A stretch of 64,000 bases of DNA, taken from NCBI GenBank assembly GCA_964017185.1, contig OZ024876.1, forward strand, positions 2,106,001 to 2,170,000, in the 5' to 3' direction. Below are positions 1-64,000 of the stretch, one piece after another. Source of the stretch: Rugalucina vietnamica. Taxonomy: Eukaryota; Mollusca; Bivalvia; Lucinida; Lucinidae. The notes beneath the pieces were generated by a model. The model had not been told where the DNA came from. It did no database searches and saw nothing but the letters and a program-made list of their open reading frames with translations. Position 1 is the first letter of the stretch, and the number at the start of each line of letters is the position of its first letter. The translations under genes were made by a program, and so were the position numbers.

Positions 1-540
1 AATAACATTTTAAAAGCAAATGAGCCCCTGGGGTCCATTTTTTTTTTCAGAATCATTAAATTTCAGTCCTACTGCCCATTTCCTGCAAGACTTTCACTTA
101 AAATGACATTTTAAAAGGTTTCCCCATTCAAATGCATTGAAGACCTATGTTGACCTTGCCATAAAATAAGTCAAGGTCACCACAGGGTCATGTTTTATAC
201 ATACATTGTAGTACTTGAGTCATCCATACTTCATGCAAAGTTTCATTGAAATTGGTTCACCGGTTCTGGAGAAGAAGATATTTTACCATATATGAGCATG
301 GCGGCCATCTTGGTCATGTGACCTGGATTATTTATATATACATTGGTTCCCACTTCCTATAGATGCTTCATATAAAATTTGGCTTTGATTGGCCAAGTGG
401 TTTCAGAGAAAAATTAAAACAATGTTTTCTGAGGAAAACTATGTCCCCCCAACCGTTTAGTAATTGAAGTGTAGTTACCTTGTGATATGAAGTTTTTCTA
501 GGGAAGACACCATGTAAGGTGTGATAGTTTAAACTTGTTT
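1..540. repeat. Left part of interspersed repeat, no gene
   Basis: AT-rich sequence with no supportable gene. Phrases such as GGTTCACCGGTTCTGGAGAA near 253 resemble CAGCGGTTTCAGAGAAGAAG near 3693 at the end of the next element. I read this stretch as part of the same repeat class that fills 1-3840. Confidence 0.4.
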
Positions 541-589
541 TGGACCCTGTCTAAAATTGGGTCACAATCACCAAATTCTTATAAACTCT

Positions 590-2635
590 GAACCTCCTCA
601 CAACAATGCTTCTGAGCAAGTTTGGTCAAAATCCATCAATTACTTTACAAGATATCGTATCGGAAAAACTAATTTCAACAGTTTTTATGGACCCGTGACC
701 TTGGAAATTAGGTCAAGGTCATCAAAATCTAATCAACTTTGAGCCTCCTCCAAACAATGCTTCTGTGCAAGTTTGGTCAAAATCCATCAACTGGTTTACA
801 AGATATTGCAGTGAAAAGACTAATTTCAACATTTTTTTATGGACTCGTGACCTTGAAAATTAGGTCAAGGTCACCGAAATCTAATCAACTCTGAGCCTTC
901 TCGCAACAATGCTTCTGTGCAAGTTTGGTCAAAATCCATCAATTGGTTTACAAGTTATCGAGTTGGAAAGATTAATTTCAACATTTTTTATGGACTCGTG
1001 ACCTTGAAAATTAGGTCAAGATCACCAAAATCTAATCAACTCTGAGCCTCCTCCCAACAATGCTTCTGTGCAAGTTTGGTCAAAATCTGTCAATTGATTT
1101 ACAAGATACTGCGTTGGAAAGACTAATTTCAACATTTTTTATGGACTTGTGACCTTGAAAATTAGGTCAAGGTCACCAAAATCTAGCCGACTCTGCGCCT
1201 TCTCGCAACAATGCTTCTGTACAAGTTTGGTCAAAATCCATCCATTCGTTTACAAGTTATCGCGTTGGAAAGACTAATTTTAACATTTTTTATGGACTCG
1301 TGACCTTGATTATTAGGTCAAGGTCACCAAAATATAATCAACTCTGAGCCTCCTCCCAACAATGCTTCTGTGCAAGTTTGGTCAAAATCCATCGATTGGT
1401 TTACAAGATACTGCATTGGAAAGACTAATTTCAACATTTTTTATGGACTCGTGACCTTGAAAATTAGATCAAGGTCACCAAAATCTAATCAACTCTGAGC
1501 CTTCTTGCAACAATGCTTCTGTGCAAGTTTGGTCAAAATCCATCTATTGGTTTTCAAGATATTGAGTTGGAAAGACTAATTTCAACAGTTTTTATGGACT
1601 CGTGACCTTGAAAATTCTGTCAAGGTCACCAAAATCTAATCAACTCTGAGCCTCCTCCCAACAATGCTTCTGTGCAAGTTTGGTCAAAAACCATCATTTG
1701 GTTCACAAGATATTGCATTGGAAAGACTAATTTCAACAGTTTTTATGGACTCGTGACCTTGAAAATTAGGTCAAGGTCACCAAAATCTAATCAACTCTGA
1801 GCCTCCTCCCAACAATGCTTTTGTGCAAGTTTGGTCAAAGTCCATCGATTAGTTTACAAGATATCGTATCGGAAAAACTAATTTCAACAGTTTTATAGAC
1901 TCGTGACCTTCAGAATTAGGTCAAGGTCATCAAAATCTAACCAACTCTGAGCCTTCTCCCAACAATGCTTCTGTGCAAGTTTGGTCAAAATCCATCAATT
2001 GGTTTATAAGATATTGCGTTGGAAAGACTAATTTCAACATTTTTTATGGACTCGTGACCTTGAAAATTAGGTCAAGGTCACCAAAATCTAATCAACTCTG
2101 AGCCTTCTCGCAACAATGCTTCTGTGCAAGTTTAGTCAAAATCCATCAATCGGTTTACAAGATATTGCATTGGAAAGACTAATTTCAACATTCTTTATGG
2201 ACTTGTGACCTTGAAAATTAGGTCAAGGTCACCAAAATCTTATCAACTCTGAGCCTCCTCCCAACAATGCTTCTGTGCAAGTTTGGTCAAAATCCATCAA
2301 TTGGTTTTCAAGATATTGAGTTGGAAAGACTAATTTCAACAGTTTTTATGGACTCGTGACCTTGAAAATTAGGTCAAGGTCACCAAAATCTAATCAACTC
2401 TGAGCCTCCTCCCAACAATGCTCTTGTGCAAGTTTGCTCAAAATCCATTCATTTGTTCAGAAGATATCGCGTCAGAAAACCTAATTTGATCAGTTTTCAT
2501 GGGCTGGTGACCTTGAAAATGAGGTCAAGGTCACCAAAATCTAATCAACTCTTTCCCCCCTCCCAACCATGTATCTATGCAAGTTTGGTCAAAATCCATC
2601 CACTGGTTCAAAAGATATCGCGTAAGAAAGAAGCT
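590..2635 (+). repeat. Tandem array, about 14 copies of a 151-bp unit
   Basis: The anchor ACAATGCTTCTGTGCAAG recurs at about 602, 754, 905, 1057, 1207, 1359, 1510, 1661, 1812, 1962, 2112, 2263, 2414 and (degenerate) 2565, a spacing of 150-152 bp. Each unit also carries GTGACCTTGAAAATTAGGTC and AGGTCAAGGTCACC, which pair as a partial inverted repeat. Short open frames inside the array are by-products. The array leads directly into a GC-rich minisatellite and a terminal hairpin, so it looks like the body of one mobile element. Confidence 0.9.
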
Positions 2636-2636
2636 A

Positions 2637-2667
<31 letters not shown>

Positions 2668-2742
2668 GCGGACGCCGACGCCGACGCCGACGGGAACCGC
2701 ACCAAAAACAATATGTACCCCACCTTCGGTTGGGGGGACATA
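2636..2742 (+). repeat. GACGCC minisatellite and terminal hairpin
   Basis: A run of GACGCG/GACGCC hexamers (2640-2692) follows the 151-bp array. It ends in CCCCACCTTCGGTTGGGGGG, a stem with a TTCGG-containing loop. Core repeat, short GC-rich satellite and 3' hairpin is an arrangement known from bivalve Pearl/Helentron-like non-autonomous elements; the family assignment is inference. Confidence 0.65.
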
Positions 2743-3720
2743 AAAATCTTTGAAAAGTGCGTATAGACGACAGACCGGCCAAGGTCAAGAGATGACCTTG
2801 ACCTAAATTAATCATATACCTTCATCTAATCCATTAGTTGTTTGCATCTACCACTTTTCAGGTCTCAGGCTGCAATAGTTTTCAAAAAAAGCTAATTTCC
2901 ACTTTTCCCATTATAAGTCTATGGAAACTTAAAGTTACCATAGCAACCAGAGTTCTTATCCGACTGGAATAAAAAACACAAATAATGTAGAGGCTACTGT
3001 CAGGAACATGTATACAAAGTACAGGATTCATCCACTGGACAGTTTCTGAGGAGAAGATTTTTGAATGTTTCTTTTTTTTTTTCAAAATTTTGCCCTTTAT
3101 GGGGCCCCAGCAACCAATCAAAATAAAGGATCAGGACAAAACTCGCAAGAAACGTCAAACACTACTCAATAAACATTTCTGCAAAAACAAAATTCAAATG
3201 TCTGCAATTTTAGCGGAAAAATAGCCGATTTCCACTTTTCACATTATAAGTCTATGGAAACTTTAGTTGCCATAGCAACCAGAGTTCTTATCCGCCTGGA
3301 ATAAAAAACACAAATTATGTAGAGGCCACTGTCAGGAACATGTATACAAAGTATAGGCTTCATTCCCTTGACAGTTTCTGAGAAGAAGATTTTTGAATGT
3401 TTTTCGAAATTTTGCCCTATATGGGGCCCCTGCAACCAATCAAAATGAAGGATTAGGACTAAAGTCACATGAAACGTAGAGGACTACTCAATAAACATTT
3501 CTGCAAAAACAAAATTCAAATATCTCCAACAAGACAGCAAAAATTGGCAATTTTCACTTTTTTCCATTATAAGTCTATGGGAAGCATAAGTTGCCATAGC
3601 AACCACAGTCCTTATCCGATCAATTCAAAAAACACAATTATTCTTTCCCCCTACCTGTAGATGGTGTATGTGTAAGATGAGAACAATCGGCCCAGCGGTT
3701 TCAGAGAAGAAGATCTTTGA
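2743..3720 (+). repeat. Three diverged copies of an approx. 325-bp unit
   Basis: The phrase ATTATAAGTCTATGG recurs near 2910, 3243 and 3565. It is followed each time by GCCATAGCAACCA-like sequence, AAAAACACAA and, in the first two copies, TTTGCCCTNTATGGGGCCCC. The same phrases recur in the 14.6-16.5 kb region, so this is a dispersed family. Poly-T/poly-A tracts make short false open frames. Confidence 0.75.
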
Positions 3721-3842
3721 AATTGTGGACGACGGACGACGGACGGACGACGGACGGACGACGGACGGACGGACGGACGGACGCCGGAGCATGGGTATAC
3801 TATAAGCTCACCTATGAGCCTTCGGCTCAGGTGAGCTAAAAA
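3721..3842 (+). repeat. ACGG minisatellite and terminal hairpin
   Basis: GACGACGGACGG-type repeats at 3728-3783 precede an imperfect inverted repeat, AGCTCACCTATGAGCC then GGCTCAGGTGAGCT, with a TTC loop. This hairpin lies at the 3' end of the element, as in the previous compound element. Confidence 0.75.
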
Positions 3843-4356
3843 TAAAAAATACAACACACAATGATTTGGCAATTTTGGTTATATATGATTATTTATTATA
3901 AGCTTCTTATTTTTTCATCAGCATAAAAGATGCGTTACGCACCAATGTATCTAGTCTATTGTGGTCTTCGCTTAGATATTTACTTTCTCCAGAAAACCGC
4001 AAATTTAATCACAATGTTAAATCTCCTCTGACAGGTGCTCAGTCAGAAGCAGAAGCTTATAATACATAATAAAATATCACAAACCCCGCTAAAATAAGCC
4101 ATTTACTCATCTGTGCACTGCGAGCTCGTTTACTGTAGTAAAAACTTGTTGCCAGCACATAAAGAGACACAGTGTGAGAGTATAGCTCTTTTTTCTATGA
4201 TTTGCGACTCCTGTACACCTAAGCTCTCACTGTAAAAGAAGTTGAGCTAAATCTTTTAATACATACATGCCAATGCATGGTTTATAATCAAAATTAACTT
4301 ATAAAATACAGTGTGTGTTATCACTTCTGCCTGCATGTACATCTGAAATAAGAAAT
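3843..4356. other. Intergenic, no feature recognised
   Basis: AT-rich sequence without a convincing coding region, RNA gene or repeat boundary. Confidence 0.4.
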
Positions 4357-4590
4357 GAGCCGCCTCGTGGGAAAACCAACAATGTGGTTTTTGAACAGGT
4401 CCAACACAAACCGGGCTGCACAGCCACAGAAGACACCTAGAAGCTTGAAATTTCGGATTTAAGAACAAGAGGGATTGTACTTTCCGAGTAGCGAAAACAA
4501 AGGCGCTGATCAGCTTCGCGGTTACCGCGAAGCTGATCTGCGCCTTTGTTTTCGCCTTTGCAGATTGTTGGTTTTCCCATGAGGCGGCTC
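4357..4590 (+). mobile_element. 235-bp palindromic MITE (family A)
   Basis: Starts GAGCCGCCTCGTGGGAAAAC and ends with the inverted form GTTTTCCCATGAGGCGGCTC. It is flanked on both sides by AAAT, a probable 4-bp target duplication. The centre holds a long hairpin built on GCGCTGATCAGCTTCGCGGT and its reverse. Non-autonomous; no coding capacity. Confidence 0.88.
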
Positions 4591-4842
4591 AAATGATAAA
4601 GACTAGAGGAACTTATTTTGATCTATGCTAATATAATTAGGAGTTGTTGCTTTGCATTTCATCCCTATTACTAAGACAGGCATCCCTGCCTTGGTACTTA
4701 CTTGTGCAAAGGGGAGTAAATTTGTTTTACTATAGGACACATCATGGAGGCTTTTAGCCCACAACCTCCCCCTCCGGAATCTTGATACTCTACTACAAAG
4801 CAACTATGCCAGTCTTCACTATAAGTGGGCGAGTAAAAATAT

Positions 4843-5074
4843 GAGCCGCCTCGTGGGAAAACCAACAATGTGGTTTTCGACCAGGTCCAACATAAAACGG
4901 CCTGTACAGCTACAGAAGCAGGCTAGAAGCTTGAAATTTTGGAGTTAAGTAGAGGAGGAATTGTACTATCCGAGTAGCGAAAACACAGGCGCTGATCAGC
5001 TTCGCGAACCGCGAAGCTGATCTGCGCCCTTGTTTTCGCCTATGCAGATTGTTGGTTTTCCCATGAGGCGGCTC
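4843..5074 (+). mobile_element. Family A MITE
   Basis: Has the same termini and central hairpin as the copy at 4357. Flanks are ATAT and ACAT, a possible decayed duplication. It abuts a second, oppositely oriented copy that starts 20 bp later. Confidence 0.85.
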
Positions 5075-5093
5075 ACATGTGTAATGCCTTATA

Positions 5094-5291
5094 TGAGCCT
5101 GTGCGAAAACAAGGGTGCAGATGAGCTGTGTAGCTACTGCACAGTCGATCAGCGCCTTTGTTTTTGCTACTTGGATAGTACACTTCCTCTTCCACTTACA
5201 ATGTTTCTAGCTTCTAGCCTTTTTCTGAAACTATACAGGTCTGTTTGTTTCGTACCTGGTCAGAAACCCTGGTTTTCTCACTTCGCGGCTC
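5094..5291 (-). mobile_element. Family A MITE, truncated
   Basis: Minus orientation relative to the copy at 4357. The outermost arm before the central hairpin is shortened. The other arm ends in CGCGGCTC. The hairpin apex is of the GTGTAGCTACTGCACA type instead of TTCGCGG. Confidence 0.75.
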
Positions 5292-5386
5292 AAAAACTTT
5301 AAGAGTTTGGTAAAGGCACATGTCATGTTTACATTCCTGTAGAAAACCTTATAAACGTGTCAATCACACATATATCATTATTAAAT

Positions 5387-5616
5387 GAGCTGTGTCATGA
5401 GAAAACCAGATTTCTGCATGTGCGAAAACAAAGGCGCAGATCAGCTTCGCAGTATCTGCAAAACTGATCAGCGCCCTTGTTTTGCTACACAGATAGTACC
5501 TCTTCTATATATTACATCCAAAATTTCAAGCATCTCGCGCTTCTCTATGACTGTACAGGCCGGTTTGTGTCAGACCTGTTATGAAACCCTGAACACCGGT
5601 TTTCGCATCGCAGCTC
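5387..5616 (-). mobile_element. Family A MITE
   Basis: Diverged copy, GAGCTGTGTCATGAGAAAAC to CGCATCGCAGCTC, flanked on both sides by AAAT. The central hairpin has several mismatches. Confidence 0.8.
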
Positions 5617-6041
5617 AAATTATAGTTTATATTGAAGAATATCATTTTGAGTTCATCTTTTTAGAAAGACGATATGCTCTTTAGAGCCACCTTGCTCTGT
5701 GGATTCAACAAGAACTGTACAGTGTGTATAAGATCGGCAGAAACTAAAATCATACCTTAGTCTGACAGGCAAAATATATTTAATATCTGTGTTTCCACGA
5801 AAGATAACTAAACCAACCGACTCTTTCAACGTTTTGCATCAGACCTGGTCGGAAACCCCAAGGATCGTTTTTCTCTCATATACAGCAATTTGTGTTTGCT
5901 ACATGTAGATAGATGATACAATCACTCATCAAAAATCAGATATTTTTATGCCTCCAACCATCTTCTGTGGCTGCACAGCTAGGTTAATTTCTGACCAGGC
6001 CCCAAGGTTATAAAAAGTTTTTCATGCTCAGCAGAGTTGAT

Positions 6042-6123
6042 GCTGTAATTTATCGTGCTCATTAATGTTAAAATGCCAACAATTGTTCGCATTTTAACAT
6101 TAATGAGCAGGATAAATTACAGC
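6042..6123. repeat. Near-perfect 35-bp inverted repeat
   Basis: GCTGTAATTTATCGTGCTCA... is repeated in inverse orientation up to 6123, with one mismatch across 35-bp arms and a 12-bp AT-rich spacer. It could be a tiny MITE or an extruding palindrome. Confidence 0.8.
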
Positions 6124-6270
6124 CCTTGATGAATTAAACCTGTCTTGATTATTTAGAACTGTGAGCAGTTTAAAAAAAAAATCACAAGAAAATACTTTTA
6201 TAACCTCAGGGCCAGGTCAGACACCTACAAAAATATGTGGATGTGGACATCATCATACTGTTCAATATAT

Positions 6271-6504
6271 GAGCCACCTCGTGGGAAAACCAACAATGTG
6301 GTTTTCAAACAGGTCTGACACAAACCGGCCTATACAGCTACAGAAGCAGGCTAGTTGCTTGAAATTTTGGAGTTAAGTAGAGGAGGAATTGTATTATCCG
6401 AGTAGCGAAAACAAAGGCACTGATCAGCTTTGCGGTTACGGCGAAGCTGATCTGCGTCTTTGTTTTCGCCTATGCAGATTGTTGGTTTTCCCATGAGGCA
6501 GCTC
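6271..6504 (+). mobile_element. Family A MITE downstream of the Bcl-2 gene
   Basis: Full-length copy flanked by ATAT on both sides. It lies about 120 bp downstream of the Bcl-2 stop codon on the opposite strand, so it may fall in that gene's 3' UTR. Confidence 0.85.
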
Positions 6505-6626
6505 ATATGTTGTTCAATACAGAGAAAAAGAGCAAAAAAAAAACATAAAAAAGCTTGACCACAAGAGGAAAATATATTGCATCCTAATGTCTGGCTTGCT
6601 TGTGGCTTGAGAGAAGTGAGTTCCTG

Positions 6627-6746
6627 TTACCGCGCCATCACTGCTGCCAGAGCCCCTATACCCCCTAGAGTCGCTGTGAACAGAAGTCCCTTCCATACCT
6701 TGTCCTCAACAGCACTTTGATCAGAGAAAAAGTCTGCAAATGCATC
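6627..6746 (-). CDS. Bcl-2 homologue exon 2 (39 codons and stop)
   Basis: Acceptor CTCTTTCAG precedes GATGCATTTG at 6746 and the stop TAA is at 6627-6629. It encodes DAFADFFSDQSAVEDK and the membrane anchor, completing BH2. Confidence 0.9.
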   Translation of the reverse strand, partial: DAFADFFSDQSAVEDKVWKGLLFTATLGGIGALAAVMAR

Positions 6747-9258
6747 CTGAAAGAGAAGAGTTGTCTGAAATTTTATCTTTCCATCAGGAAAACATGTCTG
6801 TGTAATGAATACCCCCTTATACCCCACTTTCATATAGTAAAACTGGGGTATGCAGGGGTATACCTATTTTTCTTACTTTTGCTCCAAAGCATAGATTGTG
6901 GGTACTCTAACATGTACCCTCAATCTATGTTTAGAGCAAAAATAAGAAAAATATAAAAAAAAAAAAAGCTACTATAAATTTTCAATTTTTACAACTTAAA
7001 AAATCTCTGTATATTGCATGGGCATGCTTCTCAAATTTCTTTTATTCAACTGAACTGATACAGTTTGTGAGTTGTCTCTTAACTTAAGCATCTTTTAGTT
7101 TTAAATTAATATACCTTGATATAATCGTGTTCAACTCTGGACTTCTCAATTTTTGGTTTCTGATAAATAACCTTCAGTTGATGCCTATTAAACACTGGTA
7201 TCTGTAGTGTGAGAGCTATTTTTCTTCTATTTTTTCATTGTTATTGTTTTCTGTTTCCACTTAGAAACTTTATTCAGAGTCACACAAGCCAGACACTTGA
7301 CAAAATTTGCAGTGTGGCTGGCTCTGAGACCTGAAATGAAGAATTTCCAACATGTGGCAGAAACCAAAATATCAGCAAAGTTTTCATATACTGAACAGAG
7401 GCCAAGAAGGCATCCATCAGAAAAAATATACACCAGAAAAACGTTATATAGTTAATACATTCATAATCTGTTCATCTGATAAGTTGCATAGTACAAAGCA
7501 CAGAGAATATTCTGCAGCATTTTTCAACATGGCTGGGCACAGTGGTACCACCATTAAATCACATTGATTGAATTTGATTCATGGTCTCTCTATTCTTATT
7601 TGAGTCAACATACTGGGTTTTTTTTCCCTTTGTCAAGTGGCCACAAAATTAGAATAAAAAAGCATTTAAAGCACTGTCAAAATCATTTTGATCCTTACTC
7701 TACAAAACTTACCAACTTGAAAGGTACATTATAATGGATGAGGCTATATGCATGACCATCCTGGCGATAACGCTGCATGACTGATTTTGACAAGTAAATA
7801 AATTTCAACAAAAAATAATAATAGGAAATTTGAGTTTATTACTGAATAAAATTCCTAAATGCATATCTTCTATCAGATTATTAAAAGCATGATCTCATAT
7901 GTAAAATGCATAGCTAATTAATAGTATCAACTTTAAAAGTAAAATTACCTTTGAGCAGTTAACACAAGACAACGCTACTTTAAAGCCTTATCCGCACCAG
8001 TCATGCCGATAAATGGCATATTCATCACGACCATAGTGGAGATAGCCACAGGGATTTTTTTCGGGTGTCTCAGGGGCCGAAATAAGGCCCCATTCCCAAT
8101 GAGATTTAGGAGAATTTTTTCCCAATTTGTAGAAAAAAATTCCCAATCACAGCTGAAAATTATTTTCAGTAGTTCAATTCCTTGTGAAATATAAGTTCTG
8201 CTGTTTGAAATGCTATTTAGCTTGGTATTTTATGTTATTATTAAATGATTCTAAATTCATAAGCTTGATAAGCTATGTCAACTTGGTAATATTATCAATT
8301 TTGAATATTCTGAAAAATTCCCAAATTCAGGGTTTACGTTGCTTATTTTCCCAATTGGAAAGGCCCTAGGGCCCCTTCCCAAAATTGAAAAAAAACATCC
8401 CTGAGCCAGTGTCTAAAACAATACCATAGTGCGATAGCCAGTGTCTAAAACAATAAAGTGTGCCATGGGGGCAAATTATGTCGACCGTGTTGTGTCCTTG
8501 AGCAAGGCACATCTACTCCCTACAGTACTGGTTAAACCCAGGAAGCGTTGGCTCCGTCCCGACATGACTGAAAAATTGTTGACTGGGACGTTAAGCCTCA
8601 ACACAAACAAACAAACAAATTATGTCGAAAACATGATCCACGCTAGTACCACTAATACCGATTTGCGATTATGCCTTACCCATCCTCCTTGTGCAAGAAT
8701 CCAGTGGCCTAACTTGTTGCCGACATATTTCCCAACGTAAAGAGCTATTTTCTCTTCATACTCTGGGTAGCGCCTCCTAATGTGTGCTGTTAATCTTGCT
8801 GCAAATGCGTAGACTACGATAACACGACCCCAGTTTATCTGTCCATCCTCGAAGATTTCATCCGCTACATTGATAAAAGTCTGAAAAGTATTGCCATTGC
8901 CCATGTTCAATTTATTTACCATAGCTTTTAACGTGATATCATGTCTGTCAGAAATTTCCTTTACAGTTTTTCTCATTGCCTTACAAAACCGGTCTGGAGA
9001 TTTCTTTTCATCGTCCGTGCCAAAGTTACATACAACATCAGTGGCAATAACCTCGGCCTGCCGTCTAACATTTTCTAATGGGGATCCCGAAAATGTCTTT
9101 TGTGTCGCCTGATCAATGTTGTTCAATCCTTGATTTCCTTTCATATGACCCCATTGTTTGTGAATTTCGAGGAATAAATTGTTGGAATTTTTGCCGAAAA
9201 CGGCGCTAGAGTCCGAAACTGTTTTCATCCCACCATAGGTTGGACTTTTGGAATTCAT
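6627..9258 (-). CDS. Bcl-2 family protein, two exons, 232 aa
   Basis: Join of 9258-8680 and 6746-6627 on the minus strand gives 232 aa. BH1 lies at residues 132-155 (EIFEDGQINWGR) and BH2 at 185-198 (HWILAQGGW then DAFADFF across the splice). A short hydrophobic C-terminal segment at 212-231 (KGLLFTATLGGIGALAAVMA) should anchor it in mitochondrial or ER membrane. The BH3 region, about 93-107 (KAMRKTVKEISDRHD), lacks the usual Gly-Asp pair. The intron follows GGW in phase 0, the position known in Bcl-2 and Bcl-xL genes. The family regulates mitochondrial apoptosis. DAFADFF favours the Bcl-2/Bcl-xL side, but the one-residue expansion before NWGR recalls MCL-1, so pro- or anti-survival role is not settled. 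A four-codon upstream ORF overlaps the start codon. Confidence 0.9.
6782..7036 (+). mobile_element. MITE family B, next to the Bcl-2 exon 2 acceptor
   Basis: Starts CATCAGGAAAACATGTCTGT and ends near ATATTGCATGGGCATG. The centre is an inverted repeat around CATAGATTGTGGGTAC and its complement. It begins only 35 bp upstream (transcript sense) of the exon 2 acceptor, so the polypyrimidine tract lies against the element. Confidence 0.8.
7037..8047. other. Bcl-2 gene intron, no further feature
   Basis: AT-rich intron sequence. I saw no exon with matching phase and borders. Confidence 0.5.
8048..8403 (+). mobile_element. hAT-like MITE with CAGGG termini
   Basis: Left end CAGGGATTTTTTTC pairs with the reverse complement of the right end, CAGGGATGTTTTTTTTC. 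The body repeats the phrase TTCCCAAT many times. CAGGG termini suit the hAT superfamily, but I could not see a clean 8-bp duplication. Confidence 0.5.
8402..8456 (+). repeat. Short tandem duplication beside the MITE
   Basis: AGCCAGTGTCTAAAACAATA occurs twice, at about 8404 and 8437, 33 bp apart. Confidence 0.75.
8440..8622 (+). mobile_element. SINE-like repeat with CAAA tail
   Basis: Contains TGTTGTGTCCTTGAGCAAGG, CATGACTGAAAAATTGTTGA and GACTGGGACGTTAAGCCTCA, and ends in ACAAACAAACAAACAAA. The same modules recur near 54490 and 55310. The arrangement suggests a tRNA-derived SINE body that has lost its tRNA head. Confidence 0.65.
8680..9258 (-). CDS. Bcl-2 homologue exon 1 (193 codons)
   Basis: Begins at the ATG at 9258 and ends after GGATGG at 8680, followed by GTAAGG. 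It encodes residues 1-193, through BH1 and the start of BH2. It ends in phase 0. Confidence 0.9.
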
Positions 9259-9640
9259 AATTTCTCCATCTGGACCAAAATAAGCCTAAATTCAGGCGAC
9301 GATCGCCAACAATTTAACCAAACTTCTCTGACAGTCGCTCCCTTGGTGAATCCAAAATGGCGTCCAATATCGGATCAACCGAACCGAACCTACTACGCCC
9401 GTGTCGTTTCGCTCAAGGGTTTCTGGATGTTTCGCAACCTGGTTCGTTCGCACTTAGTCGTTTCGCGACCTGCTATTGGTCCTTTCGCTACACAGTATTT
9501 TTCGCACCTTTTCGCAGCTTATGGACCCCAGTCGGTTCGCTACCACGTTGTTTTCCATGGCATCCCGTTAATTATTATTCACTCACTACTGAACCTCGAT
9601 CACGGCTTCACGACAATTATGACCGTTAATCAAAGGTTGG
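9259..9640. promoter_or_regulatory. Upstream region of the Bcl-2 gene
   Basis: Probable 5' UTR and promoter of the minus-strand gene. It is more GC-rich than its surroundings and contains CCAAAATGGCGTCC at 9350, a YY1-type core. Two overlapping plus-strand open frames start here but have no recognisable domain. No transcription start can be fixed from sequence alone. Confidence 0.35.
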
Positions 9641-9663
9641 AAAATGTGGATAGAGATACTATA

Positions 9664-9891
9664 CCCCCCCCCCCACAGGGGGGTCTTTGCTCCCTGCTCC
9701 CTGAAAGAAAATGACCTTTCTCCCCAGCTCCCTAAAATGTTTTTCCTCAGCCCCCTGCTCCCTAAACCGCCAAAAGTTATGCTTTCTCCACAAATCCCTG
9801 AAAATAAATAATCCCTTCTCTCCAAATCCCTGAAAATAAATAGCCATTCTCTCTGAATCCCCAAAACCCATGGAAAGGCAATTTAGGCCTC
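9664..9891 (-). mobile_element. MITE family C, decayed copy
   Basis: Inverse orientation of the element at 10566. It shares CTCCCTGCTCCCTGAAAGAA and the repeated CCCTGAAAATAAAT modules. It ends TTAGGCCTC on the right, and the left end has decayed into a C/G run. Confidence 0.75.
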
Positions 9892-10079
9892 ACTATTAGT
9901 GCTACAATTCGACATATAATTTATTTAATTGATCATTTATACGCTTATTTATTTCTGCAAATTTGTGACACTTTGTAAAGCACTTGCTATATAATACAAT
10001 TATCAGACAATATAATCCGTTGCCTAGCAACCAAAATATGTGGAAGATGCATAAAACCGGCGTTGCATAGGTTTTTGGC

Positions 10080-10225
10080 GTTGCTAAATACAGGTAACCA
10101 CCCCCTAATCCCCCCCCCCACCCCCCCCCCCCACCGAGAAAAAATCAATGATAAAAGGGAGTTTTGGCTACCTGTATTTCCAATATTGATTTTTGTAAGC
10201 TGGGAACCAGTCGATAATACAAAAA
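10080..10225 (-). mobile_element. Fragment of palindromic MITE (family D)
   Basis: AATACAGGTAACC, a poly-C stretch, GAGAAAAAATCAATGATAAA and GTAAGCTGGGAACCAG match the element at 13735-13925. The left terminus is missing. Confidence 0.65.
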
Positions 10226-10565
10226 TGGAGAATATTTGATTTTTAAATAGTGTTTTTCGCGGCAATGACACCATCGATTTCATTCGATGGTTGCTAAGCA
10301 ACATGATGTGTATGGAGTTAATTTCCGTGCAAATGTCTGGGAGCGAAATGGAATCAAGCTTGACACAAAGCTGAAAGTCTACAAGACCGTGGTACTGCCA
10401 ACCCTCCTGTATGCATGCGAGACCTGGACAGTATACCAACGGCATGCGAAGAGACTTAACCATTTCCACTTAAGCTGTTTGAGAAATCAAATGGCAGGAC
10501 AAGATTCCAGACACAGAGGTCCTGAAGAAAGCAAGGATGCAAGGCATGCATACAGTCTTAAAGCT

Positions 10566-10786
10566 GAGGCCCTCCCAGGGGTTTTGGGGATTCAGGGAGA
10601 AGGGTTATTTATTTTCCGGGATTTGGGGAGAAGGGTCATTTATTTTCAGGGATTTGGGGAGAAAGCATGGTTTTAGGGAGCAGGGAGCAGGGGGCTGAGG
10701 AAAAAACATTTTAGGGAGCTGGGGAGAAATGTCATTTTTCTTTCAGGGAGCAGGGAGCAAAGACCCCCCCCTCCTGGGCGGGCCTC
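10566..10786 (+). mobile_element. MITE family C, 221 bp, 6-bp target duplication
   Basis: Begins GAGGCCCTCCCAGG and ends CCTGGGCGGGCCTC, near-perfect 14-bp inverted termini. It is flanked by AAAGCT on both sides. The uninterrupted site TTAAAGCTAGCACAGC exists at about 29338, so the insertion is precise. The interior repeats GGGATTTGGGGAGAAGGGTC-like modules and has no coding capacity. Confidence 0.92.
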
Positions 10787-10882
10787 AAAGCTAGCACAGC
10801 TAAGATGGACTGGCCATATTACATGTATAAGAATGCCTGATGCGAGGCTTCCCGCAAAGAAAGTTTTCTATAGAGAACTGCA

Positions 10883-11126
10883 ACGTCTATGTTGCCTAGT
10901 ATCGACCACGATGGTCTTGATTTGAAGGGTTGAAAATAAAGCAACTTCTTGTTGACATCTTTAATCTCGGAAGCCAAGAATACAAGGGCATGTGCAATGA
11001 GTATTATTATAATTTTTCCACAGTGTATAAACAGTAAGATTCAGCATCGGATGTTACAGTATACAAACAGTAAGAAACCTCATTGGAGGTAGCCAGATAT
11101 TATTATTAAGATATGTAAACACTACA
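10883..11126. mobile_element. Unclassified insertion in the LINE relic
   Basis: 244 bp absent from the parallel sequence at 29420. It is flanked by AGAACTGCA and AGAACTACA, a probable 9-bp duplication with one mismatch. No terminal inverted repeat or open frame was recognised. Confidence 0.6.
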
Positions 11127-11562
11127 AGAACTACAGGAGGGAAAGCGCTCTCAATGTGGACAGAAGAAACGCTACAAAGATACCCTCAAAGTCTCTCTGA
11201 AGGATTTTGAAATATCTGAATCAGAATGGTTAACTGATGACACGCCAAATTGACAATACCTCACCATGGGGTGAATGGGATCTTGGGAACAGACTGCACA
11301 AGAGCGATCAAAGTGGCGAGGTCTCATCAACAAAGGAGCAGCGAGGTTTCATCAAAAAGAGATTCTGGGAAGCTGATAGAAAGCGCAGAGAACACAAGAC
11401 CAATGGGCCACCAGTAGATGCAATGACATTGAATTGCTCTACTTGCGATCAACGGTTATGAGCTAGAATTGTCCTAGTCAGCCATCAAAGAACTCACCAG
11501 CACACACGAACCTTATTCAAGAAATAATGATGGTCTTTCTCATTAGTGAGAGACGAACTATC

Positions 11563-11769
11563 ATGGTCCGATTTATTTTGTATGCATTTTCTTGAATACA
11601 GACTGAATCAAACTTTCAGAAAATATAAAGATTACCTCTGTCAGATGAAAATGCACAAAATGCGTTACATATTGCATTACTTTTTGAATGACCTACGTAT
11701 AATTTTTGAAACAAAAAATAAAAATTACTTTAGCACATAATCATCAAGATAATTTGCGTCTATGCCTTA
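11563..11769. other. No feature recognised
   Basis: AT-rich spacer between the LINE relic and the gypsy-like relic. Confidence 0.4.
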
Positions 11770-12735
11770 CAAGTACAGGAGCCTGGACCTGAGTATCATC
11801 AGTTCATTTGGTATCTATGTCGGGTTCACTGTCAATGGGCTTGTCTTGGTGGGAAGCAGTTATGATAGGGTGGTCATAATGATCCTCATTCAATTGGATA
11901 GGAGTAGCCTCTACTGGGTTAGCGAGAATGTTAAGTACATCAGCAAATTTAGTTGCAGAAGATGAGTTGCTGTACTGAGTGTCTTCGTCCTCGTCACCTG
12001 TCGAGTCTGTTTTAACATGCTAGTGTGAGGATTAAGAAATATCATCATTGGTACTAAGCCACATTCTTCTCGTTTTACCTTGTACGATGAAGAACGGAGC
12101 CGCTTCCCACTGAATTTTGTTTATAAAACACTACTCCACACAGTAGACACAACAATGGAACTACTCCTAGCTCTTGACTTATCTGTATCGGAGTACAAAT
12201 ATCAAGACAATATCTCCAACGTCAATACTAGGAGGACTAGTAGACGTTTTGCTTTTATGAGGGGGGGGGGGGTCTTTTATGTTTGGACCTTTCACTTGAT
12301 GGGTGATTCCTGGTACGTAATTGATGTTGATTCATATGACTGTCTCTATCGGAAATGGGCATTTGTTCATGAGTGAACTGACTTCGTTGAGTCCGTAATT
12401 CCCTAGCCGATAGACTTGAGTATCGAATACGAGAGTTAAGTCGCTCGACAGCTATGGCAAGACTCTGTCTTGATACGGGACCACCTACAAGATCTTGCCT
12501 TAAAAGCTCTTCCGCTCATTCGAGAATGGCTCTCTCAGCCATTGGGTTTTTGTTCGGATTTTTGACGCGACCTATCTTAAGCGATAATCTAAGCGACTTT
12601 AAGGATTCATCGTTTCTCAAAGCTACAAAGTCGGTTGCAGGATCAACTCGCAGGGGGCATCTAGGGTACGAAGCTCAATAGCAAGACAAGCAATGGCCTC
12701 CCTAAGTGTGGTCTGTTTGTCATCAGGTACTGCAC
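11770..12735 (-). pseudogene. Ty3/gypsy-like pol relic, integrase C-terminal part
   Basis: Read on the minus strand, frames joined by eye give KNPNKNPMAERAI, then SLAIAVERLNSRIRYSSLSA and RELRTQRSQFTHEQMPISD, followed by VGDIV and KFSGKRLRSSSYKVKREECG. These match the C-terminal part of metazoan Ty3/gypsy integrases (NPVAERA, LNSRIR, LSAREI.TQRDQ, VGDIV). Stop codons and frameshifts break it, including one after MAERAILE. A G-run at 12260 lies in the linker. No LTR was found next to it. Confidence 0.75.
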
Positions 12736-13221
12736 TTGGTGTGGTATATTAATTTACTCTTTCTCGTAAAACGAGTATTAACTGACGTTCGCGTCTCAGT
12801 ATATCAGCAGCAAATGGCTGTCAGTATCAGAGTCTAAAGTATTAAAGGCCGGATTCCAATCTTGAGTTACGATCAGTGATAAGCCACATAAGCCTAAGCC
12901 AGCCACTCGTTAAAGTGATTCGGTTTGTCCTATGTACAGGCAGGACGGAATAAGATACACCGCTTTCTTAGTAAATGTAAATTCTAACCCGCAGAAGACA
13001 GAGTTTTTATGAAAAAAAAAATAGAATTGTGTCAGATGTTTAAGACTGTGATTTTGAAAGTGATAATGATAACTTTGAAGAGCCATCTGTAAATAAATTA
13101 ACTCACACGCACATAACCTACGTGTAGTATCAACTCGTCTTGTGGGCACCAAACAGTCGCCTCATTTTAAGCAATATCCTGTCAAAATTACTCTTGATTC
13201 TGGACCTGAGATTAGCATGAT
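12736..13221. other. No feature recognised
   Basis: Spacer between the gypsy relic and the long-inverted-repeat element. There is a degenerate palindrome near 12762 (CTCGTAAAACGAG). Confidence 0.4.
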
Positions 13222-14648
13222 AAAAATGTACAAGTAGGCAAAGATCAGGAAAAGGCGCAATCAGAAAAAGATTCCCACTCCAAAAACCGAGGTGGGAAAA
13301 CTAACAATCAGGTACTTTATACCATGAAACATATCGTAAGCCGAATGAGCAGCTATTTTCCCAATAGGTGGCCACTCAGTTACCTTTACTTAACTAAAAA
13401 TATGAAAACATACATAAGGCGCCAACAGCACAAAAAAATTTAAACACCAAGACATAAAACAAAAAGAACCACTACAGAAGTATCGACTTGGAACGATCAG
13501 TAACACAAAGTTACTGGCGGACTTAAACCGGTTTTACAGTAAAGTCTTCTGTAGCACAGTACATTGGCATAGTTATAAAAAGTCTAATCAGAGTACTTAA
13601 CATGCAGATGTTATCACACCACTGGCTATTGTGGATGAGACTCATATTATGATATCCAGCAAGACAACAAATTGTAATAGGTGACTCGCATGTTCTTAAC
13701 TATATGGCACTTCAGACTCAATGGGTGTTTGAGGCTTATTATTCACCGTTTTGCATTATCTGCTGGTTCCCAGCGTACACATAATCGAAATACAGGTAAC
13801 CAACCCCCCCCCCCTCCCCCTGAGAAAAATATCAATAATCCAAGATGGGTTTTGGTAACCTGTATTCCAAAATAGATTTCAGTAAGCTGGGAACTAGAAG
13901 ATAATGCAAAAATGGTGAATTAATTGTCCTGGAGTAAGCCGTTAACAAAGCCGTAAGCGACAGCTTATTCCAATATTTTGGCATATAAACACAAAAGTTG
14001 ACATGTAGGTTCGACAATTCTTGACTTTTCTTTAATCATGATTTTTGTGAAAGCTTAAGGGGTGCGCGTTGATATCGTCATCGGTTTGGTGTCAAAGCAA
14101 CGTTGGGCAATTCAAAAATATGAATATCAACCAAGTATGGCTCTGGAAGGGATGCGTAAAGTACGTGCGGCTTTTTAGCGGCTTTTTAGTTTTATATGGT
14201 ACCCTTGTGTGACAAAAATAAACATGACGTCATAGCACTGAAATGTTATGGAACTTGAATAGACCAACAGCTACCGGACATATAACAACCTAATCGTCTT
14301 GCAAGTTTGAAATGCCTAGCGTTTTCAGTGTTCAAGTTAGCTTACCTGAGCCGAAGTCTCACAAGGTGAGCCCGCCAGTAGCTTTGTGTTACTGATCCAA
14401 GGCGATACTTCTGTGGCGGTTCTTTTTGTTTTATGTCTTGGTGTTAAAAAATTTTGTGCTGTTGGCGCCTTATGTATGTTTTCATATTTTAGTTAAGGTT
14501 AGGTAACTGAGTGGCCACCTATTGAGAAAATAGCTGCTCATTTGGCTTACGATATGTTTTCATTGTATAAGTACCTGGTTGTTGGTTTAGTTTTTTCCCA
14601 CCTCGGTGTTTGGGGTGGGAATATTTTTTGCCTACTTGTACTTATTTA
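13222..14648. mobile_element. Foldback-type element with ~290-bp inverted repeats
   Basis: The left arm 13222-13525 (GTACAAGTAGGCAAA ... AAAGTTACTGGCGG) is the reverse complement of the right arm 14365-14648 (CCGCCAGTAGCTTTGTGTTA ... TTTGCCTACTTGTAC), with scattered mismatches. The 840-bp interior has no convincing gene and holds a nested MITE. A related copy lies at about 51720-52670. The length of the inverted repeat suggests a foldback or non-autonomous Mutator-like element. Confidence 0.85.
13735..13925. mobile_element. Palindromic MITE (family D), nested
   Basis: ATTCACCGTTTTGCATTATC followed by TGCTGGTTCCCAGC on the left is mirrored by GCTGGGAACTAG and GATAATGCAAAAATGGTGAAT on the right. 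The interior has AATACAGGTAACC, a poly-C run and GGTAACCTGTATT. A truncated relative is at 10080. Confidence 0.8.
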
Positions 14649-16400
14649 AAGTATAGTAGTCGAGCCGGCGTCCGTGCGCCCACACTTTCAAACTTAAATA
14701 TCTATAAGGCCACTGGGTCAACTGCGATCAAATTTTGTCTGAAGTATCATTGGGGTGAGGGAAAGGTATGTTTAATGCCATGTCGGATCAAAACTCTGGT
14801 TTCCATGGCAACATATAGCTCCCATAGACATTGTATGGAACAAACGTTGTCCATGCATTATCTCTGCTATTTTAAATTGGATCTTTTCCATACTTGCAAG
14901 GAACGACAGCATAAATAAGAGCTCGGATGAATTCGAAATTTGACAAAATCCGACCACAGGCTGTGGAGTTAGCTGCCCTTGAGCATTTGAAAAAAAATCC
15001 CCATAGACTTATAATGGGGAAATGGTGTCCACGCATTAACTTTGTTATTTTTATCAGATTCTTCCTTTTTATACAGGGAATAAAGATAGGTACCAAAGCT
15101 TGGATTAGTTCGAAAATATGCAGGGTCCGAACCCAGACTGTGGAGTCAGCTGCTCTTGAGGGTCAGAAATTGTATGGATATAATTTTGCAGCCGCCCACA
15201 CTTTCAAACATGAATATCTCGGAGACCAGATGTATGGGCGATCACAATCAAACTTTATCAGAAGCATCATTGTGATAAGGGAATTGCCTGCATTAGATTT
15301 TGAATGAGAACTTTGGTTGCTTTTGCAACAGATAACTGAGGCTTGTATAGGGTATTTTGGGATACGGGATATTGACCTTTTTTAAAGGGATACTGGGATA
15401 TGTGTTTTTTTATTTTGGGATATGGGATATTCAGGAATTTTGGGATATGGAATATTGGAATTTATTTTGGGATACGAGTTAAATTAATTTTGGGATATGC
15501 GATATTTTGGACAGTTTATTTGGGGATATGGGATATTGCCTACCCCCCCCCCCATAACCAAGCCTCATAACTCCCATAGACTTTGTATGGTGAAAATGTT
15601 GTCCACACATTATCTCCGCTATCTTCAATTGGATCTTTTTCATACAACATACATAAGAGCTCGGATGACTTCTAAATTCAGCCAGATCCGACCACTGGCT
15701 GCGGAGTTATCTTCCCTTGAGCGTTTGAAAAAAAATCCCCATGGACTTATAATGGGAAAATGGTGTCCATGCATTAACTTTGTTATTTGTCATCAGATCT
15801 TTTTATACTTGCAAAGAACCAAGACAGGTACAAGAGCTTGGATTAGTTCCAAAATCTGCAGGATATGACCTTAGGCTGTGGAGTTAACTATCCTTGGGAG
15901 TCAGAAATTGTATAGAGATAATGTTGTCCACGCGTTTTGTTTCTGCTATTTTTAATTTGATCTTTCCTATACTGGCAAGGAAATGACACACATAAGAGTT
16001 TGAATGAGTTTGAAATTCAACAAGATCCCACCATGTGCTGCAGAGTTAGCTGCCCATTAGCTGAGCTAATAGTATGGACTGAGCCGGTATCCGTCCGTCC
16101 ATTGGTCCGTGCGTCTGTCCAAATTTTCAGACATGAATATCTCTAACAACAGAAGGTCAAAAATGATCAAACTTTATCAGAAGCATCATTGTGGTGGGGG
16201 ATTGCCTGCACTAGGTTTTGAAGCAGATGGGATCAGAACTCTGCTATGGTAACAGATAACTTCCATAGACTTTGAATGGAGACTTGAAAGGAACAAGAAC
16301 GGCATAGGAGCTTAGATACGTTTGAAATTCGGACAGATCTGACCAGACATTGTGGAGTAAGCAGGCATCAGAATTTTGTTCCTGCCAACCGTGCCCCTGG
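14649..16400 (+). repeat. Diverged repeat block related to 2743-3720
   Basis: Contains three starts of the same unit near 14665, 15185 and 16095 (ACTTTCAAACATGAATATCT-like) with ATCAAACTTTATCAGAAGCA. Internal units carry CCCATAGACTTATAATGGGG and GCTGTGGAGTTAGCTGCCCT. Translations here reflect the repeat, not a gene. Confidence 0.75.
15338..15566 (+). mobile_element. MITE related to family C, 229 bp
   Basis: Starts GAGGCTTG, ends CAAGCCTC, and is flanked by ATAACT on both sides, a 6-bp duplication. The empty site, CAGATAACTTCCATAGACTT, is present in a parallel repeat unit at 16253. The interior repeats GGGATATGGGATATT. Confidence 0.9.
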
Positions 16401-17224
16401 GTCTATACAGGCCACGCACCAGGGGTGTCATTATCTTCCATAGGTTTATAATGGAAATGCATGATAAATAATTCTTCTCTGAAACCGCAAGACCCAAATA
16501 GTGTATATTTGGTATGTGCATTAGACCCTGATCTTATTTGATGATTTTTTTTTTTCAAATGAACCAAAATGGTGGACAAGATGATAAACAGTTCATATTC
16601 TGTTATTCTGTTGGTGTAAGTAGGGTTTCCAGGACACATGACCAAGATAACCTCAACCACTTTGTCCAGTGACTGTACTTATTGGCTCTAAGGTGAGCAA
16701 TCGTTGCTTGGGCTACTTGTTTTAAAGTAGACCAGCCTGAATACACCTTAAAATATACGAATGTTTTCTTAAAGTGAATATTCACCACTTTTTTCCTATG
16801 ATCATAATGCTAGTTAAATGCATCAGGAATCAAACAGTCCAAAAGGTTTTTCTCTAACTGGCTTAATTAGCCTATTAATTTATTACTTTCACATGCCACT
16901 GCAGGCCGCCATTTATCTCCAGAATAATCTGATAAAATCTTCTTTGGCAGCACATTGGTTTTCCAATATAAAATCAGTTGATCGAAGGAAATAAACAGAG
17001 TTAAAAAGGTACACAAGGACTGGACTGCTCCAATGTATCCATTCAATAACCAATAGCCAGTGTTTCAATAAGGCAAGACACAAACCAGCCTGGCTATGTG
17101 AAAGTATATTTGAATTATTTGCAGTAGGCACGTAACAGGTACATGCACATGTTTCGCGTATTCATAAAGGTATATGGTAAATAGGCAAGGAGGCTGGTCT
17201 ACACATTGTTTTTACTCATTAAGT

Positions 17225-17272
<48 letters not shown>

Positions 17273-18016
17273 TGACATTTATCCTTGTTGAAGTTCTTTT
17301 TTCCTCTTTGATGCCCGTCACTTAAACATGTTAAATATATTTACGGTACTTATCATGTAGATATTATTCCAAAGCCTTATTTAATTTCATGTAAAACAAT
17401 AATATGTTAAATATTCTATATGATAAGAGGAAATCTATAGCCGCTGGTTCAGGCCAGGTCCCAAGAAAACTAAGCTGTTAAATCAAGTACGCAATAATTA
17501 TATTAAAATATCATAATTAAAATTTCACTTTCAAATCAAAGGCACTGATCAATATATGCAACTGATCTGCACCTTACTACTGCTATCCACAAGTCTTTCG
17601 CATATTTGTATTTGTAAAGAAGGTTTTCTCAGGACACTGAACACTGCACTTTTAATAGTCAGCTAATTGCAATTAATCTCTGGGAGTCACAGTATTCTTC
17701 CCCAGTAGCATTCAGCACTATAATGATGCCATGTGTTCAGAATCCAGGTAGCCAGGGTCTTGAAATCCAGCTGTTTCAATCAGTTAGACCATCGAGATCA
17801 ACATAATGTCTGCTGTGAGAGATTGCTGATAAGAGCAATAAACAGGACTGTAATTACCTTGGCAGATGATTAAATGAGCTATAGAAATTAAATTAGTACA
17901 TGTCAAGGTGTTAGATTTTGATATAGACAATAAGAAATGGGAGACCGAACATCACTTTAAGTTAATCATATATTCAAAAGTCATGGACAAAGTGAATGTA
18001 CCTTTAAGCGCTTTCT
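16401..18016. other. Intergenic; TTTA microsatellite only
   Basis: No gene supported. A (TTTA)n run of about 47 bp lies at 17227-17273. The rest is AT-rich single-copy-looking sequence. Confidence 0.5.
17227..17273. repeat. (TTTA)n microsatellite
   Basis: About twelve uninterrupted TTTA units. Confidence 0.95.
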
Positions 18017-18088
18017 AGTCAACTCTTACCTAAGTTAACTCGTACCTTAGTCAGCTCGTACCTACTTTTGGTCAACTCGTACCTGAAG

Positions 18089-18168
<80 letters not shown>
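18089..18168. repeat. (GATA)n microsatellite
   Basis: About 20 GATA units. The mariner-like element at 18169 inserted at a TA in this run, and GATA units resume at 19181. Confidence 0.95.
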
Positions 18169-19180
18169 CGAGGTATGGCAGGAAAGTTCGTAGACACCAC
18201 TGGTATTTTCAACAGGAAAAGAAATTCAGTCAAAATGAATATATCTAGGTTTGCAAAAATATTTCATGAGCAGATAGACGAAATTTTATGAAAATCTGGC
18301 CAACACGACATCTTCTACAGCCTTTTATGTGCACCTCCCTAATCGGGAGCGGGGCAAGGGTCAACGTCTCAGTGACGTTACTTGAAGTTTATTGCCGTCA
18401 GTGCTTTATATATTTTTAACAAGTTTAACCGATGTTTCAGAGTTATTCCACATAGGGTCCTTAGATATCGGTACAATTTTATTATGTGTATCCAGCTGTC
18501 AAATGCAGATCTGTGCCAACTGTCCTCAGCAGTTGAACATATGAAACCATTTTCATTCGCTGAGAATGTAAGACGAGTACCCTTCCGCAGCCGTTTATCA
18601 TCTTAGATGATCTATAGAGCATCCAAAAATCAACTCTGCCACTTGTAAACTAGTGACAGACAAGCTGATAGCATTTATGTTGTTGTTTATATCATTTCCA
18701 TCGTGTTTGTTGGCCATTTCCATATCAAAAGCACACAATTTTATGGTTATCGGCTGTTCTCCGACGTCAAAATTACGCCATTTTTTCAAACAATTTTTTC
18801 CTCGGACTGCATCTGATATTTTATTCTTAGATATCAAATTGTACTGCCGCCAAGGCCCAAACATTCAGAAAACGTTGCTGATTGAACATTCTTTCAGGAT
18901 CAAAATATTTTAACGTTACAGCACACTTCCGTGCCGTTTCACAAGCAAAAACAGAATGTGAAAATCTTCACATTTTATCACGTTTAGACACCTGCCCCGC
19001 ACGGCCCTACTCTCAAGCAGAAAAGTGGCCATATCAAGTGTGTTATTACTTCAAATTGCACAAAATTTCTGAAATATACTCATAAGATATTGCTGCTTGA
19101 AATTATGCAAAACGTATCTTCAACAACGCGTTACTTTTTCTGATAGCTGAAGTGTCTACGAACTTTCCTGCCATACCTCG
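18169..19180 (-). mobile_element. Mariner-like element relic, 1,012 bp
   Basis: Termini CGAGGTATGGCAGGAAAGTT and AACTTTCCTGCCATACCTCG are perfect inverted repeats extending to about 29 bp, flanked by TA on both sides, the Tc1/mariner signature. The minus strand holds a decayed piece, SAFDSWIH. The same piece in the sister copy at 47725 is followed by more of the mariner C-terminal pattern F..W..R......G..F. No full transposase frame remains. Confidence 0.85.
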
Positions 19181-19187
19181 TAGATAG

Positions 19188-19352
19188 ATAGAGGATATTC
19201 AAGTTTTTGGAGTGAATATGAGTTTTATTTCATTGAGTGAAGTGAAAAAATTTTATATTTCATGAGTGCCGAAGGCACGAATGAAATATATAATTTTTCA
19301 CTTCACGAGATGAAATAAAAGTCATATTCACGACAAAAACTTAAATTTTCTT
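19188..19352. repeat. Long palindrome (MITE-like)
   Basis: CAAGTTTTTGGAGTGAATAT and TTTCACTTCACGAGATGAAA belong to two approx. 70-bp arms centred on GTGCCGAAGGCAC near 19276. It is a near-perfect hairpin with a handful of mismatches. Confidence 0.8.
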
Positions 19353-19984
19353 TTTATTATATTGCATGTAGTCATTGTAACGTTGCGCGCTAAAGCATAT
19401 GACGTCAAAATCTTAAATGACGTTATTACGTCACGTCATTACGTCGCTATTTTGTGTGAACGTTCATTGCGTCAACAAAAGCATAGATTATAAAATTTAG
19501 TTATGTATAAATTAGAAATGAAACGGTGGAATCGTTATTTGCGTATTCCCAAATCTTATATTTTCATATGTGAAAATATAACTTTTTTATATTTTCACAT
19601 GTGAAAATATAACTTTTTCAAATATTGGTTATATTTAATACATATTTCTCTATATTTCATCACTTGTCATATAATAAATAGATTTCTTTAATTAGATGTC
19701 TTTCACTTGAATATTAGTTTGATGTTACTTATCTGTCTGCCTGCCTGTCTGTCCGTCAGTCCCGGTGTCCACCTACCCATTTATTTATTTATTATTTATC
19801 CCTCCGTCCTTATTTAACAGACTATTAATAATTTTGATATATATCACCCTGGTAATCCAATCAGTTTCGCCGATAATTAAGTTAACGCATGCACGTGCCA
19901 AATGTAATATTAGTTTGATGGTAATTATCTGTTTGTATGCCTGTCCGTCAGTCCCGGTGTACATCTACCTATTTATTTCTTTAT

Positions 19985-20155
19985 TTATTGGTGACAGAAC
20001 ACCAGTTGACCCGCTTCCAGCGACGCCAGTACCGAACCATGCAGGGACAGATCCTGGGACTCTGGAACCGGTACAGCAGAGGAGAGGTTACAGCAACTGA
20101 CCTGCTGAAACAGATCTCGACGAAGTTCAAGCCGTCTGTGAGCATGAGAGACTGA
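19985..20155 (+). pseudogene. Exon-like coding fragment inside the TIR element
   Basis: An open frame, more GC-rich than its AT-rich surroundings, reads EHQLTRFQRRQYRT, MQGQILGLWNRYSRGE and VTATDLLKQISTKF before a stop at 20153. Its base use and amphipathic residue pattern look like real protein-coding sequence. I do not recognise the family. It could be a captured host exon or the remnant of the element's own protein. Confidence 0.45.
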
Positions 20156-20199
20156 AATAGTGATAGAGACTGAGATTACTGAATCTGAATAGTTACTGG

Positions 20200-20345
20200 T
20201 GACACGCCAAATGTGAATGTGAATTTAAAAAAAAACTGTGTTGTAGAAGGGTCTCCATAGAAAAAATCCAGACTGAGATTAAACTGAATGTGAATTACAA
20301 AAACTGTGTTTTAGAACGATCTCCATAGAAAATAAATTATCAATA
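20200..20345 (+). repeat. Tandem duplication of about 85 bp
   Basis: AACTGTGTTGTAGAAGGGTC and AACTGTGTTTTAGAACGATC, each followed by TCCATAGAAAA, mark two diverged copies. Confidence 0.7.
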
Positions 20346-20573
20346 TGATTTTCAAAATTGGTTTTTCAAATATGGATTCATAAAATGTCATTTTAATGTA
20401 AATATTAGTTTGTAATATAATAAAATAATAATATTGATAAAATAAATCTAACAAATAGGTATGAAAATTACAGAGGTACGAGTTGACTAAGGTACGACTT
20501 AACTAAGGTACGAGTTGACCAAAAGTAGGTACGAGTTGACTAAGGTACGAGTTGACTTAGGTACGAGTTGACT

Positions 20574-21285
20574 TGTCATTCCGGTCATTTCCGTAAGTTT
20601 AAGCAGAACTCGGCAATTTCCGTAGAAATTTCGTTCAAGTTCGGTTCGGTCTCAATTTTGTCTATTATTCATTTGCTATTTTTAGCATTTGATGTCTATG
20701 AAACCGTAAGGGGTGTCCTACACGGACAAGTTAGTAATTAAGCTATTTTAACCAAAAACCAGAATTCATGGAATGTTAAAGTTTATAACTTATCAATATC
20801 AACTTTGCAACTGTCACATTTACAAAACGGAATAACTATCTCGACAAACGCTTATAATAAGGAGTGACCAACTGGACATGGAAAGTTTTAGCCGACCCTC
20901 AAGAAGAATCCTATTTTCAGAAGTGACTAAAATAACATTACTCTTAATTAAAAATCCGTCAAATTTCCCATTAAGCCGAATAACGCCCATCATATACAAA
21001 TCAAATCAAAATATTTTGCCATAATTATCTTAAAAGAGTAAGTAGACCTTTCTTTTTATTTGTTTCAATGTTGTTTATTTTCGAATGCACACAAAACTAG
21101 GCATATATAGTGTAGCGGGTGCTTGTGATTGGTACGTCGTATTTTCTCTGGCAGTGTAGGCCTAATTTAATGGTTGTCCTCGAAAAAATTATTAAGAAAT
21201 AAATCAGCTCTGGGGAAGTGATTGTTATGGCGATTGGAGCCCTCCTTTTTCACAAGAACTTTTCCCTTTCAGGTTTTGTGATACA
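20574..21285 (+). promoter_or_regulatory. Upstream region and 5' UTR of the BH3-type gene
   Basis: No coding region. A candidate 3' splice site, TTTTCCCTTTCAG, at 21272 lies 13 bp before the start codon. The 5' UTR may therefore be spliced and the promoter further upstream. Confidence 0.4.
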
Positions 21286-21765
21286 ATGGGTGTAGGCCGT
21301 GCCACAGACGAAAACTTGGCTTTCCCGGAGCATCTAGACGCTGCGGTGACACAAGTTCGCTCATCCCAGGGCTTTCCTGACTTATTCAACGACCATCGCG
21401 GACCTTCAACATGTCAGTCAGCAGGTGAAAACGGAGAGACTCAAAATTACTGTAAAACTGAGACAGATTCGGACGAGTTCAACTCGGACACCACAATCAG
21501 TGTACATGTTCATGACAAAATGGCGACGAATTTCACACATGGAAATGAACTTTTATCTCGTGAGAGACAGTGTCATTCAAGTTGTGGTAGGATTTCTAGA
21601 ATAATGGGAGACGAACAGACGAGCAGAACAAGTGGCAGACTTTTAAGATCAATGGGGGACGAAATATTCTGCCGTTACGCCATAAGACGCAGTTTTGGCC
21701 ATTTGGTTAAAGCGGTGGCCAATGAACAAGACAGCTCAAAACCACAGAGACCCTCGTCAAGTTGA
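21286..21765 (+). CDS. Putative BH3-only protein with tandem BH3-like motifs, 159 aa
   Basis: Single open frame of 159 aa. Residues 101-110 (GRISRIMGDE) and 117-132 (GRLLRSMGDEIFCRYA) both fit the BH3 pattern of spaced hydrophobics followed by Gly-Asp-Glu. The second is the better match, with Leu120, Met123, Ile127 and Tyr131 in helix register. The rest is polar and probably disordered, with no BH1/BH2, signal peptide or clear membrane segment. BH3-only proteins bind the groove of Bcl-2 relatives to trigger apoptosis; that role is inferred from motif only. The ATG follows a candidate acceptor by 13 bp. A Bcl-2 homologue lies 12 kb away on the opposite strand. The alternative is an unrelated protein with chance LxxxGDE motifs. 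Confidence 0.6.
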   Translation: MGVGRATDENLAFPEHLDAAVTQVRSSQGFPDLFNDHRGPSTCQSAGENGETQNYCKTETDSDEFNSDTTISVHVHDKMATNFTHGNELLSRERQCHSSCGRISRIMGDEQTSRTSGRLLRSMGDEIFCRYAIRRSFGHLVKAVANEQDSSKPQRPSSS

Positions 21766-22036
21766 TACTATATATTAAACTTTGCGCATACCGGGTCCGA
21801 CATAGTGTGTATTTTTGCTCAAACATTAACAGTGTTTCTACCAAAAATACAAAAAAATTTATACCATGACACACGGAATCAGTCCGCAGAATAAAACCAG
21901 AAAGAGGCATTAAAATGGCTAAAACGCATGCGGTTGAGCACCTAATGTTGCATGGCTTGTTGTAGGCCATCTGTATATGATATAGGGAGTGATTGTAACG
22001 TTACATAGACGTAAAAAACAACTAGTCTTTTGATAA
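21766..22036. other. Downstream of the BH3-type gene, nothing recognised
   Basis: Probable 3' UTR; no clear AATAAA signal next to a cleavage site was seen. Confidence 0.35.
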
Positions 22037-22198
22037 AAACCAGGAAACAGGCGTGCATTAACCCCCGTTTTTATGTAGAAAAGCTGGGGTTTGCAGGGGT
22101 ATACCTAATTTTCTTATTTGATTCTTTGATTCAAAATATACATTGTGGGTACTCGTTAGAACCGCCTCGCCGCGGCGGTTCCAACGTGTATCCACAAT

Positions 22199-22246
<48 letters not shown>

Positions 22247-22368
22247 TTTTATTTTTTTTTTTTTTTTTTTTTGTAAAATATTAAAAACATCATATTTTTT
22301 CCAATGAAATTTTCAATTAAAAGCTGAAAACAAATCTCTGTTTATTGCATAGGCAAGTTTTTGTAATG
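22037..22368 (+). mobile_element. MITE family B with long poly-T insertion
   Basis: Family B start (CCAGGAAACAGG), central GGTACTCGTTAGAACCGCC and end TTGCATAGGCAAGTTTTTGT. One arm is replaced by an almost pure T-run at 22200-22272. Confidence 0.8.
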
Positions 22369-22508
22369 GTCACCATTTTTCTTCTTTGCAATTAAAGTTT
22401 TATTAAACATTATGCTTACTCGTATTATTTGTTTGTTTGATTATTTTCTATACGTCCTAGTCAAAGGCTATTGCCATGTCGGGGCGTTAAATCCATTTTA
22501 TGGAAAGC

Positions 22509-22783
22509 CATGAGGAAAACATATCCGTGTAATATATACCCCCTTAAACCACCCTTTTTACATGTGTATATCTTTGCTTACTTTTGATCCCAAACATAGA
22601 TTGTGGGTACTCGTTAGAACCGCATCGGCGAACTGGTTCTAACGTGTACCAAAATCGATGTTTTGAGTAAAAATGCAGTTTGAAATATTATCATAAATTT
22701 TCTAATGAACTTTTTCTGATGACAATTTTCAATTTTTGCAGCTTTAAAATCTTGTATAATTGCCTGGGCATGTTTTCGTAATG
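22509..22783 (+). mobile_element. MITE family B, diverged
   Basis: Starts CATGAGGAAAACATATCCGT and ends CTGGGCATGTTTTCGTAATG. The central arms are CATAGATTGTGGGTACTCGT and ACGTGTACCAAAATCGATGT. Confidence 0.8.
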
Positions 22784-22864
22784 CTACCTAAAATTGGGAT
22801 GTCATGGCATGCTCGATGTGCTTTAAAATGCACATCCACCCAAGAAATTCAATAAGAGACAACC

Positions 22865-23100
22865 AAAGCTTATAAATATGTTTATCTGTTTGTTTGTTTC
22901 AGTTGTGGTTTAGCGCCCCAGTCATCAGCTATGGTCATGCCGGGACGTTGCCTCCATTTTATGGGACCTTTACCAAAATTTAGGATGTCATGACATCCAA
23001 AATGTGTTTCAAATATAACCACCCACCAAAGCCAATAAGGTGGTTTGACTTAAACCACTTTTCCTGGGCAGGCTCAGACCTGAGCGGTTAACCAGTAATC
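22865..23100 (-). mobile_element. CAAA-tailed interspersed repeat (family E), reverse
   Basis: Contains, in reverse, GGGACGTTGCCTCCATTTTATGG, the TGACATCC palindrome region and GGTTAACCAGTAATCAGAG. Related copies are at 49000, 53070, 54110 and 54725. A partial copy precedes it at 22428-22505. Confidence 0.7.
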
Positions 23101-23471
23101 AGAGCGGAAGAGCGGAAATGACGTCGCTTCAATATGGCTGCGCTTTCAAAACAACTTAAAGAAAAATATGTAAAATAAATTATTAAGAAGAAAATAACGA
23201 TTTATTCATACGGAAAAAGGCAAATTCAAGTGCGCTTAGGACAGTTCTTTCAAGATCTTGTGTTAATAGTGTAATTCTTTTGAGGAAATTCGCAGAAAAT
23301 GAGGTAACATTTTTTACAGATATGTAAACATTTTCGGTGACGGTCATTTGCTCAACAGTTTTCGCTTTGTGTAGTCCGTATATGACAGTCTGATAATTCG
23401 TTCCTTGCGGAAAGAATTCCTACAACTTTGCTGTATGCTTATACTGACATCTTCTACACAAAATCCTGAAA

Positions 23472-24275
23472 ATGAATGGCCCTGAGAAAGCAGTTGACTG
23501 TGAAAACAGCGTAGAAACAACCCAAATCATTCCTGATCATGAGTTAAGTGATTTGAACGGAACAGAACCGTCCACAAAATCTGAATCATCACTCAGTTTG
23601 AGTTTCCAGTCAGATTTGTCAAATTTGTCCAACAGCCAACTAGATTTCAATGATCCGTTTGAGGGAATATTATATAGAACAGACGTGTTGGAATCAAAAT
23701 ATAGTATCTCGTTTGTTTCAAGCGTGCTCTTTGACTCGTTTAAAAATAAGATGCACGCAGATTATATGAGCAGTGTAGATATTGACGAGACCACTTTTAT
23801 GTCAAAATGCGCAACACATATAAATGGTGTTAAATGCGACATCAAATTAGATGCTCATTTTAAAACAGTAGAGCTCAGCGGCATGGGATTCCAAAAATGG
23901 AGAGAGGAGCGGTTTCCTAGAATTACGCAGTTTCTCCTCAAAAGGGTGGTGCAGAAAATGGACAGTATTGTCGAAGGGAGCATCAAGAGTGAGCAGGGAC
24001 CAACAGAATCGACAGAATCGGCAGAATCGGCAAATATAACGTTAAATGGTATACCAATTAGTGACGGGACATCTAAACAGCAATGTGACGTCAACGACAA
24101 CGTAGCGCCAAGATGTAACGTCGCGCAGTTAAACGACGACATAAATGGCGCGCTAAACGGTACCAATGAATTAATGAACGCCGTAGAGGACGACGACCTA
24201 GAAGAGAACACTTCTACATCTAACACAAAAAAAACAGGAATGTCTCCAAGCACCGCAGCAAATAATAGATTTTGA
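23472..24275 (+). pseudogene. LINE ORF1, N-terminal part (267 aa)
   Basis: Acidic, Ser-rich N-terminus, then a folded-looking segment (FMSKCATHINGVKCDI, GFQKWREERFP). A run of eight A at 24227-24234 precedes the frame change. With one A fewer the frame runs on as KKQECLQAPQQIIDFD directly into the next ORF, so the two are parts of one ORF1 of about 800 codons. No known domain was recognised in this part. Confidence 0.75.
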
Positions 24276-24336
24276 TGTAGCCGGAGAAGAGTATACTGCG
24301 GAAAATATTACTGATAGGTATAAGCGGACTGAACTT

Positions 24337-25863
24337 TTGGATGGCTCTCAGAAAGTAAACCGACAGCTTGTTCAAGACTTTCAAACCCAATATCTAGACA
24401 ACACATCAGTTCCCCCATTCACGTCTACTCCGAATGTACAACGTTTAGATGGCGCAAATCATGCTACTGCTTCAGCCAGTGAGAATGTCTGTTGGTTAAT
24501 GAACAGAATACAGCAACTTGATAACGACATAAAGACAATCAAACAAGATGTTATTAAACAGATGGAATGTAAGCTCACTGAACTCAAAGCTTCCTTGATT
24601 GCAATGATCGAGAAATCCAGTTCACAGAAAACATATGCCGACGCTATCGGAAGCCCAAAACCGGTATCTAGAACAGAAAACCAATCCACTGAAAACAGTC
24701 AAAATATTGAAGATTCCTGTTTTATTGATGAAGGCTACGGAGACCAGTCCGGAATAGATGCTAAAAGAAGTTCGTCCGAGACTCGTCTGAAAACTGTGTA
24801 TGTCGCTGATGACAGAGAAAATACCCAACAGCAGATTCACATCCTGACACCGATAGCCCCATCAGAAACTCAACAACGTGATCAAGCGATGGCGATTCAA
24901 CATCACGGGCCAGCAATACATACTCAACGCCATGGGCCAGCGAATATAGCTCAACGCCATCGGCCAGCGATTAGAACTCAACGCCATGGGCCAGCGATCA
25001 GAACACAACACAATGTGCCAACGACCAGAACTCAATTACCTGTAGAAAATCCTCAGCCAGTAACTGTACGAGTGACTAACAGAAACCAGTCATTTAGTCG
25101 GTCACTTCCAAATACCAGCCGGAACTTTTCAGGTTTTGCACCCACAACTAGAGATAAAACTTTAATTGTAGGCGATTCAATAATGAAGGGGATCAATTAC
25201 AGGGGATTACAGAAGGATGTTAAGATATGCACAAGAAGCGGTGCTACCATTGGTGATTTATGGGAAGAGATATCCATATATGATCTGAAGTCTTTTGCGC
25301 GAATCATAATCTGTATAGGGGGAAATGACTGCTCTAGCAGAAGGGATACCACCGAGTTCGAAGAGAAGTATGACCAGCTGATAGGATTTATCAAAAGTGT
25401 CAACAAAGATTGCTTGGTTTATGTTAGTAAAATAGTACCCAGAGGAGACGTTGATGTTTCATCATATAACAGCTCGATCCTGCGAATTGTGGACCACTGG
25501 GCAATGCATAACGTTTACTGCATTGGTGATTCGCATGAACTTTTCTTTGGAAAAGATCGGATGCCCTTGAGTAGATACTACTATAAGGACGGTGTACACC
25601 TATCACACTCAGGGACAAAACGATTACTGGATGCGTGGAATAGGCATGTACCGATTGTTCAGGACTATACTCAGTGTGTATATAAAGCCTCAAGATCTCC
25701 GAGAGTGATGAATAGACAAAGGCCGACCAATAATCCCGGAAGACATGATGACTACAATACAGGGCGTTATAGAAACAATGGACAAAGGGGAAATGGTAAT
25801 CGTCGATGTTACGGTTGCCACATGCAAGGACATATTTTGGCCGAATGCTGGAACTCACAATAG
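24337..25863 (+). pseudogene. LINE ORF1, esterase and CCHC part (508 aa)
   Basis: A coiled-coil-like region is followed by imperfect repeats of RTQRHGPAI (about residues 185-225). Then comes an SGNH/GDSL-type hydrolase domain (about 275-440) with GDSIMKG (block I), GGNDCS (block III) and DGVHLS (block V, Asp/His pair). The C-terminus has a zinc knuckle, CYGCHMQGHILAEC. Esterase domains of this type occur in ORF1 of CR1/L2 LINEs. The in-frame start here is probably not used if the upstream A-run frameshift is a mutation. Confidence 0.85.
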
Positions 25864-25974
25864 GGGTTTGGCACAATAGCCACTAGTGTAAATACACACT
25901 CACATTCATTTTATGACAGAAATCAATTTGAAGTTCTTGAAAGTATATGTAATGCGTGTAATACTTTACAGTGT

Positions 25975-26217
25975 TTGTGCCATGACACTTCTTCAGAGCT
26001 GGACTTGTTGAGTTACGATGTCGTATCAAAAAGTAATGACGAAAATGAATTATCAGAAAAAGTTTCATTTACTACTTGTATTAGTCAAGAAACATGCTCA
26101 ACTCAGCAACATTTAATTAATGCAAATGACGATGTTGAAATTGTTTTTGATGATGACCGTTTACTGCCTCCTCCTACTCCTTCTTCTTCTTCCTTTTCTT
26201 CTTCTTCTCTTTCTTCT

Positions 26218-26249
<32 letters not shown>

Positions 26250-27975
26250 TTCTTCTTCTTCTTCTTCTTCACAGAATTCAAGTAGATTGACGTCTTTAAA
26301 TACTATCACAAATTCTGAGAGTAAAAATGAATTCACATGTACGTCTAATTTGAGACCTGAAAATCCACTTTCGCTGAATTTAAAGAAAAAAGGTTTTAAC
26401 ATAGGTCATTTAAATATACAAGGTTTATGTGGAGATCATCTAAATAAGTTTTCAGAAGTTTCGGCATTGCTAACAAGTAAAGATAATGAAAAGTTACATA
26501 TTTTCGGTATGAGCGAAACTAAGTTAAAGAATCACAAATTGACAAGAACGTTTAAAATTAAAGGTTTTCATACTCCTTTTAGAAAAGATAATGACTCTAA
26601 TGGCGGTGGAGGTATTATTGTATATGTTAGAGATAATATTAATGCAAAACGACGGGAAGACTTGGAAACGAATGGTATTTCATGTTTATGGCTTGAGATT
26701 TCGCCTGATAAAGGTAAACCATTTTTAGTTGGAAATATGTATAGGCCACCCGATTCTAGAATTGAATATAATGACAGGTTTGAGGAATTTATAGATACTG
26801 TTTTGAATGAAGAAAAAGAGTTTATTCTGATGGGCGATATAAATAAAAATTTACTCAATAGTGATACTGACCGGGAATGGGGAAATTTCACAACATCCTT
26901 AGGCCTAACTCAGCTAGTAAATGAACCAACTAGAGTAACTAGCGACTCTAGAACTCTTATTGACCATATATACACTAATAATGAAGATAATATACAATGT
27001 ATTAAGGTTGAGAAATTGTGTCTGAGTGACCATTATGGTATATTTTGCAATCGATCTGCTCACGTCTCTTTTGAAAAGAATGATGAACATCAATATATTA
27101 CTTACAGGTCATTTAAAATGTTTGATGAACCTCGCTTTCTGAACGATCTTGCTATGGTTCCTTGGGAAATAATTGAAAGTTTTGATTCAATCGATGATAT
27201 AGTCTCAGTGTGGACATCGCTGTTCACAGAAATTCTTGACAAACACGCGCCTGTTAAAACTCAAAGGGTCAAACATAAATATCAGCCGGAATGGCTGACT
27301 CCAGAAATATTGGATTTAATGAAAGAACGCAATAAATGTAAACTAAATGGTAATATTTCTGCATACAAAATTCTAAGAAATAAGATCTCAACGTTAATAG
27401 GTATAGCAAAAAAGGATGCGTATAGATCGAAAATTGAAGATGGCAAATCTGATCCTAGAAATATCTGGAAATTATTTCAAGACTTTGGTATGAATAAAAA
27501 GGAAAGTGAAAATAAATCCAATATAAAGTTAAAATCAGATGACAAACTTGTTACAAACCAGATAGACTTGACTGAAGTTTTCAATGATTACTTCGTCAAT
27601 ATAGCATCGAAATTAAAAGAACCCCCAGCTAAGACGGATTTTGCCAAGCTAAATAATTATGTTTCTGCTAAGGTCCCACTTGGTACGGAATTCAAAATTC
27701 CATTGACAAATCATATTTTCGTTAAAAAGTTTTTGACAAGTTTAAATGTAAACAAATCTACAGGTCTCGACAATATAGGTCCAAAAATTCTAAAATTGTC
27801 TGCAGATGTCATAACACCAAGCATTTTATACATGGTTAATAAAAGCATATCATTAAGTCAATTCCCAGATTTATGGAAAGAAGCTAAGGTAAAACCATTG
27901 TTTAAATCTGGAAATAAAGATGATATTAATAATTACCGACCAATTTCAATATTGCCAACAATTTCAAAACATTGA
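25975..27975 (+). pseudogene. LINE ORF2, endonuclease and start of reverse transcriptase
   Basis: About residues 143-355 form an APE-type endonuclease: GHLNIQG, MSETKL, GGGGIIVYV, GNMYRPP, GDINKN, and SDHYGIF at the end. Reverse transcriptase begins with NKSTGLDNIGPKIL and NYRPISILPTISK, then a frameshift near 27962 ends the frame. The N-terminus holds a Ser run at about 70-102 encoded by a TTC/TCT microsatellite. Confidence 0.9.
26170..26271 (+). repeat. TTC/TCT microsatellite inside ORF2
   Basis: Encodes an almost pure serine run in ORF2; the frame stays open. Confidence 0.95.
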
Positions 27976-28356
27976 AAAATGGGTGGAAAAGCAGTTTTCT
28001 CAATATTTGAATGATTTTAACTTATTACACAAGTCTCAAAGTGGATTTCGTCCGAGGCACTCGACTGAATCCGCTCTAATTCTCATGGTAGATTCTTGGC
28101 TTAAGGCTATAAACGAAGGAAAGATAGTAGGCTGTGTTTTAGTTGATTTTCGTAAGGCTTTTGATTTAGTGGACCATGAAATTCTTTTAAGAAAATTAAA
28201 ATGTTATAAATGCAATGACTCGTGCTTATCTTGGTTTGAATCTTATTTATGTAATCGGAAACAGCGTGTATCTCTGAATAATCATCTATCATCTACATCC
28301 GATGTTATACATGGCGTTCCCCAGGGGTCTATTTTAGGTCCATTACTATTTTTGAT
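27962..28356 (+). pseudogene. LINE ORF2, middle of reverse transcriptase
   Basis: Continues ORF2 in another frame: KWVEKQFSQYLND, SGFRPRHSTESAL, VDFRKAFDLVDHEILL and HGVPQGSILGPLLFL. It stops in the nested insertion. The domain resumes at 29802 in register once the duplicated 12 bp are counted once. Confidence 0.9.
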
Positions 28357-29801
28357 GTTTCAATAGACATGATCTTCACAGCAAGACAGCTTCAGGAGAA
28401 ATGCCAAGAACAGAATGTAGATCTATACATGACGTTTGTTGACCTCACCAAAGCTTTTGACACTGTTAGTCGTGATGGACTCTGGAAAATCATGGCCAAG
28501 TTTGGCTGTCCACCCAGATTCATAGCTATGGTGCGGCAGTTTCATGATGGCATGCAGGCACGTGTGCAAAATGATGGAGAGTTCTCTGAACCATTTGAAG
28601 TAACAAATGGGGTCAAACAAGGCTGTGTTCTGGCACCAACACTGTTCAGCATGATGTTTTCTGCCATGCTTATGGATGCTTTTCAGGACAGTGACACTGG
28701 TTTTCCAATCAGGTACCGTTTTGATGGCAACATATTCAACCTCAGAAGGTTGCAAGCCAAAACTAAGGTCCAGACTGATGTGCTAGATGAGCTCCTCTAT
28801 GCAGATGATATGGATAAGAATGCCAACACAGAGGCAAAAATGCAAAGAGCCATGGATCAAGTCTCACAGTCATGTGATAACTATGATCTCACAATCAGCA
28901 CAAAAAAGACAGAGGTTGTACACCAACCAGCCCCCGGAAAACCATATAATGAACCAACCATCACTGTGAATGGGCAAAAACTGAAAGTTGTTGACAAGTT
29001 CACCTACCTGGGAAGCACTCTCTCCAGAGCAGTGCATATTGATGATGAGATCACTGCCAGAATTGCAAAAGCTAGTGTGGCATTCGGAAGACTCCGTGCA
29101 AATGTCTGGGAGCGAAATGGAATCAAGCTTGACACCAAGCTGAAAGTCTACAAGGCTGTGGTACTGCCAACCCTCTTGTATGCATGTGAGACCTGGACAG
29201 TATACCAACGCCATGCAAAGAGACTTAACCATTTCCACTTAAGCTGTTTGAGAAAGTTGTTAAAAATCAAGTGGCAGGACAAGATTCCAGACACAGAGGT
29301 CCTGAGGAAAGCAGGGATGCAAAGCATGCATACAGTCTTAAAGCTAGCACAGCTAAGATGGACTGGCCATGTTATAAGAATGCCTGATGCGCGACTTCCA
29401 AAGAAAGTTTTCTATGGAGAACTACAGGAAGGAAAGCGCTCTCAAGGTGGCCAGAAGAAACGCTACAAAGACACCCTCAAAGCCTCTCTGAAGGATTTCG
29501 AAATACCAATGGGGTCCTGGGAACAGACTGCACAGGAGCGATCAAAGTGGCGAGGTCTCATCAACAAAGGAGCAGCTCTCTATGAAAAGAAGAGAATCTG
29601 TGAAGCTGAAAGAAAGCGAAGAGAGCGCAAAGCCAAAACAAATGTGCCACCAGCAGACTCTATGACATTGACTTGCTCTACTTGCAACCGACAGTTTAGA
29701 GCCAGAATTGGCCTAGTCAGCCATCAAAGAACTCACCAACACACATCAGCACAATTCAAGAAATAATGATGGTCTTTCTCATTAGTGAGAGACGAACTAT
29801 C
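28357..29801 (+). mobile_element. Nested 5'-truncated LINE, 12-bp target duplication
   Basis: Flanked by ACTATTTTTGAT at 28345-28356 and 29802-29813, which fixes both borders. The insert carries one open frame and ends GAGACGAACTATC without poly-A. The relic at 10323-11562 has the identical terminus. The 5' border falls inside the reverse transcriptase, typical of incomplete target-primed reverse transcription. Confidence 0.95.
28369..29766 (+). CDS. Reverse transcriptase C-terminal half with zinc finger (465 codons)
   Basis: Open frame of 465 codons: VDLTKAFDTVSRDGLW, GVKQGCVLAP and the catalytic LLYADDM, then the thumb/connection region TYLGSTLS and LLYACETWTVYQ. It ends in a C2H2-type finger, CSTCNRQF followed by HQRTHQH. 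The N-terminal endonuclease and first RT blocks are missing because the insertion is 5' truncated. The long intact frame implies recent insertion. The clade is not certain: it is unlike the host CR1/L2 LINE and looks RTE- or Jockey-group-like. Confidence 0.9.
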   Translation: MIFTARQLQEKCQEQNVDLYMTFVDLTKAFDTVSRDGLWKIMAKFGCPPRFIAMVRQFHDGMQARVQNDGEFSEPFEVTNGVKQGCVLAPTLFSMMFSAMLMDAFQDSDTGFPIRYRFDGNIFNLRRLQAKTKVQTDVLDELLYADDMDKNANTEAKMQRAMDQVSQSCDNYDLTISTKKTEVVHQPAPGKPYNEPTITVNGQKLKVVDKFTYLGSTLSRAVHIDDEITARIAKASVAFGRLRANVWERNGIKLDTKLKVYKAVVLPTLLYACETWTVYQRHAKRLNHFHLSCLRKLLKIKWQDKIPDTEVLRKAGMQSMHTVLKLAQLRWTGHVIRMPDARLPKKVFYGELQEGKRSQGGQKKRYKDTLKASLKDFEIPMGSWEQTAQERSKWRGLINKGAALYEKKRICEAERKRRERKAKTNVPPADSMTLTCSTCNRQFRARIGLVSHQRTHQHTSAQFKK

Positions 29802-30711
29802 ACTATTTTTGATTTTTATTAATGACTTGCCTTTATACTTACAAAACAATACATCTACAATTGATTTGTATGCTGATGATACTACTATATATTATAGTGG
29901 CAGTGATAAATTAATGCTAGAAAGAAATTTGCAGAAGTCTCTTGACTGCCTTCAAATATGGTGTCGAGAAAATGGCATGATTTTAAACACAGATAAAACC
30001 AAAGTCATGCTTATAACCAGCAGGCAAAAGCGAATTAACTTGAATAATGCGGTTTTGAACCTCCAGTACAATGATATTGATATAGATATTACCACGTGTG
30101 ACAAAATCTTGGGTATTCATGTTGACAATAATCTGACGTGGAACGATCACTTTAATTTTTTGTCTAAAAAGTTGTCCTCACACTTGTGGCTTTTGAGCAA
30201 AATAAGAATTTATCTATCTATTGAACACAGAGTACTTTTCTACAATGCGTATATCAAACCTCACATTGACTATTGTAGTTTAATCTGGAGTAACACGTCC
30301 AGCACGAATATAAGCAAAATAACTAGATTGCAAAGAAGGGCATGCAAGCTGATTTTGGGGCATGAATATAATGGCTTGCCCGAGGCACTCGAAAAATTAA
30401 AGATGTTGTCATTTGATCAAAGTATTTTCCTCAGTAAAGCAAAAATTATGTATAAAATTCACAACAATTTGGCCCCTAGTTATTTGAATGAAATGTTTTT
30501 AATGCGAGATGCAAATCTTGATAATACAACTTCCAATTTAAGGTCTGTCGCAAATAAAAATTTTGTAGTTCCACTAGCAAAATGTAATCTTTTTAAAGGT
30601 AGCTTGACTTATTCAGGTGTAATTATTTGGAATAGTATCCCTGTCAGTATAAAGGATTCCTCATCCTTACAAATTTTCGTTAATAGGTGTACTGAGTGGC
30701 TTCTACATTAA
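29802..30711 (+). pseudogene. LINE ORF2, C-terminal part of reverse transcriptase
   Basis: Resumes after the nested insertion: LFLIFINDLPLYL, then catalytic DLYADDTTIYYS, ILGIHVDNNLTW, AYIKPHIDYCSLIW and WNSIPVSIK at the end. The stop is at 30709-30711. The apparent ATG upstream belongs to the inserted element. Confidence 0.9.
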
Positions 30712-30774
30712 TTGATAGTTAGTTATTAATCTGTACCTCCACCGCAAATGAGACGTATATTGTACGCATATACT

Positions 30775-30908
30775 GTCATTATGTCTGTCTGTCTGCCTGT
30801 CTGTCTGTCTCACTCTGTCCGTCAATCTGTCTGCCCACCTGTCTGTCTGTCTGTCTCCCTTTCTGTCTATCACTCTCCCTTTCACTGACTGACTGTCTGT
30901 CTGTCTGT

Positions 30909-30957
<49 letters not shown>

Positions 30958-31002
30958 TGTCTGTCTGTCTGTCTGTCTGTCTTATTTCCTATCAAGTTTC
31001 AC
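30775..31002 (+). repeat. CTGT/CTGC microsatellite in the LINE 3' UTR
   Basis: Long run of CTGT and CTGC tetramers with interruptions between 30780 and 30985. Confidence 0.95.
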
Positions 31003-31184
31003 ATTTTACATGCTTTTGAATTTAATGCTTTAATTGTATATTGCCATGTTTGTTGTTACATGTACCATGTTTTGAGGGCCCCAAGGAAGATTGGTTCTGC
31101 CAATTGGGTCACCCTCGTTAAATAAAGAATTTACTTACTTACTTACTTACTTACTAGATGGTCAGCCAGGTGTTTTGATGTATA

Positions 31185-31455
31185 CATCAGGAAAACATGC
31201 CCGTGCAATATATACCCCCTCAAACCCCACTTTTATATAGCAAAACTGCGGTATGCAGGGCTATACCTATTTTCTTATTTTTGCTCCAAAACATAGATTG
31301 TGGGTACTCGTTAGAACCGCCTCAGCGAGGCGACGTGTACCCACAATCTATGTTTTGAGCAAAAATAAGAAAAATATCAAAATTTTTCTGATGAAATTTT
31401 CATTTTTTAAAACGGAAAAAATCTCTGTATATTGCATGGGCAAGTTTTCGTAATG
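31185..31455 (+). mobile_element. MITE family B
   Basis: Starts CATCAGGAAAACATGCCCGT and ends GCATGGGCAAGTTTTCGTAATG. The termini form an imperfect inverted repeat (CATCAGGAAAAC against CATTACGAAAAC). The central hairpin is built on CATAGATTGTGGGTACTCGT. Confidence 0.85.
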
Positions 31456-31945
31456 AACGCCCAGGGTTTTAAAATCATTACTTCGAATCCCATGGGGGAA
31501 GGCCAAGGCCTTCTAGGAGCTTAACTGACGTAATCAGGTCCCGTTTAGCTGAGAATATTAAACTTATACGAGTATAGGAAAATTACTATTTGCCTGGACA
31601 AGCAGTCCATCTATTTTTCACGGTCCCAATGTGCGGATGCCCTATACAAGTATTAGATTTTTGACATAACCGAACTTTACAAATAGTCTACCACGGGATA
31701 TTGGATTGCATTACTGCATTAGACTGTTAGAAAGGTCAGTAAATGAAATACAGGGGTTTGGGTATTTATACCGTCCAAGGTTGTTGTTTTTTGGCAAGTC
31801 GCTGCTGTGTACAGACAAAATGGTTTGTGTTCGGCATACTTTTAATGATTTGATTGCCCTTATATGTAAAATATACCCGTTTTGTGTTTCGTAAGTAACA
31901 CGGGTCGTGTTGTCTTGGTAGGGTCATTGTCCACTGACCGGATTA
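31456..31945. other. Intergenic; family E fragment only
   Basis: Contains a family E-like piece near 31480-31640 (CCATCTATTTTTCACGGTCCCAATG). No gene seen. Confidence 0.45.
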
Positions 31946-32163
31946 CGAATGCGTCAGAAAACCAACAATCTGCGTAAAACAGCTACTGCACATCTGATCA
32001 GCGTCTTAGTTTACGCGACACAGATAGAATAATCCCTCGGGTAATCCCTCTTGTACTTAAACCCGAAATTTCAAGCTTCTATCCAGCTTCTGTGACTGTA
32101 CAGGGCGGTTTATTGTCGGACCAGGTCGGAAATCTAAATTGTTGTTTTCTCATGCGAAGGCTC
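31946..32163 (-). mobile_element. Family A MITE, diverged
   Basis: GCGTCAGAAAACCAACAATC on the left and TTGTTTTCTCATGCGAAGGCTC on the right, with a shortened central hairpin. Confidence 0.7.
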
Positions 32164-32327
32164 GCGTAATATCGATACTATGTAACGGCGTAAGAACAAA
32201 TTTATTGGTATTTTGGATTTGTTTTCTGTGTCAAGTTGCAATTTTTAACAAACTATGTGCCACAAATTTTTGATAATACATCGATAATGATCATCATGGA
32301 AGAGGTTGTCTTGCCAGAATAAAAAAT

Positions 32328-32562
32328 GAGCCAGTGCGTGAGAAAACCAACAATTTGGGTTTCCGACCAGGTCTGACACAAACCAGTCTGTACAGTCACA
32401 GAATAAAGCTAGAAGCTTGAAACTTTGGAAATAGGTAGAAGAGGAATTGTACTATCCGTGTGGCGAAAATAAAGACGCTGATCAGCCGTGCAGTTACTGC
32501 ACGGCTGATCTGCGTCTTTGTTTTCGCATATGCAAATTGTTTGTTTTCTCATGCACAGGCTC
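32328..32562 (+). mobile_element. Family A MITE
   Basis: Flanked by AAAT on both sides. The central hairpin apex is GCCGTGCAGTTACTGCACGGC instead of the TTCGCGG type, with both arms changed together. Confidence 0.87.
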
Positions 32563-33313
32563 AAATAGTTTCATATTCCTAGCAGGCGTATATGAAGCAA
32601 CTAATTACACGTATTCGGGAGCAGAAAAACAGCTTTCTCCTACGCATTTACATTAATATTGCACAAGAAATAGGCATCAATATAAGCAAGCAAAATCTTC
32701 TGCAAATTGCATCCAAGTGTTCAGACCATTAAGGATAATATTTTCCCATAATACGAGACCTCGGATCCAAAATATTTTATTGTATCCGAGCACGAAGCCA
32801 AACGTCATATTCAAGACGCAAAAAAATGAAAATAAATAAATAAATAAAGAAAGAAAGAAAGAAAGAAAGAAAAGGTAAGCGGAGTACCCGTCACGCCAAA
32901 TTATCTCCGTCAATGTAATACAGCAATGACTTGGTGTTGTATTGTCACAGTGTAAACAAATGCAGTATACAATATACAAGCCCAGTATAGCAAGAAAATT
33001 CCATTTCCATTCTCTGGCTGTACTGGAGCACTAACTGACCAGCTGGCCTGATTAAGAGGCCTATTCTCATTCCAGAGTTAGCGCATTCCCTGTATATAAC
33101 TTTATATTCAAGCTGCAATTCCAAGCCCCATGGCGGCCCAGTCCGGCTGTGTCAGATCTGATCGAAAACTTCAATGAAACATTTTATTGTGACACGGATC
33201 AATGAATGAACCCTGAGCTTTGAAAATCCGATTTCTTTATTTATAGATGAAAACATACCCGATTTTTAACCCATTAACCCATTTCGACACGATTTTGCTG
33301 GAGTAATATTAAT
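32563..33313. other. Intergenic, no gene
   Basis: Contains an AAAT/AAAG microsatellite at about 32827-32873. No coding sequence was recognised. Confidence 0.45.
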
Positions 33314-33548
33314 GAGCCGCATCGTGAGAAAACCGGATTTTTGCCTAGGCGAAAACAAAGGCGCAGATCAGCTTCGCGGTAACCGCGAAGCTGATCAGCG
33401 CCTTTGTTTTCGCTACACGGATAGTATATTTCCTCTTCTTCTTAAATCCGAAATTTCAAACTTCTAGCCTGCTTCTGAGCTTGTACAGCCCGGTTTGTGT
33501 CGGACCTGGTCGGAAATCCCGAAGACCGGTTTTCTCGCGTCGCGGCTC
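33314..33548 (-). mobile_element. Family A MITE
   Basis: Full-length copy with a perfect central hairpin around GCTTCGCGGTAACCGCGAAGC. The flanks do not show a clear duplication. Confidence 0.85.
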
Positions 33549-33791
33549 ATTTTGTGATTGCTCTCGGATAACGCCAATTATCGAGGTACGTTTATTGTTA
33601 TTAACATTTTATAATCGTTTTTTTTCTACGATGCCCTGATACAGCACACATGTATTGTGCATCGAGCACATATTACAAAAAAACTTTCGTCGTAGACTCA
33701 CGTCACAGATTCAGTCGTATGTGTGATCTGTGTAGATTTTTGGTACCGGTGTAGATGACCAAGAGGACGACCAAAAACGGGGAAATAATTT

Positions 33792-34023
33792 GAGCCGCCT
33801 CATGAGAAAACCAACAATGTGGTTTCCGAACAGGTCGGACACAAACCGAGCTGTACAAGCACATAAGATGACTAGAGGCTCGACATTTCGGATTTAGAAA
33901 AGTACTATCCGTGTAGCGAAAACAAAGGCGCTGATCAGCTTCGCGGTCACCGCGAAGCTGATCTGCGTCTTTGTTTTCGCCTATGCAGCCTGAATGATTA
34001 TTGGTTTTCTCATGATGCGGCTC
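33792..34023 (+). mobile_element. Family A MITE just upstream of the EXPERA-like gene
   Basis: Flanked by AATTT on both sides. It ends 17 bp before the ATG at 34041, so it must lie in the 5' UTR or core promoter of that gene. Confidence 0.88.
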
Positions 34024-34040
34024 AATTTTATATTAGCTAG

Positions 34041-34185
34041 ATGGCACCCAGTATGAATGAGATGCCCAAATGGATGGTGTCATGGTTCTACGCCACCGCT
34101 ATAATCTGTACGATAGATGCCACATTCGTTGTTTTCCGACCGCTCACACTGCCAGGGGGAGCATGGTTTAAATTCTTTTATCCAT
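34041..34185 (+). CDS. EXPERA-like gene exon 1
   Basis: ATG at 34041, donor CCAT|GTAAGTACT at 34185/34186, ends phase 1. It encodes the first membrane helix and FRPLTLPGGAWFKFFYP. Confidence 0.82.
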
Positions 34186-37100
34186 GTAAGTACTGTACAT
34201 TCACTTTTGGTTTAAATTCTTTTACCCAAGTACTGGACATGTATTCACTTTCGGTTTAAATTCTTTTACCCATGTAAGTGCTGTACATTTAAGAATTGGC
34301 TTAAATTCTTTTACCTATTTAAGTACTGTACATTCACTTTTGGTTTAACATGTGCATGTACTATAATTTTCAGACAAATGGTATATAACAGTTGACCAGC
34401 GGTACAATGACATCACAGATTCCTACTCCTATACACAGAGCCTGTAAGTTCACTGACAAATTTAGATTTATGAGTCTGTGGTTTTGTACTTTATACAATT
34501 GACTTTTTTTTATTCAGTTTAACGTCCCTTTCAAGATAACTTCAGCTCATACAGTAGTCGGGGAGAAAACGGGAGAACCCCTGTATACGTTTAGCGAAAA
34601 CAAAGGTGATGATCAACTGTGCAGTTACTGCACAGCTGATCTGCGCCTTTGTTTTCGTCATAGGCAAAAGTCCGGTTTTCTCGTGTCGAGGCTCACTTAT
34701 GGTCGTGGCGATATGTGGAAACAGCCTGCCTTCGATTCTTATTTGCGCAGCCATTACATGTATTCTGTGTTATCGGCCAAACGTGGCTCATTTGTTGAAA
34801 TAAGTGATTATTTTGAAGTATTTTCGAAAACATAACATTACATACGTTTTTGTGACTAATCAGGCTATGAAATTGTATTCCACAGGATGAACTATGCAGA
34901 GGTTGTTCTAAATATTGTCACACTGATTTTGGTAAGTACGGAAGCTCATTACGAAAACTTGCCCATGCAATATACAGAGATTTTTTAGCTTTAAAAATTG
35001 AAAATTTTCAGCTGAAAAATTTTGATATTTTTCTTATTTTTGCTCAAAACATAGATTGTGGGTACACGTTAGAACCGCCTCGCCGAGGCGGTTCTAACGA
35101 GTACCCACAATCTATGTTTTGGAGCAAAAATAAGAAAAATAGGTATACCCCTGCATACCCCAGTTTTTGTATATAAAAGTGGGGTTTAAGGGGGTAGACG
35201 CTTCACGGACATGTTTTCCTGATGTCATAACTCAGCCTAAAAAGGTTCAGCCAAAATGGCCGTCAAAGGTTCAGCCAAAATGGCCCAGGTTCGATATGGT
35301 TTCAATATGAACCGCGTCGTGGGAAAACTAACAATGAGGATTTTGTTAGGTTCTACACAAACCGACTAGAGGCTTGAGATTTCGGATTTAAGAAGAAGAG
35401 AAATTGTACAATCCGTGTAGCGAAAACAAAGGTGCTGATCAGCTTGGTGGTAAATACCACGAAGCTGATCTGCGTCATTGTTTTAGCCTATGCAACTTGA
35501 ATTGTTGGTTTTCTCATGATGCGGCTCAATTATGTAGTCTAATACGAACTTATTTGTATCTTTTTTTCAACGAGCATTTTGACGCAACGACAATATGCTG
35601 TAATTATGGGATCAAGCGATCGCGCAAGTAAATACGATTTGGCGCTCATGTCACACCAAAGTCCTGGCATTTACCGTCTCAGTAATAACCTCCCATCTCT
35701 TTCAGCACTATAGGCGATCATGTTACACCAAAGTCATGGCATTTGCCGTCTCAGTAATAACCTCCCATCTCTTTCAGCACTACAGGCGATCATGTCACAC
35801 CAAAGTCATGGCATTTACCATCTCAGTAATAACCTCCCATCTCTTTCAGCACTACAGGCGATCATGTCACACCAAAGTCATGGCATTTACCGTCTCAGTA
35901 ATAACCTCCCATCTCTTTCAGCACTACAGACGATCATGTCACACCAAAGTCATGGCATTTACCGTCTCAGTAACCTCCCATCTCTTTCAGCACTACAGGC
36001 GATCATGTCACACCAAAGTCCTGACATTTACCGTCTCAGTAATGACCTCCCATCTCTTTCAGCACTACAGGCGATCATGTCACACCAAAGTCCTGGCATT
36101 TACCGTCTCTGTAATGACCTCCCATCTCTTTCAGCACTACAGGCGATCATGTCACACCAAAGTCATGGCATTTACCGTCTCTGCAATAACCTCCCATCTC
36201 TTTCAGCACTACAGGCGATCATGTCATACCAAAGTCATGGCATTTACCGTCTCAGTAACCTCCCATCTCTTTCAGCACTATAGGCGATCATGTTACACCA
36301 AAGTCATGGCATTTACCGTCTCAGTAATGACCTCCCATCTCTTTCAGCACTACAGGCGATCATGTCACACCAAAGTCACGGCATTTACCGTCTCAGTAAT
36401 GACCTCCCATCTCTTTCAGCACTACAGGCGATCATGTCACACCAAAGTCATAGCATTTACCGTCTCAATAATAACCTCCCACCTCTTTCAGCACTATAGG
36501 CGATCATGTCACACCAAAGTCCTGGCATTTACCGTCTCAGTAATAACCTCCCATCTCATTCAGCACTACAGACGATCATGTCACACCAAAGTCCTGGCAT
36601 TTACCGTCTCAGTAATGACCTCCCATCTCTTTCAGCACTACAGGCGATCATGTCACACCAAAGTCATGGCATTTACCGTCTCAATAATAACCTCCCATCT
36701 CTTTCAGCTCTACAGGCAATCATGTCACACCAAAGTCCTGGCATTTACCGTCTCAGTAACCTCCCATCTCATTCAGCACTACAAGCGATCATGTCACACC
36801 AAAGTCATGGCATTTACCGTCTCAATAATAACCTCCCATCTCTTTCAGCTCTACAGGCAATCATGTCACACCAAAGTCCTGGCATTTACCGTCTCAGTAA
36901 CCTCCCATCTCTTTCAGCACTATAGGCGATCATGTTACACCAAAGTGATGGCATTTACCGTCTCAATAATAACCTCCCATCTCTTTCAGCACTACAAGCG
37001 ATCATGTCACACCAAAGTCATGGCATTTACCGTCTCGGTAATGACCTTCTGGAAGACTGTGCTCTATATCGCCATGTTCTTTGAACTGGCCGGTGGCAAA

Positions 37101-37322
37101 GACTACCGCCAGGGGAATACCCTGGTACAGGAAATATTCATTGTGTACCTCACCAATGGTGCTTGGATTCTGTTTCCCTACCTCTGCATGGCATCACTGT
37201 GGAAGGGGTTGGCGACGGGAGGTGGCGGTAGTGAGAGGTCGGTTGATAAAGGTTACGTAGAGGTGAAGACGTCACATGGTGTTATGAGAGACCAAGAAGC
37301 TAGGCACCGGAAAGGTGTTTGA
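34041..37322 (+). CDS. EXPERA/emopamil-binding-like membrane protein, four exons, ~197 aa
   Basis: Join 34041-34185, 34374-34443, 34886-34931 and 36990-37322. All borders are GT/AG and all phases agree, giving 197 aa. Four hydrophobic segments are visible: WMVSWFYATAIICTIDATFV, NYAEVVLNIVTLIL with its neighbour, VMTFWKTVLYIAMFFELA, and FIVYLTNGAWILFPYLCMAS. Motifs IDATFVVFRPL, YITVDQRYND and FWKTVLY resemble EXPERA-domain proteins (EBP, TMEM97 relatives), which are ER sterol-isomerase-related or lipid-binding proteins. The exact activity is unknown. The polar C-tail (about 45 residues) is Gly/Ser/Lys-rich. The exon 1 donor and exon 4 acceptor are both embedded in tandem repeats of themselves. 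Confidence 0.8.
34165..34347 (+). repeat. 44-bp tandem repeat containing the exon 1 donor
   Basis: GGTTTAAATTCTTTTA-type starts at 34165, 34209, 34253, 34298 and (partial) 34342. The first is the coding end of exon 1. The donor GTAAGT survives at 34186 and 34274 and is decayed in the other units. Confidence 0.88.
34374..34443 (+). CDS. EXPERA-like gene exon 2
   Basis: Acceptor AATTTTCAG before 34374, donor CCT|GTAAGTT after 34443. It encodes KWYITVDQRYNDITDSYSYT. Confidence 0.82.
34585..34694 (+). mobile_element. Family A MITE fragment in intron 2
   Basis: Central hairpin and right arm only: GCGAAAACAAAGGTGATGAT to CGTGTCGAGGCTC. Confidence 0.75.
34886..34931 (+). CDS. EXPERA-like gene exon 3
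   Basis: Acceptor TATTCCACAG before 34886, donor TTTTG|GTAAGTACG after 34931. Short 46-bp exon encoding MNYAEVVLNIVTLIL, ending in phase 0. Confidence 0.8.
34947..35224 (-). mobile_element. MITE family B in intron 3
   Basis: Inverse of the copy at 31185. It has a near-perfect central palindrome around GAACCGCCTCGCCGAGGCGG. Confidence 0.87.
35309..35527 (+). mobile_element. Family A MITE in intron 3
   Basis: GAACCGCGTCGTGGGAAAAC to GTTTTCTCATGATGCGGCTC. The central hairpin apex is changed to CTTGGTGGTAAATACCACGAAG. Confidence 0.82.
35641..37046 (+). repeat. 69/72-bp tandem array of 3' splice site plus exon start, ~19 copies
   Basis: Each unit holds a branch-point-like TAATAAC or TAATGAC, a pyrimidine tract, CTCTTTCAG, and then coding HYRRSCHTKV and MAFTVSV. 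Unit length is 72 or 69 bp, always a multiple of three. A 3-bp loss (AATAACC to AACC) makes the short units. The first complete acceptor is at 35705 and the last, which I take as the exon 4 border, at 36989. The frame of exon 4 stays open across 35736-37322 without a stop. Confidence 0.93.
36990..37322 (+). CDS. EXPERA-like gene exon 4 (terminal)
   Basis: The last repeat-array acceptor, CCATCTCTTTCAG, is followed by HYKRSCHTKVMAFTVSVMTF and then unique sequence to the TGA at 37322. Phase 0 matches exon 3. Any of about 18 upstream repeat acceptors would give the same frame with extra 23/24-residue repeats. Confidence 0.78.
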   Translation, partial: HYKRSCHTKVMAFTVSVMTFWKTVLYIAMFFELAGGKDYRQGNTLVQEIFIVYLTNGAWILFPYLCMASLWKGLATGGGGSERSVDKGYVEVKTSHGVMRDQEARHRKGV

Positions 37323-38735
37323 TCAGGACTATGTACGATGATGTTTTAAGTTTGTAAAAAGTTCATGTGACACGCTGGTTCTAAATAACATGCAGAACAG
37401 ATACAGTAGTAGGTCATTGCTAAAATTCCGACTTACGATTGAAGTATGTGAAGGGGATCTAGTGTAGTGTCATTTGCGAAAATCTTGCTGCTTAAAGGCC
37501 TAAGTCAGCCTGGCAAGAGATTAATACCTTTATTGAGACAGGTTATACAGGTAGAGAAATGCTACTGTGCAGTTACTGTCATATTTATTGTCTTATCCCC
37601 CAAGACACTACCTGTTTGAATAAAGTGCAATAAAATTAATCACAAGTATGGGCATTTAGGTATTTATGGTTATCTATATTACAAGCAAGCATATTTTAGT
37701 TATTCCATAGGTAGCAGCCACAGCCAATCAAATGCTGCGCGGTAGATGTTAACCCTTTGGTGTCTAGACAAATACTGAGATAAGCTACCTAATTTTGCCT
37801 TTTATAGTCCGCCTATACACGCCAAAGCTAACTTACCAAACTGCATACGCCCGTTATTGCATTCCGGGATCATGAGTTGCCGATTCATATGTATAATTCG
37901 GCAAATAGGTTACTGTATGGGCGTTACCTCATGAATACATTATTGGGTATGGTCTACCTTTGACTTAGGTAAAAGTTAGAAGTATACATTTAAACGATTA
38001 AACTCACGTTACCAGAAAATAAGTTGCAACATTTTTCATCTTGTAAAATGCCTTATGAAGATTAGAATATATTGTTACCTCCCTTTGACCGTTATCCTTT
38101 GTAACTGCGGTGGAGCTTATTGTTATAGCTTGATTGGTCACATTCGCTCACTTTAAATATTTTTTGAGGACAAAGGAATGTTTTCCCTACTTGAACAGAT
38201 GGACTAGCCGACCACGCCCAGATATGAATATTAAAGTTGCCGCCTATACAGTAACCTATTTGCTCAAGTATACATATATGGTTCTATGTTTGACGACTCT
38301 TAGCCGATTGTTTCAATGAATCGCATTTTATTTTGCATAGAACATGGTATAAGCAATGGTTGGTTGGTTGATTCAGGTTTAACGTCCCACCAACAGCTAA
38401 GGTCATATGGAGACGGGACCTCGCAATGGAAGCATGTCACCATTCAGCCACTGATACCCGGTTGGATTGCACTGGTTTGTTGCTTTGCAAAATGATTTTC
38501 AAACAACAGTGTATAATTATTTTGCTTTATTGCTTGTAAAGATAGTTGTTCTAAAAATCTCAAACAATTATATTAGTGTACAATGTGGTTATATATACAT
38601 AGTAAAATTATACAGCTGTATTAATATCAGTACAGTAACACCAACTATAGTAAAATTGATATGGATATGCAACTACCTTGGTCAAAGAGTCCCCACTCAT
38701 GAGTGACCACATATACTCAAAGGTGTCTAAGTAAT
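37323..38735. other. 3' UTR and intergenic; possible TIR element
   Basis: Follows the EXPERA-like stop; AATAAA-like signals are at about 37619 and 37631. GCAAATAGGTTACTGTATGGGC near 37903 and its inverse near 38238 suggest an element of about 350 bp. A family E fragment with TTTAACGTCCCACCAACAGC lies at 38360-38460. Confidence 0.45.
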
Positions 38736-38882
38736 AGTTAGAGTATGGAGGTGAGCTCAATACGAAAATTATAGACCCGGGCACGTGAACTTAAAGCCGA
38801 CCGAGCGCAGCGAGGGAGGCTTTAAGTTCACGTGCCCGGGTCTATAATTTTCGTATTGACCGATACCGACATACTCTAACTG
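38736..38882. repeat. Palindromic MITE with perfect 40-bp inverted arms
   Basis: The arm 38760-38799 (AATACGAAAATTATAGACCC ...) is exactly mirrored at 38820-38859, separated by GACCGAGCGCAGCGAGGGA. Looser outer arms AGTTAGAGTATG and CATACTCTAACT extend it to 38736-38882. Confidence 0.9.
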
Positions 38883-38887
38883 ACTTA

Positions 38888-39801
38888 TATACTAGCTCCT
38901 TTGTTTCGCTATAACAAATGCTACACAGCGAGCCGATTGACCAAACCTTGCGCAGTATGCTTAGACCAATTATATTCTGTTAAAGCGTGTTTTCTCGCGA
39001 CATGAATATTGGCCAAAAATCCCACGGACTAACTGTGAACGATATTTTCTTTCCTCGTGCAGTCATGTCCAAAAATAACTTTCACAGTAGCTTCCCCTTA
39101 AAACGTCGTCGAGGTTATTAAGCGATCAAGATTTAATGCAAATAATTCAATACCATTTAAGTATGATTTTTGTATATCTATATATTGTGCGTAAACTGAT
39201 TTGAAAGTGTAGATCACTTCTACTTGGATCTGTCATAGGCTAATCCCCATGCTGAAATGACAGAGGACCATTTACTGAATTTTACTGAATGCCCGGCTGT
39301 TTATGGGGGAAACAGCTGGTCAAAACTAACTTTGTGAAGTTCGTTCCTACTTCCGTGGTTTCTCATTAACCTCACACTAACCCTAACCTTCTACACTACC
39401 AATGAAACCATGGGGCGAGGAATATTTTCACACAGAAATGTACGTGCAACGGTACGTTTGAAATAATACAATTTTGCCTCATCTGAAAGAATTTCGGATA
39501 CTCAGTAGGAAGACAATTTGTATTTACCTTTACCATGATTTGCTGGGAAAACGTACAATCAGCATAAGCATGAATACAGCGAAAGCATTTTTTGCGGTGC
39601 AGCTGAACCGTTACATAAACTTACTGTTGTGTCTAATATATAACAGCGTACATCTACGGGAGGTTTATAAGTTTCCCGCCAGATATTATCAACCGGTTGA
39701 TAATAAAAAGCGCGAAACTTATCAACCTCCCTCCTAAATTTCCTTTGTTTAGCAGGTCAATACGTTTGTTATAGACCTGTTCGAAACAAAGGAGCCAGTA
39801 T
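38888..39801. mobile_element. 914-bp element with 23-bp inverted termini
   Basis: TATACTAGCTCCTTTGTTTC on the left and GAAACAAAGGAGCCAGTATA on the right are inverted with one mismatch. The flanks are TATA-rich, so the duplication is ambiguous (TA or TATA). The interior has a hairpin near 39655-39730 (GGAGGTTTATAAGTTTCCCG and GCGCGAAACTTATCAACCTC) and no transposase. Confidence 0.7.
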
Positions 39802-39879
39802 ATAAAGCATGTCATCGTGCAAATCTTAATGATTTCTACAAAACAAGGTAACCCGATTGCGAAGAGTGCAGACAGATAT

Positions 39880-40113
39880 GAGCCGCCTCATGGGAAAACC
39901 AACAATCTGCCTAGGCGAAAACAAAGGCGCAGATCAGCTTCGCAGTAACTGCGAAGCTGATCAGCGCCTTTGTTTTCGCTACTCGGATAGTACAATTCCT
40001 CTTCTACTTAAATCCGAAATTTCAAGCTTCTCGCTCTTTTCCGTGACTGTACAGGTCGGTTTGTGTCGGACCTGTTCGGAAACCACATTGTTGGTTTTCC
40101 CACGAGGCGGCTC
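39880..40113 (-). mobile_element. Family A MITE
   Basis: Full-length copy with a perfect central hairpin around GCTTCGCAGTAACTGCGAAGC. It lies downstream of the SLC16-like stop codon. Confidence 0.86.
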
Positions 40114-40549
40114 AACATGCGAGTATGCTTTACAAAATCTTAAAATCATGATTATAGACAAACATTATATGGCTTTTGCACTGTAGATTTTAAGGTATGG
40201 TAAAATATGATGTGCCCCTTGATAAAAACATGTAATGTTAAACAGAGATATGGAATTTGATATGCTAGTTGCCTATCTACACCATCTGTAATACTAATAA
40301 TAGTTATAAAACAATGTTATTTAGCCCACCTCAATGAGGAGACTGTAAAACTGAGCCCCATTGACGAAAAACAATCCCAGGACTAAACACACTGTGTATC
40401 AAGAAAACTAGTCGCCTCTTGATCAAGAAATACATGGATAGGGCTAAACACAACGTGTATTTATTTGTGTTTTGTCCATTATGAGATTCTGTAACATGAC
40501 TGTCCTTTGATGAAAATCGCCCCTAAGCACGGTAAAACACAGTGACAGT
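40114..40549 (-). other. Probable 3' UTR of the SLC16-like gene
   Basis: Non-coding AT-rich sequence downstream of the stop codon on the minus strand. No firm polyadenylation site could be placed. Confidence 0.4.
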
Positions 40550-40691
40550 CTATCTATATTGGTAGTTATAGTAAAATCTCTTCTGGTCGTCCTCTCGTCG
40601 AGTCTCCCGTAGCTCCCCCTCAGTGATGTAGTGGGACTTCCCTCGACGTCTCAAGAGAGGGACATCTTTTTCAAGGTTCATATCCTTCACC
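40550..40691 (-). CDS. SLC16-like exon 9 (terminal)
   Basis: Acceptor TTTCATTTTAG. It encodes a charged C-tail (KDVPLLRRRGKSHYITEGEL) and stops at TAG 40550-40552. Confidence 0.85.
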
Positions 40692-43600
40692 CTAAAATGA
40701 AATGGCAGCATGTATTTTTATCTAATGTACATGTGACACAAGGTCAAGGTCAAACATCATTTAGACCCATGGTCACAGGTGTCGGTATAAACTACTCATT
40801 ACGAAAACAAATCTTTGTTTTGGATCAAAACTTAAATAATTATGTACCCTTCTATCTCCCAGTTTTTAAACTAGATGATAAAAATGAGGTATCATTTGGG
40901 TATACATTTCACGGACGTGCTTTCCTGAAGCTACCATGCAAGTAACACCTTGAATTTTATACAGTTGAAATGTTAGTTTTTGCAATTACTTTGTTTTCGT
41001 TTAACGTCACACCAACAGCTTAGGTTATATTGAGACGGTACCTCGGAGTCAACTCTTAAAAAATGTCTACGTATTTTTAAGACAGCACTTAAATTGGCGT
41101 CAGCCTAACAAACAGCTACAAGTGTTTTGAATGATTATAAGAAACACAAATGAGCCTTTGCATGAGAAAACCAACAATTTGCATATGCGAAAACAGATCA
41201 GCTGTGCAGTAACTGCACAGCTGATCAGCGCCTTTGTTTTCGCCACACGGATAGTACAATTTGTCTTCTACCTGTATCCAAAGTTTCAAGCTTCTTGCTT
41301 TATTCAATAACTGTACAGCCTGGTTTATGTCAGACCTGGTCGGAAGCCCAAATTGTTGGTTTTCTCATGCGCAGGCTCAAATAAAATTGTCATTTTCAAT
41401 GCAATGAAAATCCCCGTCATTCACATGGTGAGATATTCCAAAGGTAGAGGAATAATTAGTCTTCTTCGGTTCTTAAGGACTCGTCACACATATATAATAC
41501 GCGAAAATCTCTCAACGCAGACGTGCGTTTTCGAAAAATAGTATTTGTTCGTTTGATTCATTGCTAAAACGTCCCGGTCAACAGCTATGGTCATGTCGAC
41601 ACGTTGTCAGTTGCAAGGGACGTAAAGCAATAAATCAAACGAACAAGAATTCCATTTTGCAATAAAACGCAAGTCTACGCAAGTTTACGTTTGTGTGACG
41701 AGGCCTTTAATGTTAAACAATGCACTATCTCGATAAGTTTCAAGACAGCCAGAGTACTTTTATGCATTATACTATAACTTACCTGAAGCATCGTTTTACG
41801 TTGATAACAACGACGGCTATTAAACCGGCTAGCAGGAAGGCAGATCCGGCGAAGTAGAACACGTTATCTATGCCGCCCTCCCTCTCATCTAGTGAATCTA
41901 AGATGTACAAGAACAGAAAAATATTAGTTCCGCACATTCTGCTTGGTTCTGGTTTAATGTCACAATCAACAATATTTCAGTCGTGTCGACCCGGACCCAC
42001 CGGTTGTTGTAATTTGAGAAGCTCAAGTCACTATACGGCGGAGGTAGATATCGAAACTACCACTTCTACATCTGGAGTCCTGTATTCCATCAGACTACGA
42101 GGGTTATAAAAGTATTTTATGCTCAACTCAGCTAAGCATAAATTTTAGGCAGTGGCTAGGGATACGGTACCGTATCTGTAGACTATATATAGGAAATGGC
42201 TAAAGGTACGGTATAGATTAAAAATCGATAATATAATATTTTCAGGTGAGTTTTAAGTTGAATCATCGCAAGTATCCGAAATGGCTAAAGGTACGGAAGA
42301 CTAGAGACACAGACTTAAGGAAACAATGCTAATGTATAAAGTTGAGAGATTTCAATTTATTTCTAACCTCGTGGAACGAAATTTTCAATTGTTATATTTG
42401 AGTGTGTGTTTGTGCAATATCACCATTATCTACAATTATTTGACCGACATCAAAGGATATAAAGCCAACTCGCAGTAAGAAAGTTTCTAACGATGCGTGA
42501 AGATAATAACAAGATAATATTAGCCTCAATTAGTTGCTTAACCATCAATACGATGTCCGCGCCTCAATGTGCGAACAACAAACAAGACAGTAATGAAGTG
42601 AAGAATTCTTTCCGTGATTTATGATATAATTTTACGCTTTGTTTACACGTTTTCTTGTTCTTATGATTGTTCTTTATGCGCTTATTTTAAGTTTGAAATC
42701 ATGTCGATCGATTTTTTTCTTGTTGCGTCGAAATGACTGAGATACATGTATGTTCCTTTTTTTAGGAGCTTTTTTTTTATTTAAAAGTTTACAAGCGATT
42801 TTCCATTAAAATCAAGTAATAAATTGCCTAAAACGCAATCGAAATATAACATTTTTATACCAGATCTAATGACCAAGACTAGCCAAACTGCATATACATG
42901 TATATGCATAATTTCCCAAGCAATTAAAAACAATTAACGCTAAGTACTGTTAAGATTATTGTGCATGTGTAAAGCTTGCCCAACCATGAAACTGTGAGAA
43001 AAGTAAGACACCCGTAAATGTTTATTTTTATGATATGTGAATAGTCAACACATATTCGGTTTTTGGAGAATCCTTCATTATGATTCATTGGGAAACTTGC
43101 AATGCTTCAACTTAAAACTCACCTGAAAATATTAAATTATTGATTTTTGATCTATACCGTACCTTTAGCCGGCTACAGATACGGTACCGTATCTCCAGCC
43201 ACCAGGCTAGGGATACGGTACCGTATCCCTAGCCCACAGGCTAAAGATACGGTACCGTATCCCTAGCCACTTCCTAAATTTTAAACTGCTCATAAATACA
43301 AAAGTAGCTCGGATACATTGAAATTTTATTAAATCACCAACACCCATGATAAATGTTTCATGTCCTTAGAAATAAAAGGAAAATGTAAGCAACTAGAAAA
43401 AGTGCCTTGAGAGGCACGTATACCCCCGGCTGGTATATATGAGCCATTGTATCAGAAAACTTGACCAACAGTATGCATATGCGAAAACGAAGGCGCAAGT
43501 ACTGCGAAGCTGATCAACGCCTTTGTTTTCGCGACAATTCCTCTACTTTATAAATCTAAAAATTTCCAGCCTCTAACAATCTTCTATGACTGTTCTGCCC

Positions 43601-46600
43601 AGTTTGTGTGTGACTTGTCGTAAACCCAAATTGTTAGTTTTCTCACACGATGGCTCAGTTATGGTATTGTCACGTTTTCAATGAACAACTACCATCAGGA
43701 AAACATCCATGAAAAGTATAACCCCTTGAACCCCATTTTAATATATAGTAAGATAGGGTATAGAGGGGTTACAACTTTTCTTATTTTTGATCCAAAACAT
43801 AGATTGTGGGTACTCGTCGAGGGGCCGCGGTGCACCCGCAATGTATGTTTTGAGCAAAAATATTGAAAATGTAAAAAAATCTACTGAAAATTTTCAAGTT
43901 TTACAACTTCTGAAAAATCTGTGTAGTACATGGGCATGTTTGCAAAAAGTGAAGGATCTCTAAAACTAACCTGCTATGAAATTGTTGGCAATAGTGGTAG
44001 AGCCGGCAAACAGGCCCAGTAGACCCTCTACCCAGCGGATATACTGTCGACTGAAGGCTATCGGAATAACCCACCGCAGTACGGTCTCGAACACAACTGT
44101 CAAAACAAGTAAAAGAAAGTGGTTACACAAAGCAAAAATTAATAATATTGACTCACAGGCTTTCGGGCCAGTCGTAAACGGTATAGAGTGAATGTCTTTC
44201 GATCAATCAGAATTGTTTAAGATTCTTTTTCGAGTTCTTTTGTTTTCCTTCCGAATTTTAGGAGCATGATCCTAGTTTTCGCAACAACTTGAAACTTTCA
44301 CCCTAATGCTTACGAATGCTTGCAAATGCTACTTTCTAGCGATTAATGCGAATCTGCGCAAAACTGCATTCGGAAGGGCATTCGCAAGGGAAATTCGGTA
44401 CATGTGAGAGCAGTATAACAAAGTGTAACGTTACCTTGTAGGGCTCCCAATATGGCGGTATATGCCGCGATATACGACACATATGGACTGTAGAACATAG
44501 GTAGCTGCACCGTCAGCAGTCCGAGAACCAACCCAATACAGCCCATAGCAATCATGGTCCCGTGGAACCTCTTCTTGGCCGGCCAGAAGGCGAGGGCGAT
44601 GTAGCCCAGGGTGGCACCACACGGGTACAGGAAGATGGCAATGAGGATGTGCTGGGTCGTGAACGGGGACCCGGACCCGAGGAGATCGAAGAACCCGGCG
44701 TCCATCCAGTAGATAAGTTCGGTCATCGGCAGGCTCTCACCTGAATGATATGTGTGGTACATTTAACTTAGTTGTGTCACGGTAGCGAAAAAAATACTTT
44801 TCTTTAGTAGACCATATTTCTATCTATCTATCTTCATATACTGAGTCGATCAATTGCCACATGCACATTGTCAATAAAGCTTATGATATTGCACGTCTCA
44901 TTAATTAAAATGTTAAAGGTATAATTGGAAGGTGAGGTACCACCACTTACCGAAGTAATAAATCCCGTAAACAAGTAAGGTCAAGATAAGAATTCCTCCG
45001 CGGCAGAATGACAGGGACCGCAGCTTGAGCGCGTCCACACAATCCCTGATGTGTCTGTGGTCCTTGATGAGGGGGAGAGGCGCTATGACAATACTGGTGA
45101 AGAAGGCCACCCCCGCGGGGGCACAGACACACTTGTAGTAGATATGCCAGCCAGTCATGTCCTCTATGTCGGCTCGAGTAGCGTCTCCCTGACAAAATAA
45201 ATACATAATGTAGTATGAAGACTGTGTGACACACTGAAATATCGTCTTATTCTCTCTAATTCACACAGCATATCAACTAATTCCAACAAATATAATTCCT
45301 GGCTATAGAACGGACCATAGTGGCATTACAATGGATTTGGTTTTAAATTACAACAATGAACGTGGAAAGGGATATTGGAAATTTAATAACTCGTTACTTA
45401 AGGATCAAGAATACATTAAACTAGTTAAAGATACAATATCAGAAGTCAAATTAACGTACACCAAGAACAATAATAATAACAATGATAACACTAATTCAGA
45501 ACAAACAGAATTCAACATAAATGATCAACATTTTTTGGAAACACTTCTACTTATTATTCGCGGAAACACAATAAAATACAGCTCATTTAAAAAGAAACAA
45601 CATCAACAAGAAGAATTGAAGTTAGAACAAGAAATTAAGATACTTGAAAATGAAGTATATAAAAATTTTGAAAAATATGTCCGAGGAAACTTTAAATAAC
45701 CTAGATAGAAAGAAAACAATGTTATATGATATTCAAAAAGCTAAGATTGAAGGAATGATGCTGCGCTCTAGAAGCAGGTATGAAGAATTAGGAGAAAAAC
45801 CTACCCATTACTTTTTTAATTTAGAAAAACGAAATTATACTAGTAAAGTGATTCAAAAATTAATTAATACAGAGGGAGAAGAGTAAAAATACAAACACAG
45901 CTGACATTTTAAAATGCCAAGCAAATTTTTATAAAGATTTATATACGCAAGAAAAGTTAGATAGAAATATTTCAATTAGCTCAGTCTTAGGGAAAAATGA
46001 TAAAAAATTATCAGATAAGGAATCGCAGGAATTAGAAGGTGAGATATCTTACTCAGAATTAACTTTCGCACTGAAAAACATGAAAAATGATAAAAGTCCC
46101 GGTCTGGACGGATTTACGGTGGAATTTTTCAAGTTTTTTTTGATCGACATTGGTTGTTTTATTCTTAAATCCTTAAACTATGGTTATTGTACAGGCTCGT
46201 TGAGTATTACACAGAAACAGGGTGTGATTACTTGTATACCCAAACCAAATAAATCTAAATTTAATTTAAAAAAAACTGGCGGCCTATTTCTTTACTTAAC
46301 GTGATCTATAAACTTGCATCAGCAGTCATATCTAATAGACTTAAGAAAGTACTAGATAATTTAATTAACGAAAATCAAAAAGGCTTTATCGCGGGAAGAT
46401 TTTTAGGGGAAAATGTTCGATTAATCTACGATATACTATTTGAGGCGAAAAAAACAAAATGTACCTGGCTTAATGTTGTCTATTGACTGAAAAAGCATTT
46501 GATACAGTATCATGGGGTTTTATTTCTGATGTCCTAGATTATTTTAATTTTGGAAATTCGATTAAAAAATGGATAAGTCTATTTCAACAAGGGTCCGAGA

Positions 46601-49600
46601 CACGTATTTTACAAAACGGTTTTATGTCAGATAGTTTTTATTTAGGAAGAGGTTGTAGACAAGGAGACCCTATCTCCCCTTATTTATTTATACTATGTGC
46701 AGAAATTTTAGGAAAAATGATATTAAAAAACAATGACATTAGAATGACATTAGAATATAAGTTATCACAATATGCAGACGACACTCAACTGATATTAGAT
46801 GGCACAGAAAAATCGTTAAAAGCAGCTATGGAAACACTTAAACAATTTTATATTATGTCAGGTTTGAAAATAAATGTTGAAAAAACAAGAGCGTTATGGA
46901 TCGGTTGGTCGTGCGGCTCTCATGAAACACTCTGTGAAGAATTAGCATTAGATTGGTCCCAAGAACCCTTAAAAATCTTAGGTGTTACATTCTCACCATT
47001 AGTTTTTAACATATGGGACTTAAATGTTAATGAAATTTTGAGAAAAGTTAAACATCTGCTGAATCAGTGGTCGAAACGTAAATTAAGCCTCTCAGGGAGA
47101 ATTACAATAATAAAATCTCTTGCGATATCCAAATTTGTTCACCTATTCATCTCGTTGCCAGACCCACCTAATGCATTAATAAAGGAACTTGAACATATAT
47201 TTTACAAATTTCTTTGAAATTCTGGACCGGATAGAATAAAAAGAAAAAATATTGTTAAGAATATTGCTTGTGCTGGTCTCAGAATGGTTGAACTAAGATC
47301 ATTTATTAAAGCATTAAAGGTATCCTGGCTCAGACGAATATTGCAACAATCAAAGCAAATGGAATGGATAAACCTATCCCAAATTAATTTTCAGATGCTC
47401 TTTTCTGTCGGAGGTTCCTATGCAACTAAATTAGATAATAACCTGTATAATCCATTTTGGAAAAATTTAATGGCAAATTGGGCCGAATTTTGTAAAATTT
47501 TACCGGTTGAAAAGGTATCTCATATGCTTGAATCGCCTATTTGGTATAACGAAAATATAGGGCGAGGAAAACTCTTTATAAACAAGAAAAGATATGACAC
47601 AAGTGTCATATCAATAGCTTCAATTTTCTATCGCAGTCAATAACGTATAAAAGACAAAGCGCGCACCGAGCGTGTGGAAAAATATGCCGCAAATTCAACC
47701 AATGTATTCCCATAGACATACATACGTGGTTTGTCAGAAAAGTTCGTGTACACCATTTATATTTTCAACAGAAAAATGAATATATCTGCTTTTGCAAAAG
47801 TATTTTATAAGCAAATATACAAGAAATTTTATTGAAATCTGACAAAAACACGTCATCTACAGCCTTTTCCCTGCACTTCCGAACCGAGTGCGGGGCAAAG
47901 GTCAACGTCTCTATTTGACGTTACTTGACATTTTAAGCCGCCAGCGCGTAATACATTTGTTTCAGGGTGTTTTTTTTTTTTAACAAAAGATCCTTGGCTA
48001 TCAACATTTTTATGTCTGTGTATCCAGCTGTCAAATGCAGATACGCCGTACCAATTCTCGCAAAATTGTTCGTCCACCTGTTGAACATGTGTAACAATTT
48101 CTTGCGGCGAGTATGCCAGACAGGTGATCTTCCGTTTATCAACATAGGTGGACTTCTGAGCAGCTGAAAATCGTCTGTGCCACAACTACTGAGAACTAAA
48201 TAGTAACTGACAGACCGATGACGTTTCTGTTGTTTGTAACATTTTCATCGTATCTGTGGGTGATTTCCTTAACGAAACATACAATCGGCGTCGGCTGTTC
48301 TCCGACGTCAAATTACGCCATTATTTCAAACAGATTTTTCGGTCTGCTTCTGATTTTTTTCACATAAATCAAACAACACTGCCGCCAAGTCGGAATCTTT
48401 CTGAAACTGAAGTCAGTGTTATTTGGTTTTAGGACGAGATGTTTTAATGTTATAACATATTTAAGTGCCGTTTGACAGGGAAAAACACAATATGAAAATC
48501 GTCACATTTTGTTGACGTTTTGGCACCTGTCCCGTGTGGCCCTACGTACGCTTAAGTAGAAAATATGTCATATTTAACGTGTTGATACTTCAAATTGAAA
48601 CAAATTCCTCAAATATGCTCATAAGATATTGCTGCTTATATTTATACAAAAACAAAAAAAAACTTAAACAACAGCACTTTACTTTTCCTGCTAGCCAAGG
48701 TGTCCACAAACCTCGTACATGTGCGTTCTGTACGCTTGGTGTACGTTAAAGTATTTTAAGCATGCAGCATGCTTAAAGCTCGACGTGTCTCGGGTATGTG
48801 TCTTATACGAATAAGTTCAACACGCGTTACATTAAACGTTTGATACGCGCCTATACTGTATTGTGTGCTTAACATAACTGTACAAAAGTACATGCAATCC
48901 AAAATTTTCAGCATGCTGAGATTATTATACGACCTGTACACACCTTAGACACACGCTAATCATTTGTGACTGTTATTTTCACCATAGAGACTATGGGCCC
49001 CCCTCCCATTGGGGCCTAAAGAAATAGATATAGGCTACTTGTGCCTTCAGGTAAAGCTAAAACCACTGCTGTCTGGTTAACCGCGCTTGTCTGAGCCTGC
49101 CCAGGAAACATTTCAAGTCAAACCATCCATACGTATAAGCCTTTTGTGTCTTAGTTGGATAGTTATATTTCAAGCACTTGTTGGATGTGATGACATCCTC
49201 ATTTTGGGTAAAAGTCCCGTAAAATGGAGGCAACATCCCAACATGACAAGTCCCTGAAGCAGCATAGAAGCTTGAAATTTCGGATTTAATAAGAAGAGAA
49301 AGTGTACTATCCGTGTAGCGAAGTTACTGCGAAGCTGACCTGCGCCTTTGTTTTCGCATAGGCAAAAATCCGGTTTTCTTGTGACGCGGTTCATTTGATA
49401 ATGCAACATTCATCTGTCTGGGTCTACCAGTTATCGCCAGTACTGAACAACTTCTTTCAGCGTACTGCTTAATAGACTCCATAAAAAAGGAAGAATAAAA
49501 ACGAATGAAGAAAGAAAAGAGGCTTATTATGATAACAAAAAAAAAAATGAATAGCGGATACTCGGCGAGATTCGAACCTGTAAGAGTCTGATTAGAAGAT

Positions 49601-52600
49601 CGATGCTTAACACACTAAATAATAATCTAAAAATAGTTGCCATTATCGGCTGGTTTCCCGTTATCAGGTTTATGTTATATGTAAATATATTCGGAATAGG
49701 AACCAGTGCCATGCTTAATTGATACCGAATCATTTTCCCGCCCTTGATTAGAAGAGAAAAGAGAATCAGGCTATCTCGGCTTCATTCGTACCTTCGAGGT
49801 TATCATAAAAACTATTGAAGTGACCACGGCAGTTTAGCGCTAAATACAAACGGCGATGAACTATTATTATTATGAAGAACAGACAGGCACTACAGGCATA
49901 ATCAATGATAGAAATCATGTCTTAAGCATGTCGTTTATCGATTAGAAACCGAAATAACAATTTGTATCGAAATAATTGGGGACGAACATGCCTAAGGCTT
50001 GCAAAGACCGCAGACTGATGACCGCCGACCGAATCACTACCCATGGCCTCTAAGCAGTCTTTTTAATTTGAAACGTTAGTAACTTTCAAACTTTTAAGTG
50101 TCCCAGTTGAAAAAACAATCTATTTACTTTTTGTATGTCTACAGCTTTACATCCTAAAATAATCATATTGACGAATAAACAATCTTTTAAAACCGGACTT
50201 CTTTTTTTTCTCGGATGGATATCTACATGGAACTTTTCCATTACAGTTATAGCTATAGAATAATACATTGAAGGGTTGAAGCTATAAAAATTGGTATGAT
50301 AAGGGTATTAGAACAATACAAGACATTGTAGCTGAAACTGGGAAATTTTATTCTTTTGATGATTTGAAAGCCATGTATAATCAGTAGGGCACAACCGTTA
50401 AATCGATATATAATATCTCCTTTTTCATATAGTATCTAAAACTAGATATCATATCTAAATCTAGATATAAACACAAAATATTTGAATTTACATATAGTAT
50501 CTCCTTCTAGATATATAACTCTACGTCCGGCTTATCTATATTTCGTTTTACATATTATATCTACATTGACATATTTTGTCAAAATATCCCCTTTTTAATA
50601 TAGTATCTAAAACTAGATATCATATCTAGATCTAGATATAAACACAAAATATTCGAATTTAAATATAATATCTACTTCGAGATATACAGCTCTACATCCG
50701 GTTAAAATATATATTTCGTTTGACATATTATGTCTCAATTGACAAAAATTTTCAAAATTTTTCGCCCCATAGCAACATGTATACGTAATTTGTAGTCAGG
50801 ATGTTCCCATCGGTGTTCCTTGATAACTCTCCACACCACGCGGAAGTAGAGCTAGGTGACAAAGTGAAACGGATTGCGGCTTATCTAGCTGATCTACGTA
50901 ATTTGTTGATTTAGATATACTATGGATTGGAATATGCCCGCAACTTAGTCTGCAACTAACATGGCCTAGTTCAACCTGGCGACGGACAAACATCTTAAAT
51001 ATCATCTTGTTGGTGTTTAAACGATTCCATGTGTTCAGATTTTATCTGACAGTCAGGTCTGAAGACTAGTTCCCTTGGACTTAACAAAAGGTCACAAAGT
51101 CTGTAGCCTCGTCACAATACGTCCTTGTCATCTGTTTATCATGGAAGATTGTCGTGGGACCTCGGCTTAAAGTCTCACCCGGAGGAGTGGAGAAGGATGG
51201 GATCGAACTCATGACTCCTTTTTTTACAGTGCATTTAGCTTATCCGCTGTGCCTGTATTACCCCGCCACGCGAACACGATCATCGAGTTGCTTATTTTTG
51301 AAAACTCCAGTGTGCTAGAACTCGCCAAGATACATGAACCATATCATCGTATGAAGCTTTGCCATCGGTAAACAAGTCCCCACTCCGTTAATAATGCTGG
51401 TTCATGACCTACTTGTTTTTTAGCAATCATTCTTATATATTTCCTTCTCTCGTTTCAATATGTCAGGGGATATCAAAAAGTTGAGGCATCCAGACGCAGG
51501 AAGCATAAATTTAAATTGGTTCACCGGTACCAGCACCATTCCAATAACGTGTTGATGCTCTCGACATGGGTGATAGCCTTGCTGTACCGCTTTTTTAATT
51601 TCACATTTGTGTAAAAATAGGTACCAACAAGGCACATTTTGGAAGTGTGACATTTGTGTATGTTAAATTTCGATGGCGGGGTGGAGGCGGTGAAATTAAT
51701 ACTAAAACTTCAAATGTCTTCAAGATCGATCCAGGCGATACTTCTGTTGTGGTTCTAATTGTTTTGTGTTTTGGAGTCGAATTTTTGTGCTGTTTGACCC
51801 TTATGTGCGTTTTCATATTTTTAGTTCAGTTCGGGTAACTGAGTGGCCGCCTATTGGGGAATAGCTGCTCACTCGCCTTACGACACATTTTCATGGTATA
51901 AGTACCTAAGTGTCATTTAAGTTTTTCCCACCCCTCGGTTTATGGAGTGGGAATTTCTTTCTGATTGCCCCTTTTCCTGATCATTGCCTATTCGTATTTT
52001 TTCTGTTTCTGACGGTACGAATCTATATAACGTCTGTGAAGAACTGGTATGATTTTTTCCAGATGTGTAGAATTGACACAAATCGGTACTAAATCTTCTA
52101 ACACACGAAAACACGTTCTTGAACCACAATTTTCACATTTCGCAAAGTTCTTATGTGAACTATTAGTACCAAATTCTCCCAGCCGGCGAAGAATTGGTAA
52201 CAAATTGGTATGTAACGAATTTCATTCCATTTCACACGCATGTGAGATAGGCGCATGTAATCAAATTTCATGTACGTATTCTTCGCACTCACGAAAACCA
52301 CCCATGTGAAGTGGTTTTGCCTTTAATTCCACTGTTTCTTCAATATTTATAGCATTATATGTGAACATTTAGTACCAAGCTTTCACATCTGAGTAAAATT
52401 GATACCAGTTCTTCAAAGATGTGATGAATCCAAACCAATTCTTCCTGACTCGTCCCGCATGTGAAAATTTGGTACAAATTTTTCACATATGAAAATAATA
52501 CCAGATATTCACAGATTTTATGATTAAGTGCCGCCTATTTCACACGTGTGAAATCTGCGATTCAACAACGCTTGGAAAACGTAGATAAAAGGAGCAAAAC

Positions 52601-55600
52601 ATAAAACAAGTAGGACTACAACACAAGTACCGCATCGGAGCGGTCAGTAATATAAATTTACTGGGTGGTACAAACAGTTTTATATATTTTCCATTATCTT
52701 TGTTGAACTCGAGCCACAAGACAAGCTTTTCATCTCGGTCTGATACAAAATGCATGATTTTGCAAGCACCGGGCGGTCTCGGGAGATACAACGTTATAAT
52801 TTATAAATCCGTGGTTTCCTGCAGATAGAACAAAAGCGTATAACCCAAACGCGCCCCGGGTGTATGAAAAATCTCAACACGCTGAAGATTTTGGACGTAT
52901 AAAAATAATTTGTTTCTTAAACTCGCTTTAGCAGTCACACAAAAGCGCGTGACTGAAGCGTCTGTCAGACGTATGAAAAAAAATCTAAAAACGCAAAAAG
53001 AAATTAAATAAATAAATAAAATAAAGTACGTTTTGTATTACGTCGCAGACACACTAAGCAGGAAGACCCCGCCCATTGGGACTTAAAGAAATATATGGGC
53101 TGCTTGGGCCTCCAGGCAAAGCTTATTCCACCTGATTACTGGTTAACCGCTCAGGTCTTAGCTTTCCCGGGAAAAGTGGTTACAAGTCAAACCGTCCACA
53201 CATATAAGCATGTGTGGCTTTGTTGGATGGTTATATTTTAAGCACTTGTTGAATGTCTTGACATCCTCATTTTGGTTAAAAGTCCTATAAAGTGGAGGCA
53301 ACGTCCCGACATGACCTTAGCTGTTGACTGGGACGTAAAGCATCAATTCAAACAAACAAACAAACAAACAAACACTAAGCAGGTGCTATAGGCGCGCAGC
53401 AAACGTTAAACGCGCGTCTCATACACGCTTGAGGCACGTTACTCAACAAATATTTGTTTAAAATATGCGACAAACGCGTTCAAAGCATATTCAACGCGCC
53501 TGTAACGCGCGTGGAACTTATTCGAAACGTATTTAACTGGCTAAATTGTTGTAGATGGTACTAACCGAGTGACGGTGATTTCCAGCTTAGACACACGACC
53601 GATTCACGCCGAGATTCGAGAACATTTTTAAGCATGCTTAAAAGGTCTATTGAGCCCATACGCGCGTGGAGTGCGCACCGACCTACAGCGACGTCCCAGC
53701 AGGCACATGGCGTCAAGTTGACGTCACATTAGGGTTACATTATGGTGGTCACGTCGTGCGACGTTATAACTACGTCAGTGTGACGAAAATATGATGACCT
53801 AAAGTGACGTCAGGCGTATAACCTTCATGCAACGTCAATATGACAAAAATATAATAACCTAATGTGATGTCATAATTATACCCTACATGTAACGTATTTT
53901 CATGGTTGCATTTATGTCATGAGCAATCACCTGGCGTGTGAAATGCATATACTATATCAGCGTACACCGAGGCGTACACCAAGCGTACAAAGCGCGCATG
54001 TAACGTGCCTCCGATGTGCTCCTGTGTCAACACACCCGGCACGCGTTTGGCTTATATGCTAATGTGTGTCAGCTATTTTCCTCGTTTCCTGTGTGTTGAG
54101 ACCTCGTTTATTGTCCTTCCATTGGGACCTAAAAGAAATAGATGGGCTGCCTGTGCCTCCAAGCAAAGCTTCTTCGCTACTGACTGACCATCTGATTACT
54201 GATTAACCGCTCAGGTCTGAGCCTGCCCAGAAAAGTGGTTCGTTTGGTGGTTATATTCGAAGCCCTTATTGCATGTCATGACGTCCTAATTTTTTGGTAA
54301 AAGTCCCACACAACTCGAGGCAGCGTCCCGACATGACCATTAGCTTTTGACTGGGACGTTAAACACCAATTCAAACAAACCAACAAACAAACCAACAAAC
54401 ATAAAATAAATAGGGAGCGTGGTGACGTAGTGGTAAAGCATGGGAATCCGAATCGAGAGGTCATGGGATCGATCACCGTGGCACTGGAAGCACCGTGTTG
54501 TCCTTTAGCAAGGCATATTAACTCCCCGGAGGACGAGGAGCCATGCAAATAATGTACCCATCGCCATTTAGCGTAACTGCAACCGAGTTTGACTGTCCCT
54601 TGCCGAGTTGCATCATGGTACCGCTCTGGCCAGTCTTGATTCGAGCCCCGCGCCGAGCATTTGTGAGACGAGTGTGAATATGCTGTTTGATCCCGGGCTT
54701 CGATCATATAGGTTTATTGTTTGAATGTGTTGCTTTACGTTCGAGTTAACATCTATGGTCATATTGGGATGTTGCTTCCTTTCAATGGGACTTCTACCCA
54801 ACATTGAGATGTCGTGATATGCTTAAAAATACGTGCTGAAGACATATAACCACAACTAAAGCTTATAACTTTTCCTAGGCAGTTTCAGACCTAAGTGGTT
54901 AACCAGTTATCGTGTGATCGATCACTCAGTTATAAGCTCTGTCTGGCAGCCCATCTATTTCTCACGGCCCCAATGGGCGGGGATGGGCAAAGTCGCATCG
55001 GTTTGCCGCCGTTATCCGTTTAGATTAGTTAACATTGAGAGACCAGTGGTTTCATTTGCAGTCACGCTCTCATTGAACAGTCTATTCATCGAGGTAAATG
55101 CTTGTTGCCTGACATTGTGGTAGAGTCGCTCTTTGAAAGAAGAAGAAGAAGAAGAAGAAGACGAAGAAGAAGAAATAGAAGAATGATTTATTTACGTACA
55201 GAGAGGTTCCCGGCGAGATCGTACGTTATCTTGTCGTGAAGAGCCATTGGGCAAAATTTTAAGCTCCCTTGACTTCTGGTTTACATACAGAAAGCGTTGG
55301 CTCCTTCCAAATATGACTGAAAAATTGCTAATATGGACGTTAAGTCATATAATCTAACCAGTCCAAACATTTTAGATATAATTAACACTTCTTGGAGCTT
55401 CCCTAGTGCTTTATGTCGTTATGTTGAGCAAGTAAAATAGTGTTTACTCATGTCAATCGGACGACGAGCATATTCAAATCCAAACTGTACATAACTTCCC
55501 TGGTGAACTTTTCGATGACGCTGGATTTTTTGTTGGAAATTTGTTTCTGCACAAAATTCAAACCTTCGCGCTATGCGAAACTCGATGAGAGACTGCGCAT

Positions 55601-58600
55601 TACGCAAAATGATCACGTGTTCAGATGAAGGAAATAATATACCTCGATCGAAATATATAATGATATTTAGATTGACATATTATATGTCAATTTAGATATA
55701 TTATAATAGGGTATATTTCGTTCGAAATATATGGTAATTAGGCATATCTCCTTCTAGATATAATATATCGATTTAACGGTTGTGCCCTACTGATAATGTA
55801 AATGGAACCTTTTTAGATTATCAACATTCCTCCGGTATGGACAATCGAATTAAATGAGAACCCGGTTCATGTTTTAGAAAATAAAACAAATGTAATATGT
55901 AACGTTTATGTTCAAAAACTAATTCAGACTAAGAAAGGCAGTAGAATATTTTATGATGTTTGGGTAAATGTAAACGAATATATACCACAGGGCAAGTGGC
56001 AAGCAGAGATAGGTAATATAAGTGAAAATGATTGGAAATCATACTTTAGAAATATAAAACATTGGCATGAAGTTCAAATTAGAGATTTTCAATATAAAAT
56101 AAACAATAAGATTTTGGTTACAAATTCGTTTCTATTCGAGATAAATAAAATCGATAGTGATGTATGTTCTTACTGTAGGGAGCAGCCAGAAAAAATACAC
56201 CATTTATTCTTGACATGCCCCAGGGTAAAAGCTTTTTGGAGTGACCTTAGAACATGGCTTATAACAAACGTTAATATTGATTTACCTTTAGACGATAGGC
56301 CAGTGCTTTTTTCATACTCTGGTAACAATGAACTTCTAAATTATATTTACGTTTTAGCTAAGTTGTTTATCTACAAAAATAAATTTAATTCAAGAACTAT
56401 TTATATCCAAGGTTTTATAAACTTTTTAAAGAAAAAAAATGCTCAGTGAGAAATACATTTCCTACATAAATAATAAATTTAACAAGTTTATGAAGAAATG
56501 GTCACCGCTTTATCATTTTTTCTTCCCAGTACAAATGAATGAGTAATATTCACTGTCCTTGACAATATTTTTATTTTATTTTATTTTTTCTTCTTCTTTT
56601 TTAAGATTTTCTGTTTTTGTCCCCCCAAAACCAATTATCTGCCTCTGATGAGGCTTCCATGCTTCAGAATAGATTCTCTGCATGAGTAATAAACTGCATG
56701 CAGGATCTCTATTCTCTTGCATGTTTGTTACAATTTCTCAATGATATTAATTTAGAAAGGTAATTTGAAAATAATATACCCTGCTAAAATACTCAACGTT
56801 TTAAATACAGACCCTTTGCCTGCTCTTCTCTCTGTCTTCTCCTTCTCATTAAGCAAGCACTTGGTATTTACACATTATATATTGTTTATATATTCATATG
56901 TTCTGGCATCTTTCGTGTATCATTGTCAATTGTATTGTTTGAACAATGTTTATTCTAAATAAAAAAAAAAATAATTCCATCTTTTTGCCACTTTCCTGCG
57001 TTTGGAGTTCTCCTTTCACAAAACAAGAATGTCTCGTGTTCAAAAAATGAATTATGAATAAAATGTACTTTCGTAGTAGGTTATATCCAAGAAAAGAACC
57101 GTGACGTGGGTACCAGTCCGGTCTTTCCGGGCATCTGTATATATTTCTTGACAAAACTCACCATGCTGAAAAATCAGGTTTCCTCGTACAAAAAACAAAC
57201 AAACAATTTTTTTGTTCAATTTTACGTCCCTTTCAATATTATTTCAGCTCATATGAGACGGGCCAATCAGTAGGCGAGGCGAAAACTGGACAGCCCCGAG
57301 AAAAAACACCTGGCACACCCGCAAGCAGAACATGCCTTGTCTTACATGTGCCCCGTATGGTGCTCCAGCCCACACCAGACATGGCGGTGAGAAAGAATAC
57401 TTACGTCCCGTAGTTTGGTTAGCGGCGCCGAGAGAATGGCATATCCTATGAAGATACCGATGACCCTGCCGAACCCAGACAGTATGAGGGCGGTCATCCG
57501 CCACTTCTTGAAGTATTCCATGACAGCCACTATTGCCGTGAACCGCCAGAACGCACATCCCAATCCTAGAGTCAGGAAATATAAAATCAGTGAGTGAGTG
57601 AGTGAGTGAGTGAGTGAGTGAGTGATAAAAGTCCCAAAACCCGCTCGTAGTATGGTTATTTATAACCACAGGGAGAGCGGATATCTCTTACCCTCCCCTG
57701 TGTCTGGGGAAGGGGTTACAAATGACTTGTGCATTAAGCTCAAGTCCTGATCCTTAATAGGATGATAAAACATCAAGTAACATCTGGTTTAGAAGCTAAA
57801 TTCTATGAATAAATATAACATTAAGTAGGCGACAAATGTTGTTGGTCCTCTGTATAATCATTGAGTCTCAAGTAGCGTATAACATTTTGAAAGTAGCAAC
57901 CCGGTGCCGTGTGGGTCTATCCCGACATAATTGAATAGTTGTTGAATGGGCAAACAAACATTTATTAAACACATGACTGAGCCGCGTCGTGAGACAACAG
58001 GATAATTGCCTATGCGAAAACAAAGGCGCAGATCAGCTGTGCAGCTTTGTTTTCGCTACACGGATAGTGCAATTCCTCTCCTTTCTCAATCCGAAACTTC
58101 AAGCATTCAAGCATTCCTGGAACTGTACAGGCCGGTTTCTGTCGGACCAGGTCGGAAGCCCAGAAGACCGCCTTTTTCGTGTCGAGGCTCATGTAATGGT
58201 ATGTCGCCCTACCTCCGAGGAATCCGACTAGAAATCCCATGAGTTCTATATTGTCACCGGGGTGGACGAAGGACGCTGACAGGAAGCCGGCCAGAACCAG
58301 CAGGGACCCGAACATCGCCACCACTCGGTACCCGATGAATACAGAGGCAATGGCAGCAATGAATACTGAAAAATAGACAGAAATAAATAGACCGTAATAC
58401 AAACGAAACACGAGAAATAAGGTCTTATATCGTCCTCCTTTGGTGCTACTGGAGTCTGTGAAAATAGCGGCAACACCAAGTGCCGTCGCGTGTATCAATG
58501 GGTTTATTCAGAGCTCCTATAGTCATCAAGCCAAAGGTCCGGTTCTGCATGACTTCGTTTGTTGGAGGGATGCATAACAGTAGCAAGTGTAAATATTTTC

Positions 58601-61600
58601 GTTAACATTATAACTGACAACAAATACAAGCATGGACCTTTGACATGTGCAGATCCAGAAATTTCCATGAGAGGGGGTCCAACGAAAATGGTAATTTTTG
58701 GTCACCCCCCACCCCCCCCTCTGGATCCGCGCATGTTTGATCTGCTTTGAACTTTTCCCTACCCATGTTGGTATATTCGGCTATCCCTAAATTTGTATTT
58801 TGAGATGTTCGTACCTAAAGTAATGTCTTTACAGTAAAATTGGGCATAGAAATGGCATTTACGAAAACACGCCCATGCAATATACAAAGACTTTCAAAGT
58901 TGTAAAAAATGAAAATTTTCAGTAGAAACTAAAAACTTATTTTTGCTCAAAATATAGATTGTGGGTACACGTTAGTACCGCCTCGGCAAGGCGGTTCAAA
59001 TGAGTACCCAAAGTCTATGGTTTGTAGCAAAATAAGAAAAATAGGTATACCCCTGCATACCCCAGTTTTACTATAAAAGTTAGGCTAGACGGTCAAAAGC
59101 TCATTAGAGCTTATGTTTATTGTTATGTACTGTCATGCCGTCTTAAAATAAATTTTCTTATCTTATCTTAGGTGTGGGGTATTTATTTCACGGACTTATT
59201 TTATGATGGGATATCGGTTGATGTACCTCCGGCTAATCTGACATCCTCAAACACTTGGAAATCTTCATAAGTTGACTCCGGTGCCAGTCCATATGCGACC
59301 AGTCTCAGATTCCGGAACCTGCCTATCACGATCGTGTCGTAGAATATGTAATACACGAGCTCGGAACAAAGATGGAGCACTCCGCAGGCAAGAACGATAA
59401 TCCATGCCCATACCCCGCCATCTGGTGGATCTTCTACGGTCCATTTCTCTCTGGAGATGGTAGTAGTCTCGCTGTCACTCACACTGTCCTGAAATAAACA
59501 AGAAATTAGCCGTCTCGTGGGAAAACAAACAATGTGGTTTCCGAACAAGTCCTGCACAAACTGGGCTGTACAAGCACAGAAGATGGCTAGAGACTGTAAA
59601 TTTTGGACTTAGAAAGTAGAGGAATTGTACTATCTGTGTAGCGAAAACACAGGCACTGATCAGCTTCGCAGTTACTGCGAAGCTGATCTGCGCCTTTGTT
59701 TTCGCCTAGGCAGATTGTTGGTTTTCCCATATGGCGGCTCAAATGGTATTTTTGTCCATTCCCACAGAACATTGTAGTATCTTAGCCTTCGAAGGCTCCT
59801 GCGACTGAAATCGGCAAATTATTACCGTGTCGTGGTTAGAAACACGGGCGTGGTAGAGCAAGTTGAGAAAATTTAAGTAGATCTAGTCATTAATGTCGCC
59901 GTATTATTTAAACCAATATTTGTAGTCCCTGCCCCGGGTGTGTTAGGCAACACCAAGTGCCGTCGCGTGCACCAATGAGTATATTCTGAGCCCCTATAGT
60001 AATCAAGCTAAAGGCCCGCTTCTGCATGACTTCGTTTGTTGGAGGGATGCATAACAGTAGCAAGTGTACGAAATTCGTTTTATTCAAAAATAATTTTATC
60101 GGACAATGCATTCATATAGCATCTTTACGTGCGTATACAACAACATAAAATAATAGTAGGCTCATATGACAATGCAACAAAAGTTTGTATTCAAACGTAC
60201 TGGGCGTAACGGTAATATTATACAGTCTCATTGTTACTGAGGCCAAACATCACGATAACCTGCTTCCTACCACAACATTTGACTGGAACAAACAATGCTG
60301 GACGTGACGGAGCCACGTTTACGTTGATGCGTAGGATCTGACGTCTCGTAGTACTTCAAGCAGTGACGTCACTTAGAGCTCACGTCAGCTGCTGCAATTC
60401 AACTAAAGGGGGCATTATGCGTGTCTCTAAATCACCCTTTTAAACCGCACATGTGTACATTCATAAAGAATTTAAAATGAGGAATACTGTTCATAACAAA
60501 AGTTACTAAGGAATACCTTTCAACTTTGTTTACGACTATTTTACTTCTGACGAATGATGCATATATTTGCGCTCCGTGAGGGACGATTTCAAGTACCATA
60601 CATTCTAAGGTGTATGCATTATAATAAGGCGCCATTTATTTTGTTGTACATCTTAAAAAACCGTTTCATAGCTGCGTGTCTGTCCTTCCCCACAAATTAT
60701 GTTTTTTTGGCTGGGCGACAAAGCATTATACTCCAAACTCACCAACTAGCAACATTTTACAGCAACAAGAAATTGTATCTTGTCGTAACTTTCAAAATAA
60801 TCAAATTAAATATTGTACAGTTCTGATGACCTTAGTTTAGGAGGTCACCCACCTCTTCTCAGCGTAACATTTTAATTACAATTTTATAATTTTGCAAAAG
60901 AGATTGGCAAATAGATATAATTTGACCGTGTTTGACCATAAAAAATCCACCCAAGTATGTGATTCTTTGAACCTCTGTGTTTACTTAAATCATGATCTCC
61001 CGTTCATCAGAATAACATGTCCACGTTATTCTATGTATTGAGCAAAAATAAGAAAAATATAAGAAACAAAATCTATTGAAAATTTTTTCAATTTTAATAT
61101 CTTAAGGGGTTTCGATAGTAATAAATGAGACAAATGTAATGAGCTCAAAAAGCAAGTTATCGTTATTTGGTTCTTGTGAAATTTGGACAACATAGATTGT
61201 GATGAAAATCATACGGTATACGAAATTTGCATATGTCATCAATAGAAGAAGCAAGAAGAATAGAAAAATGAAAATGAATCGAAATTGCTTGCTTTGATCT
61301 TTTTTATTTAAAAAATATTAATATTTATCAGAATTTAATAATTTTGGTATCATCAGACTGGCAATTTTCTAACCTTAACATCCGTATATCACATGCTTTA
61401 AAACGTATTTTTATAAAAAGTTTTATGAGGTTTGATTATACGCCGGAATATGCATCTTTGTAAGAGGTGGGTGTGGGAAAATGCTTATAGCAGCTTAAAA
61501 AGCATGGAAAGGCCTATCAGTTTATACGTTATCTTATTTGGTAATCCCTATTCAAAAATCAGTTTTTGTCTTTCTAAGAGTATATTATCGGAGATGAACT

Positions 61601-62219
61601 AAACAATTATGTTCAAAAATGTGATGAATTAATGAATAAACGGAACATAAATACTATCTCAAATCTGTCAAAATTCATATATTATGCATTTAAATCAAGA
61701 CAATTGTCATTGCTAGATGTTTAAGTTCAATTATATTAATATCATGTCTGCTGTGTATATGCTCCTCGGTAAACATACTGTAAACTCATTGACCATTGTT
61801 GTATATAGTACTGTTTTTGTTGTATTTTGTCCTCACCAATGTATATATGTTATTGTAGGCTATAGGCATGTGTATGCTTAATGCTGAATAAAATTATTTG
61901 TATTTGTATTTGTATTGTTTAATATGTTTTAGGCTTAAATTTTAGAGATGAATTGTTAAAATATGATATACCGGCATATCTTTTATTATGCAGTGAGCCG
62001 ATCGGTGCGTCATGGTACAGATTATTAAAAGCTCTGTAAAATAGAGTATATAATGCATTTAAAATGATATAATCACACACGAAAAAAACTTATTCTTACC
62101 CTTCGTCTTTCATGATATCGTCTCGGTCGTTCAACCTCAGCCTGGACAGTATATACCGGGGGTGGAATCCTGGAGGCATACAGCGCCGAGCCCCTACCGT
62201 CGTAACCTCTGTTGTCCAT
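40550..62219 (-). CDS. SLC16 / monocarboxylate-transporter-like protein, nine exons, 540 aa
   Basis: Minus-strand exons 62219-62100, 59488-59227, 58365-58213, 57565-57405, 45188-44951, 44740-44435, 44096-43971, 41897-41783 and 40691-40550 join in register: 1,623 bp, 540 aa. About 12 membrane segments are visible. The SLC16 hallmark DPPDGGVWAW leads into TM1; GLGCAFWRFTAIVAVMEYFK matches TM4/loop; a cytosolic loop follows TM6; NVFYFAGSAFLLAGL matches TM12. SLC16 proteins are plasma-membrane carriers for monocarboxylates, thyroid hormone, creatine or amino acids; the substrate is not predictable here. TM2 looks short at the exon 2/3 junction, so a small exon may have been missed. All introns carry transposons, and the 12-kb intron 4 carries a split LINE. 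Confidence 0.88.
40795..40932 (-). mobile_element. Degenerate MITE family B fragment
   Basis: CATTACGAAAACAAATCTTT start and CACGGACGTGCTTTCCTGAAG end, with a collapsed centre. It lies in intron 8 of the SLC16-like gene. Confidence 0.5.
41152..41378 (-). mobile_element. Family A MITE, intron 8
   Basis: Flanked by AAAT on both sides. The hairpin apex is CAGCTGTGCAGTAACTGCACAGCTG, the GTGCA type. Confidence 0.87.
41545..41650. repeat. Inverted repeat bounding a family E fragment
   Basis: TTGTTCGTTTGATT and AATCAAACGAACAA bracket AAAACGTCCCGGTCAACAGC. It may be an insertion that produced inverted flanks. Confidence 0.6.
41783..41897 (-). CDS. SLC16-like exon 8
   Basis: Acceptor TACATCTTAG, donor TTCAG|GTAAGTTA. 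It encodes GGIDNVFYFAGSAFLLAGLI, which is TM12. Confidence 0.9.
42138..43288. mobile_element. 1.15-kb element with GGTACC palindromes in its termini
   Basis: The left arm (TTTTAGGCAGTGGCTAGGGA ... TTCAGGTGAGTTTTAAGTTG) is mirrored by the right arm from about 43105 to 43288. The 16-bp palindrome GATACGGTACCGTATC occurs once on the left (42161) and three times on the right (43178, 43212, 43246). No transposase. It lies in intron 7 of the SLC16-like gene. Confidence 0.85.
43441..43656 (-). mobile_element. Family A MITE, diverged, intron 7
   Basis: GAGCCATTGTATCAGAAAAC to GTTTTCTCACACGATGGCTC. One hairpin arm is partly deleted. Confidence 0.75.
43693..43949 (+). mobile_element. MITE family B, intron 7
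   Basis: CATCAGGAAAACATCCATGA start and TACATGGGCATGTTTGC end. It ends about 20 bp from the exon 7 donor. Confidence 0.8.
43971..44096 (-). CDS. SLC16-like exon 7
   Basis: Acceptor TTGTTTTGACAG, donor GCAG|GTTAGTT. It encodes VLRWVIPIAFSRQYIRWVEG and TM11. Confidence 0.9.
44435..44740 (-). CDS. SLC16-like exon 6
   Basis: Acceptor TATCATTCAG, donor ACAAG|GTAACG. It encodes TM8 to TM10 (HILIAIFLYPCGATLGYIAL, MIAMGCIGLVLGLL). Confidence 0.9.
44951..45188 (-). CDS. SLC16-like exon 5
   Basis: Acceptor TATTTTGTCAG, donor CTTCG|GTAAGTGG. It encodes TM6, the central loop (PLIKDHRHIRDCVDALKLRS) and TM7 start. Confidence 0.9.
45235..47637 (+). pseudogene. L1/Tx1-type LINE ORF2, 5' truncated, first part
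   Basis: Begins with the endonuclease end (NIIPGYRTDHSGITMDL), then [97 protein letters not shown] and catalytic QYADDTQLI. This pattern is typical of L1/Tx1-clade ORF2. Frameshifts or stops lie near 45700, 45885, 46280, 46485 and 47215, so it is dead. It sits in intron 4 of the SLC16-like gene, antisense to it. Confidence 0.9.
47725..48715 (-). mobile_element. Mariner-like relic, second copy
   Basis: Left end CGTGGTTTGTCAGAAAAGTT and right end AAGGTGTCCACAAACCTCG are flanked by TA. It is homologous to 18169-19180 along its length. The minus strand at 47990-48060 encodes SAFDSWIHRHKNVDSQGSF, which fits the mariner transposase C-terminal pattern. An upstream in-frame stretch, REEIVTHVQ-like, is also partly kept. 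Confidence 0.8.
48720..48960. repeat. CpG-rich ACGCG-motif repeat
   Basis: Frequent ACGCG and GCGTAC words at irregular short spacing, plus the palindrome AAGCATGCAGCATGCTT at 48759. Similar blocks are at 52825-53050 and 53375-54060. Confidence 0.5.
48995..49250 (+). mobile_element. Family E interspersed repeat
   Basis: CCCATTGGGGCCTAAAGAAA start, GGTTAACCGCGCTTGTCTGA middle and GGAGGCAACATCCCAACATGAC end, cut by the family A fragment at 49254. Confidence 0.7.
49254..49394 (+). mobile_element. Family A MITE fragment
   Basis: Right half only: CAGCATAGAAGCTTGAAATT to TTGTGACGCGGTTC, with a shortened hairpin. Confidence 0.75.
49551..49625 (-). tRNA. tRNA-like sequence (Arg-UCU-like), probably decayed
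   Basis: Read on the minus strand it has an A-box-like TTAGTGTGTTAAGC, an anticodon loop CTTCTAA and a T-arm CAGGTTCGAATCT with a perfect B box. The acceptor stem does not close well, so this is a pseudo-tRNA or SINE head rather than a working gene. Confidence 0.35.
50281..50382 (+). pseudogene. L1/Tx1-type LINE ORF2, middle fragment
   Basis: NWYDKGIRTIQDIVAETG and FYSFDDLKAMYN, a conserved L1-type C-terminal stretch, run to the insertion at 50383. Confidence 0.8.
50400..50770 (+). repeat. Subterminal direct repeat of the 5.4-kb element
   Basis: Two copies of about 180 bp: AGTATCTAAAACTAGATATC at 50430 and 50602, each followed by CTAGATATAAACACAAAATA and TCTACRTCCGG. Confidence 0.88.
51090..51275 (-). 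mobile_element. tRNA-derived SINE-like repeat
   Basis: The minus strand shows an A-box-like CAGCGGATAAGC, a B box GAGTTCGATCCC, then CCGGGTGAGACTTTAAGCCG. This layout is typical of tRNA-derived SINEs. Confidence 0.6.
51720..52670. mobile_element. Second foldback-type element (copy of 13222-14648 family)
   Basis: The left arm 51735-51985 (CAGGCGATACTTCTGTTGTG, TTCATGGTATAAGTACCTAA, CCCTCGGTTTATGGAGTGGG) matches the right arm at 14395-14635. An inverse partial arm lies at 52590-52665 (AACATAAAACAAGTAGGACT, CAGTAATATAAATTTACTGG). The interior has dispersed TTGGTACNAATTCTTCACA-like words. Confidence 0.7.
52040..52560. repeat. Dispersed GGTAC-CACA word repeats
   Basis: Variants of ATTGGTACTAA / TTTCACATNTG alternate on both strands through this block, a degenerate short-unit repeat. 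No coding sequence. Confidence 0.5.
52825..53050. repeat. CpG-rich ACGCG-motif repeat
   Basis: CAAACGCGCCCCGGGTGTATGA and CAAAAGCGCGTGACTGAAGC with AAAAATCT spacers. Related to 48720-48960. Confidence 0.5.
53065..53375 (+). mobile_element. Family E interspersed repeat with CAAA tail
   Basis: CCCATTGGGACTTAAAGAAA to GACTGGGACGTAAAGCATCA, ending in (CAAA)n. Confidence 0.75.
53376..54060. repeat. ACGCG-motif block with nested CRE-palindrome segment
   Basis: CpG-rich ACGCGCGT words flank 53695-53920. There CCCAGCAGGCACATGGCGTC begins a segment with repeated TGACGTCA-like words and ATATGATGACCTAA / ATATAATAACCTAA duplications. No gene. Confidence 0.5.
54104..54402 (+). mobile_element. Family E interspersed repeat with CAAA tail
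   Basis: CCATTGGGACCTAAAAGAAA, GATTAACCGCTCAGGTCTGA, CGACATGACCATTAGCTTTT and a CAAACAAACCAA tail. Confidence 0.75.
54412..54700 (+). mobile_element. tRNA-derived SINE-like repeat
   Basis: The head TGGTGACGTAGTGGTAAAGC (A box) and GGTCATGGGATCGATCACC (B box) look tRNA-derived. GTGTTGTCCTTTAGCAAGGC then links it to the body seen at 8440. Confidence 0.65.
54725..54985 (-). mobile_element. Family E interspersed repeat, reverse
   Basis: Reverse copy: GTTAACATCTATGGTCATAT, GGGACTTCTACCCAACATTG and CTAAGTGGTTAACCAG, ending CACGGCCCCAATGGGCGG. Confidence 0.7.
55136..55176 (+). repeat. (AGA)n microsatellite
   Basis: AAGAAGAAGA run with one interruption. Confidence 0.9.
55419..55616 (-). CDS. Short open frame in the 5.4-kb transposon
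   Basis: 65-codon minus-strand frame near the right end: FRIARRFEFCAETNFQQK, HQGSYVQFGFEYARRPID. Composition is protein-like (mixed charged and aromatic) and it stands alone close to the right TIR. It might be the start of a lost transposase. No family is recognised, and chance cannot be excluded. Confidence 0.25.
   Translation of the reverse strand: MIILRNAQSLIEFRIARRFEFCAETNFQQKIQRHRKVHQGSYVQFGFEYARRPIDMSKHYFTCST
55798..56449 (+). pseudogene. L1/Tx1-type LINE ORF2, C-terminal part
   Basis: After the transposon the frame continues. After a frameshift near 55815 it reads NIPPVWTIELNENP, QGKWQAEIGNISENDWKSYF, FQYKINNKILVTNSFLFEIN and the zinc-knuckle-like CSYCREQPEKIHHLFLTC, a C-terminal CCHC motif usual in L1/Tx1 ORF2. 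The stop is at 56447-56449. Confidence 0.88.
56450..56972 (+). mobile_element. L1/Tx1-type LINE 3' UTR with poly-A
   Basis: AT-rich tail with TTATTTTTTCTTCTTCTTTT, TGCATGAGTAATAAACTGCA and an end at TCTAAATAAAAAAAAAAATAA. Confidence 0.75.
56973..57404. other. SLC16-like intron 4 remainder
   Basis: Contains a family E-like fragment near 57205-57280 (TTTTACGTCCCTTTCAATAT). No exon seen. Confidence 0.4.
57405..57565 (-). CDS. SLC16-like exon 4
   Basis: Acceptor CCTGACTCTAG, donor CGGGAC|GTAAGTATT. It encodes LGCAFWRFTAIVAVMEYFKK and TM5, ending in phase 0. Confidence 0.9.
57588..57624. repeat. (GTGA)n microsatellite
   Basis: About nine GTGA units, 20 bp upstream (transcript sense) of SLC16-like exon 4. 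Confidence 0.92.
57979..58190 (-). mobile_element. Family A MITE, 22 bp from an exon donor
   Basis: GAGCCGCGTCGTGAGACAAC to TTTTTCGTGTCGAGGCTC with a collapsed hairpin. It ends 22 bp from the exon 3 border in intron 3. Confidence 0.82.
58213..58365 (-). CDS. SLC16-like exon 3
   Basis: Acceptor TATTTTTCAG, donor CGGAG|GTAGGG. It encodes TM2 end, TM3 and TM4 start (IAAIASVFIGYRVVAMFG). Confidence 0.88.
58469..58590 (-). repeat. 122-bp segment, copy 1 of a duplicated pair
   Basis: On the minus strand a frame reads LLLLCIPPTNEVMQNRTFGL then MTIGALNKPIDTRDGTWCC. About 85-90% alike to 59946-60068, with the frame open in both. They lie on either side of SLC16-like exon 2 and could be a duplicated exon relic or a small repeat. 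Confidence 0.55.
58856..59208 (-). mobile_element. MITE family B, carrying a LINE-tail insertion
   Basis: Starts CATTTACGAAAACACGCCCA. The right end reads, on the minus strand, CATCATAAAATAAGTCCGTG. An internal stretch near 59090-59170 ends CTTATCTTATCTTA, like a LINE 3' tail. It lies 17 bp inside intron 2. Confidence 0.8.
59227..59488 (-). CDS. SLC16-like exon 2
   Basis: Acceptor TTTATTTCAG. It encodes the DPPDGG motif and TM1 (WIIVLACGVLHLCSELVYYI). The chosen donor, CCGGAG|GTACATC, is the only one that joins exon 3 in phase. A MITE begins 17 bp beyond it. If the donor is not used, the frame stops after GTSTDIPS. Confidence 0.7.
59507..59740 (+). mobile_element. Family A MITE, intron 1 of the SLC16-like gene
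   Basis: Flanked by AAAT on both sides. It begins 19 bp from the exon 2 acceptor. Hairpin apex is CTTCGCAGTTACTGCGAAG, near-perfect. Confidence 0.88.
59741..59945. other. Intron 1, nothing recognised
   Basis: No feature seen. Confidence 0.4.
59946..60068 (-). repeat. 123-bp segment, copy 2 of a duplicated pair
   Basis: Minus-strand frame LLLLCIPPTNEVMQKRAFSL then ITIGAQNILIGARDGTWCC. See 58469-58590. Confidence 0.55.
60069..62099. other. Intron 1 of the SLC16-like gene, mostly featureless
   Basis: Very AT-rich. Near 61020-61110 a fragment of MITE family B is visible (GAGCAAAAATAAGAAAAATA). At 61885-61916 there is TGTATTTGTATTTGTATTGT, a LINE-like tail. No exon was recognised. Confidence 0.45.
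62100..62219 (-). CDS. SLC16-like exon 1
   Basis: 40 codons, MDNRGYDGRGSALYASRI to YHERRR, cytosolic N-tail. Donor AAGG|GTAAGAAT. Starts at the first ATG after GCAAGT. Confidence 0.8.
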
Positions 62220-63032
62220 ACTTGCCTGCAACCACGCCCTGTCGATGGAAGAAAAAAATCCTATATCAAAGTCCTTGTTTTAAGGTAAAAGCGGTTATGG
62301 TAAACTAAAATCTTTATTTTGCTTCACAAACACACAAATATGTGTTTGTAATATACACCGTTGCGCAATTGTTAGGTGTTTTAATCCTTTCTTTTGTCAT
62401 ATGTTTATGTCTATTGTTAAAATTTGAAACTTTTCGCAAAAACTGCGAAAACTACCTGTATTTTCTACCGGGTGTAAACACTGAATATCGAAAGACTATC
62501 CCATTCACCTACCAAACACGAAATGTGGAAACATAATACCCTAGACTTAACTATGAATAACAGTCAATACTTGCCACCCGATATTTCTATTCAAAATACT
62601 AGCATTATTTAAGCTTTGTCACAACATTTTTGCCGTATGACTCTTAAAAACGAGGAAAGAGAGATACACATGGCTTAATTGTCCCACCCTCCTTCAATAT
62701 TCCAAACTGTTATCGTTATTTTGTCACCTGAGACTGGCAGATAATACTCTAGGAGTTGTTTTATGCTCAGAATCACGTTAGGACACGTTATATTTTTGTG
62801 AAAAAGTAAAATAGACGTTTAATTGTTGTATAGATTTTCTATAATGATTTCTACACAGTTCCTAGAGGACTACTGAAGGAAGACCAATGAATTATTGAAC
62901 TTTCTTTATTGCTCGGAGAATTGATTATCCTATTAACCAACCAGAGAACTGTACAACTGCTCATCTGAAGAATGATTTCCCTACCCTGTGCACACAGTAT
63001 CATGTTTCCCTCATGTATTTACAATTTTAAGT
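62220..63032. other. Upstream of the SLC16-like start codon
   Basis: Candidate 5' UTR or intron. CTTCCATCGACAG at about 62246 (minus strand) could be an acceptor of a non-coding first exon boundary. No promoter element can be assigned. Confidence 0.35.
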
Positions 63033-63309
63033 AATCAGGAAAACATTTTGTGACATGTATATCCCCTTAACCCCACTTTTATAAAGAAAAACTGGCGTAT
63101 GGAGGGGTATACCTGTTTTTTCTTATTTTTGCTCTAAACATAGATTGTGGGCACTCGTTAGAACCGCCTCGCCGAGGCGGTTCTAACGTGTACCCACGAT
63201 CTATGTTTAGAGCAAAAATAAGAAAAATATCAAAATTTTTCTGATGAAATTTTCAATTTTTATAGCTGAAAAAAATCTCTGTATATTGCATGGGCATGAT
63301 TTCATAATG
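63033..63309 (+). mobile_element. MITE family B
   Basis: AATCAGGAAAACATTTTGTG to TTGCATGGGCATGATTTCATAATG, with central GAACCGCCTCGCCGAGGCGG as a perfect palindrome. Confidence 0.86.
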
Positions 63310-64000
63310 GGGAGAGAGCATCCGTAGTCAGGTGTAGATCTAAACTTGAAACGATATCACTACCTAGGCACGTAGGTCTTTTGTCTTCTTTTTATATTTT
63401 GTTCGATTTTTAAATGACCACCTTTTTGGGAAGAAGCTGGAGACACGGTTTACCGTTATGTTCTATGTTAGTTTTGGCATACCCTGGGTATATGTCTACT
63501 AACAAAAAATTTTAAAACTTGTCTGACATAGCACTAGAAGTAGAGAAATGTACACCAGAATGTTACTTTTTCATTATTAATTTTGGCACCCCGAGAGCAT
63601 TATATTTGTCTGTTTCCAGTTCGTTTTTTTTTGTGTGCACATTTCCTTGTCATTGATAAAGTATTGTAGCGATATTCAGTTCTGTGATGTAGGTTACGGG
63701 AACCTTCGGAGAGTAACGAGCGCTCACGGAAACAACCCTGCTGTGTAAACCCCGGACTATTTCAGGTATGAATTTCTTGAATATTGGATATTCATGTGTG
63801 TTGGTGAGTTCTTTGATGGCTGAGTAGGCCTATTCTAGCTCTAAACTGTCGGTTTGAAGTAGAGCAAGTCAGTTAGGAATCTGCTGGTGGACCATTGGTA
63901 TTGGCTTTGCGTTCTCTGCTTTCTTTCAGCTTCACAGATTTTCTTTTCTTCATATAAAGCTGCTCCTTTATTGACGATTTGCCACTTCGATCGCTCCTGT
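63310..64000. other. Intergenic, no feature recognised
   Basis: No coding or repeat structure that I can support up to the window edge. Confidence 0.4.

Follow-up and report, generated by a model that had tools for sequence, protein, structure and literature searches.

An exon-intron junction that has been duplicated in tandem, with a complete 3' splice site in almost every copy, lies at 35641..37047 (+ strand) of the 64,000-nucleotide stretch analysed here (the window), which occupies positions 2106001-2170000 of contig C8. The array comprises 20 copies of a 72- or 69-bp unit, the first and the last being partial, and is very probably a near-neutral mirage, in which splicing uses the site nearest the exon and removes the copies together with the intron. 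It is one of at least ten junction-spanning arrays in the genome (three at acceptors and seven at donors), the at least nine beyond it being one at the exon 1 donor of the same gene, two at other acceptors and six at other donors. As in mirages, the units span the exon-intron boundary, the copies hold splice signals, and several loci are involved at both 5' and 3' boundaries. The class is already published, as the amphioxus mirages, and the array described here is a new example of it.

TRF gives the main array (35641-37047) a period of 72, 19.7 copies and 92% matches. The unit consists of the first 57 nt of exon 4 and the last 15 nt of intron 3 (TCCCATCTCTTTCAG), and the array has one match in the whole 1.09-Gb genome assembly (47 contigs); on both grounds, an origin from a mobile element was rejected. 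No Rfam match at gathering score was found within 33000-40000. When the array is cut at its 19 acceptors, 20 copies result; the first of them (35641-35705) is truncated and has no acceptor ahead of it. Between the acceptors lie 18 full units, 14 of 72 nt and four of 69 nt, all four sharing one and the same 3-nt deletion, and the copies end in CTCTTTCAG (17 of 19) or CTCATTCAG (2 of 19). From the first acceptor AG (35704..35705, +) to the last (36988..36989, +), every acceptor keeps its AG and pyrimidine tract and lies at a distance of 0 mod 3 from the last (19/19). The first-pass annotation, which described about 19 tandem 3' splice sites, each in frame, in units of 69 or 72 bp, is borne out by these counts; the unit is divided differently, with 15 nt of intron where ~30 bp had been given and 57 nt of exon in place of ~40 bp. 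The branch-point-like TAATAAC that it noted in each unit is present, but had been wrongly placed in the intron part: the motif (TAATAAC or TAATGAC) derives from the exon, so that each copy would supply the branch point of the next. The left flank (35604-35660) holds CAAGCGATC, whose only other occurrences in the window are in two array copies (36782 and 36995), and is perhaps the remnant of a further, disrupted first copy.

Scored with a simple matrix, 16 of the acceptors reach 6.6, one 6.1 and two 4.4; because the 19 score nearly alike, sequence gives the last one no advantage. Copies also contain a second AG 8 nt downstream of the acceptor (CACTACAG and variants), which is frame-breaking and scores, where listed, 3.7-5.9 versus 6.6 for the main acceptor.

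The host gene has four exons with canonical splice sites, all on the + strand: exon 1 (34041..34185, ATG to donor), exon 2 (34374..34443), exon 3 (34886..34931) and the last exon, exon 4 (36990..37322, last acceptor to stop codon). Splicing to the last acceptor, across an intron 3 of 2058 nt, gives a 197-aa protein with about four hydrophobic segments by hydropathy; splicing to the first, across 774 nt, gives a much longer protein, also in frame. Relatives of the gene form a cluster on contig C1, where paralogues have exons similar to exons 1 and 2; an exon similar to exon 3 was seen by eye in one paralogue (P2) and was not located in another (P1). In P1, the boundary of exon 4 has a single acceptor (...ctatttttcag followed by NHKKSLHTKPLAFTVSVMTFWKTVLY) and corresponds to that of the last array copy (...ctctttcag followed by HYKRSCHTKVMAFTVSVMTFWKTVLY). 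Over the first 30 residues of exon 4, the P1 protein is identical at 22/30 positions when reading starts from the last acceptor, versus 10/30, 12/30 and 10/30 for the three upstream acceptors tested. As P1 has the same boundary as the last copy, the last acceptor is ancestral, and the upstream copies are therefore tandem duplications of 15 nt of intron and 57 nt of exon; exon 4 does begin at the array junction, as had been proposed. In the C1 cluster, none of the exon edges that were located coincides with a TRF row.

The label 'EXPERA-like' initially given to the gene (for the domain, see PMC4263179) found no support: PF05241 (EBP/EXPERA) does not match the spliced 197-aa protein at E<=1, a sequence search for solved relatives found none at E<=10, and the gene lies outside the 8 places in the genome that match the EBP family. 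Loci of the adh_short family were of little use as controls, each of the 19 matches covering nearly the full length of the family as a single block.

Between the first acceptor and the array's end, the frame that carries on from exons 1-3 contains 0 stops, confirming an earlier observation; the other two forward frames contain 36 and 4. The array might accordingly encode a ladder of isoforms, with several acceptors used to insert 0-18 extra in-frame copies of 23/24 residues between the second and third membrane-like segments, a reading that we consider improbable. It would account for all 19 acceptors sharing one phase with no in-frame stop, unlike those of the two sister acceptor arrays described below, and, if true, would imply transcripts with whole 72-nt units, peptides from HYRRSCHTKVMAFTVSVITSHLFQ and a repeat number that varies with allele length. 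Against it, the extra copies would interrupt a membrane-like segment that is conserved (VMAFTVSVMTFWKTVLYIA), and differences between units lack clear coding constraint: 22 substitution types comprise 8 synonymous, 14 nonsynonymous and 0 to stop, where a lack of constraint would predict 23-27% synonymous changes and about 4% stops (P(>=8 synonymous) = 0.11-0.22; P(no stop among 22) = 0.35-0.44). The comparison of synonymous and nonsynonymous changes suggested in the first-pass annotation thus gave no clear signal, at a power that is low, since the absence of stops would become surprising (at 3%) only with ~80 independent changes. A 24-codon unit has in any case roughly a 1 in 3 chance, (61/64)^24, of being free of stops, and the units differ from each other at a mean of only 4.25 positions. 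The open frame would thus be the outcome expected from low divergence and a 3n period. Its translation through the array matches Pfam only below the cut-off (DUF7439, E 0.0014).

Further evidence against a ladder comes from the two sister acceptor arrays, which were reached by a genome-wide pattern search for TTTCAG triplets; among the matches listed (first 26 Mb of C1), four arrays were examined and two, L066 and L069, are clear junction arrays. L066 (C1:11300800-11303300) has 11 acceptors exactly 68 bp apart, after an upstream open exon and intron. Only its last acceptor opens an exon, running into ...RHIIKECHKRMPSHQLQDLL and then gtaggt, and the upstream acceptors all hit a stop (10/10, or 10/11 of all acceptors). 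The gene gave no family match, and its model therefore rests on open frames and splice sites. L069 (C1:6847000-6850400, minus strand; 81 bp x 21.4) belongs to a DDX42-like gene, in which a match to DDX42 (PDB 8hk1_E; E=6.9e-32) extends over the two exons and straight through the last acceptor. There are 20 unit starts in L069 (19 AG, one GG): 7 remain open and 13 reach a stop, for which a single TAG, a 2-nt deletion and an (AAT)n insertion inside a copy are responsible.

Because the sister arrays break the frame or bear stops, being thus indifferent to it, an isoform ladder is not how the class works, and selection on frame as a general rule is ruled out. Frame preservation, presented in the first-pass annotation as the point of the system, consequently loses that role, and the in-frame feature of the main array is most likely incidental. 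A main period divisible by three occurs in 3/10 junction arrays, as chance gives. In the other seven it is always 2 mod 3 and never 1 mod 3, a pattern seen in a small sample.

The same arrays bear on a second alternative, compatible with the mirage reading, in which upstream acceptors are decoys that compete with the functional site and tune output through transcripts that are lost or delayed. That all 19 acceptors retain their signals would fit such a role, as would the premature stops that most upstream acceptors in the two sister arrays would yield, but no upstream acceptor of the main array gives a stop in the coding phase, so that it could hardly act via nonsense decay. Nor is selection on the signals seen beyond a non-significant trend: the intron-derived part has 2 types of variation in 17 columns versus 20 in 55 for the exon-derived part (Fisher test, p 0.07 by types and 0.12 by columns), a weak hint of constraint on splice signals. 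We regard tuning by decoys as highly improbable.

Two more tandem arrays from the TTTCAG search, L067 (about 73 bp) and L068 (51 bp, with copies that look open throughout by eye), have strong acceptor-like signals and an ambiguous link to an exon. The search returned 3317+3058 triplet matches versus 1123+914 for the backward control; enrichment is not claimed, because the motif itself is commoner (TTTCAG to GACTTT, 237 to 116 or 2.04 times, in the sequence examined) and one array is counted many times.

On the donor side, the host gene carries a second array (34164..34348, +; 44 bp x 4.2 by TRF) that spans the end of exon 1 and its donor and fills most of intron 1 (188 nt). GTAAGT is intact in 2/4 copies, the first and the third, and use of the copy-3 donor, 88 nt downstream, would break the frame. 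Seven arrays with a period >=20 and >=3 copies occur in the 211 kb examined and two of them are this gene's pair, a coincidence that was found by looking and carries no P value. Also in the window are a tandem array of 151 bp x 13.8 at 553-2631 (TRF), with a 156-bp array in the neighbouring L002; a Bcl-2 family exon at 8623-9285 on the minus strand (Pfam E=2.9e-25); and reverse transcriptase, endonuclease and GDSL-lipase-like frames at 24202-30708 and 46474-47214 (+), which probably belong to retroelements.

Donor arrays elsewhere in the genome were sought with AGGTAAGT triplets, the matches listed covering C1, and C2 up to 81.4 Mb. After a dispersed GTAAGTAGACC repeat and a GTAGG simple repeat (C2:4172890) had been set aside, six arrays were left (L070-L075). 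Among the matches listed, an open reading frame runs into the first copy in 6/6 arrays, and an acceptor-like AG is visible by eye ahead of each exon (weakest in L071). Four of the six exons match a family: one is GABA-B receptor-like (PDB E=6.3e-8; Pfam 7tm_3 1.1e-6, below cut-off), one an EB module (Pfam 4.9e-7, above cut-off), one UCHL3-like (PDB 7e-4; Pfam 5.8e-5, below cut-off) and one Sld5-like (3.6e-4, below cut-off, with a padded query). The exons of L070 and L074 gave no family match, L070 having only a chance-level one; the L070 exon presumably resembles JADE proteins. Spacings in the stretches read are 53/56, 56, 53, 57, 50 and 50 (L073 also has 59 further on), with 9 donors in the stretch read of the GABA-B-receptor-like array and 11 overlapping triplets in the UCHL3-like array.

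Counts of AGGTAAGT triplets (341+301 vs 140+84 for the control) are swollen by the dispersed repeat, whose GTAAGTAGACC-type donor-like motifs occur at many places on C1 and C2, and the total of AGGTAAGTG triplets falls under that of its control (34+27 vs 53+17). Among the arrays listed for AGGTAAGTG, L070 and L074 were read. At C14:9801924-9805470, two AGGTAAGTG blocks with 59-bp spacing and 17 and 9 overlapping triplets (at least 30 copies, from coordinates only) are possibly a very long donor array.

These observations are consistent with a mechanism in which tandem duplication across the intron 3/exon 4 junction would have given rise to a minisatellite, each copy bringing a complete acceptor made of the exon-derived branch-point-like sequence, a pyrimidine tract and CAG. 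When the last acceptor is spliced, all copies would be removed with the intron and the mRNA would be unchanged; arrays of this kind would therefore be nearly neutral, growing and shrinking like other minisatellites. They could then accumulate at donors, where the first copy would be used, and at acceptors, where the last would be, whatever the period. Conserved genes that carry frame-breaking copies presumably splice often enough at the site nearest the exon body; the sister arrays and published RT-PCR on amphioxus mirages lead us, by analogy, to infer that the last acceptor is mainly used in the host gene as well. The junction arrays, in short, look like self-effacing minisatellites.

Exon definition, a choice by closeness across the exon, would probably be what selects the last acceptor. 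When flanking introns are long, splicing favours the sites nearest to each other across the exon, according to PMC9225289, which concerns internal exons; exon 4, being terminal, falls outside that class. The same paper gives, for 3' sites >=20 nt apart, an overall upstream preference that is reduced rather than stated to be reversed with long introns, and this preference speaks against the last acceptor and for the first, and also counts in favour of a ladder. The short intron 1 also counts against exon definition: at that length, the rival rule, nearest across the intron, would favour the frame-breaking copy-3 donor.

Predominant use of the first acceptor might instead mark a dying gene, with an inert long protein and an incidentally open frame. 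That site would gain from being nearer the donor and from being transcribed earlier, but exons 1-4, the splice sites and the core FTVSVMTFWKTVLY, which is common to P1, are all intact even though the units have already diverged, and we judge this reading most unlikely. Arrays such as these, with many near-identical competing sites in genes of known families, offer a natural experiment on spliceosome choice: closeness under exon definition predicts the last acceptor and the first donor, and closeness across the intron or first-come choice predicts the opposite.

The first-pass annotation knew of no described system of this form, yet amphioxus mirages, human boundary tandem repeats and a human multi-donor minisatellite all precede it. 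The last of these, in the human 6-16 (G1P3) gene, reportedly provides multiple splice donor sites (Turri et al. 1995, by title) and lies on the donor side, whereas the main array here is on the acceptor side. Tandem acceptors of the NAGNAG type lie a few nucleotides apart and have a common branch point; those of the array differ in being 69-72 nt apart, with a branch-point-like sequence of their own in each copy. What the two have in common is competing tandem 3' splice sites, the subject of PMC2423196 and PMC2875228. For human segmentally duplicated genes, PMC2812944 describes tandem repeats at exon-intron boundaries that account for 27 intron modifications; these repeats resemble the present case as minisatellites that alter gene structure at such boundaries and differ from it in their novel introns, their repeat-retaining transcripts and their units, which average 30 bp in 4 copies.

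A genome-wide census of junction arrays was not found in the literature searched (open-licence PMC papers). The closest relatives are the amphioxus mirages, of which those in Adh3 were reportedly described by Canestro et al. in 2002. Mirages of the globin genes BflGb6 and BflGb9 occur at both boundaries, and the paper also cites Adh3 units of 10-72 bp and other loci, takes Adh3 data and its own RT-PCR to suggest that regular splicing is undisturbed, and proposes mirages as a route to intron gain (PMC3087553). PGBD5 and TnC add further amphioxus examples, with splicing likewise reported to be undisturbed (PMC3902484). The BflGb6 mirage has two haplotypes, of 6 and 3 units (PMC3087553), and polymorphism in array length is by analogy plausible here. 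The arrays described here resemble amphioxus mirages as minisatellite-like duplications of intron-exon boundaries that occur on both the acceptor and the donor side, keep splice signals in many of their copies and involve several genes per genome. The main array is distinguished by its 20 copies (against 6 and 3 in BflGb6), its fully open frame and its setting in a 1.09-Gb genome, which is larger than the known amphioxus assemblies. A search for PF01581, tried as a lineage marker, yielded no match anywhere, controls included. If the host is not a lancelet, mirages would thereby be extended beyond cephalochordates.
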